A DNA stretch of 64,000 nucleotides from Clostridia bacterium (GTDB taxonomy: Bacteria; Bacillota; DSM-521; Neomoorellales; SLTJ01), in the NCBI GenBank assembly GCA_004347685.1, contig SLTJ01000001.1, positions 1-64,000 on the forward strand, read 5' to 3'. The notes under the pieces were generated by a model that was not told where the DNA came from, did no database searches, and saw only the letters and a list, made by a program, of their open reading frames with translations. Both the position numbers and the translations under genes were made by a program. Below, piece by piece: positions 1-64,000 of this stretch (positions within the stretch are counted from its first letter, which is position 1; each line of letters starts with the position of its first letter).

Positions 1-23
1 GACGTATCAAGGCTTTGCGGATA

Positions 24-504
24 CTAAGGCCGTATAAGTAGGAAAGTCACGCTAGGGGGGAGCCACCCCGGCTGGCTCTGCTCGCCGCTTTCTCGCCACC
101 GGTAGGGGCCGGCCATAAAGACCTTCTCATTCTTCATGGCCAGAAGCCGCAGGGTGTGAACCTGGATGAACTTCAAGGCACAAGGTTTTTCCACCAGCAC
201 ATGCTTGCCGTGTTGCAGACAGGTCGTGGCGATAGAAAAATGGGTTGGCGGTGGCGTGGCGATGACCACCGCCTCCACCTGAGAATCGGCCAGCATTTTC
301 TCAGCGCAAGAACTTGCTATCGGGGTCTTCGGCTACGCCAATCATGCATAGGCTGAGGCGAGGGCGGTCGCGGCCAGTCAAAGCTGTGATCACTGGCTGC
401 AGGCCCCTGGCCTCCCTAAGAGCCCTTGCCAAAATTTCTTCGTAACGAAAAGCGACAGGTTGAGTGGATAGCAATGGAAGGTAATTAATGGCAGTATAGA
501 CACC
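24..504 (-). pseudogene. Gfo/Idh/MocA-like oxidoreductase remnant
   Basis: Two reading frames join across a frameshift near 296-303. The upstream frame (about 504 down to a TGA at 301-303) ends in residues resembling a Rossmann beta-strand (IGVAEDPDSKF). The downstream frame (296 to 24) carries the family's hallmark run VVIATPPPTHF followed by HGKHVLVEKP, the NAD(P)-proximal EKP motif of Gfo/Idh/MocA dehydrogenases. The reading then degenerates, with no C-terminal domain. I see a decayed gene with no plausible full-length product. The family is fairly clear; the substrate cannot be told. Confidence 0.6.
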
Positions 505-1156
505 TCTTTAGTATACTAAGCAACGCTTCGCTGTTTAGAGTATCAAATCGCACCGAAAAAAGGATAGACTGACCCCTTGGTTAAAACCCGCGTTTTTTTG
601 CCGTAATCAGTTGTTTATGCCCTGGCAAAAAATCTAACTTAAAGTCTCTAATTACCACCGCGCTCATTCGCGTCACCGCTTGTGACCTCGTGGAGCTCGA
701 CGAGCCCGTCTGCCCGGTGAAAGCGTTCCAACTGGTGCCAGACGCGTCCGAAATTCCCCTCGCCCCTTTGGGGAGCAGGAGCAAGACTTTATGCTTGCGG
801 GCCAGCACCCGGAGGTTACCATCGGGCCGGCGTTCGATCACGGCCGCGCCCACCTGGGCCAGCTCAATGGGAAAGGAACGTGTTCCTTCAATACCTGTGG
901 ACCATGCAGATAATTTCTGGATAGCCGGAGGGAAGTCCTGGTCTATACTTGAGGACTTGTTCTGTGAGAGCATCCCGGTCGAAGTGAAGCATTGATTTCT
1001 AGGGAGGTCAAGGGGCTATGCCAATCCTAACCCACTCTCATGGCAAAGGCATCTCGGCTTTGATGCCAGTAGCTTCGTTTATCACCAGCAGCCACCCCAG
1101 CCTTCTCCACGCTGCAATTGCTCAACACTACTTTTGCGTGCGGGCTTCAAGGAACG
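505..1156. other. Gene-poor, degraded stretch
   Basis: No intact gene is convincing here. Short open stretches occur on both strands but lack recognisable domains. On the minus strand around 1020-1100 there is a short protein-like run (AGDKRSYWHQSRDAFAMRVG) with no start, which may be the tail of a lost gene. Near 510-545 there is a small imperfect hairpin. The stretch reads like accumulated gene debris next to the oxidoreductase remnant. Confidence 0.4.
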
Positions 1157-2509
1157 TCAGCCCGGGAAAGGGATAAAGCAGGTAAAGGTGCTCCCCTCCC
1201 CGGGAACGGAGGCCACGCTGACTCGCCCGCCGTGGTTTTCCAGGATATGCTTGACAATGGCCAGCCCCAGGCCGGTCCCGCCCAGGGCGCGGGAACGGGC
1301 CTTATCTATCCGGTAGAAACGCTCAAAAACCCGCGCCTGGTCCTCGGGAGGGATGCCGATCCCGGTATCCTGGACCTCGAGCTTTACTTCATGTCCGCAG
1401 ACCGCAGCCGCTATCTTCACCCGGCCCCCCGGCAGGGTATAATTGATGGCATTGTCAACCAAGTTAACCAGCACCTGGTGGAGAAACTGGGGGCTCATGC
1501 GTACTGGCGGCAGATCAGGCGGTATCTCCATCGCCAGACCGATCTCTTTGGCCTCGGCCTGGGGTCCCAGTAATTCAACGATGCGGCCGACCGCGACGCC
1601 CACATCCGCCCCTTCCTCCGGCACCTCCAGGCGCCGGCTTTCCAGCCACGAGAGGGTAAAAAGATCCTCGATAAGCTTTTGCAACCGCTCCGTTTCGGCC
1701 AGGATTATCTCGAGGAAGCGGCGGCTCACCTCTACGTTTTCTACCGCACCATCCAGCAGGGTCTCGACAAAGCCCTTAATGGAGGTCAGGGGTGTGCGTA
1801 GCTCATGGGAAACGTTGGCCACAAATTCGGTCCGCATTTTCTCCAACTGGCGAAGGGCAGTAACGTCCTGCACCATAATTACCGCTCCCACCACCCGCTC
1901 GCCGTCCTGCTTGATGGGAGATACCTGCAAGCGGTAGGAATTCGGCTGGCCCGGAAACAGGGCCATTTCCTCCGCCACCGCCTCCCCGGTCTCCAGCACC
2001 TTTGTAACGCAGGCATCCAACCCCGTATGACGAACTACTTCCAGGATATACCGCCCACAGACTGCCTCCTGGGCAATGCCGAACATGTCTTCTGCCGCAG
2101 CGTTGACCACGATGACCCGGCTCACCTGGTCCACGGCCACCAATCCCTCGGACATGCTATTCAGGATGGCCTGAACCGTATCCCGCTCCCGGACCAGGTC
2201 GCGTAGGGCTGCCCGCTGACGCTGGGCGATCTCGCCCAGGGCCGTGGCTAAGGCAGCCAGTTCACCGGAGAAGGATGCCGGGTTGGCCCGGGCTTCCATA
2301 TTGCCGGCCGCAATCTCCCCGGCCACCTGCACTACTTGCTGCAGGGCTGTCCGGTACCTTTCGGCCAGCCACTGGCACGCCAGAGCCGAGGCCAGAACCC
2401 CTGCCAGCAGGGCAGGCCACCACCCCAGAAGCAGGTAGACCACCAGCCCGGCCCCCAAGCCCGTCCCCAGGCTAAACGCAGCCGTCACTCCCCTCCCCCC
2501 AGAAGCCAT
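1157..2509 (-). CDS. PhoR/ResE-type sensor histidine kinase
   Basis: This 450-residue membrane sensor kinase autophosphorylates on histidine and passes the phosphate to the adjacent response regulator. Two hydrophobic segments (about residues 9-47) are followed by a HAMP-like linker (50-100), a PAS domain (about 108-215), a HisKA domain with the phospho-acceptor in SHELRTPLTS (His about 235), and a HATPase_c domain with N box NLVDNAINYT, G1 DTGIGIPPED and G2 GGTGLGLAIV. The near absence of an extracellular loop between the two membrane segments suggests sensing in the membrane or through the cytoplasmic PAS domain. It begins directly after the regulator gene's stop, so the two are co-transcribed. 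PhoR is the nearest named family, but no phosphate-transport genes lie nearby, so the signal is open. Confidence 0.9.
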   Translation of the reverse strand: MASGGRGVTAAFSLGTGLGAGLVVYLLLGWWPALLAGVLASALACQWLAERYRTALQQVVQVAGEIAAGNMEARANPASFSGELAALATALGEIAQRQRAALRDLVRERDTVQAILNSMSEGLVAVDQVSRVIVVNAAAEDMFGIAQEAVCGRYILEVVRHTGLDACVTKVLETGEAVAEEMALFPGQPNSYRLQVSPIKQDGERVVGAVIMVQDVTALRQLEKMRTEFVANVSHELRTPLTSIKGFVETLLDGAVENVEVSRRFLEIILAETERLQKLIEDLFTLSWLESRRLEVPEEGADVGVAVGRIVELLGPQAEAKEIGLAMEIPPDLPPVRMSPQFLHQVLVNLVDNAINYTLPGGRVKIAAAVCGHEVKLEVQDTGIGIPPEDQARVFERFYRIDKARSRALGGTGLGLAIVKHILENHGGRVSVASVPGEGSTFTCFIPFPG

Positions 2510-3211
2510 CTAGGCCAGCTCACGGAAACGATAGCCAACACCCCTCACCGTCTCGATAAGCTGGGGGTTGCTGGGATCAGCCTCAATTTTCTGCCGCAGG
2601 TAGCGAATGTGCACGTCTACGGTCCTGGTATCCGCAATGTAGTCATAGCCCCAGACTTTGTCCAGCAGGTAGTCGCGATTGAGCACCTTGCCGGCATTGA
2701 GAACCAGGTGCCGCAAAAGCTCGAACTCCTTGGGAGTTAGATCCTGGCGCCGGTCGCCCACGTAGACTTCGTACCGGCCGGGCCGGAGGGTAATGGGCCC
2801 GGCCCGGATGACTTCAAGTTCCGGGCTGGCCTCCATGGTTGCCCGGCGCAAAATAGCCTTTACCCTGGCCACCAGTTCCCGCGGGCTGAAGGGCTTGGTA
2901 ATGTAATCGTCAGCCCCTGTCTCCAGGCCTAGCACCTTATCTGCCTCCTGGCTCCTGGCCGTGAGCATGATCACCGGCAACCTTGAAGTGGCGGCATCGC
3001 CCCTGATCCGGCGACAGATTTCCATGCCGTCCAGCCCGGGCAGCATGAGATCCAGCAGTACCAGATCCGGGTTCTCCCGCAGCTTGTTTAAGGCCTCGTG
3101 CCCATCATAAGCTATAATTACCCGGTAGCCTTCCTTCTCCAGGTTGAAGCGTAAAAGCTCCACTATCGGCGCTTCATCCTCCACTACCAGTATTTTAGCC
3201 AGCCCGACCAC
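2510..3211 (-). CDS. PhoP/OmpR-family response regulator
   Basis: A 233-residue DNA-binding response regulator. The receiver domain (about 5-120) has the acidic pair VVEDE, the phospho-acceptor Asp in LVLLDLMLPG (about residue 55) and the conserved Lys in TKPFSPREL. The C-terminal OmpR-type winged helix (about 135-230) has the usual LTPKEFELLRHL and TRTVDVHIRYLRQKIE signatures. It lies immediately upstream of the kinase gene on the same strand with no gap, so it is the kinase's likely partner. The start could also be a few codons further in, since the conserved domain begins AKILVVEDE. Confidence 0.92.
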   Translation of the reverse strand: MVGLAKILVVEDEAPIVELLRFNLEKEGYRVIIAYDGHEALNKLRENPDLVLLDLMLPGLDGMEICRRIRGDAATSRLPVIMLTARSQEADKVLGLETGADDYITKPFSPRELVARVKAILRRATMEASPELEVIRAGPITLRPGRYEVYVGDRRQDLTPKEFELLRHLVLNAGKVLNRDYLLDKVWGYDYIADTRTVDVHIRYLRQKIEADPSNPQLIETVRGVGYRFRELA

Positions 3212-3334
3212 CCCTTGGAGACAAGTTTACGCTTAATCTTTATACGTGTTGCCCGGCTTTCCTTCTCTCCTACGGTTAAATCTTTTTAACAGCTTATAGC
3301 AAATACTACCATTAATCCCACTCTAAAAGAATGC

Positions 3335-3793
3335 ATAACCCGGTAATAAACGGACATTCTATAGTTGCAAGGGTTCTTCAGGGCCGAGCCCAGACTGCCA
3401 CAGGGTCGAAAGGCTCTGTGGTGGTCGGCCAAAGGTTAACGCCGGCTCAAGCAGGGTCGGCGTTAGCCGGAGGGAAGATTGTTCAAGGTTCGGTTTGGGC
3501 TCGCGGGCAGTTCTTGGACTGTTCGTGGGTCCTCAAGGATCTTGAGCGGTCGAGCTAAGATCAGTGTAGTTGCCGGACCTAGCGGCGCTAGGTCGGTAAT
3601 TGCCTCAGAGGTAATTACCGGCCTTGTAGGTAGCTACCCTGGTCGAGCAAAGGTTAGCCCGGATTAATAAGTGGTTTTCGGCAGCCGAAAGGTTGTCGGG
3701 AGCCATGAATAACCCGCTCTGGCCGGCGCGCAGGTCCTGAAGGGCTCTTTGAAATAGGAGCCACCTGGATAAAATCAGGTGGTTTCTATTCTT
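3335..3793 (+). ncRNA. Candidate large structured RNA, unrecognised family
   Basis: No convincing protein is encoded in this stretch of about 450 bp. It is instead a series of compensable stems: 3382-3387 with 3425-3430 enclosing 3397-3403 with 3416-3422; 3434-3446 with 3456-3468; 3576-3583 with 3587-3594 (8 bp perfect, 3-nt loop); and 3596-3606 with 3608-3618. Two loops read C-GAAA-G on the plus strand, typical GNRA tetraloops, which argues for plus-strand RNA. The stretch ends at a terminator-like hairpin. It does not show hallmarks I know for tmRNA, RNase P RNA, SRP RNA or 6S RNA. OLE RNA is a possibility by size and host, but its usual neighbours are absent. Confidence 0.5.
3761..3793 (+). 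terminator. Intrinsic terminator after the structured RNA
   Basis: Seven-base-pair stem CCACCTG (3761-3767) with CAGGTGG (3776-3782), followed by a T-rich tail, TTTCTATTCTT. It faces rightward, away from the structured RNA, and lies just before the stop codon of the convergent LysR gene, so it may serve both directions. Confidence 0.6.
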
Positions 3794-3795
3794 AT

Positions 3796-4698
3796 CTAGG
3801 GGCTGATATGTTGTAAAAACTCGGCCAGGACTCTGGCTACCGGGGACAACCGCCCGGCCCGCCGGGTGGCCAAGTGCAGGGTGCGTGAAACCGGGAAGCC
3901 CGCGGAGCGTATTTCCTTAATTTGTCCCAGGGCGATATAGGGGGCGGCGGCCCAGCGGGAAACAATTCCCAGACCCAGTTCAGCCGCCACCGCGGTAATG
4001 ATGGCCTGGGTACTTCCTAGTTCCAGGCCCAGCTTCAGATCTTTTACTGTCCGCCCGCGGGCTGCCAGCACCTCCTCGGCCGCCTGCCGGGTGCCTGAAC
4101 CTGGCTCCCGGAGGATAAATTCCTCCTGTACCAGGTCCTGCCAGTCCACGTCATTGCCGACGGCCAGGGGACTGCTGGCAGGGGCAATCAAGATAAGCTC
4201 GTCAGCGGCCAGGGGAATAAAATCAACCAGCGCCTGCTCCTCCCGGTAACCGACCACCGCCAGCTCAACCAGCCCGGAAACCAGGCTCTCCAGGGCCTTC
4301 CTAGTGTCGCTGATTTCCAACTTTACTCTGATACCGGGATATTTCTGCTTAAACTGCCCTATCGCCCGGGGTAAGAAGAACTCCCCGGGAATGGTGCTGG
4401 CCGCTAGGCGGATCTCTCCTTCTTCGAGGTCTTGCACCCGCGCCATGGCCTGCAAAGCCTCATGATAGGCATTGACAATATCCCTGGCATACGGCAAAAA
4501 TTGTTTTCCCGCGTCAGTGAGGCTAACCCCATGCTCCTGCCGGACAAAAAGGCTGACTCCCAGGTTTTCCTCCAGTGACTTCACCTGCAGGCTGACCGCC
4601 GGCTGAGTGAGGTAGAGGAGTTCGGCCGCCCGGCTGAAACTGGCACACTCGGCCACCTGGATAAAGGTTTCTAACTGTCGCAGATAGATAGTGTCCAT
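3796..4698 (-). CDS. LysR-family transcriptional regulator
   Basis: About 300 residues from the ATG at 4698. An N-terminal winged helix (YLRQLETFIQVAECASFSRAAELLYLTQPAVSLQVKSLEENLG) is followed by a periplasmic-binding-protein-like effector domain (about 90-295). The open frame extends upstream to 4869, but those residues do not resemble the family, so I start at MDTIYLRQLETF. The gene is close to tRNA-Sec, selA and selB once the inserted element is discounted. Selenium-linked LysR proteins exist, but I cannot assign this one to that group from sequence alone. The CysL/CbbR-like class is equally possible. Confidence 0.88.
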   Translation of the reverse strand: MDTIYLRQLETFIQVAECASFSRAAELLYLTQPAVSLQVKSLEENLGVSLFVRQEHGVSLTDAGKQFLPYARDIVNAYHEALQAMARVQDLEEGEIRLAASTIPGEFFLPRAIGQFKQKYPGIRVKLEISDTRKALESLVSGLVELAVVGYREEQALVDFIPLAADELILIAPASSPLAVGNDVDWQDLVQEEFILREPGSGTRQAAEEVLAARGRTVKDLKLGLELGSTQAIITAVAAELGLGIVSRWAAAPYIALGQIKEIRSAGFPVSRTLHLATRRAGRLSPVARVLAEFLQHISP

Positions 4699-4928
4699 CC
4701 ATCCCTTCGCGCCGCCTTCTTGAGAGGCTGCCCGCAAAACTTCGCCTGGCCCTGTCGGGCTAGCCGGCAGTCGCTCACGCCTCGTGGCATTCTGCAACAT
4801 CATCTTGGCTCTGGTAGGCGGCGATTCAATACGTGTCCCGGCCATCTCCCTAGCTAGTATAATGGCCACCCTAGATGGGAAAATACCAGTGAAAGAAAAA
4901 TCCGCCCGCTCTTAAGGAGGGAGCAGCT

Positions 4929-5117
4929 TTGCAAGCCTACGTTGATCCCGACCTGTGCATCGCCTGCGGCGACTGCATTGATATCTGCCCCGAAGTCTTT
5001 GCTTGGAACGATGAGGGACTCTCTGAAAGCGTGGTTGACGAAGTCCCTGAAGAAACAGAGGATGAATGCCGCGAGGCCGCTGAGGCCTGCCCCACGGAAG
5101 CCATCGCCCTCCAGTAG
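4929..5117 (+). CDS. Ferredoxin, single [4Fe-4S]
   Basis: A 62-residue acidic electron carrier. It has CIACGDCIDICP near residues 10-21 and a distal CPTEAI, giving the four cysteines of a single [4Fe-4S] cluster (the CxxCxxC group plus the distal CP). Sequence and length match the small clostridial ferredoxin of Moorella thermoacetica (ferredoxin I), which moves electrons for pyruvate:ferredoxin oxidoreductase and CO2-fixing enzymes. The start is TTG at 4929, chosen because a strong GGAGGG ribosome site (about 4916-4922) lies just upstream. The gene stands alone between a minus-strand regulator and a minus-strand chemoreceptor. Confidence 0.93.
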   Translation: MQAYVDPDLCIACGDCIDICPEVFAWNDEGLSESVVDEVPEETEDECREAAEACPTEAIALQ

Positions 5118-5262
5118 CCCGGAACGGCAGCGTGCACCGACCGCGCGCCGGCTTTTCAGCGCAGACGCCCATGCCGCCTGCGGTTTCACTGAGGGCCCGA
5201 AGTAAGGTAAGAAGGTAAGAGATCCGGGATTTCAAAAGTGGCACAGCCTCTGGAATCCGGAA

Positions 5263-6999
5263 TCATAGCCGGAATTTCTCAGATTCCGCCTGCAGGCTGT
5301 CGGCTAGTTTCTCCAGAGCATCAGCCGTGGCAGACAAGGCCTGCAGGGCGGCCGCTTGCTCCTGGGAGACAGCCGAGGCTTCCTGGGAACCGGCCGCAAC
5401 CTCCTGCGACGAGGCCGCCATTTCCTCTACCTTTTCCCGGGCGGTTGCCAATTGACTTACCATCGCGGCTAGGAGGCGGCTGATGCCCTCAACCTCTCCT
5501 GCCGTACTGGCCGCGGCCTCCTGCACCCGGTCAAAGCTCCCCTGGGCCTGTTGGGCTGCTTCGCGGGTCTTGCCCGCCGCCTCCGTGTTGGCTGCTACTT
5601 CATGTTCCACCACCCCGGCGGCTTCCTGTACCGCCTGCACCAGAGCGTCTATTTCCCTGGTGGCCACGGCTGATTCTTCAGCCAGCTTGCGGATTTCATC
5701 TGCCACCACGGCAAACCCTCGGCCGCTTTCCCCGGCCCTGGCCGCCTCAATGGCCGCATTGAGGGCCAGCAGATTAGTCTGCTCGGCAATGCCGGCAATT
5801 ACCTGGGTAGCCCGGTCTATCCCGACGGCGGCCTGCTGCAGCATTTGCGTTCCCTGCCTGGCCAGCTCGGTAGCCTTGGCTTCGGCATCCACCTGCCGCC
5901 CCATACCAGCCATGACCCTGGTGCCCTCCCCGGCCATCTGGTCGCTGGCCACCGCGTGTTCCCGGATCTTATCCACCTGCCCCTGCAACTGGTGGGCCAC
6001 CTGGGCCAGTTGTGCCAGGCTCTCATTCAGAGCCTGCAAGCCCTGGGCCTGGCTGCTGTTGGCCTCGGCTATCTGGGCCACCACCCCGGCGGTTTCCGTG
6101 CCCTGCTGTCTGACCTGGCCCGCCGCCTGCCGCAGCCGGCTGACACTGGCTGCCACCTCCTGGGCCGCCTTCTGACTGCGGGCAATGGTGCTGGCCAGCT
6201 CCCGGAGGAACAGGTTAAAAAGATAGGCAACGTGCCCGGTCTCGTCCAGGCTGGTAACCGGCACCTGCACCCGGAGGTCAGTGGCCTGCCCGGCGGCCTG
6301 CTGCAGATGGCGGCAGAGGGACTGCAGAGTGGCGGAAAGACTGCGGAAAAGTACCAGCACGTAAAGGATCACGCAGCCGGCGGCAATCAGGAGGGGAAAG
6401 ATCAGGCCGACGGCCTTGCTGAACCCGGCCGCCTGCTCCAACTGCATGAAAGCTATCAACCCGAAAGACCCCAGGGCTGCCAGCACCACGCCCACTATTC
6501 CCGAACCGATTCTCTGGGCCAAAGGGAAGTAACCAGTGTCTTGGGCCATGGCCGCTTCAGCGACCTGGTCTTCTACGGCACCGATGCCCAAGACGTACCA
6601 GGGAAACCCAAAGCAAACGGTGGCAGCCACCCCGGCCAGGGTAAACAGGCCCAGGTGCAGCCAGTCAATGGCCTGCCCGAGGAAGGTAAGGGGGAGGCCG
6701 ATAAGCGGATAAATAATGATCAGGCCCAGCAAAGTGACCGGGAAAAGATATATCTGCCTTTGGTCACTTTCCTGAGCCTGGCCGGCCAGCACCCGGCTGG
6801 CCGCTGGGAATATGACGCGGTAGAGCCACGAAAGGGACAAAACAAGGTATACCACTCCGTAAGAAATAACCTGCGGGGCCAGCATCATGGAGATTACCCC
6901 GGACATGCTGTAGAGGCCGGTGAAAAAGAGAATGGCCCCCCATCCTACCGGGCTCAAAAGCAGCACCACCACTATGTATAAAGTGACGCGTTGACGCAT
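5263..6999 (-). CDS. Methyl-accepting chemotaxis protein
   Basis: A 578-residue membrane chemoreceptor. Six hydrophobic segments fill roughly the first 230 residues, rather than the usual two with a periplasmic sensor. A HAMP-like segment (about 230-275) and a long coiled-coil signalling domain follow, with the conserved hairpin tip [40 protein letters not shown]. The C-terminus lacks a CheR-tether pentapeptide. The multi-pass input suggests sensing within the membrane, for example of redox, a lipophilic ligand or energy state; this is inference. It is the first chromosomal gene left of the inserted element and lies downstream of tRNA-Sec on the same strand. Confidence 0.9.
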
Positions 7000-7083
7000 T
7001 GGCCATACCCCCCCTGTCCAAGTGTTTATCCGCCCTACTCACATGTTACATCCTCATAATGGCGTGAAACCCTTGTGTGCCAA

Positions 7084-7169
7084 TGGCGGGAGTGTGTGGG
7101 AATCGAACCCACCGCGCCCGGGCGTTACCCACGCGCCACTGGATTTGAAGTCCAGGGAACCCACCAGGA
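7084..7169 (-). repeat. Left attachment site: 3' fragment of tRNA-Sec
   Basis: Identical over 86 bp to the 3' portion of tRNA-Sec, from within the D arm through the anticodon (TCA), long variable arm, T arm and CCA. The 13 bases of the 5' acceptor side are replaced by element sequence, so it should not fold as a tRNA. It is the displaced original 3' end of the gene. Confidence 0.93.
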
Positions 7170-7222
7170 ACCGCAAACCCTTGTCCCGCAAGGACTTCCC
7201 GTTTTCGCTGTTTCCCAGCTTG

Positions 7223-7267
7223 ACTGGACTCCCCATTGTTACACAATTTCGTTTTGGGGAGTCCAGT
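7223..7267. repeat. 12-bp inverted repeat near left attachment site
   Basis: ACTGGACTCCCC (7223-7234) and GGGGAGTCCAGT (7256-7267) are perfect inverted arms with a 21-bp spacer. The ACTGGA core matches the anticodon-stem sequence of the attachment site and recurs near the right end, so it may bind the recombinase. Confidence 0.5.
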
Positions 7268-7296
7268 GGCTTACTTGTTCGCCATTTTCTTACCCA

Positions 7297-8265
7297 TTAC
7301 CTGCTAGGAGAAAAAAATTTTCTCTGCCATTCCTCAATGGCGTCATAGCGGTTTGTTTTAATACTCTCGCCTATGTCCACTGCGTCCCTTCCCTTAAACC
7401 TCTCCAGCCATGCGAGAAGCCTCTCCTGCGGCACGCCGACCGTCTTGGCTGCCTCCCCAACCTCCATGCCCCGAAGAATGACATAGCGGCAAGCCTTCTG
7501 TAACTGGCGGACCTTCCTTTGCTTGGCGGCGTTATTGGCCCCGTCACAGGAGGGACAACGGACCTTTTTGCAGTGCAGGAAGAACTGCCCGCAAGCGCAT
7601 AACCGCAATGGCATACCTTCGGCCAGCAGCATGGGGAGGCAGGCATAGGCCATTTCCAGCGGCGTTGTGGCCTCTGGCAGCCAATAGGGTTTTCCCTTGG
7701 CCGAATAGTGAATAACGACCGGCGCGGTGAGGGTAATCTTCGGCTGCCTGCCATGCAAGCGGACCATAGCAAAGACCCGGAAACGCTTGACCGCGTCCAG
7801 GAATACCGGCAATGGCTCAACGTAAGGCCGCATGGCGTCCTGTGTGACTTCCTGCGGCGAAATCCCCAGGAGGAATTGCACTAGTTTGCCCTCCAGCGGG
7901 AAGGCGTCCACGGCGGCCAGGCGGGTATCCACCAGGAGGGTATTCTCCTCCCGGTAGGCCCATAGGAGGCCCAGGAGGCCATACTGCTGAACATGCTTGA
8001 CGGCGCTTTCTTCGTCTGTAGCGTTGAGGAGCGACAAGCAGAATTCCGGCAGACTACTTTCCGCCAAGGTGTATACTTCCGGCGCAAGCGCAGCATGCAG
8101 TTTGGCCTTCTCCTCCGGCGGCAGGACCGTGACCGGCGCTTCTTCTCCATACTTCTTTACCCAGCGGTCTACCGGCAATCGTGGCTGCCAGGCCAAAACT
8201 TTTTCTTCCCTCTCTTGCCTTTCCCCCTTTGTCACCGAATACCCCGAACCCCGAAACCATCGCAT
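7297..8265 (-). CDS. Hypothetical protein, zinc-finger and HTH features
   Basis: 322 residues; not a family I can name. A cysteine cluster near residues 221-240 (CACGQFFLHCKKVRCPSCDGANNAAKQRK) resembles the CGNR/ABATE type of small zinc finger, in which Cys/His residues are followed by an Arg/Lys-rich helix. A following segment (GMEVGEAAKTVGVPQERLLAWL) looks like a helix-turn-helix. The ATG at 8265 has a GGGAGG ribosome site. It is divergent from the XRE regulator across a region with two operator-like sites, so it is probably repressed by that protein. Its position suggests an element-control or lysis/lysogeny-like role, but that is inference. Confidence 0.75.
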   Translation of the reverse strand: MRWFRGSGYSVTKGERQEREEKVLAWQPRLPVDRWVKKYGEEAPVTVLPPEEKAKLHAALAPEVYTLAESSLPEFCLSLLNATDEESAVKHVQQYGLLGLLWAYREENTLLVDTRLAAVDAFPLEGKLVQFLLGISPQEVTQDAMRPYVEPLPVFLDAVKRFRVFAMVRLHGRQPKITLTAPVVIHYSAKGKPYWLPEATTPLEMAYACLPMLLAEGMPLRLCACGQFFLHCKKVRCPSCDGANNAAKQRKVRQLQKACRYVILRGMEVGEAAKTVGVPQERLLAWLERFKGRDAVDIGESIKTNRYDAIEEWQRKFFSPSR

Positions 8266-8289
8266 TTTTCAATGCCTCCCGGCGAATGG

Positions 8290-8327
8290 GTAACTAGTTG
8301 CTTGCGTTTTTGTGAGTAACTAGTTGC
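8290..8327. promoter_or_regulatory. Tandem operator-like sites, divergent control region
   Basis: GTAACTAGTTGC occurs twice, at 8290-8301 and 8316-8327. Each contains the palindrome AACTAGTT, and the spacing is 26 bp, about 2.5 helical turns. The sites lie between the divergent 7297-8265 gene and the XRE regulator, where a repressor of this kind would bind. Confidence 0.55.
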
Positions 8328-8380
8328 CATTGCATGTCGTTACCTATGAGTATACCATAAGAGCCAGGAGGTGGCAAGAG

Positions 8381-8590
8381 ATGACCACGAAACTGCGTCA
8401 AGCGCGGTTGGCTGCCGGACTAAGTGTGACGCAAACCGGTTTCGCGTTGAGAGTCAATCCAAGCCTCATAAGTCAAATTGAGAGCCGGAGCCGGTACGCC
8501 TATCCCAAAATTCGGCGAGAGCTGGCGAAACTGCTGCAGGTAAATGAGCAGGAACTTTTTGACCCCGAAGGCATGGCAAAGTTGGCATAA
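8381..8590 (+). CDS. XRE-family transcriptional regulator
   Basis: A 69-residue Cro/CI-type helix-turn-helix protein, almost entirely the DNA-binding domain (LRQARLAAGLSVTQTGFALRVNPSLISQIESRSR followed by a helix ending ELFDPEG). The ATG at 8381 is chosen because AGGAGG lies at 8367-8372; the frame is open further upstream without similarity. Proteins this small usually dimerise on short palindromes, consistent with the two AACTAGTT sites upstream. It is the likely master switch of the inserted element. Confidence 0.85.
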   Translation: MTTKLRQARLAAGLSVTQTGFALRVNPSLISQIESRSRYAYPKIRRELAKLLQVNEQELFDPEGMAKLA

Positions 8591-8614
8591 AAAAACCCCG
8601 GCGGGGGACCGGGG
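8589..8614 (-). terminator. Leftward terminator-like hairpin
   Basis: CCCCGG (8596-8601) pairs with CCGGGG (8609-8614). Read on the minus strand, the stem is followed by seven T. No leftward gene precedes it, so it may shield the regulator gene from antisense transcription. Confidence 0.45.
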
Positions 8615-8633
8615 AATTTAAGAGGGTGATGAA

Positions 8634-9008
8634 ATGAGAAAAACTGGGAAAGAACCGTTTTTTGTCTTCACACCGCAAGGCCGCAAGGTCATTGGCAACA
8701 TTGAGCATGTTGGCGGCCAGAAGGTGCTGGTCAAGAAAATAGACCGGCAAAAGCACTTCCACAAAAATTTTGCGGCCTACGGCCTCCAGGCTGAAGCCCT
8801 GCCCCGGCTGCGGGAGGCTGGCGTCCAGGCGGTCCGGCTGCTGGTGGAGAACGGAGAAATCTTACAGGCCAGCCTGGACGACCTGGAGCGGTACGGCTTT
8901 CTACGGCAGTTTGGCGCGTTTGGTGAACAGGTTTTCTTGCCCGAGCGTTACTGGCACCAGGTGCGGCCCCCGGCGGGTGCGCTGGTGCAGTTGAGACTTT
9001 TCGCTTAG
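8634..9008 (+). CDS. Hypothetical protein of the element
   Basis: 124 residues, basic in its N-terminal half and without membrane segments; I recognise no family. An SD-like GAGGG just upstream supports the ATG at 8634. It is followed 24 bp later by the replication gene on the same strand, so it is probably co-expressed with replication. An accessory replication or excision role would be typical for the position but is not shown. Confidence 0.7.
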   Translation: MRKTGKEPFFVFTPQGRKVIGNIEHVGGQKVLVKKIDRQKHFHKNFAAYGLQAEALPRLREAGVQAVRLLVENGEILQASLDDLERYGFLRQFGAFGEQVFLPERYWHQVRPPAGALVQLRLFA

Positions 9009-9032
9009 AGAACGAGAAGCAGGTGACAATTC

Positions 9033-11168
9033 ATGTCCTCCTACAGTATAGCACAGACCGCATTGGAATACCAAGCCCGAGGCTTTTCCGTCCTGCCCGT
9101 TGACCGCAAAACAAAGCGGCCCCTGGTGGAAAGCTGGCGCGAGTACCAGACTAGGCAAGCTACCACAGAGGAAGTCCAGCAATGGTGGCGGCGTTGGCCC
9201 CAGGCGAATGTCGCCATAGTCACCGGCGCGGTGAGCGGCCTGGTGGTCGTGGACGTTGACGGCCCGGAGGGGGAAGCTGCGCTGCGCGGCAAGCATTTGC
9301 CTCCTACCCCCTGCGCCACAACTGGCAAAGGAAAGCACTATTACTTTGCCCACCCCGGCGGCCAGGTGCCAAACGCAGTGAGGTTGCTGCCCGGTGTGGA
9401 CCTGCGGGCAGACGGTGGCTTTGTCGTGGCCCCGCCAAGCAGACATGCCAGCGGCAGGCGTTACGAGTGGGTAGACTGTCTGAGTATTGCCGAAGTGCCC
9501 CTGGCCCCCTGCCCGGCATGGCTGCTGGACCTGGTACGCCAACCGCACCCCAGCGAGGAAAAGCCGAAGCTGGACCCCCTGCGGGTATTGGCCGGCGTGC
9601 CCGAAGGGGAAAGGGACAATACCCTATTTCGGTATGCCTGCCGGCTACGCCAGCAAGGTTTGACAAAAGAAGAAGCCACGCGGTTAGTGCTGGAGGCAGC
9701 GAAGAACTGCAAGCCCCCATTCCCCGAGAAACAGGCCCTGCTAAAAGTGGAAAGCGCATGGCGGTACGACAGGCCAGAGACCTTCCACCCGACCGACCTT
9801 GGCAATGCCCAGCGGCTTGTCGCTGCCCACGGCCAGGACCTGCGCTATTGCCACCCCTGGGGAAAGTGGCTGGTATGGAACGGCCAGCAGTGGCAAGTGG
9901 ACAACACGGCGGAAGTTATGCGCCGAGCTAAAGACACGGTGCGCGGCATGTACGGCGAGGCGGCACACATTGACAATGAAAAAGAACGGCGCGAGTTTTT
10001 ACAATTCGTGCTAAAAAGCGAAAGCCGGGACCGGCTGGCCGCGACGGTGACCCTTGCGGCGAGCGAGCCGGGCATTCCGGTGCTGCCAGGTGAGTTGGAC
10101 CGGGACCCGTGGCTTTTAAACTGCGCCAACGGCACAGTTGACCTGCGGACAGGAGAATTACGACCCCACCGGCGGGAGGATATGCTGAGTAAAATGACGC
10201 CGGTGGCATACGACCCGGAGGCAGCATGTCCCAGGTGGGAAGCGTTCCTGGAGCGCATCATGGCCGGCAATGAAAGGCTGATAACCTTCCTCCAGCGGGC
10301 AGTCGGGTACAGCTTAACCGCCAGCACCAGGGAGCAGGTTTTTTTCCTGCTGTACGGGACCGGCGCCAACGGGAAGAGCGTTTTTCTGACCACACTTCAG
10401 GCTGTTTTAGGAGACTATGCTACCCAGGCGGCCCCCGACCTGCTTTTAGCCAAAAAGGGCGAGCGGCATCCCACCGAGGTGGCTGATTTGCTCGGAAAGC
10501 GGCTGGTGGTAGCCACCGAGACCGAGAGTGGCAGGCGGCTTGCGGAAAGCCTGGTCAAGCAACTAACCGGTGGCGACAAGCTGAAGGCCAGGCGAATGCG
10601 CGAAGACTTCTTTGAGTTTGAAGCTACTCACAAGCTTTGGCTGGCCACAAACCATAAGCCGCGCGTGCGTGGTACGGACTATGCCATTTGGCGGCGCATA
10701 CGGCTAATACCTTTCAACGTGACCATACCTGTTGAGGAGCAGGACAAAAGTCTGCCGGACAAACTGCGAGAAGAATTACCGGGCATCTTGCGTTGGGCGG
10801 TGGAGGGATGCCTGGCCTGGCAGCGGGAGGGGCTGGGAGTGCCGGACGAGGTGAAAGCGGCAACAGATGCATATCGGCAAGAACAAGACGTTTTAGCGGC
10901 GTTCCTGGAGGACTGCTGCATAATTAACCCCCTGGCGAAAGCTGCGGCCAAGGACATATACCAAACATACCTGGCTTGGTGTGAAGAAAATGGCGAACGC
11001 CCCATGTCGCAACGGGACCTGGGTATGCAGTTGACGGAACGAGGCTTTGACCGCTTCAGAGGTGGGAAAAGCGGCGGGATTGTCTGGCGTGGCATTGGGC
11101 TACTTACTGAAGGAACTGAACGAACTGAACCTGATTTCCGGTTAAACAAGCTTGCCCCTCTTATATAG
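9033..11168 (+). CDS. PrimPol-SF3 helicase replication protein
   Basis: A 711-residue fusion. Residues about 1-180 form an archaeo-eukaryotic primase/polymerase domain (PrimPol), with GFSVLPVDRKTKRP, the acidic VVVDVDG and the later FVVAPPSRH. A D5-like region follows, then an SF3 helicase with Walker A GTGANGKSVFL (about 445), a Walker B-like acidic segment in LVVATETESG and an LWLATNHKPRVRGTD sensor stretch. Together these make primers and unwind DNA at an element origin, as in P4-like phages, satellites and integrated plasmids. Two large palindromes overlap and follow the 3' end and are the natural origin candidates. Confidence 0.93.
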   Translation: MSSYSIAQTALEYQARGFSVLPVDRKTKRPLVESWREYQTRQATTEEVQQWWRRWPQANVAIVTGAVSGLVVVDVDGPEGEAALRGKHLPPTPCATTGKGKHYYFAHPGGQVPNAVRLLPGVDLRADGGFVVAPPSRHASGRRYEWVDCLSIAEVPLAPCPAWLLDLVRQPHPSEEKPKLDPLRVLAGVPEGERDNTLFRYACRLRQQGLTKEEATRLVLEAAKNCKPPFPEKQALLKVESAWRYDRPETFHPTDLGNAQRLVAAHGQDLRYCHPWGKWLVWNGQQWQVDNTAEVMRRAKDTVRGMYGEAAHIDNEKERREFLQFVLKSESRDRLAATVTLAASEPGIPVLPGELDRDPWLLNCANGTVDLRTGELRPHRREDMLSKMTPVAYDPEAACPRWEAFLERIMAGNERLITFLQRAVGYSLTASTREQVFFLLYGTGANGKSVFLTTLQAVLGDYATQAAPDLLLAKKGERHPTEVADLLGKRLVVATETESGRRLAESLVKQLTGGDKLKARRMREDFFEFEATHKLWLATNHKPRVRGTDYAIWRRIRLIPFNVTIPVEEQDKSLPDKLREELPGILRWAVEGCLAWQREGLGVPDEVKAATDAYRQEQDVLAAFLEDCCIINPLAKAAAKDIYQTYLAWCEENGERPMSQRDLGMQLTERGFDRFRGGKSGGIVWRGIGLLTEGTERTEPDFRLNKLAPLI

Positions 11169-11212
11169 AGGTTTTAACCGGAAAATTGGTTCAGATGGTT
11201 CAGTTGGTTCAG
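11114..11212. repeat. Large palindrome 1 with CTGAACC iterons
   Basis: The left arm (11114-11147) contains two GAACTGAAC-type units and then TTTCCGGTTAAAC. The right arm (11171-11212) is its inverse with three GGTTCAG units. The loop contains CTCTTATATAGAG. The left arm encodes the last residues of the replication protein. Tandem short repeats next to an AT-rich loop and a helicase gene suggest a replication origin. Confidence 0.65.
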
Positions 11213-11252
11213 TGGCCGACTACGAGGAGTTTTTCTAGTGACCGACGAGGGT

Positions 11253-11353
11253 GGAGTAAGTGGACCAAGTGGACCAAATTTCGGTATAAACTCTACGCGA
11301 GGCTATATAAAAGAGTTTAACCCGAAAAAAGGTCCACTTCCTCCACTTCCTCC
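11253..11353. repeat. Large palindrome 2 with AAGTGGACC iterons
   Basis: Arms of 41 bp, 11253-11293 and 11313-11353, mostly complementary. Each has two AAGTGGA-type units followed by TTTCGG and TAAACTC. The loop contains CTATATAA, like the loop of palindrome 1. The layout (repeat units, then a CGG/TTAAAC segment, then an AT loop) mirrors palindrome 1 although the iteron sequence differs. Confidence 0.65.
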
Positions 11354-11435
11354 ACTTGTTGCCAATAACTGCCAGGACGAAGACGACCGGGAAACATGGG
11401 AGTTTTGACCACTTGGCAGGAGGGGGGGGTGAAGA

Positions 11436-11705
11436 ATGATGAATAAACCTGCAACAGTAAGGAAGCTGCCACCCTATCGTGGGCAACCCTACTGGGAGCG
11501 GGAGAAGCCCCAGGAGGCCCAGACCGACCGCATAGCCTTAAGTTATTACCCCCAGGCGGGCAAGCTGCAAATCTCCCTACTCTGGCCCGACCGGGAAACC
11601 GGCGAGAAGCGGCGCGGCAGGACCGTAACGCTGGACCAGGAAGACCTGGCCCTGCACCCGGAGGCCAGGGCGCTGCTGGCGGACTTCCTGGAAGCGGCGG
11701 AATGA
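11436..11705 (+). CDS. Hypothetical protein of the element
   Basis: 89 residues, basic and proline-rich at the N-terminus, with a short beta-rich middle (LQISLLWPDRETGEKRRGRTVTL) and an acidic helical end. No known family is recognised. A GGAGGGGGGG run lies just upstream of the paired ATGs at 11436. It begins the small-gene cargo row downstream of the palindromes and is followed 19 bp later by the PC4-like gene. Confidence 0.65.
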   Translation: MMNKPATVRKLPPYRGQPYWEREKPQEAQTDRIALSYYPQAGKLQISLLWPDRETGEKRRGRTVTLDQEDLALHPEARALLADFLEAAE

Positions 11706-11724
11706 GAAAAAAGGGGTGTGAAAA

Positions 11725-11958
11725 ATGGCGGCTTTTTTAATTCGCAAAAACGCATTTGAGCAATTATCAGTTGAGTTACAGGAATACGAGGGGAAGTTTT
11801 ACGTGGGTTTTCAAATCCTGGCCCGTAGCGAACCCGGTTCTGATGCGTGGATACCTACGAGGAAAGCATTCCGTCTTCGCGCTGAACTCCTGCCGGTGTT
11901 GATAAACGAATTGCAGAAGTTGCAGGAAGGAGCGGACGGCGAAAGTGCCACTGTGTGA
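11725..11958 (+). CDS. PC4/YdbC-like ssDNA-binding protein
   Basis: 77 residues. The pattern YEGKFYVGFQIL...WIPTRKAFRLRAELLPVLINELQKL matches the short PC4/Sub1-like fold: a beta-sheet with a basic TRK turn, then one amphipathic helix. Such proteins dimerise and bind single-stranded DNA. On an element encoding its own primase and helicase, a role coating exposed strands during replication is plausible. Assignment is from pattern only. The gene overlaps the next reading frame by 14 bp. Confidence 0.6.
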   Translation: MAAFLIRKNAFEQLSVELQEYEGKFYVGFQILARSEPGSDAWIPTRKAFRLRAELLPVLINELQKLQEGADGESATV

Positions 11959-12154
11959 AAACTGCGGCGTAGAAGTGGAGGGAAGCTGGCTGGACAAAAA
12001 CGGCGTATGCTTCACCTGTAGAGAGTATGCGGGACGTCAGCGGCTGAGGGAGCAGCGGCGGCGGGGTTACCTGGTGCCCCTGCCCCCTGTGCCAAACCCC
12101 TGGCCGGAGCGGCTACGCGAAGCCATTGTGAAAATTTCGCAAAGGAGAGGATAA
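11945..12154 (+). CDS. Small zinc-ribbon protein
   Basis: 69 residues from GTG at 11945. Two CxxC pairs (LCENCG near residue 4 and CFTCRE near residue 25) should bind one zinc. An Arg-rich segment (RQRLREQRRRG) follows and suggests nucleic-acid contact. It overlaps the preceding gene by 14 bp, a sign of translational coupling. Function unknown. Confidence 0.6.
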   Translation: MPLCENCGVEVEGSWLDKNGVCFTCREYAGRQRLREQRRRGYLVPLPPVPNPWPERLREAIVKISQRRG

Positions 12155-12157
12155 ACA

Positions 12158-12835
12158 ATGTCAAATTCGTTACGCCAACAGGCGTTAGACCAGGCACTGC
12201 GCGACATGGGTATACCCAGGCAGCGGGTGATTGTGGACTATGCCGGAATTTCTGGGAAGACTTACAACGCCCTTGTAGAAGCTATTGCTGAGTATGAGCA
12301 AAAGGCAAAAACAGCCAAAAAGAACCCATTTCAGCGGCGGCCAGAAGTGCCGGAGATTGACCTGGGGAAGGCCGTTGGGGAAATCAAGACCACCGTTGAA
12401 GTTGAATTCAAGCAGGACATGCACCATCTTGGCCGGCTGGACATGACCGACGAGGATATATCCCTTTTGGCCGAATACCAGCAGAAGGCCGTGACAGACT
12501 TCCTCCAGTTTGTAGCACGGCTGGCGCAGGACCTGGATGACCAATTGAAGGGCAACTTGCTCCAGCAAGTTTGGGAGTTGGCCCCCGAACTGGCCCCACC
12601 ACCCGAGCCAAGTAAAGAGGTGCTAAAGCAGGTGCAGGCGCTACGTAAGCAGGCCGAAGAAAAGGCCCGCCAGGTGGCGGAGGCGGCAGATACTATTAGC
12701 AAACTGCTCCAGGACCTTGACGGCTTGTGGAAGCAGGAGGCAAACCTTCTGCGCGGGACTAGTGAAGAAGGTCAGGGGAAAATCCGGCTTGTCTTGGAAA
12801 AGACTAGGCACCAGTTGGTCCAAAAGGGGTGGTAA
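12158..12835 (+). CDS. Hypothetical coiled-coil protein of the element
   Basis: 225 residues, with a good AGGAGAGG ribosome site before the ATG at 12158. The N-terminal 45 residues look like a small helical, HTH-like unit (GIPRQRVIVDYAGISGKTYNALVEAI). The rest is helical with long charged stretches (about 140-200) predicted to form coiled coil. No enzymatic motif is visible and I recognise no family. Confidence 0.65.
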   Translation: MSNSLRQQALDQALRDMGIPRQRVIVDYAGISGKTYNALVEAIAEYEQKAKTAKKNPFQRRPEVPEIDLGKAVGEIKTTVEVEFKQDMHHLGRLDMTDEDISLLAEYQQKAVTDFLQFVARLAQDLDDQLKGNLLQQVWELAPELAPPPEPSKEVLKQVQALRKQAEEKARQVAEAADTISKLLQDLDGLWKQEANLLRGTSEEGQGKIRLVLEKTRHQLVQKGW

Positions 12836-13124
12836 CGTATGGACTTGCGGGACCGGCCCTGGCCGGAGAGCTGGGCGTTTCGGAAAGGGAATTCTACCAA
12901 GTAAAAGCAGCGGTGTTGTGGAAGTTTGCCAGCAGGTTGGGGTTGGTTGAGGAAAAGCAGAGCACGTCCTGGCGCTGAACCTCCACCGTCGCCGGTGCTG
13001 ACGGCAAGCACTACCCGGCGACCAAGCCGAAGCCGGTGCAAAAGCCATACGTGGTGCTGGATAAGCCGAAGGATATTGAACGGGTAGTAAAAGCGGTTGA
13101 GGTGGCAGAAGAAGTTATCCCGGC
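12829..13124 (+). pseudogene. ParB-like tail fragment with in-frame TGA
   Basis: A single frame runs from GTG at 12829 through 49 residues to TGA at 12976-12978, then continues without a start through AGADGKHYPATKPKPVQ...VVLDKPKDIERVVKAVEVAEEV to about 13124. The second part resembles the DGKxYPA linker found in ParB-like and phage DNA-binding proteins. A stop in mid-frame, and a palindrome ending the coding part, point to a decayed gene. UGA read as selenocysteine is possible in this host, but no selenocysteine motif is recognisable around the codon. Confidence 0.45.
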
Positions 13125-13154
13125 AAACAGGTTCTCGATTTCGAGAACCTGTTT
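13125..13154. terminator. Perfect 14-bp palindrome, likely bidirectional terminator
   Basis: AAACAGGTTCTCGA (13125-13138) and TCGAGAACCTGTTT (13141-13154) are perfect arms with a 2-bp centre. Each strand carries a short T run at the stem's end. It lies where the rightward gene row of the element ends. Confidence 0.55.
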
Positions 13155-13975
13155 ATCTCGGTTGGCTGTATCCCAACTAATGCCAACCACCTGGTGGACG
13201 CAAGCCGTGGGACCCCGATGGCGCGAACTGACACGATGGCATACTTTGCGGCGGCTGGCGGACCTAGCCCCCCCAGGGGGAGCGGCCCGCCAGGAGGCCC
13301 TACAAGCCGCGAAAACTGACCGGGTAATGGTTCCACCTGCCCGGCCATTTTCTTTTGCTACAAGCCATTCTAGCGCGTCTGGCGGCCATGCGGCGTTCTT
13401 GCCTGCGTTTCCTTTTTTCCCTGCCCTTTTTGTCTCCTTCCAATGGATAAACAATCCAGTGAGAAACAAAAGACCCGCAAATCCTTGGTATGTCTAGCTT
13501 TCCCGAAAAGGACTATTCCTCAACACCACTGGATTCACCCTTTTTCCCTCCCGGCATGGGAAGAAATCCAGTGGGGATAGAGCGGGAGCGTCTTTCCGGC
13601 CTCCCCTAATCCCACAATAACGCGCCCTGGTGACAGCGGGGGGACTGGAAACATTTCGTAAATGCTATTTTTATTTTCGCTGTGGCGAACTGAACTGCGA
13701 ACTGACATTCTCCCCTTTCCCCTTGACGTATCTACCTTCCAGCCCCTTACCGGAAAACTAAAAAGTTGACGTTAACCTGCTGTCCCCTAGTGGTTAACGA
13801 TATTCCATATTTTGGCTAACGTATCTGCTTCACGCTAAGCCAGGTCGAGCATTGACAGACAGAAGGCCAGGCGGGGGCTCCCCACCTGGCCCTTTCCTAG
13901 GACCAATTCTTATAACTGTCTAATTGGGTAACTTAGCGGCTTAACTTCCTGACCGGCTTGCAGATTTGGCATGGA
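13155..13975. other. Noncoding stretch of the element with repeats
   Basis: No gene is convincing in about 820 bp. The stretch holds ATCCAGTG at 13454-13461; a perfect 10-bp inverted pair CCACTGGATT/AATCCAGTGG (13526-13535, 13565-13574); direct repeats GCGAACTGAAC and GCGAACTGAC near 13684-13707, resembling the iterons of palindrome 1; an inverted GTTAACC/GGTTAAC pair near 13770-13800; and a 12-bp near-perfect GC hairpin near 13868-13895. This looks like a regulatory or recombination region. Confidence 0.45.
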
Positions 13976-14539
13976 TTATTCCTGCGTCTCCCGTTGAGGT
14001 TCAGCCTTACTAAGAAGGAAATACCGTTGTCTGTTTATGGTGTCAGCAATTAATTCAGGGTTGTTGATACCCTTAAAAACGCTGTTGTAATGCTCTTTGC
14101 TGACCGGGTCGTCAAATTCCAACACCAGCACTTTATCCTTGGCTCCTAAGGCCAATAAACCAAAAAGAAATATTCCCATAGACGAAACCGCAGACTGCGT
14201 AGCGACATGGGCTCTGACCTGGACAAGTGGTATTTTTTCCCCCGCAATGGCAAGATTCGATTGACTAACTGCAAGAATTACTGCTCTTTGAGAACTGCCA
14301 AGCAGCGGATGATTGCCACCTATGAGTTCAGCGGTGGCCGAACACAATAGGGCTTCGTTACCTAAATTTTTTTGGGCAGCCTCTTGCGTTTTTTTCCCTT
14401 CATAGATTATACGCACAATGACAATCGCAAATGCTGCAAGAATTAGAAAACCCAGCTCGCTGCCCTGTACAGCTAATGTAATGCCCAAAAAAAGAATTAA
14501 GAGCAATAATACTATTGCACAACCTTGCCTTTCGTTCAT
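13976..14539 (-). CDS. Membrane protein with PH-like domain
   Basis: 187 residues. Two membrane segments lie close together at the N-terminus (about 8-50), a soluble region of beta-strand character follows (QRAVILAVSQSNLAIAGEKIPLVQVRAHV), then a hydrophobic stretch (about 120-135) and a charged tail. The middle resembles bacterial PH-like (bPH) domains that sit under membranes. It is AT-richer than its neighbours and transcribed alone. No known system matches; as element cargo it may act on phage or host-cell processes, which is inference. Confidence 0.65.
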   Translation of the reverse strand: MNERQGCAIVLLLLILFLGITLAVQGSELGFLILAAFAIVIVRIIYEGKKTQEAAQKNLGNEALLCSATAELIGGNHPLLGSSQRAVILAVSQSNLAIAGEKIPLVQVRAHVATQSAVSSMGIFLFGLLALGAKDKVLVLEFDDPVSKEHYNSVFKGINNPELIADTINRQRYFLLSKAEPQRETQE

Positions 14540-14638
14540 TCTACCACCTTCTTAATATAGAATTCTGGCCCACCACGGTTTTTCCTGCCAGTTGTACAAG
14601 AATAGGGCTAATTTTTGTAGCCGTCTAACTGGAGTAAC

Positions 14639-15577
14639 TTACTTGCCAACCTTCCTCACCCTGTTCCTCTGTGGCAGCAGGTTGTTCAGCGGTGAAGCCA
14701 TGTCGTGCTGTTCCCGTATGTCTCCCTGGGTGAGCGCCACGTAACGCTTAGTCATAGACAGGTCCGTATGCCCCAGGGTACGCTGCAAGGCCAGGGCGTG
14801 ACCTCCATTGCGTAGGAATTCCAAGGCAAAGCAATGGCGTAAATCGTATGGCCGGACCTTCACCCCCAGTTTTTTGCTGTAAGCCTCCAGCCTGTCTCCC
14901 CAAACAAATCTGTTCAACGGCGTGCCTTCGGCAGAGCAGAACAGCGGGACATTTTCCTTCCAGGCCGGGTGCCTGGCGGCCAGCAGGTCCCGTATGGCGT
15001 TGGCCGTCACCGGCATAATGGGTAGGGTGCGGCTAACCCTGGTCTTGGCGTTTTCGGCCCTGACGTAGACCTCTAAGGCGCGGAAATTCACGTCCTCTGG
15101 CAGCAGGGAAAACGCCTCTTTGGGGCGAATACCTGTATCCAGGGTTAGCAGGATTAAGGCGTAATCCCGCAATCCTGCAAACGTCTTCCTGTCTGGCAGG
15201 GTGAGGAGCTTCTTCAGCGTGTCGGCGTCGAGGCTTACCACCCTGCTTTCGGCTTTCTTGCGCTTAATGTCGGCCAAAGGATTGGCGGCATAAATACCTT
15301 CCTTGACGCACCACCCAAAGAATACCTTCAGGTAAGTTAATCGCAGGTTGAACGTGGCCGGTTTGACCTTTTGCGCCATATACTCCAATGCGGCGGCCTT
15401 CAGGCTTTCCTCCCGGTAGGCGTCCGGGTAGCGGTGAAAGAAATACTCGACGTGCCTCTTGTAGTCCTCCAGCGTGGTATCACTCACCCCCTGCGCTTGC
15501 TTCCACCACAGGAACTGCTTCAATGCGTCCTCCCACGTTTCCGGCGCTGCCTTGTCCATGCGCAGCACTTTTGCCAT
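14639..15577 (-). CDS. int: Tyrosine recombinase (integrase)
   Basis: 312 residues from ATG at 15577. An N-terminal SAM-like core-binding domain (about 15-100) precedes the catalytic domain with Arg in TLDTGIRPKEAF, the RPYDLRHCFALEFLRNGG box (Tyr in place of the first His, as in many integrases), the LGHTDLSMTKRYVAL box and its nucleophilic Tyr. It performs site-specific integration and excision and is the obvious enzyme for the tRNA-Sec insertion. It points away from the right attachment site and lies downstream of tRNA-Sec on the same strand. The start at 15577 has AGGGGG nine bases upstream. Confidence 0.93.
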   Translation of the reverse strand: MAKVLRMDKAAPETWEDALKQFLWWKQAQGVSDTTLEDYKRHVEYFFHRYPDAYREESLKAAALEYMAQKVKPATFNLRLTYLKVFFGWCVKEGIYAANPLADIKRKKAESRVVSLDADTLKKLLTLPDRKTFAGLRDYALILLTLDTGIRPKEAFSLLPEDVNFRALEVYVRAENAKTRVSRTLPIMPVTANAIRDLLAARHPAWKENVPLFCSAEGTPLNRFVWGDRLEAYSKKLGVKVRPYDLRHCFALEFLRNGGHALALQRTLGHTDLSMTKRYVALTQGDIREQHDMASPLNNLLPQRNRVRKVGK

Positions 15578-15587
15578 AAACAAAAAC

Positions 15588-15622
15588 CCCCTTCGCTTGT
15601 TTTTCGGGAAACAGCGAAGGGG
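15588..15622 (-). terminator. Hairpin before int: terminator and ribosome-site mask
   Basis: On the minus strand CCCCTTCGCT (15622-15613) pairs perfectly with AGCGAAGGGG (15597-15588), followed by GTTTTTGTTT and the int ATG. The 3' arm contains the int ribosome site. It can act as an intrinsic terminator for transcription arriving from tRNA-Sec, as a mask on int translation, or both. Confidence 0.65.
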
Positions 15623-15730
15623 AATCCGGTTAGGCTGAAGGCTTTCACCAAGCGCACTGGATTCGTGCTTTTTGGACCCTCAATGGAGTCATTGTCCAGT
15701 GAGGTGGTGAAATCCCTGCAATGCTAGATT

Positions 15731-15829
15731 TGGCGGGAGTGTGTGGGAATCGAACCCACCGCGCCCGGGCGTTACCCACGCGCCACTGGATTTGAAGTCC
15801 AGGGAACCCACCAGGACCCATCCACTCCC
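15731..15829 (-). tRNA. selC: tRNA-Sec (anticodon TCA)
   Basis: 99 nt including an encoded CCA. The anticodon loop CTTCAAA gives anticodon UCA, which reads UGA. It has the tRNA-Sec traits of a long acceptor, a very long variable arm and a five-pair T stem (GTGGG-TTCGATT-CCCAC). Acceptor pairing is seven Watson-Crick pairs with an eighth G/A position. Discriminator is G. It carries the serine that SelA converts to selenocysteine and that SelB delivers. It lies downstream of the yhaM-like gene in the same direction as selA and selB, and its 3' 86 bp are the right attachment site of the inserted element. Confidence 0.95.
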
Positions 15830-15848
15830 GCGCCCTGACGACAGAGAT

Positions 15849-15877
15849 ATTTTAACACAAATTGCGGGCAAAAGCAA
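15849..15877 (-). promoter_or_regulatory. Promoter of tRNA-Sec
   Basis: On the minus strand, TTGCTT (15877-15872), a 17-bp spacer and TAAAAT (15854-15849), ending about 20 bp before the tRNA start. Good sigma-A spacing. It sits outside the element, so the tRNA stays under its own promoter after integration. Confidence 0.65.
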
Positions 15878-15892
15878 AGGTTACTAGAGGCC

Positions 15893-16879
15893 TTAGAGGC
15901 CTTCATGCTCCGGGCCGTCCTCCCTGGCTCCGGGCGGAGCCGTCCAGATGTATTGCTCCAGGGTTTTGTTATACGACCAGCGGAGGCCTTCCCTTTTGCC
16001 CTTCCCCTGAGCCGTGGTAAACATGTCAATATCGGCGTCCAGCATGTCCAAATGGTGGAGGATGGCCGCCTCCAGGAACTGCGGGCGTACCGGGGACTGC
16101 CACTCGTACCGGCCGTGGTGGCTGGCCACCATGTGGAGGAGTTTGAGGCGCAGGCCAACCGGGAAGCCGGGGATACCCGCCATTTCTTGCTCCAGATCCA
16201 GCACCCCCAGGACGATGTGGCCTAGGAGCCGGCCCTGGTCGCTGGTGTCAATCACCCGCGTGTAGTTATACGCTCCAGTTTTGCCCAAGTCGTGAAGAAT
16301 GGCTCCAGACAGAAGGAGATCCTTGTCAACCTGGGGGTACGTCCGGGCCGCCTCGCCAGCCATGGTAGCCACGTTCAGGGTGTGTTCCAGCAGCCCGCCC
16401 AGGTAGGCCTGGTGGTTGGCTTTGGCCGCGGGGGCCGTAATAAAGGCCCGGACCCGTTCCTGATCGGCAAACAGGTGGTCCAGCAGCTTCTTGAGATGGG
16501 GATTTGTTATCTCTTGCATTAACTCTTGCAGCCGGGTAAACATCTCGTGGACCTCCCGCGGGCTGGCCGGGAGGAATTCCCGCGGGTCAAACTCGCCTTC
16601 GGCCAGGACCCGGAGGGAAGTCAGGTGGATCTCCAGAGCCCCTTTATATTCAGTAACGCTGCCTGTCACTGCCACCACGTCCCCCGGCGAACAGATTCCG
16701 TCCGTTTCTAGAGCCTTTTCCCATACCTTAGCCACTATCTGACCGGTACTGTCACCCAGGACAATGGTCAGATACTCCCCCTTCCGTTCTTTGAAGCTGC
16801 GCAGGTACTTGGCCTTGACCAAAAAGATGGAAGTTACTTCACTTCCCGCCTTCAGCCGCTCTACGGACACCCTTGGCAC
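15893..16879 (-). CDS. YhaM-like 3'-5' exoribonuclease
   Basis: 328 residues. An N-terminal OB-fold (about 10-95, FLVKAKYLRSFKERKGEYLTIVLGDSTGQIVAKVW) binds nucleic acid. An HD domain follows, with HTLNVATMA, the signature GAILHDLGKTGAYNY (about 190) and HMVASHHGRYEW. This OB-HD order defines YhaM, a metal-dependent 3'-5' exoribonuclease of Firmicutes that trims RNA ends. It follows selB by about 50 bp on the same strand and precedes tRNA-Sec, so it may be co-transcribed with selAB. A link to tRNA-Sec 3'-end processing is speculative. Confidence 0.88.
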   Translation of the reverse strand: MPRVSVERLKAGSEVTSIFLVKAKYLRSFKERKGEYLTIVLGDSTGQIVAKVWEKALETDGICSPGDVVAVTGSVTEYKGALEIHLTSLRVLAEGEFDPREFLPASPREVHEMFTRLQELMQEITNPHLKKLLDHLFADQERVRAFITAPAAKANHQAYLGGLLEHTLNVATMAGEAARTYPQVDKDLLLSGAILHDLGKTGAYNYTRVIDTSDQGRLLGHIVLGVLDLEQEMAGIPGFPVGLRLKLLHMVASHHGRYEWQSPVRPQFLEAAILHHLDMLDADIDMFTTAQGKGKREGLRWSYNKTLEQYIWTAPPGAREDGPEHEGL

Positions 16880-16927
16880 TGCTTTCTCTCCTCTCCCATA
16901 GCTGAAACCACGCCGGGCAAACGCCTA

Positions 16928-18838
16928 TCAGTACAGGATCCTCTTGTCCCCCACCCGTTTGGTAAATTTAATGCGGTCAAAATACTCCAGCAGGGGCAGG
17001 ATATATTTCCGGGAACTGGCCAGGAGGTCGCGGGCCTCACCCAGGAGGATACCTCCGTGCTGGCGGATGTAGGCGGCAATTTGCTCCTGGGCCGCCTCCA
17101 CGGCTTCCCGGTGAAAATACAGGTCTTCCGCCACCTTAACCAGATCCCCCTGGCGCACCAGGTAGGCCAGCAGTTCCTCGGCCTTCTCCGCGGGCAGGCC
17201 GACCGTAACCTCGTGCCAGTCCGGCGGCTGCTGCCACCCGGCCCGGTAGGCTTCCCGCACCCCGGCCAGCCATGGTTCTTCTTCCGGCGCGGGCCGGGGA
17301 GAAAAATCCGCCAGGAAGACAAAGGCCCCATCGGTTTTGATCCGCCCTTCCCTTTCCCAATGGCTCAAGCAGGCCAGAAACTGCCGTCCCTCCAGGCGGG
17401 AAAACAGGCGGGAACGCAAGGACTCGCGCGGCAGCCCCGGCCGCAGGGGGTACTGCCGGTGATAGTCGGCCAGGGCCTGGCGCAACCGCGCCTCCCACTG
17501 CCGCATTAAATCGGCCGCCACCGCCAGGCGCGTGCCTTCCGCCTCCAGCACTTCGGCCTGGCCGGCGGCCACCAGTTGCGGCAACAGTTCCCGCAGATCG
17601 GGTTCCTGGATCCCGGCCCTCTCGGCCAGTTCCGGCCAGGAGACAGGGGCCGCGGCTGCCGCCAGGGTTTCCCGCACCAGGGCCGCCGGATCACCCTGGC
17701 GACGCACGGCCAGGCTGGCCAGGACTTCGGGACGGTAGCGCTTGTGGCGGCGGACACGGGCCTCCACCACTTCCCCACCGCCAATGGTAGTCATGGGCGA
17801 ATAGGAGCGGAGCACAAACCGGTCACCCCGGGCCGCCACCACCGTCTCTTCCAGGACCAGTTGGACAAAGGCGGTTTCTCCCGGGGCCATCTCGTCCCGG
17901 TCCAGGAGCAGCACGCGGCCAAAGGCCTCGGCTGTACCAAGGTAAAGGCGCACCCGCGTCCGGTGGGCCAGGGCCCGGGCCGTGGGTAAGAGGTAGAGCT
18001 CGGCGTCCAGCCGGGTGGTGGGGGCAAAGGCGCCCGGCTCGGTCACCACGCAGCCCCGCTCCAACTGCCCTACTTCCACCCCGGCTAGATTGACCGCCAC
18101 CCTTTGCCCGGCCACCCCTTCCTCCACGCCGCGACCGTGCACCTGCAGGCCCCGCACCCGCGTAATCAGGCCCTGAGGCATGAGCGCCACGTTCTGTCCC
18201 ACCTTCAGCCGGCCTGACCACAGGGTTCCAGTCACCACGGTGCCGAATCCGGCCACCTTAAACACCCGATCTACCGGGAGCCGAGCCAGGCCGCCGGCCT
18301 CCTTGGGCGGCGTGGCCGCCGCCTCCCGGTCGAGGATCTCGCGTAAATCGTCTATCCCCTGCCCAGTCACAGCCGACACCCGCACCAGCGGGGCGTGTTC
18401 CAGCACCGTACCGGCGACAGCCTCCCGGACTTCCTCCTCCACCAGGTCCAGCCAGTCGCCGTCCACCAAGTCCACCTTGGTAAGCACCAGCACGCCTCTT
18501 TTTACCCGCAGGAGGTTAATAATGTCCAGGTGTTCCCGGGTCTGGGGCATTACCCCTTCGTCGGCCGCGACCACCCACATCACCAGATCCATGCCCCCGG
18601 CCCCGGCCAGCATCTGGCGGATAAAGCGTTCGTGCCCTGGCACGTCAACCAGGCCCAGGGTGCGACCGCTGGGCAGGGTAAGGGGGGCAAAACCCAGTTC
18701 GATGGAAATTCCCCTCTCCTTTTCCTCCCGCAAACGATCAGTATCTACCCCGGTGAGGGCCCGCACCAGCACCGTCTTGCCGTGATCCACGTGGCCGGCA
18801 GTTCCGACAATGATAAAATCATCTGCCACCCGATGCAC
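16928..18838 (-). CDS. selB: Selenocysteine-specific elongation factor SelB
   Basis: 636 residues, normal for SelB. The GTPase domain starts [15 protein letters not shown] (G1), with [13 protein letters not shown] (G3) and LTKVDL (G4). EF-Tu-like beta-barrel domains follow (about 175-350), and the C-terminal third forms the winged-helix repeats that bind the SECIS hairpin of selenoprotein mRNAs. It brings Sec-tRNA to UGA codons. It starts 5 bp after selA, so the two are translationally linked. Confidence 0.96.
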
Positions 18839-18843
18839 CCACC

Positions 18844-20262
18844 TTATCCACCGGCACTGGCCGCAGCCCTGGCATAGGCCGCCTGGAAACAGCGCACCAG
18901 CTCGGCGAAGTCCCCTTCGGGGACAGTCCGCACGTCAAGAAGAAGGCTGTCTTTCTGTACCCGGCCGATAACCGCCGGCTCCCCCTGCCGCAGTTGGGTG
19001 GCCAAGACCTCGACCTTTATATCCTGGAGATGCACCTGCACCATGAAGGTGGGAAGATCAACCCCCGGCAAGGAGCCCCCCCCCGCCTGGGAAAATCCAT
19101 TTACCACTCCCACCCGGGCCGCCTGGCCCAAGGCGCGGGTAAGGAGGGCCGCCAGCCTGGCCGCCCTGGCCTCCAGTTCCTCCGGCCCTGCTGTCAGCAT
19201 GCGCAGAGCCGGCACTTCGGCCAGACGGCCGGGTTCCAGGTACAGCCTCAGGGTAGCCTCCAGCGCGGCCAGGGTAAGCTTGTCAACGCGCAGGGCGCGC
19301 AACAGGTGGTTCTTTTTCATGGCCTCCAGGTACTTTTGCCGCCCCAGGATGATTCCGGCCTGGGGTCCGCCCAGCAGCTTGTCACCGCTGAAGGTGACAA
19401 TATCTATTCCCGCCCCGAGGCTGTCGCTAACTAACGGTTCCCCCCTGATGCCGAAGGGAGAGAGGTCTACGAGCAGGCCGCTGCCCAGGTCCTCAATTAC
19501 CGGCAGACCATAACGCTGCCCCAGACCCGCCAGTTCCAGGGCCGGCACCTGGCGGGTAAAGCCAACGAGGCGATAATTGCTGGTATGCACCCGCAGGAGG
19601 GCCGCCGTCTGCGGGCCGATGGCCTGCTCGTAGTCGCGAAGATAAGTCTTGTTGGTGGTGCCGACCTCAACCAAGGTGGCGCCGCTGGCGGCCATGACCT
19701 CTGGGATACGGAACGAACCCCCGATTTCCACCAGTTGCCCCCGGGAGACCACCACCTCCCGTCCCCGGGCCAAGGTATGGAGCACCAGCAGAACTGCGGC
19801 GGCGTTATTGTTCACCACCAAGCTGGCTTCGGCTCCGGTGAGGGCGTGCAGCAGCCGGGTCACATGGGTGTATCTCTCACCGCGCGTCCCGGTGGCCAAG
19901 TCCATTTCCAGACTGCTGTACCCCCTGGCCACGGCCGTAACCGCCTCCAGGGCTTCTGTACCCAGCGGCGCCCGGCCCAAGTTGGTGTGCAGCACCACGC
20001 CCGTAGCGTTTATCACCCGGCGCAGGCTGGCCCTAGTCTTGGCCTCCACCATCTCTGCGGCCTGGCCGGCCAGGGCCACCAGGGCCGGCATTCCTCCGCC
20101 CTGGCGCAGAAGATCCCGCTGCCGTTCCAGCACCCTCCGTACGGCCTCTACCACCATCTCCCGGGGATACCGGGCGAGAAGGTCCGGCAGCGGTGGCACC
20201 CGTAATACCCGGTCCACCGCCGGCAATCGCCGTAATTTCTCCCTCACTTGCTCTTCTGGCAA
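18844..20262 (-). CDS. selA: L-seryl-tRNA(Sec) selenium transferase SelA
   Basis: 472 residues, full length. It converts Ser-tRNA(Sec) to Sec-tRNA(Sec) using selenophosphate. It has the fold-type I PLP enzyme layout, an N-terminal helical tRNA-binding part ([12 protein letters not shown]...), then [30 protein letters not shown], and the PLP-binding lysine in [17 protein letters not shown]. The order selA-selB-(yhaM)-tRNA-Sec shows a complete Sec-insertion locus; only selD (selenophosphate synthetase) is not in the window. Confidence 0.96.
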
Positions 20263-20323
20263 GATAAACCACCCCGGACATAGCTCTCTCCCAAATTATT
20301 CCCCACCGCCGGCGGTTTTCCTG

Positions 20324-20353
20324 CAAAAAAGAAAAACCCTCCCCGCAGGAGGG
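20324..20353 (-). terminator. Intrinsic terminator upstream of selA
   Basis: On the minus strand CCCTCC (20353-20348) pairs with GGAGGG (20342-20337), followed by TTTTTCTTTTTT. It ends leftward transcription from the GerMN gene region before selA. No clear promoter is visible between it and the selA start, and an attenuator role is possible. Confidence 0.75.
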
Positions 20354-20511
20354 CCTGGCACTGGAGGGCGGGGAGCCGCCGGCCCCGGGACGGTTGAACT
20401 GAAATTGGGGAAGGTACTCGATAGGCAAACCGGTGTTGGGCAACAAAGGATGCCCACCCCACCACCGGCCGTGAACCCTGTTATTCCTTCAGGGAGCCGT
20501 ATACCGGCGAG

Positions 20512-21561
20512 CTAGGTGGTCTCAACGGCGTTGAGCGTCTCCGGCCGGGTGAGGGGCACGTCAATCTTTGTCCCTTCCGGGAGGTACTCATGTTTTTCGC
20601 CGCCAACCAAAAGCTGCACCCGCGAAATACCTGGGTCTTCTGTTAAGGTAAAGACAAGGGAACGAACCAGCATGTCTTCCGCCGTATGCCCGCCGCCGTA
20701 GCCCACGACTTCCTGGCTCAGGTCCACGGTGACCAGGTCGCCTTCCACCCGAAGACCGTCCAGCTCCGTGCCCGGCCACACGGTACGGGCAAGGTTCACC
20801 CCCGGCGGCGGGCCCTGGAGCAAGAGCTCGATTTGCCGGCGCTGTCTTTCTTCCCGGCTCAGACCGGGGGCGACGAAATATGTCACCGGTACCAGGTACA
20901 TGGCCTGCGGGTCAGAGTAATACACCCGTAGCGGCCAGCCGTCTGGCGGCCTGTCCTGCAGGGGATTGACACTGTCCGGGATCGGTAAGGGGTGGGGCAC
21001 TGCCGCCCCGGCGAGAGAAGCCACCGGCTTGCCGTCTGCCAGCAGTTCCACCGAGGTGATAGAGGGAAACTGGGCCAAGGTGAGGGCCAAGGAACTGATA
21101 GCCATTTGCCCGCTCTGTTCTTCGTTTAGGGTTAAGATCTCCCCGGTGAGATCCAGGTAGGCCGTACCGCCCGTAAGCCGAAACTCCCGCAGCTTTGTGC
21201 CCTCTGGGATGGTCCGGACCAGAAACTCCCCCGGCGGGCCGGCCAGTACCCGCTCCACCGCGGCCCGCGGCTGATCAGCCTGGGGGCTCACCGGAAAGGA
21301 CAGGGGGACACTGTAAGCGAGATCCTTGGTAGCGAAATAGGCCAGGACGTTATCTTTTTGGCTGGTAAGGATCAGGGGGCGGCGCTCAGCGCCCCCACCG
21401 GTACCCGAGACACCCGCGTTGGTTGCCTCTGGCTTCCTCTCCCCGCAGCCAGCCATGCCTGCGGCCAGCAAAATAAGACCTAATACTAGCAGGCAGCGCC
21501 ACTGTTTTTTTACCCCACGCCAACCACCTCCAGCCTGAGTATAGTTACTTTCTACCTCCAT
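20512..21561 (-). CDS. GerMN-domain lipoprotein
   Basis: 349 residues. An N-terminal hydrophobic segment ends in a lipobox (LLAAGMAGC, Cys near 39), so it is exported and lipid-anchored. Two GerMN domains follow (about 70-180 and 205-335); each has the paired pattern VERVLAGPPGEFLVRTIPEGTKLREF and IELLLQGPPPGVNLARTVWPGTELDGL. GerM of Bacillus takes part in sporulation and germination, but such lipoproteins also occur in non-sporulating cells. The upstream neighbour is a transporter-like membrane protein. Confidence 0.88.
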   Translation of the reverse strand: MEVESNYTQAGGGWRGVKKQWRCLLVLGLILLAAGMAGCGERKPEATNAGVSGTGGGAERRPLILTSQKDNVLAYFATKDLAYSVPLSFPVSPQADQPRAAVERVLAGPPGEFLVRTIPEGTKLREFRLTGGTAYLDLTGEILTLNEEQSGQMAISSLALTLAQFPSITSVELLADGKPVASLAGAAVPHPLPIPDSVNPLQDRPPDGWPLRVYYSDPQAMYLVPVTYFVAPGLSREERQRRQIELLLQGPPPGVNLARTVWPGTELDGLRVEGDLVTVDLSQEVVGYGGGHTAEDMLVRSLVFTLTEDPGISRVQLLVGGEKHEYLPEGTKIDVPLTRPETLNAVETT

Positions 21562-21621
21562 CAGCCGAAATCCTGCTTGTTCTCCTCGCTATGCTCTCAA
21601 ATCCTCCCAAATCTATTTCTC

Positions 21622-22641
21622 TTACCTTCTCTTTACCGAGGACACAACCACGGCCACTCCCAGCACCAGGCCCAGATAACCCATCGCGGGATAGAAGTGA
21701 CCCACCAGGCCGGCGAAAGGGAAGCGGGCCAGAAATAGCGGCCCAAACGCCGCCAGGACACAGGCGGCCCGATACGGCAGGTACGGCTCGAGACGCAGGG
21801 CCAGGGCATATATCCCGCCGGCGACGCTGGTGCTTATCGCCACCCACAGGGCCAGGGTATAGGCTAGGAACCACCCCCGGCCGGCCTCGGCCGCCAGGAC
21901 CAACATGGGTATGGCCCAGGCCCGGCCCAGCTCCGGACGGGCGACCAGAGTTCTGGCCACCGCCAGGGCCAGGAAACCGATAGCGGCGCCACCGACCATT
22001 CCTCCCCACTCCTGCCCACGGGTGAGCCCGCCGCCAAATCCGGCCAGCACGGCAAAGGCCAGGACGAAATTGTAAGCAGCATAAAGGACTGCCGCCCACG
22101 GCCACCAAGGCCCGACCCAAGCGGCCATTGCTTCTCCGGTCGGGCCGGGAGCCCAGGAGAGCAGGCTGACGGCTAGGGTCATCACGACCAGAAACGGCAC
22201 GAAAACCATGTTCACATACGCCAGACCACGGCCCCGGGCCAGGACCGCCCCCAGGCTGACCGTGGCCGTAAGTCCGGCCCCGGTCCAGGCCGGGAGACGG
22301 AGGTGCTCGGCAAAAACTTCTCCCGCTCCCGAGAGCATCAGGCCCACCGCAGCCATTGCCAAGAGGCCCAGCACGACATCAGCCACCGGCGCCAGGCCGG
22401 GACCTAACACCAGGGATAACATTTGTCCGTAGTGCTTACATCCCGCGAGCCTGGCCAGGCGCAGGGTACAGGCTCCAGCCACTCCCAGCAAGAGAGCCGC
22501 TAGCCCCACCCCCCACAGGCCGTGGTAGGAAAAGGCGGCAAAAAATTGCCAGATCTCCTGGCCGGTGGCGAACCCGGCACCGACCACGCTGCCAATGTAA
22601 ACGCTGGCCACCCCGGCCAACCCGCTGCTTCGCCGGCGCAA
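21622..22641 (-). CDS. YkvI-like multi-pass membrane protein
   Basis: 339 residues with about ten hydrophobic segments. It begins ASVYIGSVVGAGFATGQEIWQFF, the first-helix signature of the YkvI family within the LeuT/APC-fold transporters; the unwound glycine-rich stretch is typical of substrate- or ion-binding helices. Substrate unknown. It precedes the GerMN lipoprotein on the same strand. It is divergent from yyaC, with about 120 bp between. Confidence 0.82.
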   Translation of the reverse strand: MRRRSSGLAGVASVYIGSVVGAGFATGQEIWQFFAAFSYHGLWGVGLAALLLGVAGACTLRLARLAGCKHYGQMLSLVLGPGLAPVADVVLGLLAMAAVGLMLSGAGEVFAEHLRLPAWTGAGLTATVSLGAVLARGRGLAYVNMVFVPFLVVMTLAVSLLSWAPGPTGEAMAAWVGPWWPWAAVLYAAYNFVLAFAVLAGFGGGLTRGQEWGGMVGGAAIGFLALAVARTLVARPELGRAWAIPMLVLAAEAGRGWFLAYTLALWVAISTSVAGGIYALALRLEPYLPYRAACVLAAFGPLFLARFPFAGLVGHFYPAMGYLGLVLGVAVVVSSVKRR

Positions 22642-22764
22642 ATCTTGTCCCCCCTGTTAACCTATGCCGGCAACAACCAAATAGAACGGCCTGTATAAAA
22701 TATCTTTTTTTGGCATATACTCTTGCCGCAAGGTTAAACGTAACACAGGAGGGTAAGCATCGTT

Positions 22765-23382
22765 TTGCTTGGTATGCCGCTAAAGACAACCAGCAGGGAG
22801 GAAGGCCTGCCGCGGGTAAAAATGCATCACGACGACCCGACCCTCGTCCCGCGGATGGCTCAAGCCCTGAGTGAAATAATTAGCACCCTCGACCCTGAAG
22901 GCGTGCGCCCCCTGGTCATTGTGGCCATAGGTACCGACCGCTCTACCGGGGACGCCCTGGGGCCCCTGACCGGGAGCAGAGTAAAGGAATTGCTTGACCA
23001 CCGGGCCTTCGTTTACGGTACTCTGGAAGAGCCGGTTCATGCCGGCAACCTGAACGAGGAACTGGAGGCGATCAGGACTACCCTGCCGAACCCGCTTATC
23101 ATCGCCATTGATGCTTGCCTGGGGCAGGCCCAGAGTGTGGGACACATCACCCTGGCCCCCGGGCCCCTAATCCCCGGAGCCGGTGTCAACAAGCAACTCC
23201 CTGCCGTGGGCGATATCCACCTGACCGGCATTGTCAATGTCGGCGGATATATGGAATATTACGTCCTGCAAAACACCCGCCTCAGTCTGGTAAACCGGAT
23301 GGCGGAAAAAATAGCCGCCTGTATTTACGGTGGCATTCAATCCGCCAGGAGTCTGGCTGAAGTAGCTGGAATGGTGCAGTAA
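22765..23382 (+). CDS. yyaC: YyaC-type spore protein (GPR-like fold)
   Basis: 205 residues. The conserved parts VIVAIGTDRSTGDALGPLTGSRV, VYGTLEEPVHAGNL and IIAIDACLG match YyaC, a sporulation-associated protein related to the germination protease GPR. In Bacillus yyaC lies near the origin. A TTG start at 22765 is chosen because AGGAGGG lies at 22747-22753; an ATG nine bases later is the alternative. It supports a spore-forming host. Confidence 0.88.
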   Translation: MLGMPLKTTSREEGLPRVKMHHDDPTLVPRMAQALSEIISTLDPEGVRPLVIVAIGTDRSTGDALGPLTGSRVKELLDHRAFVYGTLEEPVHAGNLNEELEAIRTTLPNPLIIAIDACLGQAQSVGHITLAPGPLIPGAGVNKQLPAVGDIHLTGIVNVGGYMEYYVLQNTRLSLVNRMAEKIAACIYGGIQSARSLAEVAGMVQ

Positions 23383-23387
23383 TCCAG

Positions 23388-23830
23388 GTGACGGCGCCAG
23401 TCGGCCAGGTGGGCGATGGCATTTCTTACCGCGGCGCCTTCGAGGAGGTAGATCTCCTGACCTTTTACCGGCCCATAACCAAGTGGCAGGTAGAGGTGCA
23501 CCGGCCGGAGCGCATCCCCGAACTCGTGGGCCGGGCCGTACATACGGCCTGCTCCGGCCGTCCAGGGGCAGTGCTGGTTTCCCTGCCCCTGGACGTGCAG
23601 ATGGCCACAAGGTAACTTCTCCTTCCCCGCCCCCTGGCCCGTGGCCCGGCCCGTAGCTCCTGAAGCGGAAATAGCCGCGGCAGTAAACCTGCTTTTCACG
23701 GCGGAGCGGCCGGTCATCCTGGCCGGGGGCGGGGTGAGCACCAGCCGGGCCCAGCGCCCCTTGCAACATCTGGCCGAACTGCTCTCCGCCTCCGGGACGC
23801 CGAGAAGTTTTTCCTGGGCAAACTCACGCT
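23388..23830 (+). pseudogene. Acetolactate-synthase-like TPP enzyme remnant
   Basis: Two frames are needed. 23388-23615 holds EEVDLLTFYRPITKWQVEVHRPERIPELVGRAVHTACSGRPGAVLVSLPLDVQ, the segment linking the N-terminal and central domains of thiamine-diphosphate enzymes. 23641 to about 23810 holds the central-domain start ERPVILAGGGVSTSRAQRPLQHLAELL. The N-terminal catalytic and C-terminal cofactor-binding domains are missing. The remnant runs towards the 3' end of the HD-GYP gene. Confidence 0.75.
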
Positions 23831-23890
23831 GCAGTGTTAGGTACTGGCCACAATCATACCGGTCACCTTCGGGGCGCCCCTTTAGTATGC

Positions 23891-25027
23891 TTACGGTTTC
23901 GGCAATCCGGCTATCTCGTCCTCGGCCAGGGCCCTGGTGACGGTAAGTGTTGTCTCCCCGGCCAGGTCAACTTCCCTGGGCGGGCGCAGGAGCATGCCCA
24001 GGCCGTCCCACAGAACCCGCACCCGGGGCCTGGTCCCCTGGCCGGGCTGGTTCCCGGTGACTACGGCCACAGTTCTATCACTCAGTTCCACCACCGTGCC
24101 GGTGGGGTAGGCAGCCACGTGATGCAGGAAATGCCTGACCAGGTTGAAGTCAAAGAGGTGGTTGCCAGAACCGGCCAGGAACTCGTAGGCCTCGTGGGGC
24201 TGGTGGGCCCGGCGGTAAACCCTGTCGGCAGTCATGGCGTCATAGGTATCTGCTATGCTGGTGACGGCAGCAAAGGGGGAGATATCCTTATGCTTCAGGC
24301 CGCCCGGATACCCCTGGCCCCCGTACCGCTCGTGGTGCTGCAGGACGATGTTGGTGACCGTGGTGCCAAAATCGCCCCGGCCGGCCACGATTTCAGCGCC
24401 AAAGGCGGCATGGCGCTTGACAAATTCGTATTCCTCGGCCGTGAGAGGCCTGGGCTTGTTCAGTATCTGGAGGGGAATATCCATCTTGCCGATGTCATGC
24501 AACAGGGCGCCGGTACCCAGGTTATGCAGGGTAGAGTACGGGTAGCCCAGGGCCATACCTGTAACCAGTGCCAGGACGGCCACGTTTACCGAATGGGAAA
24601 AGGTATAGTCATCGTGGCTGCGGATGTCGGAAAGGTCAACCATTATCCGTGGCTGCTGCAGCAGTTCGCCCACAATCCTGGCCACCACGGCCCTAATGGC
24701 CTCAGCAGCCAGCACCTTGCCTTCTCCTGAAGGTTTGTGGCCGTGCTCCAAGATGGAAGCTACCAGCCGGGTGGCCTGCGCCCGGGTGTCTTCCGAAATC
24801 ATATCAGCCGGGGCCACGTCAGGAGCCAGTTCGTCTTCCACGTAAATGCCGGTGAACCCCAGTTCGGCCAGGCGGGCAATGGTGCGGCTGGTCAACCTCT
24901 GGCCAGCGGCCAGCAACATCTGCCCTCCGGCAGAGTAGACATTGCGGCCGACCTTCATCCCTTCCTTGAGGGCAGGCAAAGATACGCGGCGCACAGCAAC
25001 CTCCGGCAAACGAAGAATAGGTATCAT
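23891..25027 (-). CDS. HD-GYP cyclic-di-GMP phosphodiesterase-like protein
   Basis: 378 residues. An N-terminal DUF3391-like region (about 10-60, LKEGMKVGRNVYSAGGQMLLAAGQRLTSRTIARLAELG) precedes an HD-GYP domain with HSVNVAVLA, LLHDIGKMDIP, RHAAFGAEI, LQHHERYGGQGYPGGL and ISPFAAVTSIADTYDAMTADRVYR. These carry the metal ligands and the GYP motif (here GYPGGL) for hydrolysing cyclic-di-GMP. The C-terminal 90 residues form a small beta-rich tail. No sensory domain is present, so control may be through partners. Confidence 0.9.
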   Translation of the reverse strand: MIPILRLPEVAVRRVSLPALKEGMKVGRNVYSAGGQMLLAAGQRLTSRTIARLAELGFTGIYVEDELAPDVAPADMISEDTRAQATRLVASILEHGHKPSGEGKVLAAEAIRAVVARIVGELLQQPRIMVDLSDIRSHDDYTFSHSVNVAVLALVTGMALGYPYSTLHNLGTGALLHDIGKMDIPLQILNKPRPLTAEEYEFVKRHAAFGAEIVAGRGDFGTTVTNIVLQHHERYGGQGYPGGLKHKDISPFAAVTSIADTYDAMTADRVYRRAHQPHEAYEFLAGSGNHLFDFNLVRHFLHHVAAYPTGTVVELSDRTVAVVTGNQPGQGTRPRVRVLWDGLGMLLRPPREVDLAGETTLTVTRALAEDEIAGLPKP

Positions 25028-25341
25028 TCATCCCGGTAATTCGACCTTTTCAGCCGGCGACCTGCAAAGTGATGGAGGTAACATGCCGGTGATGGCTGAC
25101 CGGAGGCTCGACATAAATATGCCAAACAAGTTCCAACTCTGGGCCAGGGCCACTGTCCCTGCCTGCCAGAGGCGATTACTCCACAACGCAGTCCAGGATT
25201 GTCTACCCGTACAGGTATGAACATTAGCTGGTCCGTGCAGCCACGGAGCCTGGCTCGCCGGCAGGCTACTGCCCTGGCGGCCTGCTTCCACGGGTATCCG
25301 GGCCAATAGGGGTCGCTTACACTCGCCTGCTGAGCCAGGCG
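25028..25341. other. Intergenic, no recognised gene
   Basis: About 310 bp between the HD-GYP gene start and the ATPase remnant. Open frames on both strands lack ribosome sites and family features. The promoter of the HD-GYP gene should lie at its left end, but I cannot point to clear boxes. Confidence 0.35.
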
Positions 25342-25782
25342 CTATCCCTTTATACTCCCGCCGGCAAGCGCGTGCAACCTCTCCTTCCAGTTATCAGCAG
25401 CGCTGACTACCCGGTAGCATTTCACCTGGGCCCCGTCTTCTTCGGTCCACGGCTGGAATTCAATTACCTTCATGGTGCAACCTGCAGGCGGCAGCAGTAA
25501 GGGCAACAGCCTGGTAGTAAGGTCGTCATGATGGCTGGTAAGGAAGACTTGTTTTCTCGGCCCGTGAGAGTCATAGGCCAGGGCCCGCAGGAGGAGAGCG
25601 CTGGCCGCCAGGTTACTGGGGTCAAAGGCGGTACCGATATCGTCAAAACAGATAATACCCAGTGGTGGTTCTCCCAGGAAAGGGACACCCTGCCCTTCTA
25701 CGGTCCGCGTCACCAGCCACTCAAGCTTTTCTCTTACTGTTCTGCTGAAAAGAACGGAACGACCTGTTTACGAGGAGAAGAT
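25342..25782 (-). pseudogene. C-terminal fragment of a P-loop ATPase
   Basis: The frame opens after a stop near 25782 without a clear start and includes VREKLEWLVTRTVEGQGVPF, then a Walker B-like LGIICFDDIGTAFDPSN, then KQVFLTSHHDD, typical of the D-loop and switch region of SMC/Rad50-like or AAA-type ATPases. No Walker A motif is present upstream. This is the tail of a lost larger gene; the exact family is unclear. Confidence 0.5.
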
Positions 25783-25919
25783 CTGCGGTTAAAATGGTAG
25801 GGGAGAGCCGGACCGGGGCGTCGAAGGTTTCCATCCCCGGCAAGGGCCGGCCGGCCCGGCCTGTGCCAGGTGAGGATGCCTCGGAAGTGTGGTAATTGCT
25901 TTCCCAGGGGGGAGTTTAG

Positions 25920-26636
25920 ATGGATCCTCTTGTTAACCTTGCCGCGTACATTGACCATACATTGCTGCGTCCCGAGGCCGGGCCCGGGGAGGTGGCGGGT
26001 CTGGCCGATGAAGCCAGGGACTGGGCCTTTCATGCGGTTTGTGTACAGCCCGTTTATGTAGAGCTGGCGGTCCGGCTCCTGCAGGATAGTGGCGTGGCCG
26101 TGTGTACTGTGATTGATTTCCCCCACGGAGCCTCCCCGACCCGGGTGAGGGCCTTTGCCGCCCGGGAGGCGGTACGGCAGGGGGCTACGGAAATAGATGT
26201 GGTGATGCCAATCGGCCTTTTCCTGGCCGGGGAGTACGGCCGGGTGGAGGAGGATCTGCGACTGATTTTCAGCACGGCCCGGGGGGCTGCGGCCGGACCG
26301 GTTACGGTCAAGGTGATCCTGGAAACAGGTTTCCTTTCCGACCTGCAGAAGCAGGAAGCTGCCAGGCTGGCCGTAGCCGCAGGCGCCGATTTTGTTAAGA
26401 CCTCCACCGGCTTTGGCCCCGGCGGAGCGCGGGTAGAGGACGTGCGGCTCCTGGCCGCGGCCGTGGCTGGCCGGGCCCAGGTAAAGGCCAGCGGCGGCAT
26501 CCGCAACCTCGAGACAGCCCTGGCCATGCTCGAGGCGGGCGCCACCAGGCTGGGGACCAGTTCCGGGGTGGCGATTATGAAGGAGTGGCAGGCTGGGGTG
26601 GTTAATGCGGCTGGGTCCGAAAGGGGGAAGGAATGA
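25920..26636 (+). CDS. deoC: Deoxyribose-phosphate aldolase
   Basis: 238 residues, complete. It cleaves 2-deoxyribose-5-phosphate to glyceraldehyde-3-phosphate and acetaldehyde in deoxynucleoside breakdown. It starts [15 protein letters not shown], has [19 protein letters not shown] and the Schiff-base lysine in [13 protein letters not shown], then [18 protein letters not shown] ribosome site precedes the ATG at 25920. Its stop overlaps the start of the YjbQ gene. Confidence 0.95.
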
Positions 26637-27049
26637 TGGTTACCCATACTCAATACCTGTGGTTCAATACGGAGAAGCCCCGGGAATACATCAATATTAC
26701 GGCCCAAGTGGAGAAGGCAGTGCAGGAGAGTGGGGTCCAGGAGGGCCTGGTCCTGGTTTCGGCCATGCATATTACCGCTGGGGTTTACGTGAATGACGCG
26801 GAAGAAGGTATCATCCAAGACCTGGATGACATGCTGGAGAGGCTGGCCCCGGCGGGCGTGCCGTACCGCCACCACCGTACTGGCGAGAGTAACGGCGACG
26901 CCCACCTCAAGAGCCTCCTGGTACACCACCAAGTGATCCTCCCGGTGACGGCCGGCAGGTTAGACCTGGGGCCTTGGCAACAGGTTTACTACGCCGAATT
27001 TGACGGCCAGCGGCGCAAGCGAGTGGTAATAAAGGTCATGGGGGCTTAG
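26633..27049 (+). CDS. YjbQ/UPF0047 family protein
   Basis: 138 residues, the usual size. It has [44 protein letters not shown] and [26 protein letters not shown], the family's conserved metal-site histidines and the WQ motif. Members have weak thiamine-phosphate synthase activity in vitro; the true role is not settled. It overlaps the end of deoC, so the two are translated together. The start may be either of two adjacent ATGs (26633 or 26636). Confidence 0.88.
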
Positions 27050-27142
27050 GGCACGGCCGAAAGCCCCTGGCCGGGGCCAACCACCGCGCTTGCGGGAAAT
27101 ATTGTACGGGGCCGGGATACGGGCAGGAGCCTGGTCATGCTC

Positions 27143-27388
27143 CTATCCCTGTTCGCCCTGGTACTTTTTCAGGTCGGCCAGGATCTCCTCCGCCGTCTTG
27201 CCCTCAGCGGCAATTACCGGCGCGCTGGTGGCCCTAGCCTGCTGCTGGAGATAATTATCATCCATGCCGCTTACGATTACGGCGGCGGCTGCCGTGGCTC
27301 CCGGGTCCTCCAGCCCTACCACCGTATACCCGTCCTGGCGCAGAGCCTGGCGTACGTTTTCCAGGCCGCCCTCTACAGCTACGATCAT
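27143..27388 (-). CDS. YkuS-like (UPF0180) small protein
   Basis: 81 residues starting MIVAVEGGLENVRQALRQDGYTVVGLED, with VIVSGMDDNYL and a C-terminal helix TAEEILADLKKYQ, matching the UPF0180 family of Firmicutes. I take the internal ATG at 27388 because it gives the family's usual length; the frame is open nine codons further. It stands alone. Function unknown. Confidence 0.8.
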   Translation of the reverse strand: MIVAVEGGLENVRQALRQDGYTVVGLEDPGATAAAAVIVSGMDDNYLQQQARATSAPVIAAEGKTAEEILADLKKYQGEQG

Positions 27389-27556
27389 GTAATCACCCCG
27401 GGGTATTATCCCCATAAAGGCGTCCGTTTATCAGCCGAGGCGGTGCTTGCACTTCCGGGCCGACGCCCTAACGTTAGCGGCGTACCAGCGGAGGATGAAA
27501 TTGACGGCGAAGGTAGCGGTGCAAACTTAAAGCGAAGGTGACGCGCCCCGGACAGG

Positions 27557-28210
27557 CTATCTTCCCCTGGCTCCCCACCGGGCCCAGTTCTCCTGCAGGA
27601 GTTCAATGACCCGGACGTCACTTGTTTGGCCGAAATCCTCATAGAACTGCCCCACCGCATAAAAGGGGTCAGGCTGCAAAGGGCAGACCAGGGAATCTAC
27701 CTCCCGCTCCAGTTCGGCCAGGGTATTGGGAGGTCCCACGGGTACGGCCAGCACCAGCCGGGCCGGGCTCTCCCGTCTGACGGAGGTCAGGGCCGCACGG
27801 GTGGTGAAGCCGGTAGCCACGCCGTCGTCAATGACCACCACTACCCGGCCGGTAACCTGCGGCTGCGGCCGCGAGCCACGATATTCCCGCAGCCGGCGCT
27901 TGGCTTCGGCCACTTCCCGGGAGATGGCGCCGGCCAGGTCCTCGGGGGTAAGGCCCAGGCGAATCAGAAGGACCTGGTCAAGGAGAGGGATACCGTCCTG
28001 GGTTACCGCCCCCAGAGCCATTTCCGGGTTGAAGGGAGCGCCGATCTTGCGCGGCACCACCAGGTCCAGTTCAGCCTCCAGAGCCTGCGCCACTGGGGCC
28101 GCCACTTCGACCCCGCCCCGGGGTATGGCCAGGATAAGGAGGTCCTGGCCCCGGTACTCCGCTAACGCGACTGCCAGTTGCTGGCCAGCCTCGAAACGGT
28201 TGGTAAACAT
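27557..28210 (-). CDS. Phosphoribosyltransferase-domain protein
   Basis: 217 residues. It begins FTNRFEAGQQLAVALAEYRGQDLLILAIPRGGVEVAAPVAQAL and has the PRPP-binding loop VVVVIDDGVATGFTTRAAL, the core of type I phosphoribosyltransferases. Proteins of this subgroup are often annotated as phosphoribosyltransferases of unknown substrate. It sits divergent from larE across about 200 bp with one good promoter facing larE. Confidence 0.88.
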   Translation of the reverse strand: MFTNRFEAGQQLAVALAEYRGQDLLILAIPRGGVEVAAPVAQALEAELDLVVPRKIGAPFNPEMALGAVTQDGIPLLDQVLLIRLGLTPEDLAGAISREVAEAKRRLREYRGSRPQPQVTGRVVVVIDDGVATGFTTRAALTSVRRESPARLVLAVPVGPPNTLAELEREVDSLVCPLQPDPFYAVGQFYEDFGQTSDVRVIELLQENWARWGARGR

Positions 28211-28316
28211 CCGCTTGCACCTCCTTCCGCACGGGCGGCAATCGCCCCGGGTCTCCCCGGATATTCTACCACAAAGACGGGTGTCTCCATAGGCTCATGG
28301 ATTTATTCCTGTCTGC

Positions 28317-28344
28317 TGCCAGCCGTCTATCCATATGCTATAAT
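28317..28344 (+). promoter_or_regulatory. Promoter of the lar operon
   Basis: A consensus -10 TATAAT (28339-28344) preceded at 17 bp by CTGCCA as a fair -35. It lies about 70 bp before the larE start and faces rightward. Confidence 0.55.
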
Positions 28345-28411
28345 TGCATTATGGGCGTTTATCTCTCCCACTGCACTAAAGGAGGTGGCTGCGGCCATCG
28401 CGGCCGCAAAT

Positions 28412-29239
28412 ATGGAGGATAAACTCGACGCTTTGCGCCGTAATCTGCGCCAGATGGGCTCGGCCTTGATTGCCTTCTCTGGTGGCGTGGACAGCACCTT
28501 TCTCCTGCAGGTGGCCTGGGAGGAACTGGGAACGCGCGCTCTGGCCGTCACCGGGGCCTCGCCCAGCCTGCCAGCGCGGGAAAGGGAATTGGCGGCCACC
28601 CTGGCCGCTCACATAGGGGCCAGACACCGCCTCATTGACATCTACGAGATGGAAGACGAGGATTACCGCCGCAATCCTCCCAACCGGTGCTACTACTGCA
28701 AGAAAGAACTCTTCACCCGCCTGACCACCATAGCCCAGCAAGAAGGGTATGCGTGGGTGTGCGACGGGAGCAACGCGGACGACCCGGGCGAATCCCGGCC
28801 GGGTATGCAGGCCGCCCGGGAGATGGGGGTGCGCAGCCCGTTGCTGGAGGCTGGGCTTACCAAGGCCGAGATTCGCGATCTCTCCTTGGCCATGGGGCTT
28901 CCTACCTGGAATAAACCAGCCGCGGCCTGCCTGGCCTCCCGCATCCCTTACGGAGAATGGATAACCCCCGAGCGGCTGGCCCAGGTGGAGGTGGCCGAGC
29001 GCGCCCTCTGGGACCTGGGCTTTGCCGACGTAAGGGTGAGGCATCACGGCGAGATAGCCCGCTTGGAGCTGCCCCTAGGGGACATCCCCCGAGCGACCGA
29101 CCCGGCCCTGCGCCGGGCGATTGTTCAGGCTGTACAGGAGGCGGGCTTTGCCTTCATCTGCCTGGACCTGGAGGGCCTGCGGCACGGTAGTTTCGATGCT
29201 CTGGCGCCCGGAGGGACCGGAGGCGGTCATGGATCGTAA
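28412..29239 (+). CDS. larE: Sacrificial sulfur transferase LarE
   Basis: About 275 residues from ATG at 28412. An ATP-pyrophosphatase (PP-loop) motif SGGVDSTFLL is near residue 28, with NRCYYCKKELF and KPAAACLASRIPYGEWIT, whose Cys is the expected sulfur donor. LarE activates the carboxylates of the pyridinium cofactor precursor and gives up its own sulfur, building the pincer thioacids. The frame is open upstream with no family similarity; the GGAGG at 28381-28385 is rather far from this ATG, so a start slightly upstream (GTG about 28385) is possible. It overlaps larB by 11 bp. Confidence 0.9.
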   Translation: MEDKLDALRRNLRQMGSALIAFSGGVDSTFLLQVAWEELGTRALAVTGASPSLPARERELAATLAAHIGARHRLIDIYEMEDEDYRRNPPNRCYYCKKELFTRLTTIAQQEGYAWVCDGSNADDPGESRPGMQAAREMGVRSPLLEAGLTKAEIRDLSLAMGLPTWNKPAAACLASRIPYGEWITPERLAQVEVAERALWDLGFADVRVRHHGEIARLELPLGDIPRATDPALRRAIVQAVQEAGFAFICLDLEGLRHGSFDALAPGGTGGGHGS

Positions 29240-29990
29240 GCGGCTGGAGGAGCAATTGCGCGCGGTCAGGGACCACCGCCTAACCGTGGAGGAGGCAGCG
29301 GAACACCTGCAGGATTTACCGTTTAAGGATCTGGGGTTTGCCCGGGTAGACCATCACCGGGAACTGCGGCGGGGGCTGCCGGAGGTTATCTACTGCGCCG
29401 GGAAAACCGCTGACCAGGTGGCCGCCATTGCCGCGGAAATTGCTGCGGCCGGCGACCTGGTGGTGGGAACCCGGGCCAGCCGGGAGCAATTCCAAGCCGT
29501 CGCCAGGGTGTTACCTCATGCACTTTACCATGACATACCTCATATGTTCATAGCCGATTCCCGGGGGCAGGCGACGCGGTATGGGCTGGCGGCGGTGGTA
29601 TCGGCCGGTACCAGCGACCTGCCGGTGGCCGAGGAAGCGGCCCTGATGCTGGAGGTCTGCGGGCACAACGTGTACCGCTTTTACGACGTGGGCGTGGCCG
29701 GTCTGCACCGTCTCCTGGATGTGGTAGCCGACCTGCGACGCTGCCAGGTGGTGGTAGTGGTGGCGGGGATGGACGGGGCCCTGGCCGCGGTGGTGGCGGG
29801 AATGGTCTCCGCCCCGATCATTGCCGTGCCTACCAGCGTGGGCTACGGGGCAAGTTTCGGCGGTCTGGCAGCCCTCTTGGCCATGCTCAACGCCTGTTCC
29901 AGCGGGGTAGGGGTGGTTAACATTGATAACGGTTTCGGCGCGGCTGTCCTGGCCCACAGTATCCTGGCCATGGCCGCCTCCGCCCGGTAG
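29229..29990 (+). CDS. larB: Nickel-pincer precursor carboxylase/hydrolase LarB
   Basis: 253 residues from ATG at 29229. The C-terminal half (about 120-250) is related to AIR carboxylase PurE, with SAGTSDLPVAEEAALMLEV, GVAGLHRLL, VVVVAGMDGALAAVVAGMVSAPIIAVPTSVGYGASFGG. The N-terminal part begins KRLEEQLRAVRDHRLTVEEAAEHL. LarB carboxylates nicotinic acid adenine dinucleotide at C5 and splits the phosphoanhydride, the first step to the cofactor. It overlaps the end of larE and is followed about 100 bp later by larC. Confidence 0.92.
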   Translation: MDRKRLEEQLRAVRDHRLTVEEAAEHLQDLPFKDLGFARVDHHRELRRGLPEVIYCAGKTADQVAAIAAEIAAAGDLVVGTRASREQFQAVARVLPHALYHDIPHMFIADSRGQATRYGLAAVVSAGTSDLPVAEEAALMLEVCGHNVYRFYDVGVAGLHRLLDVVADLRRCQVVVVVAGMDGALAAVVAGMVSAPIIAVPTSVGYGASFGGLAALLAMLNACSSGVGVVNIDNGFGAAVLAHSILAMAASAR

Positions 29991-30086
29991 CGGCCGGATG
30001 CCTGCCGCCGGCCGATTACCACGGGTTCCGGGTGAGGGGAAAGGATTGCCTAGGTAAGGTTGGAAAGGGAGGGGTGGCACTCTGGA

Positions 30087-31349
30087 ATGAAAATCATTTA
30101 TCTTGACGCCCCGGCGGGCGTGAGTGGGGACATGGTGCTGGGAGCTCTGGCGGACTGCGGGCTACAAAGGGAAGCGTGGCTGGGAGAGCTGGAGCGGCTG
30201 GTGCAAGGAGAGGCTGAGATCCGGTTCGAAGAGGTAAGGCGGGCTGGACTCCGCGCCACGCGGGTAACGGTCACCCCCCGGGCGGGGCAGCCAGAGCGGC
30301 GCCTGGCCGATATCGAAGCGATAATCGCCGCCAGCACCCTGCCGCTGCCGGTACAGGAAAGGAGTCTGGCGGTCTTCCAGGCCCTGGCCGAGGCGGAGGC
30401 CCGGGTGCACGGCGTCACCCCCGGGCAAATTCATTTCCACGAGGTCGGGGCCATGGATGCCTTGGTGGATGTGGCCGGCGTCACCCTAGCGCTGTACCTC
30501 CTCCAGGTGGAAAAGGTGTTTTGCAGCCCCCTGCCCCTGGGCCGGGGATGGGTCAATTCCTCCCACGGTCCCTTGCCCTTGCCGGCACCGGCCACGCTGG
30601 AACTCCTGCGCGAGGTGCCGGTATGCCCGGCACCGGTCGCGGCTGAAACCGTCACCCCCACTGGAGCAGCCCTGGTAAAGGTGCTAACTGCCGGCTTTGG
30701 CCCTCTCCCCTCAATGACCCTGGAGCAGACTGGGTACGGGGCTGGCAGCCGGGACCACCCTTTCCCGAACGTCTTGCGCGCCATCCTGGGGGAGGCCGGA
30801 AGGGGGCTTTCCCCGGGCCAGGGCTGGGAGAAGGATATGGTGGCCGTGCTGGAAACAAATATTGACGACCTTAACCCACAGGTGTACCCGGTCCTGAGCG
30901 AAAAGTTGCTCGCAGCCGGGGCACTGGATGTCTCCTACACCGCCATTGGTATGAAAAAGGGCCGGCCAGGAATCGCACTCACCGTGCTAGGCCGGCCGGA
31001 AGACGTAGAAAGCCTGTCCCGGCTGATCGTCACGGAGACCGGAACCCTGGGCCTGCGCATCCGCCAGCAGCAGCGGCTCAAGGTGCCGCGCGGATTCGTT
31101 GCAGTGAACACACGCTGGGGAAAGGCCAACGTTAAATGGAGCGGCTGGAGCGAGGACAGTGTCTTCCGCCTGGTGCGGGTGGCGCCGGAATTCGAGGACT
31201 GCCGCCGCCTGGCCGAGGAGGCCGGATTGCCGGTGGAAGTTGTCCGCCAGGAGGTAGCGGCCTTGGCCAGACAACTGCTGACTGGTGGTGCTGCTGCTAC
31301 AAGTGTCCCACCTCCTATTTCCCACCTCTCACCTCCATTTTCAGGGTAG
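30087..31349 (+). CDS. larC: Nickel insertase LarC
   Basis: 420 residues from ATG at 30087, one uninterrupted frame. It begins KIIYLDAPAGVSGDMVLGALAD and contains IHFHEVGAMDALVDVAGV, VTPTGAALVKVL and LETNIDDLNPQVYPVLSEKLL. LarC uses CTP to insert nickel into the dithio-pincer cofactor. In Lactobacillus plantarum larC is split and needs a frameshift; here it is fused. No larA racemase or epimerase is in the window, so the enzyme using the cofactor is encoded elsewhere. Confidence 0.93.
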   Translation: MKIIYLDAPAGVSGDMVLGALADCGLQREAWLGELERLVQGEAEIRFEEVRRAGLRATRVTVTPRAGQPERRLADIEAIIAASTLPLPVQERSLAVFQALAEAEARVHGVTPGQIHFHEVGAMDALVDVAGVTLALYLLQVEKVFCSPLPLGRGWVNSSHGPLPLPAPATLELLREVPVCPAPVAAETVTPTGAALVKVLTAGFGPLPSMTLEQTGYGAGSRDHPFPNVLRAILGEAGRGLSPGQGWEKDMVAVLETNIDDLNPQVYPVLSEKLLAAGALDVSYTAIGMKKGRPGIALTVLGRPEDVESLSRLIVTETGTLGLRIRQQQRLKVPRGFVAVNTRWGKANVKWSGWSEDSVFRLVRVAPEFEDCRRLAEEAGLPVEVVRQEVAALARQLLTGGAAATSVPPPISHLSPPFSG

Positions 31350-31464
31350 ACCCCCATGCCACCGTCGGTGGCACCATCAGTGGATGAAAATATCTGCAAC
31401 GGCTTATTTTTAGGGTAGTTACCATCCGTGATGCGGACCCTACACCTGTACCGGCAGGCAGAGC

Positions 31465-32364
31465 TCATGCTGGCGGCGACCAAGATGATGTTTCACGTGA
31501 AACATGGCCACCGAGAACCTCTAATAGACGGTTAAGATCTGCGAGACTGTAATACTCTATCTCTATCCGGCCACCACCATCCTTCCGGGGACGCAGGCGG
31601 ACCTCGGTCCCCAGGGACTCTGCCAGCTCCGTGGCCACCGCCGCCAGCTCGGGATCCTGCCCCCGGCTGCTAACCCGCTCCCGCTCCAAGCCGGCCGCCC
31701 CATTTCTCCGCCGTACCAAGTCTTCTGTGGCCCGCACCGAAAGCCCCCTGCGAATCACCTCGGTGGCCACTGCCTCTGCCTCCCCCTGCCTTTCCAGGCC
31801 AAGGATGGCCCGGGCATGGCCGGCCGTCAGAAGTCCTTGGCGGATGTAACTCTGTAACACCTCGGACAACCCCAGCAGGCGAAGGGAGTTAGCTATGTAC
31901 GGCCGGCTCTTGCCTATTCGCTCCGCCACTTCTTCCTGGGTCAGGCCAAATTCATCCAGCAACATGCGGAAGGCCAGGGCCTCGTCCAGGGGATTAAGAT
32001 CCTCCCGCTGCAGGTTCTCAACCAGGGCCATTTCCATGGCTTCCCGGTTCCCCACCTCCCGGACCACCGCCGGTATTACCGAAAGGCCGGCCAGCTTTGC
32101 CGCCCGCCAGCGCCTTTCCCCGGCAATAAGCTCGTAGGATCCGTCCGCCGCCTGCCGGACCACAACCGGTTGCACCACTCCCAGTTCCCGGATGGAAGCC
32201 GCCAGTTCCTCAAGTTCCGCCTCGTTGACCTGTCGCCGCGGCTGGACCGGGTTAGGTCTGACAGCGCCAACCTCCACGTACCGCAGTTCCCCCTCCCCCG
32301 CAGAGGCTGCGGCCACGTCGCCAAAGAGAGCATCCAGGCCCCGTCCTAGGCCGCGCTTAGCCAC
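31465..32364 (-). CDS. parB: Chromosome-partition protein ParB (Spo0J)
   Basis: 299 residues. An N-terminal ParB/Srx CTPase domain has RPNPVQPRRQVNEAELEELAASIRELGVVQPVVVR and YELIAGERRWRAAKLAGL. A central HTH (TQEEVAERIGKSRPYIANSLRLLGL) binds parS, and a C-terminal dimer domain follows. It forms sliding clamps at the origin and works with Soj. Its first codons overlap the end of soj. A parS site lies inside the 3' end of this gene. Confidence 0.95.
   Translation of the reverse strand: MAKRGLGRGLDALFGDVAAASAGEGELRYVEVGAVRPNPVQPRRQVNEAELEELAASIRELGVVQPVVVRQAADGSYELIAGERRWRAAKLAGLSVIPAVVREVGNREAMEMALVENLQREDLNPLDEALAFRMLLDEFGLTQEEVAERIGKSRPYIANSLRLLGLSEVLQSYIRQGLLTAGHARAILGLERQGEAEAVATEVIRRGLSVRATEDLVRRRNGAAGLERERVSSRGQDPELAAVATELAESLGTEVRLRPRKDGGGRIEIEYYSLADLNRLLEVLGGHVSRETSSWSPPA
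31489..31504. promoter_or_regulatory. parS centromere site
   Basis: TGTTTCACGTGAAACA, a perfect 16-bp palindrome identical to the Bacillus-type parS consensus. It lies inside parB, as the origin-proximal site does in Bacillus. It is the ParB loading point near the replication origin. Confidence 0.93.
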
Positions 32365-33127
32365 GCAACATCACCTCCTGGGCCAGTTCCAGATACACTT
32401 GCGCCCCCCGCGAGCGGGGATCATAGGTTATCACCGGCTCGCCATGGCTGGGAGCCTCGCTCAAGCGTACATTCCGGGGAATAATGGTCTTAAAAACTAA
32501 GCCGCCAAAATGCTTCTTAACTTCCTCCACCACCTCTATGCCCAGGTTGGTGCGGCCGTCGAACATAGTCAGGAGGACCCCCTCCAGGGCCAGGCTGCTG
32601 TTGAGGTGCTTCTGGGCCAGGTTCACCGAATGCATCAACTGCCCGAGCCCCTCCAAGGCATAATACTCGCACTGAATCGGGATCAGCACCCTATCGGCTG
32701 CGGCCAGGGCATTAATGGTTAACAGGCCCAGGGAAGGGGGGCAGTCAATCAACACGAAGGCGTAATTATCCCGTACCGGCGCCAGGGCCTTCCGCAAGCG
32801 GTACTCACGTCCTTCTTCGCCCACCAGTTCCACCTCGGCACCGGCCAGTTCTATGGTAGCCGGGACCATCTCCAGATGATCAACCCGGGTGGCGAGGACC
32901 GTCTCCTCCAAAGGGATCTCGCCCACCAAGACCTGGTAGATGGACCGGCTAACCCGGCTGCGCTCGACTCCAAGGCCGCTGGTGGCATTGCCCTGGGGGT
33001 CGGTGTCAACTAGCAGCACCCGCTGCCCGGCCATAGCCATGGCCGCGGCCAGGTTCACCGCCGTGGTGGTCTTTCCCACCCCGCCTTTCTGATTCGCGAT
33101 CGCAATAACCCGACCCAAAAAAATCAC
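32357..33127 (-). CDS. soj: Chromosome-partition ATPase ParA/Soj
   Basis: 256 residues. It has the deviant Walker A AIANQKGGVGKTTTAVNLAAAMA, VLLVDTDPQGNATSGLG and FVLIDCPPSLGLLTINALAAADRVLIPIQCEYYALEGL. It binds DNA as an ATP dimer, is released by ParB and also modulates DnaA in Firmicutes. parB follows with an 8-bp overlap. About 270 bp with a terminator separate it from rsmG upstream. Confidence 0.95.
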   Translation of the reverse strand: MIFLGRVIAIANQKGGVGKTTTAVNLAAAMAMAGQRVLLVDTDPQGNATSGLGVERSRVSRSIYQVLVGEIPLEETVLATRVDHLEMVPATIELAGAEVELVGEEGREYRLRKALAPVRDNYAFVLIDCPPSLGLLTINALAAADRVLIPIQCEYYALEGLGQLMHSVNLAQKHLNSSLALEGVLLTMFDGRTNLGIEVVEEVKKHFGGLVFKTIIPRNVRLSEAPSHGEPVITYDPRSRGAQVYLELAQEVMLRG

Positions 33128-33175
33128 CCTCTACATAAGTATTCCACACCCCGCGGTGTCTTCCTTCCGACAGGG

Positions 33176-33206
33176 AAAAAGAACCTCCATCCGACAAGGG
33201 TGGAGG
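33176..33206 (-). terminator. Terminator downstream of the mnmE-mnmG-rsmG row
   Basis: On the minus strand CCTCCACCC (33206-33198) pairs with GGATGGAGG (33192-33184), followed by TTCTTTTT. It separates the tRNA-modification genes from soj-parB. Confidence 0.75.
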
Positions 33207-33399
33207 CAAAGAAGCTAACCACACAGGGCGAAGATCAGCCTGGGCATCCGGGCTGGAAGTGGGAGGTGGGACAACTACTACCCCGCAGCAGTACGGACCT
33301 ATGTCCTGAGAACCGAGGCTGGAAACGGCGGAACGAGGTCACAGGCTCACGTGAACTGCCAGCGGCACCGCCAGCAGTGACCCGCAACTAGACCGGAAC

Positions 33400-34116
33400 T
33401 TACGCCAGCGGCCGCCTTTCCGGCACGCCCACCCTGCGCGGGAACCTCGCCGGTGTGGGCCCGACCTTTTCCACCACCACCAGGCCCCGCTCGCCGGCCC
33501 CAGCCAGGCTATAGGGGTGCAACCGGGCCGGCCCACCCCCGAGCTTCTCGGCCACCCCCCGGGCTGCTTCCATCTCTACCTCTGCCTGCCGCCCGCGCCA
33601 CGCCACCAACCGGCCACCCACCGCCAAAAGCGGCAGGCAATACTCATATACCACCGCCAGAGAGGTTACGGCCCGGACCACGGCCACCCCAAACCTTTCC
33701 CGGCCTTCACCCTGTCCCACCGCCTCGACCCGGCGCCACCACACCCGCACGTTATCCAATCCCAACTCCCGCACTGTAGCCTGAAGGTAAGCCACCTTCT
33801 TGCGGCTGGCCTCAACCAGCACAAATTCCCGGCCGGGACTGCACACCGCGAGCGGAATCCCAGGCAGCCCGCCGCCGCTGCCGACATCCACCACCGCCCC
33901 CCCGCCACCCCGCACGAGATCCAGGCCGGCCAAGGAATCGGCGAGATGCTTTACCAGGGCCTCCTGCGGATCCCGGATCGCCGTCAGGCTCAGCTTCAGG
34001 TTGGCTGCCAAAAGGAGAGCGAGAAAACGCAGGAGGGCCGCCCCCGCGTCCGCCCCCAGGTCCACCCCTACAGCCAAACTGAGCTCCTGAAGCCTCTCCC
34101 CCAATTCCTCATCCAC
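33400..34116 (-). CDS. rsmG: 16S rRNA (guanine-N7) methyltransferase RsmG
   Basis: 238 residues. A SAM-dependent methylase with motif [18 protein letters not shown] and the family start [51 protein letters not shown]. It methylates G527 of 16S rRNA, a change linked to streptomycin sensitivity. It overlaps the end of mnmG by 8 bp; this gene order is standard beside the origin. Confidence 0.95.
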
Positions 34117-35989
34117 TGCCCCGCACCCGCTCCTGCTGTAAATGGACCAGCAAAACCGTGATATCGGCTGGGGAAACCCCAGGAATCCGCGCCGCTTGCC
34201 CCACTGTGCGCGGCTGCACCCGCTGCAACTTTTCCCTGGCCTCCCGGGAGAGGCCCGGCATCCGCTCGTACCCCTGTTCGCCCAGAACCCGGTCCTCCAA
34301 ACGCGACATCCTCTCCACCTGAGCCATCTGCCGGGCGATATACCCGGCGTACTTCACTTCCATCTCCACCTCTTCAGCTAGCTCCGCCTGGAGCGCCGGA
34401 ACGACGCCCAAGTCTTCGAGCCAGCGATACTCTATCTCGGGCCGGCGCAGCAGCTCCTCAGCGGTGGCCACGGCTCGCACGGGAGCCGAGCCGGCCCGGA
34501 CGAGCGCCGTCTCCAATCCCGGGAAATCCGGCCGCAGCCGCACCTGCCGCAGGGCCTCCACCACGGCCGCGATTCTTTGCCGTTTATCCTCCACCTGCCC
34601 AAACCGGCGGCCATCCACCAATCCAAGCTCATATCCCTTTCGGGTCAGCCGCAGATCAGCGTTACCCTGCCGCAACAGTAGCCGGTACTCCGCCCGCGAG
34701 GTCAGCATGCGGTACGGCTCGTCTGTCCCCTTAGTCACCAAGTCATCAATCAACACCCCGATATAGGCCTCGGAACGTCCGAGGATAAATGCTGGCCGGC
34801 CCTGGACGCGCAGGGCGGCGTTAACGCCGGCCACGAGGCCCTGAGCCGCAGCCTCCTCGTACCCGGAAGTGCCGTTTATCTGCCCGGCCGTAAAAAGCCC
34901 GGCTATCCCCTTTACCTCGAGGGTGGGATGCAACTGCAGCGGGTCCAGGCAGTCGTACTCAATGGCATACCCGGGCCTGACCATCTCGGCCGCCTCCAGC
35001 CCGGCGATGCTGTGCAGTACCTGCAACTGCACCTCCTCCGGCAGGCTGGTGGACAGGCCCTGTACGTACATCTCGTCGGTGTGACGGCCCTCAGGCTCCA
35101 GAAAAACCTGGTGCCGCTCGGCCTCAGCGAACCGCACCACCTTATCCTCAATGGAAGGGCAGTACCTGGGGCCGACCCCGGCGATCATGCCGGTGAAAAG
35201 CGGGGCCCGGTGCAGGTTGTCCTTGATGAGGTTGTGGGTGCGGGCATTAGTATAAGTCAGCCAGCAGGATACCCGCTCACCGCCCTCCCAGGGAGCAAAA
35301 AACGAGAAGGACAGCTCCCCCGGGTCCCCCGGCTGCTCGATCATTTGGCAGAAATCAAGGGAAGCACGGGCCACCCGTGGCGGCGTCCCGGTCTTAAACC
35401 GGCGCATCCGTAACCCCAAGTCCCGCAGGTTCTCGGCCAGGGCCACGCTGGCAAACTGGCCGCTCGGTCCACCAGCATAGTTTACCTCGCCAATGATTAT
35501 CCGCCCCTGCAGGTAGGTGCCCCCGGTAAGTACCACCGACCGGCAGGAAATCCGGGCCCCGGTCCTGGTGACCACGCCCTCCACCTGCCCTCCGGACACC
35601 AGCAGCCGTTCCACCTCTGCCTGCCGCACCACGAGGTTCTCCTGGCGCATCAGCGTCAGGAGCATGGATTCATGGTACCGCTTTTTGTCCGCCTGGGCCC
35701 GCAGCGCCTGGACAGCCGGGCCCTTGCCCCGGTTGAGAACGCGCATCTGTATCGCTGTCCTATTGGTATTTATTCCCATCTGCCCGCCTAAGGCATCTAC
35801 CTCCCGCACCAGGTGACCTTTAGCCGGCCCCCCAACCGAAGGGTTACATGGCATCAAGGCCACGTGGTCCAGGCTCATGGTCAACACCAGGGTCCGGCAT
35901 CCCAGGCGCGCCGCGGCTAGAGCCGCCTCGCAGCCGGCGTGGCCGGCGCCGACCACCACAACCTCGTAACTCCCACCGTCGTATTCCAC
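34109..35989 (-). CDS. mnmG: tRNA uridine 5-carboxymethylaminomethyl enzyme MnmG
   Basis: 626 residues, full length. An N-terminal FAD-binding motif [54 protein letters not shown] and the long helical C-terminal MnmE-binding region. It works with MnmE to modify the wobble uridine (cmnm5U34) of several tRNAs. It lies about 20 bp after mnmE and overlaps rsmG. Confidence 0.96.
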
Positions 35990-36010
35990 CCTCTCACCCC
36001 CGAAAAGGCT

Positions 36011-37381
36011 TCACTTCCCCACGCAGAAGTCGGCAAAAACGCGGTCCAGCAGTTCATCGTCAGCCACCGCGCCGGTGATCCCGTCCATGGCCTCCAGGGC
36101 CAGCTTCACCTCCAGACTGGTTATATCCAGCGGCAGACCAGCGACCACACTGTCCCGCGCGTGGCGCAGGTGCTCTTGGCACTTGGCCAAGGCGGCCCGG
36201 TGCCGCGCCGATGTTATTATTCCCTGACGGCCGACCGCCACCTTGCCACCCCAAACCATTTCGGCCACCATCGCCTCCAGGTCCGCCATCCCGGCCCGGG
36301 TGCGGGCGGACACGGCCACGGCCGGGACCCCAAAGACCTCCCGGACCTGATCCAAAACCGGGCCCTCGACCAGGTCCACCTTATTCATCACCAGCACCCG
36401 GGGCCGGCAACTAGCCAGGAGCCACACCCGGTGATCCGCCGCCTCCAGCGGCTGGCTGACGTCCACCACTACCAGCACCACGTCCGCCTGCTGGATGAGC
36501 TCCTGGGCCCGACCCACGCCTATCATCTCCACCGCGTCCTGTGTCTCTCGCACCCCTGCGGTGTCAATCACCCGCACCGGCAGACCGCCGACATTGACCA
36601 TCTCTTCAACGGCATCCCGCGTGGTGCCGGGAACATCAGTAACGATGGCACGCTCCGCCCGCACCAGAGCATTGAGCAGACTGGACTTGCCCACGTTGGG
36701 CTTGCCGCAGATCACCAGCCGCAGGCCCTCCCGCAAGATCCCACCCCGCCTAGCCTCCTCCAGATCAGCCGCCAGGCGCTCCAAGAGAAAATCCATTTCT
36801 CGCAACAACTCCTGCGGCCCCGGGTCCATCACCTCATCCGGGAAGTCCACGGCCGCGGTCATGGCGGCCAGCAAGCCCAGAAGCCTGTCCCGGGACTCCC
36901 CCACCCGCTGTGACACCCGGCCCTCAAGCTGACCCACGGCCGCGCTCAAGCCAGCCTCAGTCTTAGCCCGCACCACATCCAACACCGCCTCAGCCTGGAC
37001 CAGGTCTAGCCGCCCGTTAAGAAAAGCCCGGCGGGTGAACTCCCCGGGCCCCGCCGGCCTGGCCCCCAGAGCCAGCACCAATTCCAGAATACGGCGCAGT
37101 GGCAGCCAGCCGCCGTGTCCCTGGATCTCCACCACATCCTCCCGCGTGTAGCTGGCCGGCCCGGGCATGAAGACCGCCAGGACTTCATCCACTACCTCCC
37201 CCTCGGGCGCGACAATCTCACCCAATCGCATCCGAAAGGCTACCAAACCGCCAGGACGCCGGGGCCGGAAAATACGCTGTAAGATGGCCCTGGCCTCTGG
37301 ACCGCTCACCCTGACCACCCCGATGGCGCCCTCGCCAGGAGCCGTAGCTATGGCCGCAATGGTATCTCCCAGGACCACCAC
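36011..37381 (-). CDS. mnmE: tRNA-modification GTPase MnmE
   Basis: 456 residues. A formyl-THF-binding N-terminal domain begins GDTIAAIATAPGEGAIGVVRVSG. A helical domain contains the GTPase insert with CGKPNVGKSSLLNAL (G1), VPGTTRDAVEE, DTAG and NKVD (G4). The C-terminal catalytic motif CVGK ends the protein, as required. It acts with MnmG on tRNA wobble uridine. Confidence 0.96.
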   Translation of the reverse strand: MVVLGDTIAAIATAPGEGAIGVVRVSGPEARAILQRIFRPRRPGGLVAFRMRLGEIVAPEGEVVDEVLAVFMPGPASYTREDVVEIQGHGGWLPLRRILELVLALGARPAGPGEFTRRAFLNGRLDLVQAEAVLDVVRAKTEAGLSAAVGQLEGRVSQRVGESRDRLLGLLAAMTAAVDFPDEVMDPGPQELLREMDFLLERLAADLEEARRGGILREGLRLVICGKPNVGKSSLLNALVRAERAIVTDVPGTTRDAVEEMVNVGGLPVRVIDTAGVRETQDAVEMIGVGRAQELIQQADVVLVVVDVSQPLEAADHRVWLLASCRPRVLVMNKVDLVEGPVLDQVREVFGVPAVAVSARTRAGMADLEAMVAEMVWGGKVAVGRQGIITSARHRAALAKCQEHLRHARDSVVAGLPLDITSLEVKLALEAMDGITGAVADDELLDRVFADFCVGK

Positions 37382-37508
37382 TTCACCCCCTGCACCGAAA
37401 ACCTCTCTGGTCTAACAGCTCACAAGTCACCAATGGAATCCCAGCCGGCACCTTCATAAAAAAAATCCAGCAATCTTTTCAGACCGCTGGACGCCGACCG
37501 CGCTCGCC

Positions 37509-38129
37509 TTACCGCCGCAGAGTCACAACCACCTTGCGGTACGGCTCCTCTCCCTCACTCAAGGTATATACCTGCCGGTCATTTTGTAAAGCCGTATGAA
37601 TAATTCTCCGCTCATGTGGGGTCATGGGCTCCAGAACCACCCGATTGCCGGTCCGCTTCACTCGTTCTGAAACCCGATGCGCCAGCCGTATCAGGCTTTC
37701 TTCCCGCCGCTGGCGGTAGCCTTCGGCGTCCAGAAAGATGCGTACGTGCTCCCCCATTTTCCGACTGACAACCATGTTCAACAGGTACTGCAGGGCGTCC
37801 AGGGTGTCCCCCCGGCGGCCGATAACCTTTCCCAAGTTATTTCCGCTGAGGTTCATATAAAGAAATTCTTCTTTCTGCTCCACCTCCACCCTGGCCTCCA
37901 CCCCCATGGCCCGCATCACGTCGGTAATAAACCTCCTGGCGACCTCAGCCCCGCTTTGTTTCACTGTCACCCGCACACGGGCCTGTCCCCGCGGAATCAA
38001 GCCCAGGATCCTCCTCCCCGGCTCCTCAAGGACTTCTACCTCCACCTCTTCCCGGCCCACGCCGAGTTCCGCCAGGGCTGCGGCCACGGCCTCCTCCACC
38101 GTCTTGCCCATAGCTTCCTTGGTACTCAT
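37509..38129 (-). CDS. jag: Jag/KhpB RNA-binding protein
   Basis: 206 residues. A Jag-N domain (about 1-55, GKTVEEAVAAALAELGVGREEVEVEVLEEPGRRILGLIPRGQARVRV) is followed by a KH domain with VIGRRGDTLDALQYLLN and a C-terminal R3H domain (ESLIRLAHRVSERVKRTGNRVVLEPMTPHERRIIHTALQN). KhpB binds many RNAs and is tied to cell division and elongation in Firmicutes. It overlaps yidC by 4 bp, so the two are coupled. Confidence 0.94.
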   Translation of the reverse strand: MSTKEAMGKTVEEAVAAALAELGVGREEVEVEVLEEPGRRILGLIPRGQARVRVTVKQSGAEVARRFITDVMRAMGVEARVEVEQKEEFLYMNLSGNNLGKVIGRRGDTLDALQYLLNMVVSRKMGEHVRIFLDAEGYRQRREESLIRLAHRVSERVKRTGNRVVLEPMTPHERRIIHTALQNDRQVYTLSEGEEPYRKVVVTLRR

Positions 38130-38818
38130 TTACTCGTGACTTCCCCCTTAAGCTCCAGCCCGGGGCGGCTAACAAAAAACTGCTCTACCGCACTGGCCAG
38201 ACTGTACACCGCCCAGTATAAAGCCAATCCCGCCGGAAACTGTGAGCTTATATACCCCATAAAGACAGGCATGATATACAACATGGTGCGCTGCGTCTGA
38301 TCATTAGTGCCAGCCGTGCCGGCCCGCCGCATGGTTACCCACTGCTGGAGGAAGGTCATGGCCCCGGCCAAAACGGCCAGGATATAATAAGGATCCTTTA
38401 CTCCCAGGTTGGCTATCCATAAAAACCCGGCGTGGGCCAGGTTAATATTAGGATTCTGCACTGGGTTAAAGAAAGAACGCATAGCCGCAAACAAGGCGTA
38501 AAGAACCGGCAACTGCACTAACAGCGGTAGGCAACCGCTAAAAGGATTAACCCCTTCCTTCTGGTACAGTTCCATCATGGCCTGTTGTGCCTTTTGAGGA
38601 TTATTCTTGTATTTCTTCTGAATCTCGGCCACCTTTGGTTGCAGCAATTGCATCTTCTGCATGGATTTCAACTGCTGATAAGTTAATGGAAAGAGAACCA
38701 CCTTAACCACGATGGTAAACAGAATAATGGCCACGCCGTAGTTCGCCAGCCCGACCATGGCCGTGAGCGTATAAAAGAAGTTAATAACTTGAGAGATATA
38801 GTCAACCAAAACCTGCAA
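38126..38818 (-). CDS. yidC: Membrane protein insertase YidC/OxaI
   Basis: 230 residues, the shorter Gram-positive form. It has about five membrane segments, the groove arginine replaced by a basic KVVLFPLTYQQLKSMQKMQ cytoplasmic loop, and the conserved GCLPLLVQLPVLYALFAAMR and ALYWAVYSLASAVEQFF helices. No clear lipobox is seen at the N-terminus, where Firmicute homologues often have one. It inserts membrane proteins alone or with Sec. The order rpmH-rnpA-yidD-yidC-jag is standard. Confidence 0.94.
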   Translation of the reverse strand: MQVLVDYISQVINFFYTLTAMVGLANYGVAIILFTIVVKVVLFPLTYQQLKSMQKMQLLQPKVAEIQKKYKNNPQKAQQAMMELYQKEGVNPFSGCLPLLVQLPVLYALFAAMRSFFNPVQNPNINLAHAGFLWIANLGVKDPYYILAVLAGAMTFLQQWVTMRRAGTAGTNDQTQRTMLYIMPVFMGYISSQFPAGLALYWAVYSLASAVEQFFVSRPGLELKGEVTSK

Positions 38819-38853
38819 TTCTCTCCGCCGCCCCTATAGTGCATCTAACCAGG

Positions 38854-39114
38854 TCACTTGCGGAAACCGGTTACCACACCCGGCGACCTCACCTCCTTGA
38901 CCCCCACTTCCCTGCTCGGCATGGGATCCCAACCCCCGCGGCTAAAGGGGTGGCAACGGAGAATCCTCCACCCGGACAAGGCCAGACCCCTCAATAAACC
39001 CCATTCCTCTACCGCCGCTACACTGTACTCGGAACAAGAGGGGTAAAACCGGCAATGCGGCCCCAGGGACGGCGATATCCACCGCTGGTACCATCTAATT
39101 GCCGCTACGACCAT
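38854..39114 (-). CDS. yidD: YidD membrane-insertion efficiency factor
   Basis: About 86 residues from ATG at 39114. It contains AIRWYQRWISPSLGPHCRFYPSCSEYSVAAVEEWGLLRGLALSGWRILRCHPFSRGGWDPMP, the family signature with three conserved cysteines and an N-terminal amphipathic helix. It aids YidC. The gene starts inside the end of rnpA; an upstream ATG at 39135 is also in frame. Confidence 0.93.
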   Translation of the reverse strand: MVVAAIRWYQRWISPSLGPHCRFYPSCSEYSVAAVEEWGLLRGLALSGWRILRCHPFSRGGWDPMPSREVGVKEVRSPGVVTGFRK

Positions 39115-39469
39115 TCTTGGTCCCATTGTTCTCACCGTTCCACCCGGCCATCTTCCACAACCGCTGGAGATCCTGCACCACCTGCCGGTAAGTCAGCCCG
39201 GCCGCACCCGGTCTGGCCACCAGAATCACATCGCACCCGACCGGCATTTTCGGTGGGTATAAACGGCAACCCTCACGCATGAGCCGCTTGAGCCGGTTAC
39301 GCTGAACCGCCTTGCCCAGACGCCGCGAAACGGAAAACCCGAAACGCGGGTGCTCCAGGCCGTTTTGCAGATAATACATGCTGATGCGCCGGCCGAACAG
39401 CTTTTGCTTGGCCCGGTAGACCTGGGCAAAATCACTGTTCTTCTTCAGCCTCCAAGCCGCCGGCAACAA
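39095..39469 (-). CDS. rnpA: Ribonuclease P protein component
   Basis: 124 residues. The conserved RNA-binding motif SVSRRLGKAVQRNRLKRLMRE is present, with an N-terminal AAWRLKKNSDFAQVYRAKQKLFGRRISMYYL. It is the protein subunit that helps the RNase P RNA cut tRNA 5' leaders. Its 3' end overlaps yidD. The gap to rpmH is filled by a repeat element. Confidence 0.95.
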   Translation of the reverse strand: MLPAAWRLKKNSDFAQVYRAKQKLFGRRISMYYLQNGLEHPRFGFSVSRRLGKAVQRNRLKRLMREGCRLYPPKMPVGCDVILVARPGAAGLTYRQVVQDLQRLWKMAGWNGENNGTKNGRSGN

Positions 39470-39513
39470 CTACCTCACCTCCGAGCCGCCAGCACAAACA
39501 CCGAAAAACCCGT

Positions 39514-39646
39514 AACCATTCAGCCTGTCCGGCTGTCCGGAGACTAGCGGTGAACGGGTGAAGACGTCACCGTGGGCATCAGGCTGCGCGAAGGTAACGC
39601 AAACGCCGCCACCAGCAACGGTGATAGGTGGTGGCCTAAGTAATTA
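39514..39646 (+). repeat. Intergenic repeat element, copy C
   Basis: 133 bp starting AACCATTCAG and ending GGCCTAAGTAATT. It aligns end to end with the copies at 41662-41794 and 50578-50696, sharing CAGCCTGTC, a GGTGAACGG-like core, TGAAGACG, ATCAGGCTGCGCGAA and a GGTGGCCT tail. It fills most of the rnpA-rpmH gap and ends next to the rpmH stop codon. Confidence 0.65.
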
Positions 39647-39647
39647 T

Positions 39648-39782
39648 TTAAGCAACAATCCTGGCCCGGCCCTTCTGCCGCCGCCGGCTGATCACCGCTC
39701 TTCCTCCGGGCCTCCGCATCCTGGCCCTGAACCCCTGCACCCTTAAATGCTTTCTTTTCTTCGGCTGGTAAGTGCGCTTCAC
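39648..39782 (-). CDS. rpmH: Ribosomal protein L34
   Basis: 44 residues from GTG at 39782: (M)[25 protein letters not shown]...RARIVA, the standard L34 sequence and length. An ATG seven codons upstream (39803) is in frame, but the family begins at KRTYQPK. It is the smallest protein of the 50S subunit and the first leftward gene from the origin. Confidence 0.95.
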
Positions 39783-40205
39783 TCCCAATGACTCCCTTCC
39801 CATGATTCCTCCATAAGTCTATCCTAGTCCTGATGCCGTGTCAAGAAAAAAACGCTGGTGCAAGAAGTATCTCGGACCACCGTCGCAGATCAGGGCCATC
39901 TGCTCCTGTTTACATCCACACGGCCCCCGTGTTATTATCATAGGGACAGGCTCCACCCTTACACAGCTATATTTACCTCTACATGCCATTTTGCCCAACC
40001 GTAACAATCCTATACCGGGCGCGGCCTCGTCCACGGCAGCCCAACAGCGCCGTCGCCACCCGCCCATTCGCCAGGCCTCCGATCAAGTCCGTGGTCGGCC
40101 GCCACGCAGCGGTAAGGTTTCAACACTACAAGCCCAGCTTGGGGCGAGAGGGTTGTCCACAATATCCACACCTGATTATCAACTGTCGGCCGGGGGGAGA
40201 GTTCA
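39783..40205. other. Origin region, rpmH-dnaA interval with DnaA boxes
   Basis: A 420-bp divergent gap. Two DnaA boxes sit back to back at 40153-40161 (TTGTCCACA) and 40162-40170 (ATATCCACA), about 35 bp before dnaA. TACATCCACA near 39911 is a weaker match. The gap holds promoters in both directions and no gene that I can support. Confidence 0.7.
39909..39938 (+). promoter_or_regulatory. Likely dnaA promoter
   Basis: TTTACA (39909-39914), 18-bp spacer, TATTAT (39933-39938), facing dnaA from about 270 bp upstream. The following leader shows no gene. The two DnaA boxes lie between this promoter and the gene, which fits autoregulation. Confidence 0.5.
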
Positions 40206-41552
40206 TTGCCTTCCATTGACCTAAATGCTATCTGGCAGGAAACGCTAAGCATTCTTGAGCGCGAGCTGAGCCGCACCAGCTTTGAGACCTGGCTCACCTC
40301 AGTCCAGCCCATCTTTTACGACCACGACCGGCACATCCTGTTTATGTCAGCCCCAGACGCCTTCGCCCTGCAATGGCTGGAAGACCGGTACTACGGTCTT
40401 GTCAAGAGCACACTGCAGTTTTTGACCAAAACCAACCTGGACGTCAAATTCTTTCTGGAAGGTACCCCCCTTCCCGTACCTCACGGCCCGAGTATGGAAA
40501 AAAACGCGCAAACAAGCTTGAACGCAGCCCTAAACCCGCGCTACACCTTCAGCAACTTTGTGGTCGGCTCGAGCAACCGACTAGCCCACGCCGCCTGCCT
40601 CGCCGTAGCCGATTCTCCCGGCAGATCCTATAACCCGCTGTTCATCTACGGCGGCGTCGGCCTAGGTAAAACCCATCTGATGCAGGCCATTGGCCATCGC
40701 GTGTCCAGCAACGGCGAACATTACCAGGTAACATATATATCTTCGGAAAACTTCACTAATAAACTTATCAACGCCATCCGTGACGATTCCACCGAAAGGT
40801 TTCGTAACACCTTCCGGAATGTAGATATCCTGTTAATAGATGACATCCAGTTCCTGGCCGGAAAAGAGCGGACCCAGGAGGAATTTTTCCACACCTTCAA
40901 CACCCTACACGAAGCGCAGAAACAGATAGTCATTTCCAGCGACCGGCCGCCACGGGAAATCCCCACCCTGGAAAACCGCCTCCGCTCCCGCTTTGAATGG
41001 GGCCTGATCACAGACATCCAGCCCCCGGACCTGGAAACGCGCATCGCCATTCTAGAAAAGAAAGCTTCGGTGGAAGGTGTAAAGCTGGCGGACGAAATTC
41101 TAGTGTACATCGCAGAGCGCATTGAGTCCAACATCCGCGAACTTGAGGGTGCCCTGCTGCGCCTGGAGGCCTTTGCCCGCACTACCGGGAAAGAGATCAA
41201 TATGGACCTGGTCAACGAGGCTCTCCAAGCCATTCTGCCGCCGGCGCAGCCGCGAGCCGTAACCGTCCAGGAAATACAGCAATTGGTGGCGCGCTACTTT
41301 AACCTTAAGATCGAAGACCTGAGCTCGAAGAGGCGCACCCAAATGGTTGCCTTCCCGCGCCAGATTGCCATGTACCTCTGCCGCCGGTTGACAGATGCCT
41401 CCCTGCCGCAGATCGGCACCCAGTTCGGCGGCCGCGACCACAGCACAGTGATCCATGCCTGTGAAAAGATAGCTACCGAGCTCGAAACAGACCCTGTGCT
41501 GCAGCAAACCGTCAGCGCGCTGATAGACAGTATCCAAGAAAAAAAACGCTAG
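40206..41552 (+). CDS. dnaA: Replication initiator DnaA
   Basis: 448 residues, a TTG start at 40206. Domain I (about 1-85) begins LNAIWQETLSILERELSRTSFETWL. The AAA+ domain has RYTFSNFVVGSSNRLAHAA, Walker A YGGVGLGKTHL, Walker B VDILLIDDIQFLAGKE and the sensor segments. The C-terminal DNA-binding domain has ARYFNLKIEDLSSKRR and GGRDHSTVIHACEKIA. It opens the origin by binding the nearby DnaA boxes. The divergent rpmH and convergent gene polarity place oriC here. Confidence 0.97.
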   Translation: MPSIDLNAIWQETLSILERELSRTSFETWLTSVQPIFYDHDRHILFMSAPDAFALQWLEDRYYGLVKSTLQFLTKTNLDVKFFLEGTPLPVPHGPSMEKNAQTSLNAALNPRYTFSNFVVGSSNRLAHAACLAVADSPGRSYNPLFIYGGVGLGKTHLMQAIGHRVSSNGEHYQVTYISSENFTNKLINAIRDDSTERFRNTFRNVDILLIDDIQFLAGKERTQEEFFHTFNTLHEAQKQIVISSDRPPREIPTLENRLRSRFEWGLITDIQPPDLETRIAILEKKASVEGVKLADEILVYIAERIESNIRELEGALLRLEAFARTTGKEINMDLVNEALQAILPPAQPRAVTVQEIQQLVARYFNLKIEDLSSKRRTQMVAFPRQIAMYLCRRLTDASLPQIGTQFGGRDHSTVIHACEKIATELETDPVLQQTVSALIDSIQEKKR

Positions 41553-41625
41553 CTATCCACAGGTTTTCCACCCGGCCTGCGGCTTGGCGTCAGAGCGGGG
41601 ATATGGAATTTCCACTTTATCCACA
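41553..41625. other. DnaA-box cluster, dnaA-dnaN interval (oriC)
   Basis: DnaA-box-like nonamers at 41553-41561 (CTATCCACA), 41564-41572 (TTTTCCACC) and 41617-41625 (TTATCCACA, a perfect box), all in one orientation. With the pair upstream of dnaA this gives a bipartite origin like that of Bacillus. The following AT-richer bases (41626-41670) are a candidate unwinding zone, and a repeat element comes next. Confidence 0.78.
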
Positions 41626-41661
41626 CCCTATATTACGACTACGGCTACAAGACAAGTATAA

Positions 41662-41794
41662 AACCATCCTAAACTGCTCAGCCGGTCAGAGGTCGGGCAG
41701 CGAACGGCTGAAGCCGCAAGCTGGGTTATCTGACTACGCGAAAGTGAAGGCGAGGCCGCTGACAGCAAATTGACAGGCGGTGGCCTGAGTAGTT
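41662..41794 (+). repeat. Intergenic repeat element, copy B
   Basis: 133 bp starting AACCATCC and ending GGTGGCCTGAGTAGTT. The core GTCAGAGGTCGGGCAGCGAA runs into CGGCTGAAG, then GGGTTATC and GACAGGCGGTGGCCTGAG. Ends CTCAG...CTGAG form short inverted termini. It lies inside the origin region, between the DnaA boxes and the dnaN start. Confidence 0.72.
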
Positions 41795-41844
41795 GGCAAT
41801 CATCATTGGGTGTTTATCACCAGGGCCAAAAGGAGGAATATCCT

Positions 41845-42969
41845 TTGCGTTTGACCTGCGAAAAACAAGACTTGGCGTCAGGTATCAATCTCGCTCTGCG
41901 GGCCATCTCGGGCCGTGCCCTGCTTCCTATTCTGAGCGGTATTCTGTTTGAGGCCGAAGAAGGCCTGTGTCTGCGTGCCACTGATCTGGAGATGGGGCTG
42001 CAGGTGAACGTGCCCGCTGAGGTGGAGGTGAAGGGAAAAGTCGTCCTGCCGGGAAAGATTGTCGGAGAAATGGTTCGCGCGCTGCCGGGCGGCCGCGTCA
42101 CCATCCAGATGGGGCCGGAAGACAGCCAGGCTCTGCTGACGTGTGGCGATCTGAGCCTAAAGGTCAATACCTATGAAGCCGACCAGTTCCCCCCGATGGG
42201 TAGCAACCTGGAGGAGGCTGTCAGCTATAACCTGGCCGCAGATTTTCTGCCACAAATCGCCAAGTATGTGGCGGTAGCCGCGGCCCGGGAGGATGTCCGC
42301 GGTGTTTTTTCCGGTCTCCTGTGGGAGGATCCTGGCGATGGCCGGGTAACCGTGGTGGGTTCAGACACCTACCGCATGGCCTGGATGCACTCCACGCTAG
42401 AGCGGGAGCCAGGTCGGGCCGTGCGGGCAGTAATCCCATCCCGAGCCGTCTTGGATGCGGCTCGGGTAGAGGTGGAGGAGGGTACGGCCGTCCGACTCTC
42501 GTTGACTGAGAGCCACGCCGCCTTTGCCTTTTCCGAGGTGTTGATTATGTGCAGACTTTTTGGCCTGGGTTATCCGGACTACCACGCGGTCATTCCCGTC
42601 AGCTTCGGTACTAGGATAACCTGCTCTGGCCACCAACTGGCCGAGGCCGTAGAAAGGGCTGGTCTACTGGCCAAGGAGGAAGAGAGTAAGGTCAGGGCCA
42701 ACCTGGTAAACCTGGATATTACCGGGCATACTATCAGAGTAAGCTCTCAGGCCAGCCAGTTGGGGACATTTTCCGACACTGTTCCGGCCCGCATAGAGGG
42801 CCAACCAGGCGTCATCACCTTCAATGCCCGTTATTTGCTCGAAGGGTTAAAGGCTCATGAGGGCGGCGATATTGATATCGAGGTGGCCAGGAGTTTTGAA
42901 GGAGTCATTATCAAGTCAGTCGAAAGGCCGGACGTATGTTACTTGGGAGTACCGGTGCGTCTAGAGTGA
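41845..42969 (+). CDS. dnaN: DNA polymerase III beta clamp
   Basis: 374 residues from TTG at 41845, chosen because AGGAGG is at 41831-41836 and the product starts RLTCEKQDLASGINLALRAISGRALLPILSGILFEA. Three clamp-like domains are apparent. The C-terminus ends YLGVPVRLE; the family usually ends in a similar P-V/M-R/x-L-x form. It is the sliding clamp that tethers the polymerase. The frame is open upstream to 41770 through the repeat, but without similarity. Confidence 0.95.
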   Translation: MRLTCEKQDLASGINLALRAISGRALLPILSGILFEAEEGLCLRATDLEMGLQVNVPAEVEVKGKVVLPGKIVGEMVRALPGGRVTIQMGPEDSQALLTCGDLSLKVNTYEADQFPPMGSNLEEAVSYNLAADFLPQIAKYVAVAAAREDVRGVFSGLLWEDPGDGRVTVVGSDTYRMAWMHSTLEREPGRAVRAVIPSRAVLDAARVEVEEGTAVRLSLTESHAAFAFSEVLIMCRLFGLGYPDYHAVIPVSFGTRITCSGHQLAEAVERAGLLAKEEESKVRANLVNLDITGHTIRVSSQASQLGTFSDTVPARIEGQPGVITFNARYLLEGLKAHEGGDIDIEVARSFEGVIIKSVERPDVCYLGVPVRLE

Positions 42970-43001
42970 GCAGTCAGAGGCGGGAGAGGCAGAAAATAGC
43001 C

Positions 43002-43241
43002 GTGAATACTCCCTGGATTCGCCTGGATAGTTTCCTCAAATGGGCCGGAGCCGTGACCACCGGCGGCCAAGCCAAGGCTACGATTGCTTTTGGTGAGGTA
43101 ATGGTTAACGGCATCCCAGAGAACAGGCGCAGCCGCAAACTCAGAGCAGGGGATGTGGTGACCGTTCCAGGAGTAGGAGAGTGGCAATTGACCGGCGACC
43201 AGGAAGGGGATGGCTGTGCCCCTGACGCGGATTCACCTTAG
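43002..43241 (+). CDS. yaaA: S4-domain RNA-binding protein YaaA
   Basis: 79 residues from GTG at 43002, beginning (M)NTPWIRLDSFLKWAGAVTTGGQAKATIAFGEVMVNGIPENRRSRKLRAGDVV, the S4 fold. YaaA-like proteins sit between dnaN and recF in Firmicutes; a role in ribosome assembly has been proposed. It overlaps recF by 32 bp. Confidence 0.9.
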   Translation: MNTPWIRLDSFLKWAGAVTTGGQAKATIAFGEVMVNGIPENRRSRKLRAGDVVTVPGVGEWQLTGDQEGDGCAPDADSP

Positions 43242-44340
43242 CAATTATCGTAACTTCGCTGCCGCCGATTTTTGTCCCTCTCCGGCTATTAATCTAGTAA
43301 CAGGCGGCAACGGCCAGGGGAAAAGCAACCTGCTGGAAGCTATCTATTACTTGAGCTCCGGTCGTTCGTTCCGCGACTTGGCCGACGCCTATCTGATACG
43401 CCAGGGGACGGGGTTCATGCGGATTGAAGGCCAAGTGGACGGTCACGATGTGGCCATGGCGGCCAGCGCGGCCCCGCGGCGGAAAACTTTGTGGATTGAC
43501 GGGATCAAACATAACCGCCTGGCTCCCCTATACGGCTTTTTTCCGGCCTTAGCCTTTGTCCCTGAAGATCTATATATCGTCAAAGGCCCGCCCGAGGTCC
43601 GGCGCAGTTTTTTAGATCAGGTATTGGAACAGGCCCTGCCGGGTTACGCGGATGACAGGTTACGCTTTCGTCGCATTCTCGCTCAACGCAACCGCCTGCT
43701 TGCCGCCGGCGGGGCCGAGGCGAGCAAATCCCTCCTGGCCGTCTGGGATCAAGAACTTTGCCGGGCAGGGGCTAGCGTGATGGACGCCCGCTGGCTCGCC
43801 TTGAGGCGGATAGCTCCCCTCGCGGCTCGGCTCTATCGGGAGATTTCCGGCGAAGACGTACCCTTGCGGCTCGTATATCATCCCGGTGGCCTGCGACAAG
43901 CCATGCCCTGTAGCGCCGCGGGGGAAGAGGGTTTTGCGGCCCTGGCCTTGGCCGCCGCGGTCGAGGCCCGGAGGAGGGAGGAAATGGCTCGCGGTCAGAC
44001 CCTGGTGGGGCCGCACCGGGACGAAATCAGCTTCCTCCTCGGCGACAGGAATATGCGTTTTTATGCTTCCCAAGGGCAGCAGCGGACCCTGACTTTGGCT
44101 CTGCGGTTGGCCCAGAAGGAACTGCTGCGGCGCGAATGGCAAGGAAGACTCACAGTCATTCTCGACGATGTTTTCTCCGAGCTGGACGCTGGTCATCAGG
44201 AACGGCTGGTGCAAGCTCTGGATGGGCAGGTATTCCTGGCAACGTGCCAACCGGACCGGTTGCCGCGGGCGTTACAGGAGAGGGCTGCGGTCACGGTGGG
44301 TGTAGCCGGCGGCAAGCTATCTGCCACCGCGGCCGGTTAG
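43210..44340 (+). CDS. recF: Recombination protein RecF
   Basis: 376 residues. An SMC-like ATPase with Walker A GGNGQGKSNLLEAIYYLSSGRSFR, signature YASQGQQRTLTLALRLAQ and Walker B VILDDVFSELDAGHQERL. It helps load RecA at gaps and at stalled forks. The start is ATG at 43210, inside the S4 gene. It is followed by about 150 bp with a promoter for gyrB. Confidence 0.95.
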   Translation: MAVPLTRIHLSNYRNFAAADFCPSPAINLVTGGNGQGKSNLLEAIYYLSSGRSFRDLADAYLIRQGTGFMRIEGQVDGHDVAMAASAAPRRKTLWIDGIKHNRLAPLYGFFPALAFVPEDLYIVKGPPEVRRSFLDQVLEQALPGYADDRLRFRRILAQRNRLLAAGGAEASKSLLAVWDQELCRAGASVMDARWLALRRIAPLAARLYREISGEDVPLRLVYHPGGLRQAMPCSAAGEEGFAALALAAAVEARRREEMARGQTLVGPHRDEISFLLGDRNMRFYASQGQQRTLTLALRLAQKELLRREWQGRLTVILDDVFSELDAGHQERLVQALDGQVFLATCQPDRLPRALQERAAVTVGVAGGKLSATAAG

Positions 44341-44384
44341 TAACCGGGTTCCCGGCTAGGCCCAGTACTGCGCCGCCAACCGGC

Positions 44385-44413
44385 TTGTGAGAACAGGTTT
44401 TTTGTGCTATGAT
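44385..44413 (+). promoter_or_regulatory. Promoter of gyrB
   Basis: TTGTGA (44385-44390), 17-bp spacer, TATGAT (44408-44413), about 80 bp before gyrB. Confidence 0.6.
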
Positions 44414-44474
44414 AATGTAAGGCAGGCCGGTGCCGGAAGTTGGGAGGTTTCGGTCCGGATCTGCGTTTTTTTGA

Positions 44475-46400
<1,926 letters not shown>

Positions 46401-46444
46401 CTGGGTTGGGCGGATAATCCTGGCGTTTGGGAGGAAAACGTACT

Positions 46445-48859
46445 TTGAGCATTGAGGCCGGAAAGATTCTCAGTGTAGATCTCGAAGATGAAATGCAGAA
46501 GTCATATATAGATTATGCCATGAGCGTTATTGTGGGCCGGGCTTTACCAGACGTGCGCGACGGTCTGAAGCCAGTGCACCGCCGTATCCTCTACGGCATG
46601 CTGGAGGGCGGCATGACCCCGGACAAACCCCACAAGAAGTCGGCCCGGGTGGTGGGAGATGTCATGGCCCGCTATCATCCCCACGGCGACGCGGCCATCT
46701 ACGATAGCGTGGTGCGCATGGCCCAGGATTTCTCCAGCCGCTACCCCTTGGTGGACGGACAAGGCAACTTCGGCTCCGTGGACGGCGACGCGCCGGCGGC
46801 CATGCGTTATACTGAGGTCAGGCTGACGCCCTTGGCCATGGAAATGCTGGCGGATATTGACAAGGAAACAGTGGATTTTGCCCCCAACTACGACGGCAGT
46901 ACCGAGGAGCCGGTGGTATTGCCAGCCGGTGTTCCTAACCTGCTGATCAACGGCTCCGCCGGCATAGCGGTGGGCATGGCCACCAACATTCCGCCCCATA
47001 ACCTGGGGGAAGTTGTTGACGCCCTGATGTACCGCATTGATAGCCCCGACTGCCGGCTGGAAGAAGTCATGCGCCTCATCCCGGGTCCTGATTTTCCCAC
47101 CGGGGCCATGATTATCGGCAAGGAAGGGATAAGTAGGGCTTACGCCAGCGGCCGCGGCAGCATTACCGTGCGCGCGCGCGCCGGGATCGAGCCCATGAGC
47201 GCCGGTCGGCACCGGATAGTGGTGGACGAGATTCCTTTCCAGGTTAACAAGGCCAGCCTGATTGAGAAAATAGCCTCCCTGGTCCAGGAGAAGAAAATCG
47301 AAGGCATTACTGACGTCCGGGATGAATCCGACCGGCACGGCCTGCGCATCGTGATTGAGCTGCGCCGGGACGCCCACCCGCGCACGGTCTTGAACCAACT
47401 CTACAAGCATACCCAGTTGCAGGACACCTTCGGGGTGATAATGCTGGCCCTGGTCAACGGCCGTCCCCGGGTATTAAACCTGCTTCAGGTGCTGGATGCC
47501 TATCTCGGGCACCGGCAGGAAGTGGTCACCCGCCGCACCAAGTACCTCAGGGACAAGGCCCAGGAGCGGATTCACATCGTGGCCGGATTGCTGCTGGCTC
47601 TGGATCGTCTGGATGCGGTGATTGACACCATTCGCCGTTCTCCCGACGTGGATACCGCGCGCCAGAACCTCATGAGCGGATTCGACTTTTCGGAAAAGCA
47701 GGCCCAGGCCATCCTGGACATGCGCCTGGCCCGCCTGACCGGGTTGGAGAGGGAAAAGCTTGAGCAAGAACATGCCGAGTTGACGGACAAAATCGCCTAC
47801 TATGAGAAAATCCTAGGCGATGCGGGGATGCTCGGCCAGGTTATCAAAGATGAATTACTGCGGGTAAAGGAGAAATACGCTGACGCCCGCCGGACGGAGA
47901 TCGTGGCTGCGGCTGGCGAACTGAGGGAAGCGGACCTGGTCCCGGATGCCGAGGTGGTGGTGACCCTTACCCGCAAGGGTTACATCAAGAGAATGCCCGT
48001 CGCTGTCTACCACAGTCAGCGGCGCGGGGGGAAAGGAATTCTCGGCCTGACGACCCGAGAAGACGATTTTGTCAGTCACTTGTTGGTTACTTCCAACCAT
48101 CAGTGGCTGCTGCTCTTCACCGACCGCGGTAAGGTTTATCGGCTGCATGTTTACGACCTGCCGGAGGAGGGGCGACAGGCCAAGGGGTTACCGCTCATCA
48201 ACATGCTCCCGGTGGCGGCCGAGGAGTGGGTGACGGCGGTGGTGGCGATCCGGGACTTTGAAGCCGACGCCTACCTCTGTATGGCTACGGCCCGGGGTCA
48301 GGTAAAGCGAACCCCCCTGGTCGAGTTTGACACGGCCCGGCGGGACGGGATTATCGCCTTAACTCTGGATGCTGACGACCGTCTGGTAGGGGTACGCCTG
48401 ACCGAAGGCAAAGACGAACTGATGCTGGGGACCAAGGCGGGGCTGGCCATTCGGTTTGCCGAGTTTGAGGTGCGCAGCATGGGCCGCCAGGCCCGCGGCG
48501 TGCGGGGGATTTCCCTGGCACCCGGTGACGAGGTCATCAGCCTGGCTACAGCCCGGGAGGGGACAGATGTTCTGGCCCTCACCGCCAACGGGCATGGCAA
48601 GCGTACCCCGGTGGCGGAGTATCGTTTGCAGGCGCGAGGAGGCAAGGGGATAAAGACCTTTCACCTGGGCAAACGAACCGGACCGCTAGTGGACCTCCTG
48701 GTGGTACGGGAAGAGGACGAGATCTTCCTATTGAGCAGTGAAGGCAGCATCATTCGCGTGGCCGTGAACGATATTTCTAGACAAGGTCGCGTCACCCAGG
48801 GAGTAATAGTGATGCGCATGGGAGAAGGAGAAAGGATTGTCGCCGTAGCCAGGGGGTGA
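46445..48859 (+). CDS. gyrA: DNA gyrase subunit A
   Basis: 804 residues from TTG at 46445, chosen because GGAGG lies at 46430-46434. The winged-helix/tower part has [27 protein letters not shown] and the active-site tyrosine in [10 protein letters not shown]. The C-terminal beta-pinwheel holds the canonical GyrA box QRRGGKG, needed for wrapping and negative supercoiling, which separates it from ParC. It lies 44 bp after gyrB. Confidence 0.96.
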
Positions 48860-48918
48860 CCCGTTGCCTTTCAGGCATCCGTGGAGTAAAATAACGGGGA
48901 GAAGCAGGGGGGAGTGAA

Positions 48919-49803
48919 ATGCCGGAAAGAGGAACATGGACGGTTAAAAAGGGTCTGGCCCAGATGCTCAAGGGCGGGGTGATCATGGATGTTACCACAC
49001 CCGAGCAGGCCAAAATAGCCGAGGAAGCCGGCGCCTGCGCCGTCATGGCCTTGGAGCGGGTTCCGGCCGACATCAGGGCTGCCGGCGGTGTGGCCCGTAT
49101 GGCCGACCCGGCGATAATCAAGGAGATCATGGCTGCGGTGAGCATCCCGGTCATGGCCAAGGTGCGCATCGGCCACTTTGTCGAGGCCCAGATCCTCGAA
49201 GCCCTTAGCGTGGATTATATTGACGAGAGCGAAGTCCTGACGCCGGCCGACGAAGCCTACCATATCAACAAACACCAGTTTACTGTACCCTTTGTTTGCG
49301 GGGCCCGTGATTTGGGTGAAGCTCTGCGGCGGATAGCCGAGGGAGCGGCCATGATCCGCACCAAGGGCGAACCGGGCACCGGCAACGTAGTCGAGGCGGT
49401 GCGGCATATGCGGCGGGTGATGGACGAAATCAGGAGGCTGGCCAGCCTGCCGGCAGAGGAGTTGGTAGCTGCGGCGCGGGAGCTGGGTGCCCCCTATGAA
49501 CTGGTGAAGGAAGTGGTCGAAACCGGCGGGTTGCCGGTGGTGAACTTTGCCGCCGGCGGTATTGCCACCCCGGCTGATGCCGCCCTGATGATGCAGCTAG
49601 GAGCTGACGGCATTTTTGTCGGCTCGGGAATCTTCAAGTCGGACAACCCGGCGGTCCGGGCCCGGGCCATTGTCCTGGCCACCACCCATTACCGCGACCC
49701 GCAGGTCCTGGCCGAAGTATCGCAGGGCCTGGGCCAGGCCATGCCCGGCCTAGAGATGGCCACCATCGCGGTACACGACCGTATGCAGGAGCGGGGCTGG
49801 TAA
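48919..49803 (+). CDS. pdxS: Pyridoxal 5'-phosphate synthase subunit PdxS
   Basis: 294 residues. [40 protein letters not shown] and [17 protein letters not shown] with the catalytic lysines, then [35 protein letters not shown]. It joins ribose-5-phosphate, glyceraldehyde-3-phosphate and ammonia into PLP. The stop overlaps the pdxT start (TAATG). PLP feeds the SelA and aminotransferase enzymes encoded in this window. Confidence 0.97.
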
Positions 49804-50375
49804 TGCGGGTAGGGATACTGGCCCTGCAAGGGGCTTTTCTGGAGCACCGGGAGATCATGGAAAAGCTGGGTTGCGAGACGGTGGAGGTGCGCAAGCCCGG
49901 CCAACTGGAAGGGATCCAGGCGATAATCATCCCCGGGGGGGAAAGCACCACCATGGGCCGCATCCTTCTGGAGCAGGGGATGCTAGCTCCGCTGGCCGAA
50001 ATGGGCCGGGCGGGCGTGCCTATCTACGGTACCTGCGCCGGCATGGTGCTGTTGGCCAAGGAAATTATTGGTAGCCAGCAGCCGCGCCTGGGCCTGATGG
50101 ATATGGTGGTGCGGCGCAATGCCTATGGCCGGCAGGTGGATAGCTTCGAGGCGGATATCGAGGTGCCGGTGTTGGGCCGGGAGCCGTTGCGAGGGGTGTT
50201 TATCCGCGCTCCGCGGGTGGAGACCGTGGGCCCCGGGGTGGTAGTGCTGGCCAGCTATGACGGCTGGCCAGTCCTGGTGCGGGAGAAAAACCTGCTGGCC
50301 TCCGCCTTTCACCCGGAACTGACCACTGACCTGCGCCTGCACCGGCACTTCCTGGATGAGGTAATAACAGGGTAG
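49803..50375 (+). CDS. pdxT: PdxT glutaminase subunit of PLP synthase
   Basis: 190 residues. A class I glutamine amidotransferase with LALQGAFLEH, IIPGGESTTMG, nucleophile Cys in YGTCAGMVLLA and the His/Glu pair in AFHPELTTDLRLH. It passes ammonia to PdxS. Start and stop overlap with pdxS by one base show coupled translation. Confidence 0.96.
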   Translation: MRVGILALQGAFLEHREIMEKLGCETVEVRKPGQLEGIQAIIIPGGESTTMGRILLEQGMLAPLAEMGRAGVPIYGTCAGMVLLAKEIIGSQQPRLGLMDMVVRRNAYGRQVDSFEADIEVPVLGREPLRGVFIRAPRVETVGPGVVVLASYDGWPVLVREKNLLASAFHPELTTDLRLHRHFLDEVITG

Positions 50376-50407
50376 AAATTCGTTGATTTGCGATTTTATG
50401 CCGGGGA

Positions 50408-50436
50408 TTGCATTCTTACCGGCCCTGTAGTATAAT
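50408..50436 (+). promoter_or_regulatory. Promoter of the T-box operon
   Basis: TTGCAT (50408-50413), 17-bp spacer, TATAAT (50431-50436). Transcription should begin near 50443, just before T-box stem I. Confidence 0.72.
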
Positions 50437-50577
50437 ACACCCGCAATTACATACAGAAACCCGATGCTGGGGAGAGTAGCCGAAACAAGCGATACCAGAG
50501 ACCTGGCGGTCGGTGCGAGCCAGGCGCGGTTGGTGGCGAAAGGCACCCCGAAGGGACAGGCAAGAAATTAACCTCCC

Positions 50578-50696
50578 AACCATGATTACTCAGCCTGTCA
50601 GGCCGGTCAGAGGTCTGGCGGCGAACGGCTGAAGACGCTAGCCGGGTTATCAGCCGTCGCGGATAGCGGTGGCAATAGGCGGTGACCTGAGTAGTT
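50578..50696 (+). repeat. Intergenic repeat element, copy A, in the T-box leader
   Basis: 119 bp starting AACCATGATTACTCAG and ending GGTGACCTGAGTAGTT. It shares CAGCCTGTC, GTCAGAGGTC, GCGAACGGCTGAAG, GGGTTATC and the CTGAGTAGTT end with the two other copies. AACCATGA recurs 8 bp past the right end (50705-50712), a possible 8-bp target duplication. It lies between stem I and the T-box. Confidence 0.75.
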
Positions 50697-50985
50697 AACC
50701 GGAACCATGACCGGCGCGGGCCGTGGGCCTGCACCACCAGGCTGCCGGCGCTATATGGGGCCGCGACCGGCGGACGTGAGTAAGCGCCACAGAGGAGACA
50801 GTTCGTAACTGGGCGGTGGGGTTAAACAAGCCTTGTCGGTCATGTCCGTTACGCATGCTGAGGGGGTCGGGCCAACAGCGCGCTGGTCGCGTAGGGTCCG
50901 GGCCAGCCCGGCGGTGAGTGCACCGGCCGAGCAGACCTGGGGCCGTGGTGGGTTCCGACCAAACAGGGTGGTACCGCGGGAGAAA

Positions 50986-51018
50986 CCTCTCGTCCCTTTT
51001 GTGGGGGCGGGAGGTTTT
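50986..51018 (+). terminator. T-box terminator
   Basis: CCTCTCGTCCC (50986-50996) pairs with GGGGGCGGGAGG (51003-51014), followed by TTTTAGTTT. It is exclusive with the antiterminator formed by the T-box sequence. Confidence 0.85.
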
Positions 51019-51046
51019 AGTTTACTGTCAGAGAGGGGTACAGAGC

Positions 51047-52201
51047 ATGGAGAAGAGGCAGATTATCTTGATACCCGGCCCGACGGCCGTACCGTCGCGG
51101 GTGTTGCGGGCCATGGGGGCTCCGGCCATTAACCACCGGGGGCCGGAATTCAGGGAGTTGATCGTCGAGGTAACCGCAGGGCTCAAGCAGGTCTACCAGA
51201 CGGCCAACGACGTGCTCATCCTCACGGCTTCCGGTACCGGCGGGATGGAGGCGGCGGTGGCCAACTTCCTTTCCCCGGGCGACAAGGCGCTGGTAGTCTC
51301 TATTGGTTCCTTTGGCGACCGCTTTGTCAAGATCTGCCGGGCCTTCGGGGTAGAGGCAGAGATCCTGGCCTACGAGTGGGGCCAGGCGGCCAATCCCCAG
51401 GACGTGGCAGACAGGCTGGCCGCCGACACGGCACACAAAATCAAGGCGGTACTAGTGCAGCAAAACGAAACTTCCACCGGCGTGCTCAACGACATCCAGG
51501 CCATAGCCGCCGCGCGCGGCGACCACCCGGCCCTGTTGATCGTGGACGCCATCAGCGGCCTGGTGGCTGCGGAGCTGCTTACAGATGCCTGGGGCCTGGA
51601 CGTGGTCATCAGCGGCTCTCAGAAGGCCTTCATGATCCCCCCGGGTCTGGCCATGGTGAGCGTCAGCCCGCGGGCCTGGGAGGCCGCGGAAAAATGCACC
51701 AACAGCCGCTATTACTTTGACCTGAAGGAAGCCAAGAAGTTCCTGGAAAAGGGCGAGACGCCCTTTACCCCGGCCGTATCCGTCCTCTTTGGGCTGCGGG
51801 AATCCCTGCGCATGCTGGCGGACGAGGGGCTGGCGGCGGCCCAGGAGCGCCACGCCCTGTACCGGGACATGGTCAGGAGTGGGGTCCGCGCCCTGGACCT
51901 GGAGTTGCTGGCCGACGACGCGGCAGCCTCTCCGGCGGTGACGGCTGTCAAGGTACCGGCTGGCCTGACGCCTAAGGATATCACCGGCCCGCTACGGGAG
52001 CGGTTCGGCATCGTCATTGCCGGAGGTCAGGGTAAACTTTCTGACAAGATCTTCCGTATCGGTCACCTAGGCTATGTGCAGCCCACCGACATTTTGGCCA
52101 CCTTTGCCGCCCTGGAGATGATCCTGGCCGAGCGGGGTCTACCGGTACAGTCCGGCCAGGCGGTGGCGGCGGCAGAAGAAGTTCTGGCAGGGGGGATTTA
52201 A
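51047..52201 (+). CDS. Class V aminotransferase (Ser/Ala-glyoxylate type)
   Basis: 384 residues from ATG at 51047. It begins QIILIPGPTAVPSRVLRAMGAPAINHRGPEFREL, has VLILTASGTGGMEAAVANFLSPGDKAL and VDAISGLVAAELLTDAWGLDVVISGSQKAFMIPPGLA, whose Lys binds PLP. Such enzymes use phosphohydroxypyruvate, pyruvate or glyoxylate with serine or alanine. Directly followed by serA, it likely transaminates 3-phosphohydroxypyruvate or interconverts serine and glycine precursors; the specificity is inferred from context. Confidence 0.9.
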   Translation: MEKRQIILIPGPTAVPSRVLRAMGAPAINHRGPEFRELIVEVTAGLKQVYQTANDVLILTASGTGGMEAAVANFLSPGDKALVVSIGSFGDRFVKICRAFGVEAEILAYEWGQAANPQDVADRLAADTAHKIKAVLVQQNETSTGVLNDIQAIAAARGDHPALLIVDAISGLVAAELLTDAWGLDVVISGSQKAFMIPPGLAMVSVSPRAWEAAEKCTNSRYYFDLKEAKKFLEKGETPFTPAVSVLFGLRESLRMLADEGLAAAQERHALYRDMVRSGVRALDLELLADDAAASPAVTAVKVPAGLTPKDITGPLRERFGIVIAGGQGKLSDKIFRIGHLGYVQPTDILATFAALEMILAERGLPVQSGQAVAAAEEVLAGGI

Positions 52202-55064
<2,863 letters not shown>

Positions 55065-55088
55065 CCGGGCGTGCTATCCCTACTGTAC

Positions 55089-55147
55089 GCCGCCTGGCCC
55101 CGGGTAAGAATTGCGCCGGGGGCTGGGCCGAGCTGGGGCCAGGCGGC
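55089..55147. repeat. 13-bp inverted repeat after serS
   Basis: GCCGCCTGGCCCC (55089-55101) and GGGGCCAGGCGGC (55135-55147) are perfect arms with a 33-bp spacer. No T run follows, so it is not a standard intrinsic terminator, but it may still end or protect the operon transcript. Confidence 0.6.
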
Positions 55148-55189
55148 CGTGCCGAATACAAACTAGGGATGCGCCAGACGAGGCGGCCG

Positions 55190-55219
55190 TTGACACTCCT
55201 TTGACCCTGGTGTTATACT
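55190..55219 (+). promoter_or_regulatory. Promoter of tRNA-Ser
   Basis: Consensus TTGACA (55190-55195), 18-bp spacer, TATACT (55214-55219), 7 bp before the tRNA start. Confidence 0.72.
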
Positions 55220-55226
55220 TGAGCCT

Positions 55227-55315
55227 GGAGGGGTGTCCGAGCGGTTTATGGTAGCGGTCTTGAAAACCGCCGGGGCTCAGCGCCCCCGTGGGTTCGAATC
55301 CCACCCCCTCCGCCA
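55227..55315 (+). tRNA. tRNA-Ser (anticodon TGA)
   Basis: 89 nt with encoded CCA. Seven-pair acceptor GGAGGGG/CCCCTCC, discriminator G, anticodon loop CTTGAAA (UGA, reads UCN), a long variable arm as in all class II serine tRNAs, and T arm GTGGG-TTCGAAT-CCCAC. It directly follows serS but has its own promoter. Confidence 0.96.
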
Positions 55316-55429
55316 GCATTTACAAGTTCAGCTACAGCTAAGCCCCAGCACGCACCGGAAGCCTCCAGGGGCGACAAAAAGAGGAGGCACAGGTAGAAAT
55401 GTACCCCCCCCTTCCATGGCCAATATAAC

Positions 55430-55753
55430 TTACCGGAACAACCATGACGCCAGGGCCACAGCCACCCCGGCCACGGCCACGATGGTCCCTGTTATCCAAC
55501 GGGTGGTGTTGTGGAGTTCTTGGTGGAGGCCGTCAATTTTGGCCTCCATTTCCCGGCGTAAGCCGTCAATTTTGGTATCAAGCTTTTCGTCAAGCTTTCC
55601 CAGTTTATCATCCAGCCTGCCCAACTGCTGCATGATCATGTTGAACGGGTCAAAGGAAGTCCGGAAGGAGATTCCCTGGTCCTCACCGCCAGCAGCCAGT
55701 TGCTTTCTGGTTTCGTCCTCGACCACAGCCAAGCCGCCCCCTCCTTTACCCAT
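55430..55753 (-). CDS. Small coiled-coil, tail-anchored protein
   Basis: 107 residues. A predicted coiled coil (about 40-82, LGRLDDKLGKLDEKLDTKIDGLRREMEAKIDGLHQEL) is followed by a C-terminal membrane segment (WITGTIVAVAGVAVALASWLF). This layout occurs in XhlA-like hemolysin accessory proteins of prophages and in other small membrane proteins. No phage genes are near, so I leave the function open. It stands alone. Confidence 0.6.
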   Translation of the reverse strand: MGKGGGGLAVVEDETRKQLAAGGEDQGISFRTSFDPFNMIMQQLGRLDDKLGKLDEKLDTKIDGLRREMEAKIDGLHQELHNTTRWITGTIVAVAGVAVALASWLFR

Positions 55754-56052
55754 ATTCTACCACGCTTACGGGAATTGGGGCAATACCTTTGGCTATTTTC
55801 CAGGCCCTTTCCCCTCCCATTCCTCCGCCTCGGCGGCAGCCTTCCGATAGAGCGAATGACACTATATGGAGGCCGCTGCGTACTTAAAAGTTCAACCGGC
55901 CTGACCAGCCGAAATGCCTTCTCAAACCGCCAATACAGCTTCTCCAAACCCCTTCTAACCGTTTTTGCCGCACCCGGCGGAGGAGCCGGGACAACTTCTT
56001 GCCTTTCGCCCTGGCAGGACTTCCCTCCGTTTATGTAGAATTTATCCGTATC

Positions 56053-56380
56053 ATGCAGAAGAAAGGATTTTGCCTTAACGGTATAGCAGCGCTCCTACTC
56101 CTGGCCGCGCTCCTGATCCCGTTTTCCGGATGCGCCGGTGAGCCTGCGAGCGGCCCGGCCGGGGCGCGGCCAAGCAGGAACCAGCACAAAGCGAGATCGC
56201 TGCAGAAAAAACAGGGGTGACAGACCCCCCCCCCCCCCCCCCGGCACGGCCGCCCAAAGGCGCAAACGCAACTGCGAGCCTGCTCACCAGCCTTCCTTTT
56301 TTGAGCGGGAGGAGTTCCCGCTGCGTGAGGCCATCGGGTACTACCGGCGCGAGGAGGACTGGAGGAACCGCGTCGTTGGC
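56053..56380 (+). pseudogene. Broken lipoprotein gene with an 18-C run
   Basis: A lipoprotein start (MQKKGFCLNGIAALLLLAALLIPFSGC, lipobox Cys near 27) runs to a stop at 56218-56220. A natural-looking continuation moves to another frame (AKQEPAQSEIAAEKTGVTDPPPPP) and, after the 18-C homopolymer at 56225-56242, to a third (FFEREEFPLREAIGYYRREEDWRN). Two frame changes, one at a C run, imply decay, contingency-type slippage or assembly error. Confidence 0.5.
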
Positions 56381-56459
56381 GGTGACAGGCTGCCATGTTG
56401 TGAACTCACCTTGTTATGTCAGAGCGCTATAGCGTACATTTGCATGGGGGAAACCAGAC

Positions 56460-59400
56460 ATGCCGCGTATCTTCGATAACATCGAACAGTATCTGCTCCC
56501 CGCGCTCAAAGAGACGTTAAATCTCGCTAACCGTGCGGACTTCTGCGTCGGATATTTTAACTTGCGCGGATGGCGGGCGATTGATGACGTTATTGATCGG
56601 TGGTCTGGCAAAGACGGCAATCAGTGCCGCTTATTGGTGGGTATGCAACGGCTCCCACAAGAGGATCTTCGCATCGCTGTAAGCTTCGCTCACAAGCAAG
56701 AGGATATAGACAACCAAACAGCGGTACGGCTGAAACGCAAACTGGCAGAGGAATTTCGGCAACAACTCACGATAGGCGCTCCGACGGACGAGGACGAAGC
56801 CGGCTTGCGTCGCCTTGCCAAACAACTAAGGGACGGCAAGCTCGTCGCAAAACTATTCTTGCGCTACCCGCTGCACGCCAAGCTTTATCTGTGTTTCCGT
56901 AGCGATCCGGTCAATCCCATCATCGGTTATTTGGGAAGTAGCAACCTCACCTTGGCAGGGCTTAGCCAACAAGGAGAACTCAATGTTGATGTGCTCGACC
57001 ATGACGCCGCCCAGAAAATCGCCCGCTGGTTCGAAGAACGCTGGAATGATCGTTGGTGCGTGGACATCACACAAGACCTCATCGAGGTCATCGAGCAAAG
57101 CTGGGCGCGAGAGGATTTTATCTCACCCAACTACATCTATGTGAAGATGGCCTATCACCTTTCCCAAGAAGCTCGCGCCGGTCTTTCTGAGTTCCGCGTA
57201 CCACCCGAGTTCGGCAACCGGCTCTTCCCGTACCAAGTCGCTGCCGTGAAGATCGCCGCCCACCATCTCAACAAACGTAGTGGCGTGCTCATTGGAGATG
57301 TGGTCGGTCTAGGCAAGACCCTCATGGCCACAGCGCTCGCGAAGATCTTTCAGGACGACCAGTACACTGAAACGCTCATCATTTGCCCGAAAAACCTGGT
57401 CGAGATGTGGGAGGACTATGTCGCCGAATATCGCCTGCTCGCGAAAGTCTTACCGATTACAAAAGTAATCAGCGAACTGCCGAATCTACGCCGCTACCGC
57501 GTCATAATCATTGATGAAAGCCAAAACCTGCGAAATCGTGAAGGTAAACGCTATCGTGCGATTCAGGAATATGTTGAGAAAAACGAGTGCAAGTGCATCC
57601 TGCTTTCCGCAACACCCTACAACAAGACCTATCTCGATCTGTCGAACCAACTCCGGCTCTTCGTTCCTGAGGATAAGGACCTTGGCATCCGACCCGAGCG
57701 CTTGCTGCGCGAAATCGGGGAAACCGAGTTCATTCGGCGGCACCAATGCCCGGTGCGGTCGCTGGCTGCCTTTGAAAAGAGTCAGTATGCCGACGATTGG
57801 CGCGAACTCATGCGCCGGTATATGGTCCGCCGCACACGTACATTCATTCAAGAGAATTACGCCGCCACCGATCCTAAAACAGGTAGGAAATATCTGATCT
57901 TTGAGGACGGCACACCTTCGTATTTTCCGGAGCGCATCCCAAAAACGGTCAGGTTCCGGATCGACGAAACAGACCCTGCCGATCAGTATGCTCGCCTGTA
58001 CGCACCCGACGTGGTGGATGCCATCAATGCGCTCAATCTGCCGCGTTATGGCCTGGGGAATTATGTCGCTGCCATGCCCCACAATCCGCCTACGCCTGCG
58101 GAGACGAAAATCGTCCAGGACCTCTCGCGTGCAGGAAAGCGCCTCATGGGATTTTGCCGCACCAACCTCTTCAAGCGACTGGAGAGCAGCGGCGAAGCGT
58201 TTCTGCTCTCGGTCGAGCGCCACATCCTGCGCAACCATGTGTTCCTTCACGCCCTCAAGAACGGACTGCCAATACCCATCGGTACGCAGGACGCCAGCTT
58301 GCTGGATACCGGCAACTATGATGAGGACGTAGACGACGAGCGGGCTGGCACCGAATTGTTCGAAGAGGAGCATAACGAAAACACTGGACTCCAGTCAAAA
58401 ACCGGCCTGCGCACCCCCGAGGAGTTCGCCAGTCGCGCCGCAGAAGTGTATGAGGTTTACCGAACGCAGATGAAAAAACGCTTCAGGTGGCTCCGAGCCG
58501 ACCTTTTTGACCCAGCGCTTTCGAAGGACCTGGCAGATGATGCTGAGAGGCTCCTCAATATCCTCCACCGTTGTGGTGACTGGGACCCTGCTCGTGACGC
58601 CAAGCTCGAAGCACTCTACAACCTGCTGACCGAGGTTCACCCTCACGAGAAGGCCATTGTCTTTACGCAGTTTGCCGACACGGTTCGCTATCTGGAGAAA
58701 GAACTGAAAGCAAGGGGCATCACACAAATCGCTGGTGTCACGGGAGAGACAGAGAACCCCACAATCTATGCCTGGCGCGTCAGCCCGGCAAGCAACGGCA
58801 AGCGCGACCAGATTTCACCCCAAGACGAGCTTCGCGTCCTCATCGCAACCGACGTCCTGAGCGAGGGCCAGAACCTCCAAGATTGCGCCATTGTCATGAA
58901 CTATGATCTGCCGTGGGCAATCATCCGGCTTGTCCAGCGTGCCGGGCGCGTCGATCGCCTTGGCCAGAAGTCTGACCGCATCCTTTGCTATTCATTCTTG
59001 CCTGCAGATGGCGTGGAACGGCTGATCCATCTGCGTGACCGCGTACGCCAGCGCCTGAAAGAAAACGCTGAGGTGGTGGGCACCGACGAAGCCTTTTTCG
59101 AGGACGAACGCGAGCGCGAAAATCTCGTGAACCTCTATCACGAGAAAGCGGGCATCCTGGATGGCGAGGCAGAAACTGAAGTGGACCTCGCCTCCTACGC
59201 CTACCAGATTTGGAAAAACGCGATCGATCGCAACCCTGAGCTGGAGAAGATTATTTCTTCCCTGCCGCCCGTTGTCTATTCCACACGCGCCCATCACGCA
59301 ACGAAGGGCAAACCGCACGGTGTGCTTGTTTATCTTCGCACGGCGGAGGGCAATGATGCCCTCGCCTGGTTGGACGGGGACGGCAATCCGGTCACCGAAT

Positions 59401-59846
59401 CTCAGTTTGAGATTCTCAAAGCCGCCGAATGTCCGCCCGACACGCCACCTCGTCCAAGACTGGCAAACCATCATGTTTTGGTGAAAAAGGCCGTTGAGTT
59501 GATCGTCGCCGAGGAAAAATCAGTGGGTGGCCAGTTGGGGCGCCCGTCCAGCGCACGCTTCCGCACCTATGAGCGGCTTAAAAATTACGCCGAGCGGGTC
59601 AAAGGCACACTCTTCGATACGCCGGCATTGAGAAAAGCCATCGAGGAGATCTACCGCTATCCTCTGCGTCAATCGGCGATCGACACCTTGAACCGCCAGC
59701 TCCGCGCAGGGATTTCGGATGAAGAACTCGCCAACCTTGTGATTGTGCTGCGACAGGATGACCGCCTGTGCATCGTTTCCGAAGAAGCGCAAACTGGCGA
59801 ACCGCAGATTGTCTGCTCATTGGGGCTTGCTCCAGATGACAAGTAA
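56460..59846 (+). CDS. PLD-like nuclease/SNF2 helicase fusion protein
   Basis: 1128 residues. The N-terminal phospholipase D-like domain (about 1-230) has YPLHAKLYLCF (HxK near 138) and GYLGSSNLTLAGL (about 157). A SNF2-type helicase core follows: Walker A GDVVGLGKTLMA (about 280), DESQNLRNREG (motif II), LLSATPYN (motif III), then the second lobe with IVFTQFADTVRYLEKELK, VLIATDVLSEGQNLQD and QRAGRVDRLGQKSD (motif VI, about 825). The proteins are typical of defence islands, such as DISARM DrmD-like helicases. The next gene is a methylase, 16 bp on, which supports a restriction-like system. It uses less GC-rich sequence than the chromosomal core. Confidence 0.88.
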   Translation: MPRIFDNIEQYLLPALKETLNLANRADFCVGYFNLRGWRAIDDVIDRWSGKDGNQCRLLVGMQRLPQEDLRIAVSFAHKQEDIDNQTAVRLKRKLAEEFRQQLTIGAPTDEDEAGLRRLAKQLRDGKLVAKLFLRYPLHAKLYLCFRSDPVNPIIGYLGSSNLTLAGLSQQGELNVDVLDHDAAQKIARWFEERWNDRWCVDITQDLIEVIEQSWAREDFISPNYIYVKMAYHLSQEARAGLSEFRVPPEFGNRLFPYQVAAVKIAAHHLNKRSGVLIGDVVGLGKTLMATALAKIFQDDQYTETLIICPKNLVEMWEDYVAEYRLLAKVLPITKVISELPNLRRYRVIIIDESQNLRNREGKRYRAIQEYVEKNECKCILLSATPYNKTYLDLSNQLRLFVPEDKDLGIRPERLLREIGETEFIRRHQCPVRSLAAFEKSQYADDWRELMRRYMVRRTRTFIQENYAATDPKTGRKYLIFEDGTPSYFPERIPKTVRFRIDETDPADQYARLYAPDVVDAINALNLPRYGLGNYVAAMPHNPPTPAETKIVQDLSRAGKRLMGFCRTNLFKRLESSGEAFLLSVERHILRNHVFLHALKNGLPIPIGTQDASLLDTGNYDEDVDDERAGTELFEEEHNENTGLQSKTGLRTPEEFASRAAEVYEVYRTQMKKRFRWLRADLFDPALSKDLADDAERLLNILHRCGDWDPARDAKLEALYNLLTEVHPHEKAIVFTQFADTVRYLEKELKARGITQIAGVTGETENPTIYAWRVSPASNGKRDQISPQDELRVLIATDVLSEGQNLQDCAIVMNYDLPWAIIRLVQRAGRVDRLGQKSDRILCYSFLPADGVERLIHLRDRVRQRLKENAEVVGTDEAFFEDERERENLVNLYHEKAGILDGEAETEVDLASYAYQIWKNAIDRNPELEKIISSLPPVVYSTRAHHATKGKPHGVLVYLRTAEGNDALAWLDGDGNPVTESQFEILKAAECPPDTPPRPRLANHHVLVKKAVELIVAEEKSVGGQLGRPSSARFRTYERLKNYAERVKGTLFDTPALRKAIEEIYRYPLRQSAIDTLNRQLRAGISDEELANLVIVLRQDDRLCIVSEEAQTGEPQIVCSLGLAPDDK

Positions 59847-59862
59847 GTGAGGGGGGTTTGGT

Positions 59863-62800
59863 ATGCTGATAAACCGAGAAAACGCGCGACGCCTGCTGAA
59901 AAACGCGGACCTGCGCCGCCTGTTCGTTGAGGAGTTGGGCTGGGATCATCACCACGCAACGTTCGAGGGTCCTCTCGGCAATCGCACCTATACCCTCACG
60001 GCTCTGGCACACAAACGCGGAATGGTCGCTTTCCATTGCCCGAGTCCTGCTGGCGAACGGCTACCCGACCATGCCGAGAGGCGCAAAATCGAGCAATATG
60101 TCGCCAAGACGGTCCACGAGCACCTCATCATCTTCACCGATGCCGAAGGCGCCCATCAGGTCTGGCAATGGGTCCGCCGCGAGCCGGGCAAGCCCACTGC
60201 CTGCCGCGAACACCATTACCACCGCTCGCAGACAGGCGAAGCGCTTTTGCAAAAACTCGAAGCCATCGCCTTCAGTCTGGACGAAGAAGAACGAATCGCA
60301 TTGCCTGACGTGACTGGCCGCGTCCGCGCAGCATTTGATGTCGAGCGGGTGACCAGGCGGTTCTACGAAGAATTCCGTAAACAGCAAGTTGCCTTCTTGA
60401 AGTCCATCGAGGGCATCCCCGCGAAAGAAGACTGCGCCTGGTATGCCTCGGTCATGCTCAACCGGTTGATGTTCCTTTACTTCATCCAGAGGAAGGGGTT
60501 TCTGGACGGCGACCCCGACTACCTGCGTAACCGCCTCCGCTACACGAAGGAGAAGCATGGCAAAGACCGTTTCTACTCCTTTTACCGCTATTTCCTCTTA
60601 CGGCTCTTTCATGAGGGGCTCAGTAAAAAGGATCGCTCCCCCGAACTTGAGGAGCTGGTCGGCGGGGTGCCACATTTGAATGGTGGCATCTTTGATGTGC
60701 ATCCCCTGGAGCAACCCGACCGCTACGGCAACCAAATCCAGATTCCCGACGAAGCATTTGAGCGCATCTTTGACTATTTTGACCGCTACCAGTGGCACCT
60801 GGACGAGCGCCCTCTGCGCGCCGACAACGAGATCAATCCCGATGTGCTGGGCTACATTTTCGAGAAATACGTCAACCAGAAGCAGATGGGCGCCTACTAC
60901 ACCAAGGAGGACATCACCGAATACATCAGCAAGAACACGGTCATCCCATTCCTGTTTGAAGCGGCGTGCCAGAAATGCAAAATCGCTTTCGACAACCCCG
61001 ACCGCTACATCTATCCGGCGGTGAAGCACGGGGTGATCCGCGAGGACGGCTCCATCGCGCCCGAAACCGAGCTGCCCGATTTTGTGCAGGTCGGCATGCA
61101 CGACCCCAAAGCCCGCATGTTTGACAAGCGCTACAACCTTGAGCAGGCCGAAGCGGGCGACCCCATCCGCCTGGTAACCGAGACCTGGCGCGAATATGTT
61201 TATCGCCGCAACCGCTGCCTGGAAATCCGCCAGAAACTGCAGCGCGGCGAAGTGCGCGACATCAATGACCTCATCACCCTGAACCTGGACATCCGCCAGT
61301 TCGCGCAGGATGTCATTGAAACCTGCGAAGGACCAGAACTCCTGCGCGCCTTCTGGCACGCCATCGAGACCGTCACCGTGCTCGACCCTACTTGCGGCTC
61401 CGGCGCCTTTCTCTTTGCCGCGCTGAACATCCTGGAGCCGCTCTACGAAGCCTGCCTGGAGCGCATGGAGGCGTTCGTGGAAGACCTCGAACGCTCGGGC
61501 GTGAAGCACAGACCGGAGAAATTCGCCGACTTTCGCAAGGTGCTAAACCGCATGGCCGCGCACCCCAACCGGCGCTACTTCATCTTCAAGAGCATCATCT
61601 TGAACAACCTCTACGGCGTGGACATCATGGAAGAGGCGGTGGAAATCTGCAAACTGCGCCTCTTTCTGAAACTCGCGGCACAGGTAGAGCCGGACCCGAG
61701 CCACCCTAACCTCGGCATCGAGCCGCTGCCGGACATTGATTTCAACATCCGCGCCGGCAACACGCTGGTGGGATTTGCTACCTACGATGAGGTCGAAAAG
61801 GCGGTGACAGCCAAGTTGGACTTTGACAAAGCTATGGAGCGCATTCAGACCAAAGCCGCCGACCTGCAGCAAGCGTTTGAAGCCTTCCGTGCCCGGCAGA
61901 TGGAAGGGGACGAATCTGTGCCCCTTGAGCACAAACTGGAACTACGCCGGCGCCTCGCCGCATTGAACGAGGAACTCAACCATTACTTGTACTTGGCGAA
62001 AGAGTATGTCGTTAACCCGTCCAACAAAGATGCCTACGACAAGTGGCTGAAATCCCACCAGCCGTTTCACTGGTTCGTGGAGTTCTACGGGATCATAAAG
62101 GATGGCGGATTTGACGTCATAATCGGCAATCCCCCTTACGTCGAATACAAGGAAGTGCGGGACACTTACATCGTCCAAGGATTCCTGACCCAGTCCTGCG
62201 GTAATTTGTACGCATTTACCTTGGAGCGGTCCCTTGGGTTGGCTGGGGCGAGGGGGAGAATAGGTATGATCGTGCCGGTGGCTGCTATTTGCACGGAGGG
62301 TTATGCGCCCCTGCAAGGACTGCTCCGTGAGTACGGCACCCTGGTTGCGAGCAGCTTCAACGACAGGCCAAGTAAACTGTTTGATGGTCTCGAACACTCA
62401 CGACTCTGCATCATACTTGAGGAAAGACGAGATTCGGATAAGCGAACATTCTCGTCCACCTACAACAAGTGGCAGGCCGTTGAGCGGCTGAATCTATTCG
62501 AACGCCTCGCATTCAAGGAATCCACTGGTTTGCAACTGGATGGAGCGGTAGCCAAGATTGGATCTTCTACCGAGGTATCGGTGCTCAACAAGCTCTCTCG
62601 TGAATCGGGACCGTTGGCTGAATACACCGCCTATCACGGCAAGTATGCCATCTACTACACGCGGAAGCTGAGCCATTTCGTTCAAATCCTCAACTTCATC
62701 CCGAGCATCAAGGGCGAAAATGGCCGGAAACGAGAGCCATCGGAACTGAAACAGCTATTGTTTTCAAATGAGGCGGACCGGGATGTGTTCTTGGCCATCT

Positions 62801-63177
62801 TGAATTCATCGCTTTTCTATTGGTTAATAACGGTCTTCTCCGACTGTCGAAACCTGAATAAACGCGAAGTACATGCGGCCCGTTTTGACATGCGAAAAGC
62901 GCGTTCACAGATCGTGGAATCGCTGCGTCAACTCAGTCGTAAGTTGATGGACGACATCCAGAGAAACTCCCATATCTTAACGATGAACTACAAGCGACTC
63001 GGCACCCTGAAGATACAGTGCACATATCCACGGCTCAGCAAGCCGATTATTGACGAGATTGACTACGCCCTGGCGAAGCATTACGGCTTTACGGACGAGG
63101 AGCTGGACTTCATCATCAACTACGACATCAAATACCGCATGGGAAGAGATGCGGGCGAGGAACAGGAAAGTAAGTGA
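59863..63177 (+). CDS. Large N6-adenine DNA methylase (Eco57I/DrmMI-like)
   Basis: 1104 residues. A recognisable N-terminal module (about 1-150, LFVEELGWD...LIIFTDAEGAHQVWQWV) is followed by AFDVERVTRRFYEEFRKQQ and a helical region (DCAWYASVMLNRLMFLYFIQRKGFLDGD), then the methylase core with motif I VLDPTCGSGAFLF (about 505) and motif IV GNPPYVEYKEV (about 756), and a C-terminal target-recognition region. It methylates adenine N6. I see no clear PD-(D/E)xK nuclease, so cutting would depend on partners. It matches the methylases paired with SNF2 helicases in DISARM-like and type IIG-like loci. Confidence 0.87.
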   Translation: MLINRENARRLLKNADLRRLFVEELGWDHHHATFEGPLGNRTYTLTALAHKRGMVAFHCPSPAGERLPDHAERRKIEQYVAKTVHEHLIIFTDAEGAHQVWQWVRREPGKPTACREHHYHRSQTGEALLQKLEAIAFSLDEEERIALPDVTGRVRAAFDVERVTRRFYEEFRKQQVAFLKSIEGIPAKEDCAWYASVMLNRLMFLYFIQRKGFLDGDPDYLRNRLRYTKEKHGKDRFYSFYRYFLLRLFHEGLSKKDRSPELEELVGGVPHLNGGIFDVHPLEQPDRYGNQIQIPDEAFERIFDYFDRYQWHLDERPLRADNEINPDVLGYIFEKYVNQKQMGAYYTKEDITEYISKNTVIPFLFEAACQKCKIAFDNPDRYIYPAVKHGVIREDGSIAPETELPDFVQVGMHDPKARMFDKRYNLEQAEAGDPIRLVTETWREYVYRRNRCLEIRQKLQRGEVRDINDLITLNLDIRQFAQDVIETCEGPELLRAFWHAIETVTVLDPTCGSGAFLFAALNILEPLYEACLERMEAFVEDLERSGVKHRPEKFADFRKVLNRMAAHPNRRYFIFKSIILNNLYGVDIMEEAVEICKLRLFLKLAAQVEPDPSHPNLGIEPLPDIDFNIRAGNTLVGFATYDEVEKAVTAKLDFDKAMERIQTKAADLQQAFEAFRARQMEGDESVPLEHKLELRRRLAALNEELNHYLYLAKEYVVNPSNKDAYDKWLKSHQPFHWFVEFYGIIKDGGFDVIIGNPPYVEYKEVRDTYIVQGFLTQSCGNLYAFTLERSLGLAGARGRIGMIVPVAAICTEGYAPLQGLLREYGTLVASSFNDRPSKLFDGLEHSRLCIILEERRDSDKRTFSSTYNKWQAVERLNLFERLAFKESTGLQLDGAVAKIGSSTEVSVLNKLSRESGPLAEYTAYHGKYAIYYTRKLSHFVQILNFIPSIKGENGRKREPSELKQLLFSNEADRDVFLAILNSSLFYWLITVFSDCRNLNKREVHAARFDMRKARSQIVESLRQLSRKLMDDIQRNSHILTMNYKRLGTLKIQCTYPRLSKPIIDEIDYALAKHYGFTDEELDFIINYDIKYRMGRDAGEEQESK

Positions 63178-63184
63178 GAAAGCT

Positions 63185-64000
63185 ATGAAACTCAAACATG
63201 TCCACATTGAGAACTTCCGCTCGATCAAGTCTTGGTGCTCGTGGGGGCGAACAATGCAGGCAAGTCGAACATCATTCGGGCCATCAACGCTATTTGCGGC
63301 GATGAATGGTTCGGTGCGGAAAAGATGCAGGACCATGACTTTTACCTGCGAGACCGTAATCGCCCGTTCGTGGTAAAGCTCAGTTTTGACAACGACTACA
63401 CAGCCGTACTTTCCTCATCTGCCAAATGGCCCGAGTACAAGGACAATTTTGGGAACCCCATCTACAGCAGCAAGGGCAATATCAAGGAGGATTTCCCCTG
63501 CACCTTCTTGGGAGCAGACCGGTCGTTTGACCGGCATATGTCTTTCTACGACTGGACGTTGTTGGGAAAAATCCGCAAGACCTTCCATCGTCGCTGTGCC
63601 GAAGTCGCCGACAAGCTCGACAAAAAGTTCAATGAGATTGTCGCCCTGTTTGATCTGGTTCCCGGCTTTCCTGAGTTTAAGCAGGACTTCGCGGAGTTCT
63701 TCAACGAGATGCAGGCAGATGCCCCCATCAAGATGTCGGTGAATTTCAAGCCATTCACGCCCAGCAACTACTTCAAGACGATGCATGTGCTTGCGTCCGA
63801 TCCGGCTCAAGGGGGACAGGATCTAGACTTAGACGAACTTGGCGAGGGAACGCGTAATCTTGCGGTTCTCGCGTTGCTCAGGAGCTACGCGCTAAATCTG
63901 CGGCGACACGGTGAAGAGGCGAGCGGCATTCTGGCATTGGAGGAACCGGAAATCTACCTGCATCCCCAAGCACAGCGAAACTTGTTTCGCGTCTTGCGTG
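63185..64000 (+). pseudogene. OLD-like AAA ATPase, frameshifted, runs off the window
   Basis: ATG at 63185 starts MKLKHVHIENFRSIKS, then the frame fails. The next frame from about 63232 reads LVLVGANNAGKSNIIRAINAICGDEWFG (Walker A) and stays open to the window end, with GILALEEPEIYLHPQAQRNLFRVLR as Walker B region. The stretch of about ten residues normally found between FRSIK and VLVGxNNAGKS is missing, so a small deletion with frameshift is the likely cause. The family is OLD-like (overcoming lysogenisation defect). A TOPRIM nuclease domain would follow but is outside the window. A sequencing error cannot be excluded. Confidence 0.78.

What the first reader, a model, noticed from the sequence alone, without database searches (positions are those of the whole stretch)
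7084..15829. A mobile element that uses tRNA-Sec (selC) as its attachment site in a Firmicute
The 86-bp identity between 7084-7169 and 15731-15816 covers the 3' part of tRNA-Sec. The right copy makes a whole tRNA with its own promoter outside the element; the left copy lacks the 5' end. tRNA-Sec is a well-known island site in enterobacteria (selC), but I know of no described element of this type for Clostridia. Each integration restores the only UGA-decoding tRNA, so the element is tied to the host's selenoprotein capacity.
Basis: partly seen in the sequence, partly recalled or inferred. Interest (0 to 1): 0.85.

Follow-up and report, generated by a model that had tools for sequence, protein, structure and literature searches.

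The report
Mobile element inserted in tRNA-Sec
In this Firmicute an 8.6-kb mobile DNA element has inserted itself into the gene for the selenocysteine tRNA and restored that gene as it did so, and it belongs to a wider family whose members carry extra copies of the anticodon stem of whichever tRNA they use, apparently as landing marks for their recombinase.

Summary
Confirmed. An 86-nt perfect repeat (7084-7169/15731-15816; 88/89 when extended) covers all but the first 13 nt of tRNA-Sec and brackets 8.6 kb holding a tyrosine integrase next to the intact copy, an XRE regulator and a P4-family Prim-Pol/D5 primase-helicase with iterons. The right copy is the genome's only intact tRNA-Sec. The left copy has lost the matching 5' acceptor strand.

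Integrase relatives (42-65% identity) in other Bacillota nearly all lie just downstream of a tRNA (Leu, Trp, Arg, Met, Phe, Glu, Cys, Gly, Thr) or a tmRNA. One more lies behind tRNA-Sec (G265), and its congener G288 lacks the integrase at the same locus. A third (G164) lies beside tRNA-Sec in the opposite orientation, unresolved.

Additional finding: attP carries extra half-sites copied from the anticodon stem. In 30 sister elements these match the element's own tRNA better than other tRNAs (z = 6.5, 0/20,000 permutations; z = 4.5 in held-out elements), with a trough over the anticodon loop. I infer strand exchange across the anticodon loop (CTTCAAA, containing UCA) and accessory core-type Int sites.

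No exact empty site for the window element was available. tRNA-Sec insertion is known in enterobacteria; I found none described in Clostridia.

The parts
15731..15829 (-). intact tRNA-Sec (UCA), restored at the integrase-side junction; 15731-15816 shared with the left copy, the first 13 nt (15829-15817) only here
   Evidence: 75.1 bits, the only intact tRNA-Sec in the assembly
7084..7172 (-). displaced 3' tRNA-Sec fragment at the distal junction (86 nt identical, 88/89 extended); its 5' end is element sequence
15788..15804 (-). predicted core site CTGGA-CTTCAAA-TCCAG: anticodon stem half-sites around the 7-nt anticodon loop, the predicted crossover region (right copy; the left copy is 7141-7157)
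   Evidence: inferred from the positional scan over 30 sister elements and the known anticodon-centred class of islands (PMC4383910, PMC8371274)
15655..15701 (.). proximal attP arm: inverted pair CACTGGATT (15655) / TCCAGTG (15695), copies of the anticodon-stem half-site
7223..7268 (.). distal attP arm: inverted pair ACTGGACTCCCCA / TGGGGAGTCCAGT (7223-7267), same half-site
   Evidence: 0 expected by shuffling
13453..13573 (.). third cluster of the half-site inside the element: CACTGGATT at 13453(-), 13527(+), 13565(-); role unknown
14639..15583 (-). tyrosine integrase, 314 aa (TTG start; ATG possible at 15577), SAM-like plus catalytic domain and no room for an N-terminal arm-binding domain
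   Evidence: Pfam PF00589 9e-27; PHROG integrase 5e-45; XerC/D/A-like but far below those equivalog cut-offs
9033..11168 (+). replicase: Prim-Pol + PriCT-1 + D5_N/P4-family primase-helicase, 711 aa
   Evidence: PF09250 1.5e-40, PF08706 2e-39; TIGR01613 356 bits against cut-off 108.7
11106..11355 (.). putative replication origin: two 41-44-bp inverted repeats built of 9-bp iterons (TTGGTTCAG x3, TCCACTTCC x2 and their inverses) around AT-rich centres, overlapping and following the end of the primase gene
   Evidence: function inferred
8324..8590 (+). XRE/HTH_31 regulator, 88 aa
   Evidence: HTH_31 1e-6, above cut-off
8634..9008 (+). unknown 124-aa protein, also in the host's own second element at tRNA-Glu (32%)
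   Evidence: L081
11436..11705 (+). unknown 89-aa protein, 68% identical copy in the host's tRNA-Glu element
   Evidence: L081
11725..11958 (+). unknown 77-aa protein
   Evidence: no family
12158..12835 (+). unknown 225-aa protein
   Evidence: no family
7297..8265 (-). unknown 322-aa protein with a Cys-rich (zinc-binding-like) and HTH-like C-terminal part
   Evidence: no significant family
13976..14539 (-). unknown 187-aa membrane protein
   Evidence: no significant family

Best explanation
An 8.6-kb integrative, plasmid-like element entered tRNA-Sec by site-specific recombination. SHOWN: structure, gene content, tRNA restoration, and the sister elements. INFERRED: the integrase binds two inverted half-sites that are the strands of the anticodon stem (CTGGA...TCCAG) and exchanges strands across the 7-nt anticodon loop CTTCAAA. 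attP carries an 86-nt copy of the tRNA, so the host's 5' part is joined to the element's 3' part and tRNA-Sec stays functional, while the host's old 3' part is displaced to the far end. The integrase has no separate arm-binding domain; extra copies of the same half-site, as inverted pairs on both sides of the core, are accessory binding sites that build or orient the complex. Out of the chromosome the circle is expected to replicate with its own Prim-Pol/D5 helicase from the iteron region and to be silenced by the XRE protein. How it moves between cells is unknown: no relaxase, terminase or capsid gene was recognised.
For: 86-nt perfect duplication, intact tRNA beside int and broken copy at the far end. 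Only two tRNA-Sec in the genome. Integrase and P4-family primase. Sister integrases at 42-65% identity sit directly downstream of tRNAs in the same orientation in 32 of the 39 loci scanned, the window's own included. Complete sister elements of 6-8 kb end in a 3' tRNA copy: Leu 87 nt, Arg 59 nt, Leu 42 nt, with XRE or HTH plus primase genes. G265 has a 65% identical Int behind tRNA-Sec; its congener G288 shares 9.2 kb of flank at 80% and tRNA-Sec at 98% but has a germination-permease-like gene and no Int behind the tRNA. CACTGGATT occurs 6 times in 64 kb, all in the element (0.36 expected). The half-site rule holds in 30 sister elements (z 6.5), in held-out ones (z 4.5) and with one element per stem (z 4.0-5.1), and the positional scan peaks on both stem strands and dips at the loop. 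G265's tRNA-Sec has CTGGT...ACCAG instead of CTGGA...TCCAG and its arm has changed in step (AGACCAG / CTGGTCT). A prophage of Moorella reported as active (MTATph1, PMC11328732) has a 48% identical Int and the same arm plan around a tRNA-Phe core.
Against: No exact empty site for the window element. G265's distal end lies outside its contig, and the gene that flanks the empty site in G288 is broken by other DNA in G265. The G164 Int lies beside tRNA-Sec in the opposite orientation, without a detectable second tRNA copy. Some sister elements show weak or no own-stem match (L094, L100, L117, L119). The cleavage position and the role of the arms are not shown by experiment.
Confidence: 0.88

Rival explanations
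1. The element is a phage satellite (P4- or PICI-like) that depends on a helper phage for packaging, rather than an integrative plasmid. Integration works the same way.
For: P4-family primase; int + XRE + primase order resembles satellites; the E. coli P4-like retronphage phiR73 also uses selC (own knowledge); a related Int sits in a Moorella prophage.
Against: No terminase small subunit, capsid-size or other hijacking gene, and no cos-like feature, was recognised. The closest primase lies on a small circular plasmid (Thermaerobacter).
Confidence: 0.3
2. The element is a remnant: integrated once, no longer able to excise or replicate.
For: The 13000-13970 stretch looks non-coding, with an open frame broken by TGA; no recognisable excisionase.
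Against: int, primase and XRE are all open; both att copies are identical over 86 nt; attP arms are intact on both sides.
Confidence: 0.3
3. The duplicate tRNA-Sec arose by tandem duplication or recombination without the integrase, and the genes between are incidental.
For: Two tRNA-Sec-like genes a few kb apart could arise by duplication.
Against: The copies end inside the tRNA at the 5' side but at its exact 3' end; int is adjacent; the same plan recurs at many tRNAs.
Confidence: 0.02
4. The anticodon-stem-like repeats in the arms are terminators or regulatory hairpins and not integrase sites.
For: They are inverted pairs that can form hairpins.
Against: No T-run or terminator call follows them; their sequence follows the target tRNA from element to element, including the changed stem in G265, which a terminator would not do.
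Confidence: 0.1

Closest known systems
Anticodon-centred tRNA islands (Islander class A; PMC4383910)
   Same: intact tRNA at one end, displaced 3' tRNA fragment at the other, tyrosine integrase within; crossover assigned to the anticodon loop
   Different: tRNA-Sec in a Firmicute; attP arms made of copies of the anticodon stem that follow the tRNA used, which I did not find described
Retronphage phiR73 / phage P4 family (E. coli; own knowledge)
   Same: P4-family primase-helicase; phiR73 integrates in selC (tRNA-Sec)
   Different: the integrase here is a short Xer-like enzyme; no recognised helper-exploitation genes
selC islands of E. coli, including LEE and other islands (e.g. PMC6174562)
   Same: same target gene, tRNA restored
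   Different: other phylum, far smaller, unrelated cargo; no virulence genes here
Moorella phage MTATph1 integrase (OR602862; host described in PMC11328732)
   Same: 48% identical Int; half-site pairs on both sides of a tRNA-Phe anticodon-stem core
   Different: 176-kb tailed phage; attP appears to carry the 5' rather than the 3' part of the tRNA
Thermaerobacter sp. FW80 plasmid NZ_CP037897
   Same: closest primase found (54.5% over 90%), small circle with an integrase gene
   Different: its integrase is unrelated (26%) and no tRNA gene was found on it

Membership tests
tRNA-integrated genomic island (Islander definition) | intact tRNA at one end and tRNA fragment in direct orientation at the other | tested here: met
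tRNA-integrated genomic island (Islander definition) | tyrosine integrase gene inside the element | tested here: met
tRNA-integrated genomic island (Islander definition) | uninterrupted site in a close relative | tested here: inconclusive
   no congener held for the window; G265/G288 pair supports it for a sister element
Int family described here (at least about 42% identity to the window Int) | directly downstream of a tRNA, same strand | tested here: met
   32 of 39 loci including the window; two of the other seven follow a tmRNA
Int family described here (at least about 42% identity to the window Int) | arm half-sites that match the element's own anticodon stem | tested here: met
P4-type satellite | P4-family primase-helicase | tested here: met
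   TIGR01613 over cut-off
P4-type satellite | P4-type integrase with N-terminal arm-binding domain | tested here: not met
   314-aa Int starts at the SAM-like domain
P4-type satellite | helper dependence and packaging | not testable with these tools
   no packaging gene recognised
PICI-type satellite | terminase small subunit or capsid-size gene | tested here: not met
   no match in Pfam, PHROGs or NCBIfam among the element's main ORFs
ICE / IME | relaxase and, for ICE, type IV secretion | tested here: not met
   no match in Pfam, PHROGs or NCBIfam
Integrative plasmid | own replicase and origin | tested here: inconclusive
   replicase and iteron region present; autonomous replication not testable

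The most novel reading that the evidence does not exclude
A large family of short, arm-less tyrosine integrases in Bacillota uses attP sites whose accessory sites are additional copies of the target's anticodon stem, so that core and accessory sites must change together when the element moves to another tRNA. tRNA-Sec has been taken up more than once within the family, and the crossover runs through the UCA anticodon itself.
Probability: 0.5. Interest if true: 0.65.

Novelty: new variant of a known kind. Interest (0 to 1): 0.5.

Why it matters
tRNA-Sec is single-copy here, and the host cannot decode UGA as selenocysteine without it, so an element that enters it must rebuild it exactly; this extends a classic enterobacterial integration site to Firmicutes. 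The attP rule found on the way gives a testable account of how tRNA integrases change target: the sequence of the arms predicts the tRNA. That would help in mapping such islands and in choosing or retargeting integrases for thermophilic acetogens and their relatives, which have few genetic tools.

Tried and rejected
Viral contigs held no relative of the integrase, and only primase relatives without tRNA genes in the four checked. The genome-contig scan gave one relative, at tRNA-Leu. A search for doubled tRNA-Sec in 398 genomes of the phylum mostly yields second hits that look like other tRNAs: those checked in G005, G022, G023 and G053 were tRNA-Ser or tRNA-Cys. The two tRNA-Sec of G256 lie at contig ends with a shared stretch of about 137 nt and are probably an assembly break. 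A selenoprotein in the element: the frame 12829-13497 reads through one TGA but has no relative in 61 genomes and no domain, so I do not claim one. A second tRNA-Sec core in G164 within 54 kb was not found. One Sec-using integrase clade: not supported by the tree (p-AU 0.02-0.03), though the p-value assumes the group was chosen beforehand. Literature searches for tRNA-Sec elements in Clostridia returned none; only open-licence papers are held, and Williams 2002 was not readable.
Full report
OBSERVATION. The repeat is real. 7084-7172 and 15731-15819 agree at 88 of 89 positions, 86 of them in a row. Both are called tRNA-Sec, on the minus strand, by ARAGORN and Rfam. The right copy (15735-15829, 75.1 bits) has a complete acceptor stem; the left (59.0 bits) has GGGTTTGCGG in place of GGGAGTGGATG at its 5' end, can form only the first three acceptor pairs, and folds less well. 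No other tRNA-Sec exists in the 3.1-Mb assembly; the C12 hit over the cut-off is a tRNA-Cys and the next a tRNA-Ser. selA, selB and an HD-domain protein follow to the right of the tRNA and an MCP gene lies to the left of the repeat.

ELEMENT. Between the copies lie an integrase (14639-15583, minus) whose start is about 150 nt from the tRNA 3' end, an XRE regulator, a 711-aa Prim-Pol/PriCT/D5 replicase that passes the NCBIfam cut-off for the phage/plasmid P4-family primase, and several proteins without a family. Around the end of the primase gene two 41-44-bp inverted repeats made of 9-bp iterons look like a replication origin. I recognised no relaxase, secretion, terminase or capsid gene. The host carries a second, related Int (54%) next to tRNA-Glu(CTC) (L081); two small proteins of the window element have relatives near it.

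RELATIVES. Searching 61 relatives and then 398 genomes of the phylum gave integrases of 37-66% identity. In 32 of the 39 loci I scanned, the window included, a tRNA lies directly upstream on the same strand: Sec, Leu, Arg, Trp, Met, Glu, Cys, Gly, Phe, Thr; two others follow a tmRNA. Complete elements recur: L082 (tRNA-Leu, 87-nt repeat, 8.0 kb), L085 (tRNA-Arg, 59 nt, 6.4 kb), L039 (tRNA-Leu, 42 nt, about 6 kb), each with int, a regulator and a primase of varying type. The target was changed often: 15 changes of amino-acid type on a tree of 34 integrases, and holding the Sec-users together costs 26 log units (p-AU 0.02-0.03).

tRNA-Sec CASES. G265 (another family) has an Int 65% identical directly behind tRNA-Sec. 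Its congener G288 shares the 9.2-kb flank on the 5' side of the tRNA (79.8%) and the tRNA (98%), but behind the tRNA has a permease-like gene and no Int: an unoccupied site for that element. In G265 the matching permease-like gene is on another contig and is cut off by other DNA, so the far junction cannot be read. In G164 a 63% identical Int lies beside tRNA-Sec, but the tRNA's 5' end faces it and no second copy was found in 54 kb; restoration of the 5' half, as some islands do (159 against 3760 in Islander, PMC4383910), is one possibility. The variable arm of tRNA-Sec differs between the host's relatives while the 86 nt are identical in both copies, so the attP copy must come from the same or a very close species.

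MECHANISM. CACTGGATT, the 3' strand of the anticodon stem read backwards with two loop bases, occurs six times in 64 kb, all in the element: twice in the tRNA copies and four times elsewhere (0.36 expected in the whole window). With its close variants it forms inverted pairs at 7223/7262 and 15655/15695, one on each side of the core in the circular form, and a further set at 13453-13573. I then asked whether sister elements carry their own tRNA's stem. In 30 elements with different flanks, the sequence between tRNA and int matches its own half-site better than those of the other tRNAs (14.37 against 13.02 of 20; z 6.5; 0 of 20,000 permutations). This holds with one element per distinct stem (z 4.0-5.1) and in 22 elements that I had not looked at when forming the idea (z 4.5). 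Moving the test window along the tRNA gives two peaks, on the two strands of the anticodon stem, and a trough over the loop. In G265 the stem itself differs (CTGGT/ACCAG), and so do its arm repeats. The Moorella phage MTATph1, from an induced region reported as active (PMC11328732), has a 48% identical Int and the same plan around a tRNA-Phe core. Since this Int has no N-terminal arm-binding domain, the plain reading is that the extra repeats are accessory sites of the core type. That the anticodon stem-loop serves as core and overlap is established for other integrases (PMC8371274, PMC4383910); cleavage here is inferred.

PLACE AMONG THE KNOWN. As an island it meets the Islander definition except for the unread empty site. 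It is not an ICE or IME (no relaxase), and it is not filed as a P4 satellite or PICI (other integrase type, no packaging gene), though it may work like one. phiR73, a P4-like E. coli element in selC, is the nearest parallel (own knowledge). Searches of open-licence papers gave no tRNA-Sec element in Clostridia, which is weak evidence of absence.

VERDICT. The finding is right and its reading is right in the main. tRNA-Sec in a Firmicute is a new host group for a known site; the arm rule is the part that may interest specialists most.

Noticed in passing
window 12829-13497 (+): An open frame with a single in-frame TGA reads through into a GADGKHYPATKPKP motif of ParB-like look; no relative in 61 genomes and no Pfam domain, so most likely a decayed gene.
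   Followed up: partly
window 7204-7216 and 15606-15618: TTCGCTGTTTCCC and its inverse GGGAAACAGCGAA lie on opposite sides of the core in the circular form; a second possible pair of arm sites (read by eye).
   Followed up: no
L081 (host contig C10), 7408-11174: The host has a second integrated element at tRNA-Glu(CTC) with two integrase genes and relatives of two small window proteins.
   Followed up: partly
L130 (G164), 12923-14227: A 63% identical integrase lies divergently beside tRNA-Sec, with matching CTGGAC half-sites between them but no second tRNA copy.
   Followed up: partly
L181 (Moorella phage MTATph1), 5718-5906: Phage attP with a tRNA-Phe core that keeps the 5' part of the tRNA and half-site pairs on both sides; suggests restoration of the tRNA's 5' half.
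   Followed up: partly
L166 (G256), 4-6403: Downstream of a tRNA-Sec at a contig edge lie a DUF4007-like gene, a 1131-aa ATPase and a PAPS-reductase-like gene, which look like a defence island (named by eye).
   Followed up: no
L127 (G265), 4711-4813: Two 34-bp repeats (94% alike) 69 bp apart near the integrase, GTTTCTATTCC(T/C)GCAGTGGGTGCGGTAATA, resemble a minimal CRISPR array in the sister tRNA-Sec element.
   Followed up: no
L179 (NZ_CP037897.1): The plasmid record repeats its first part at the end (20-1056 = 6906-7942), so the true circle is probably about 6.9 kb.
   Followed up: no
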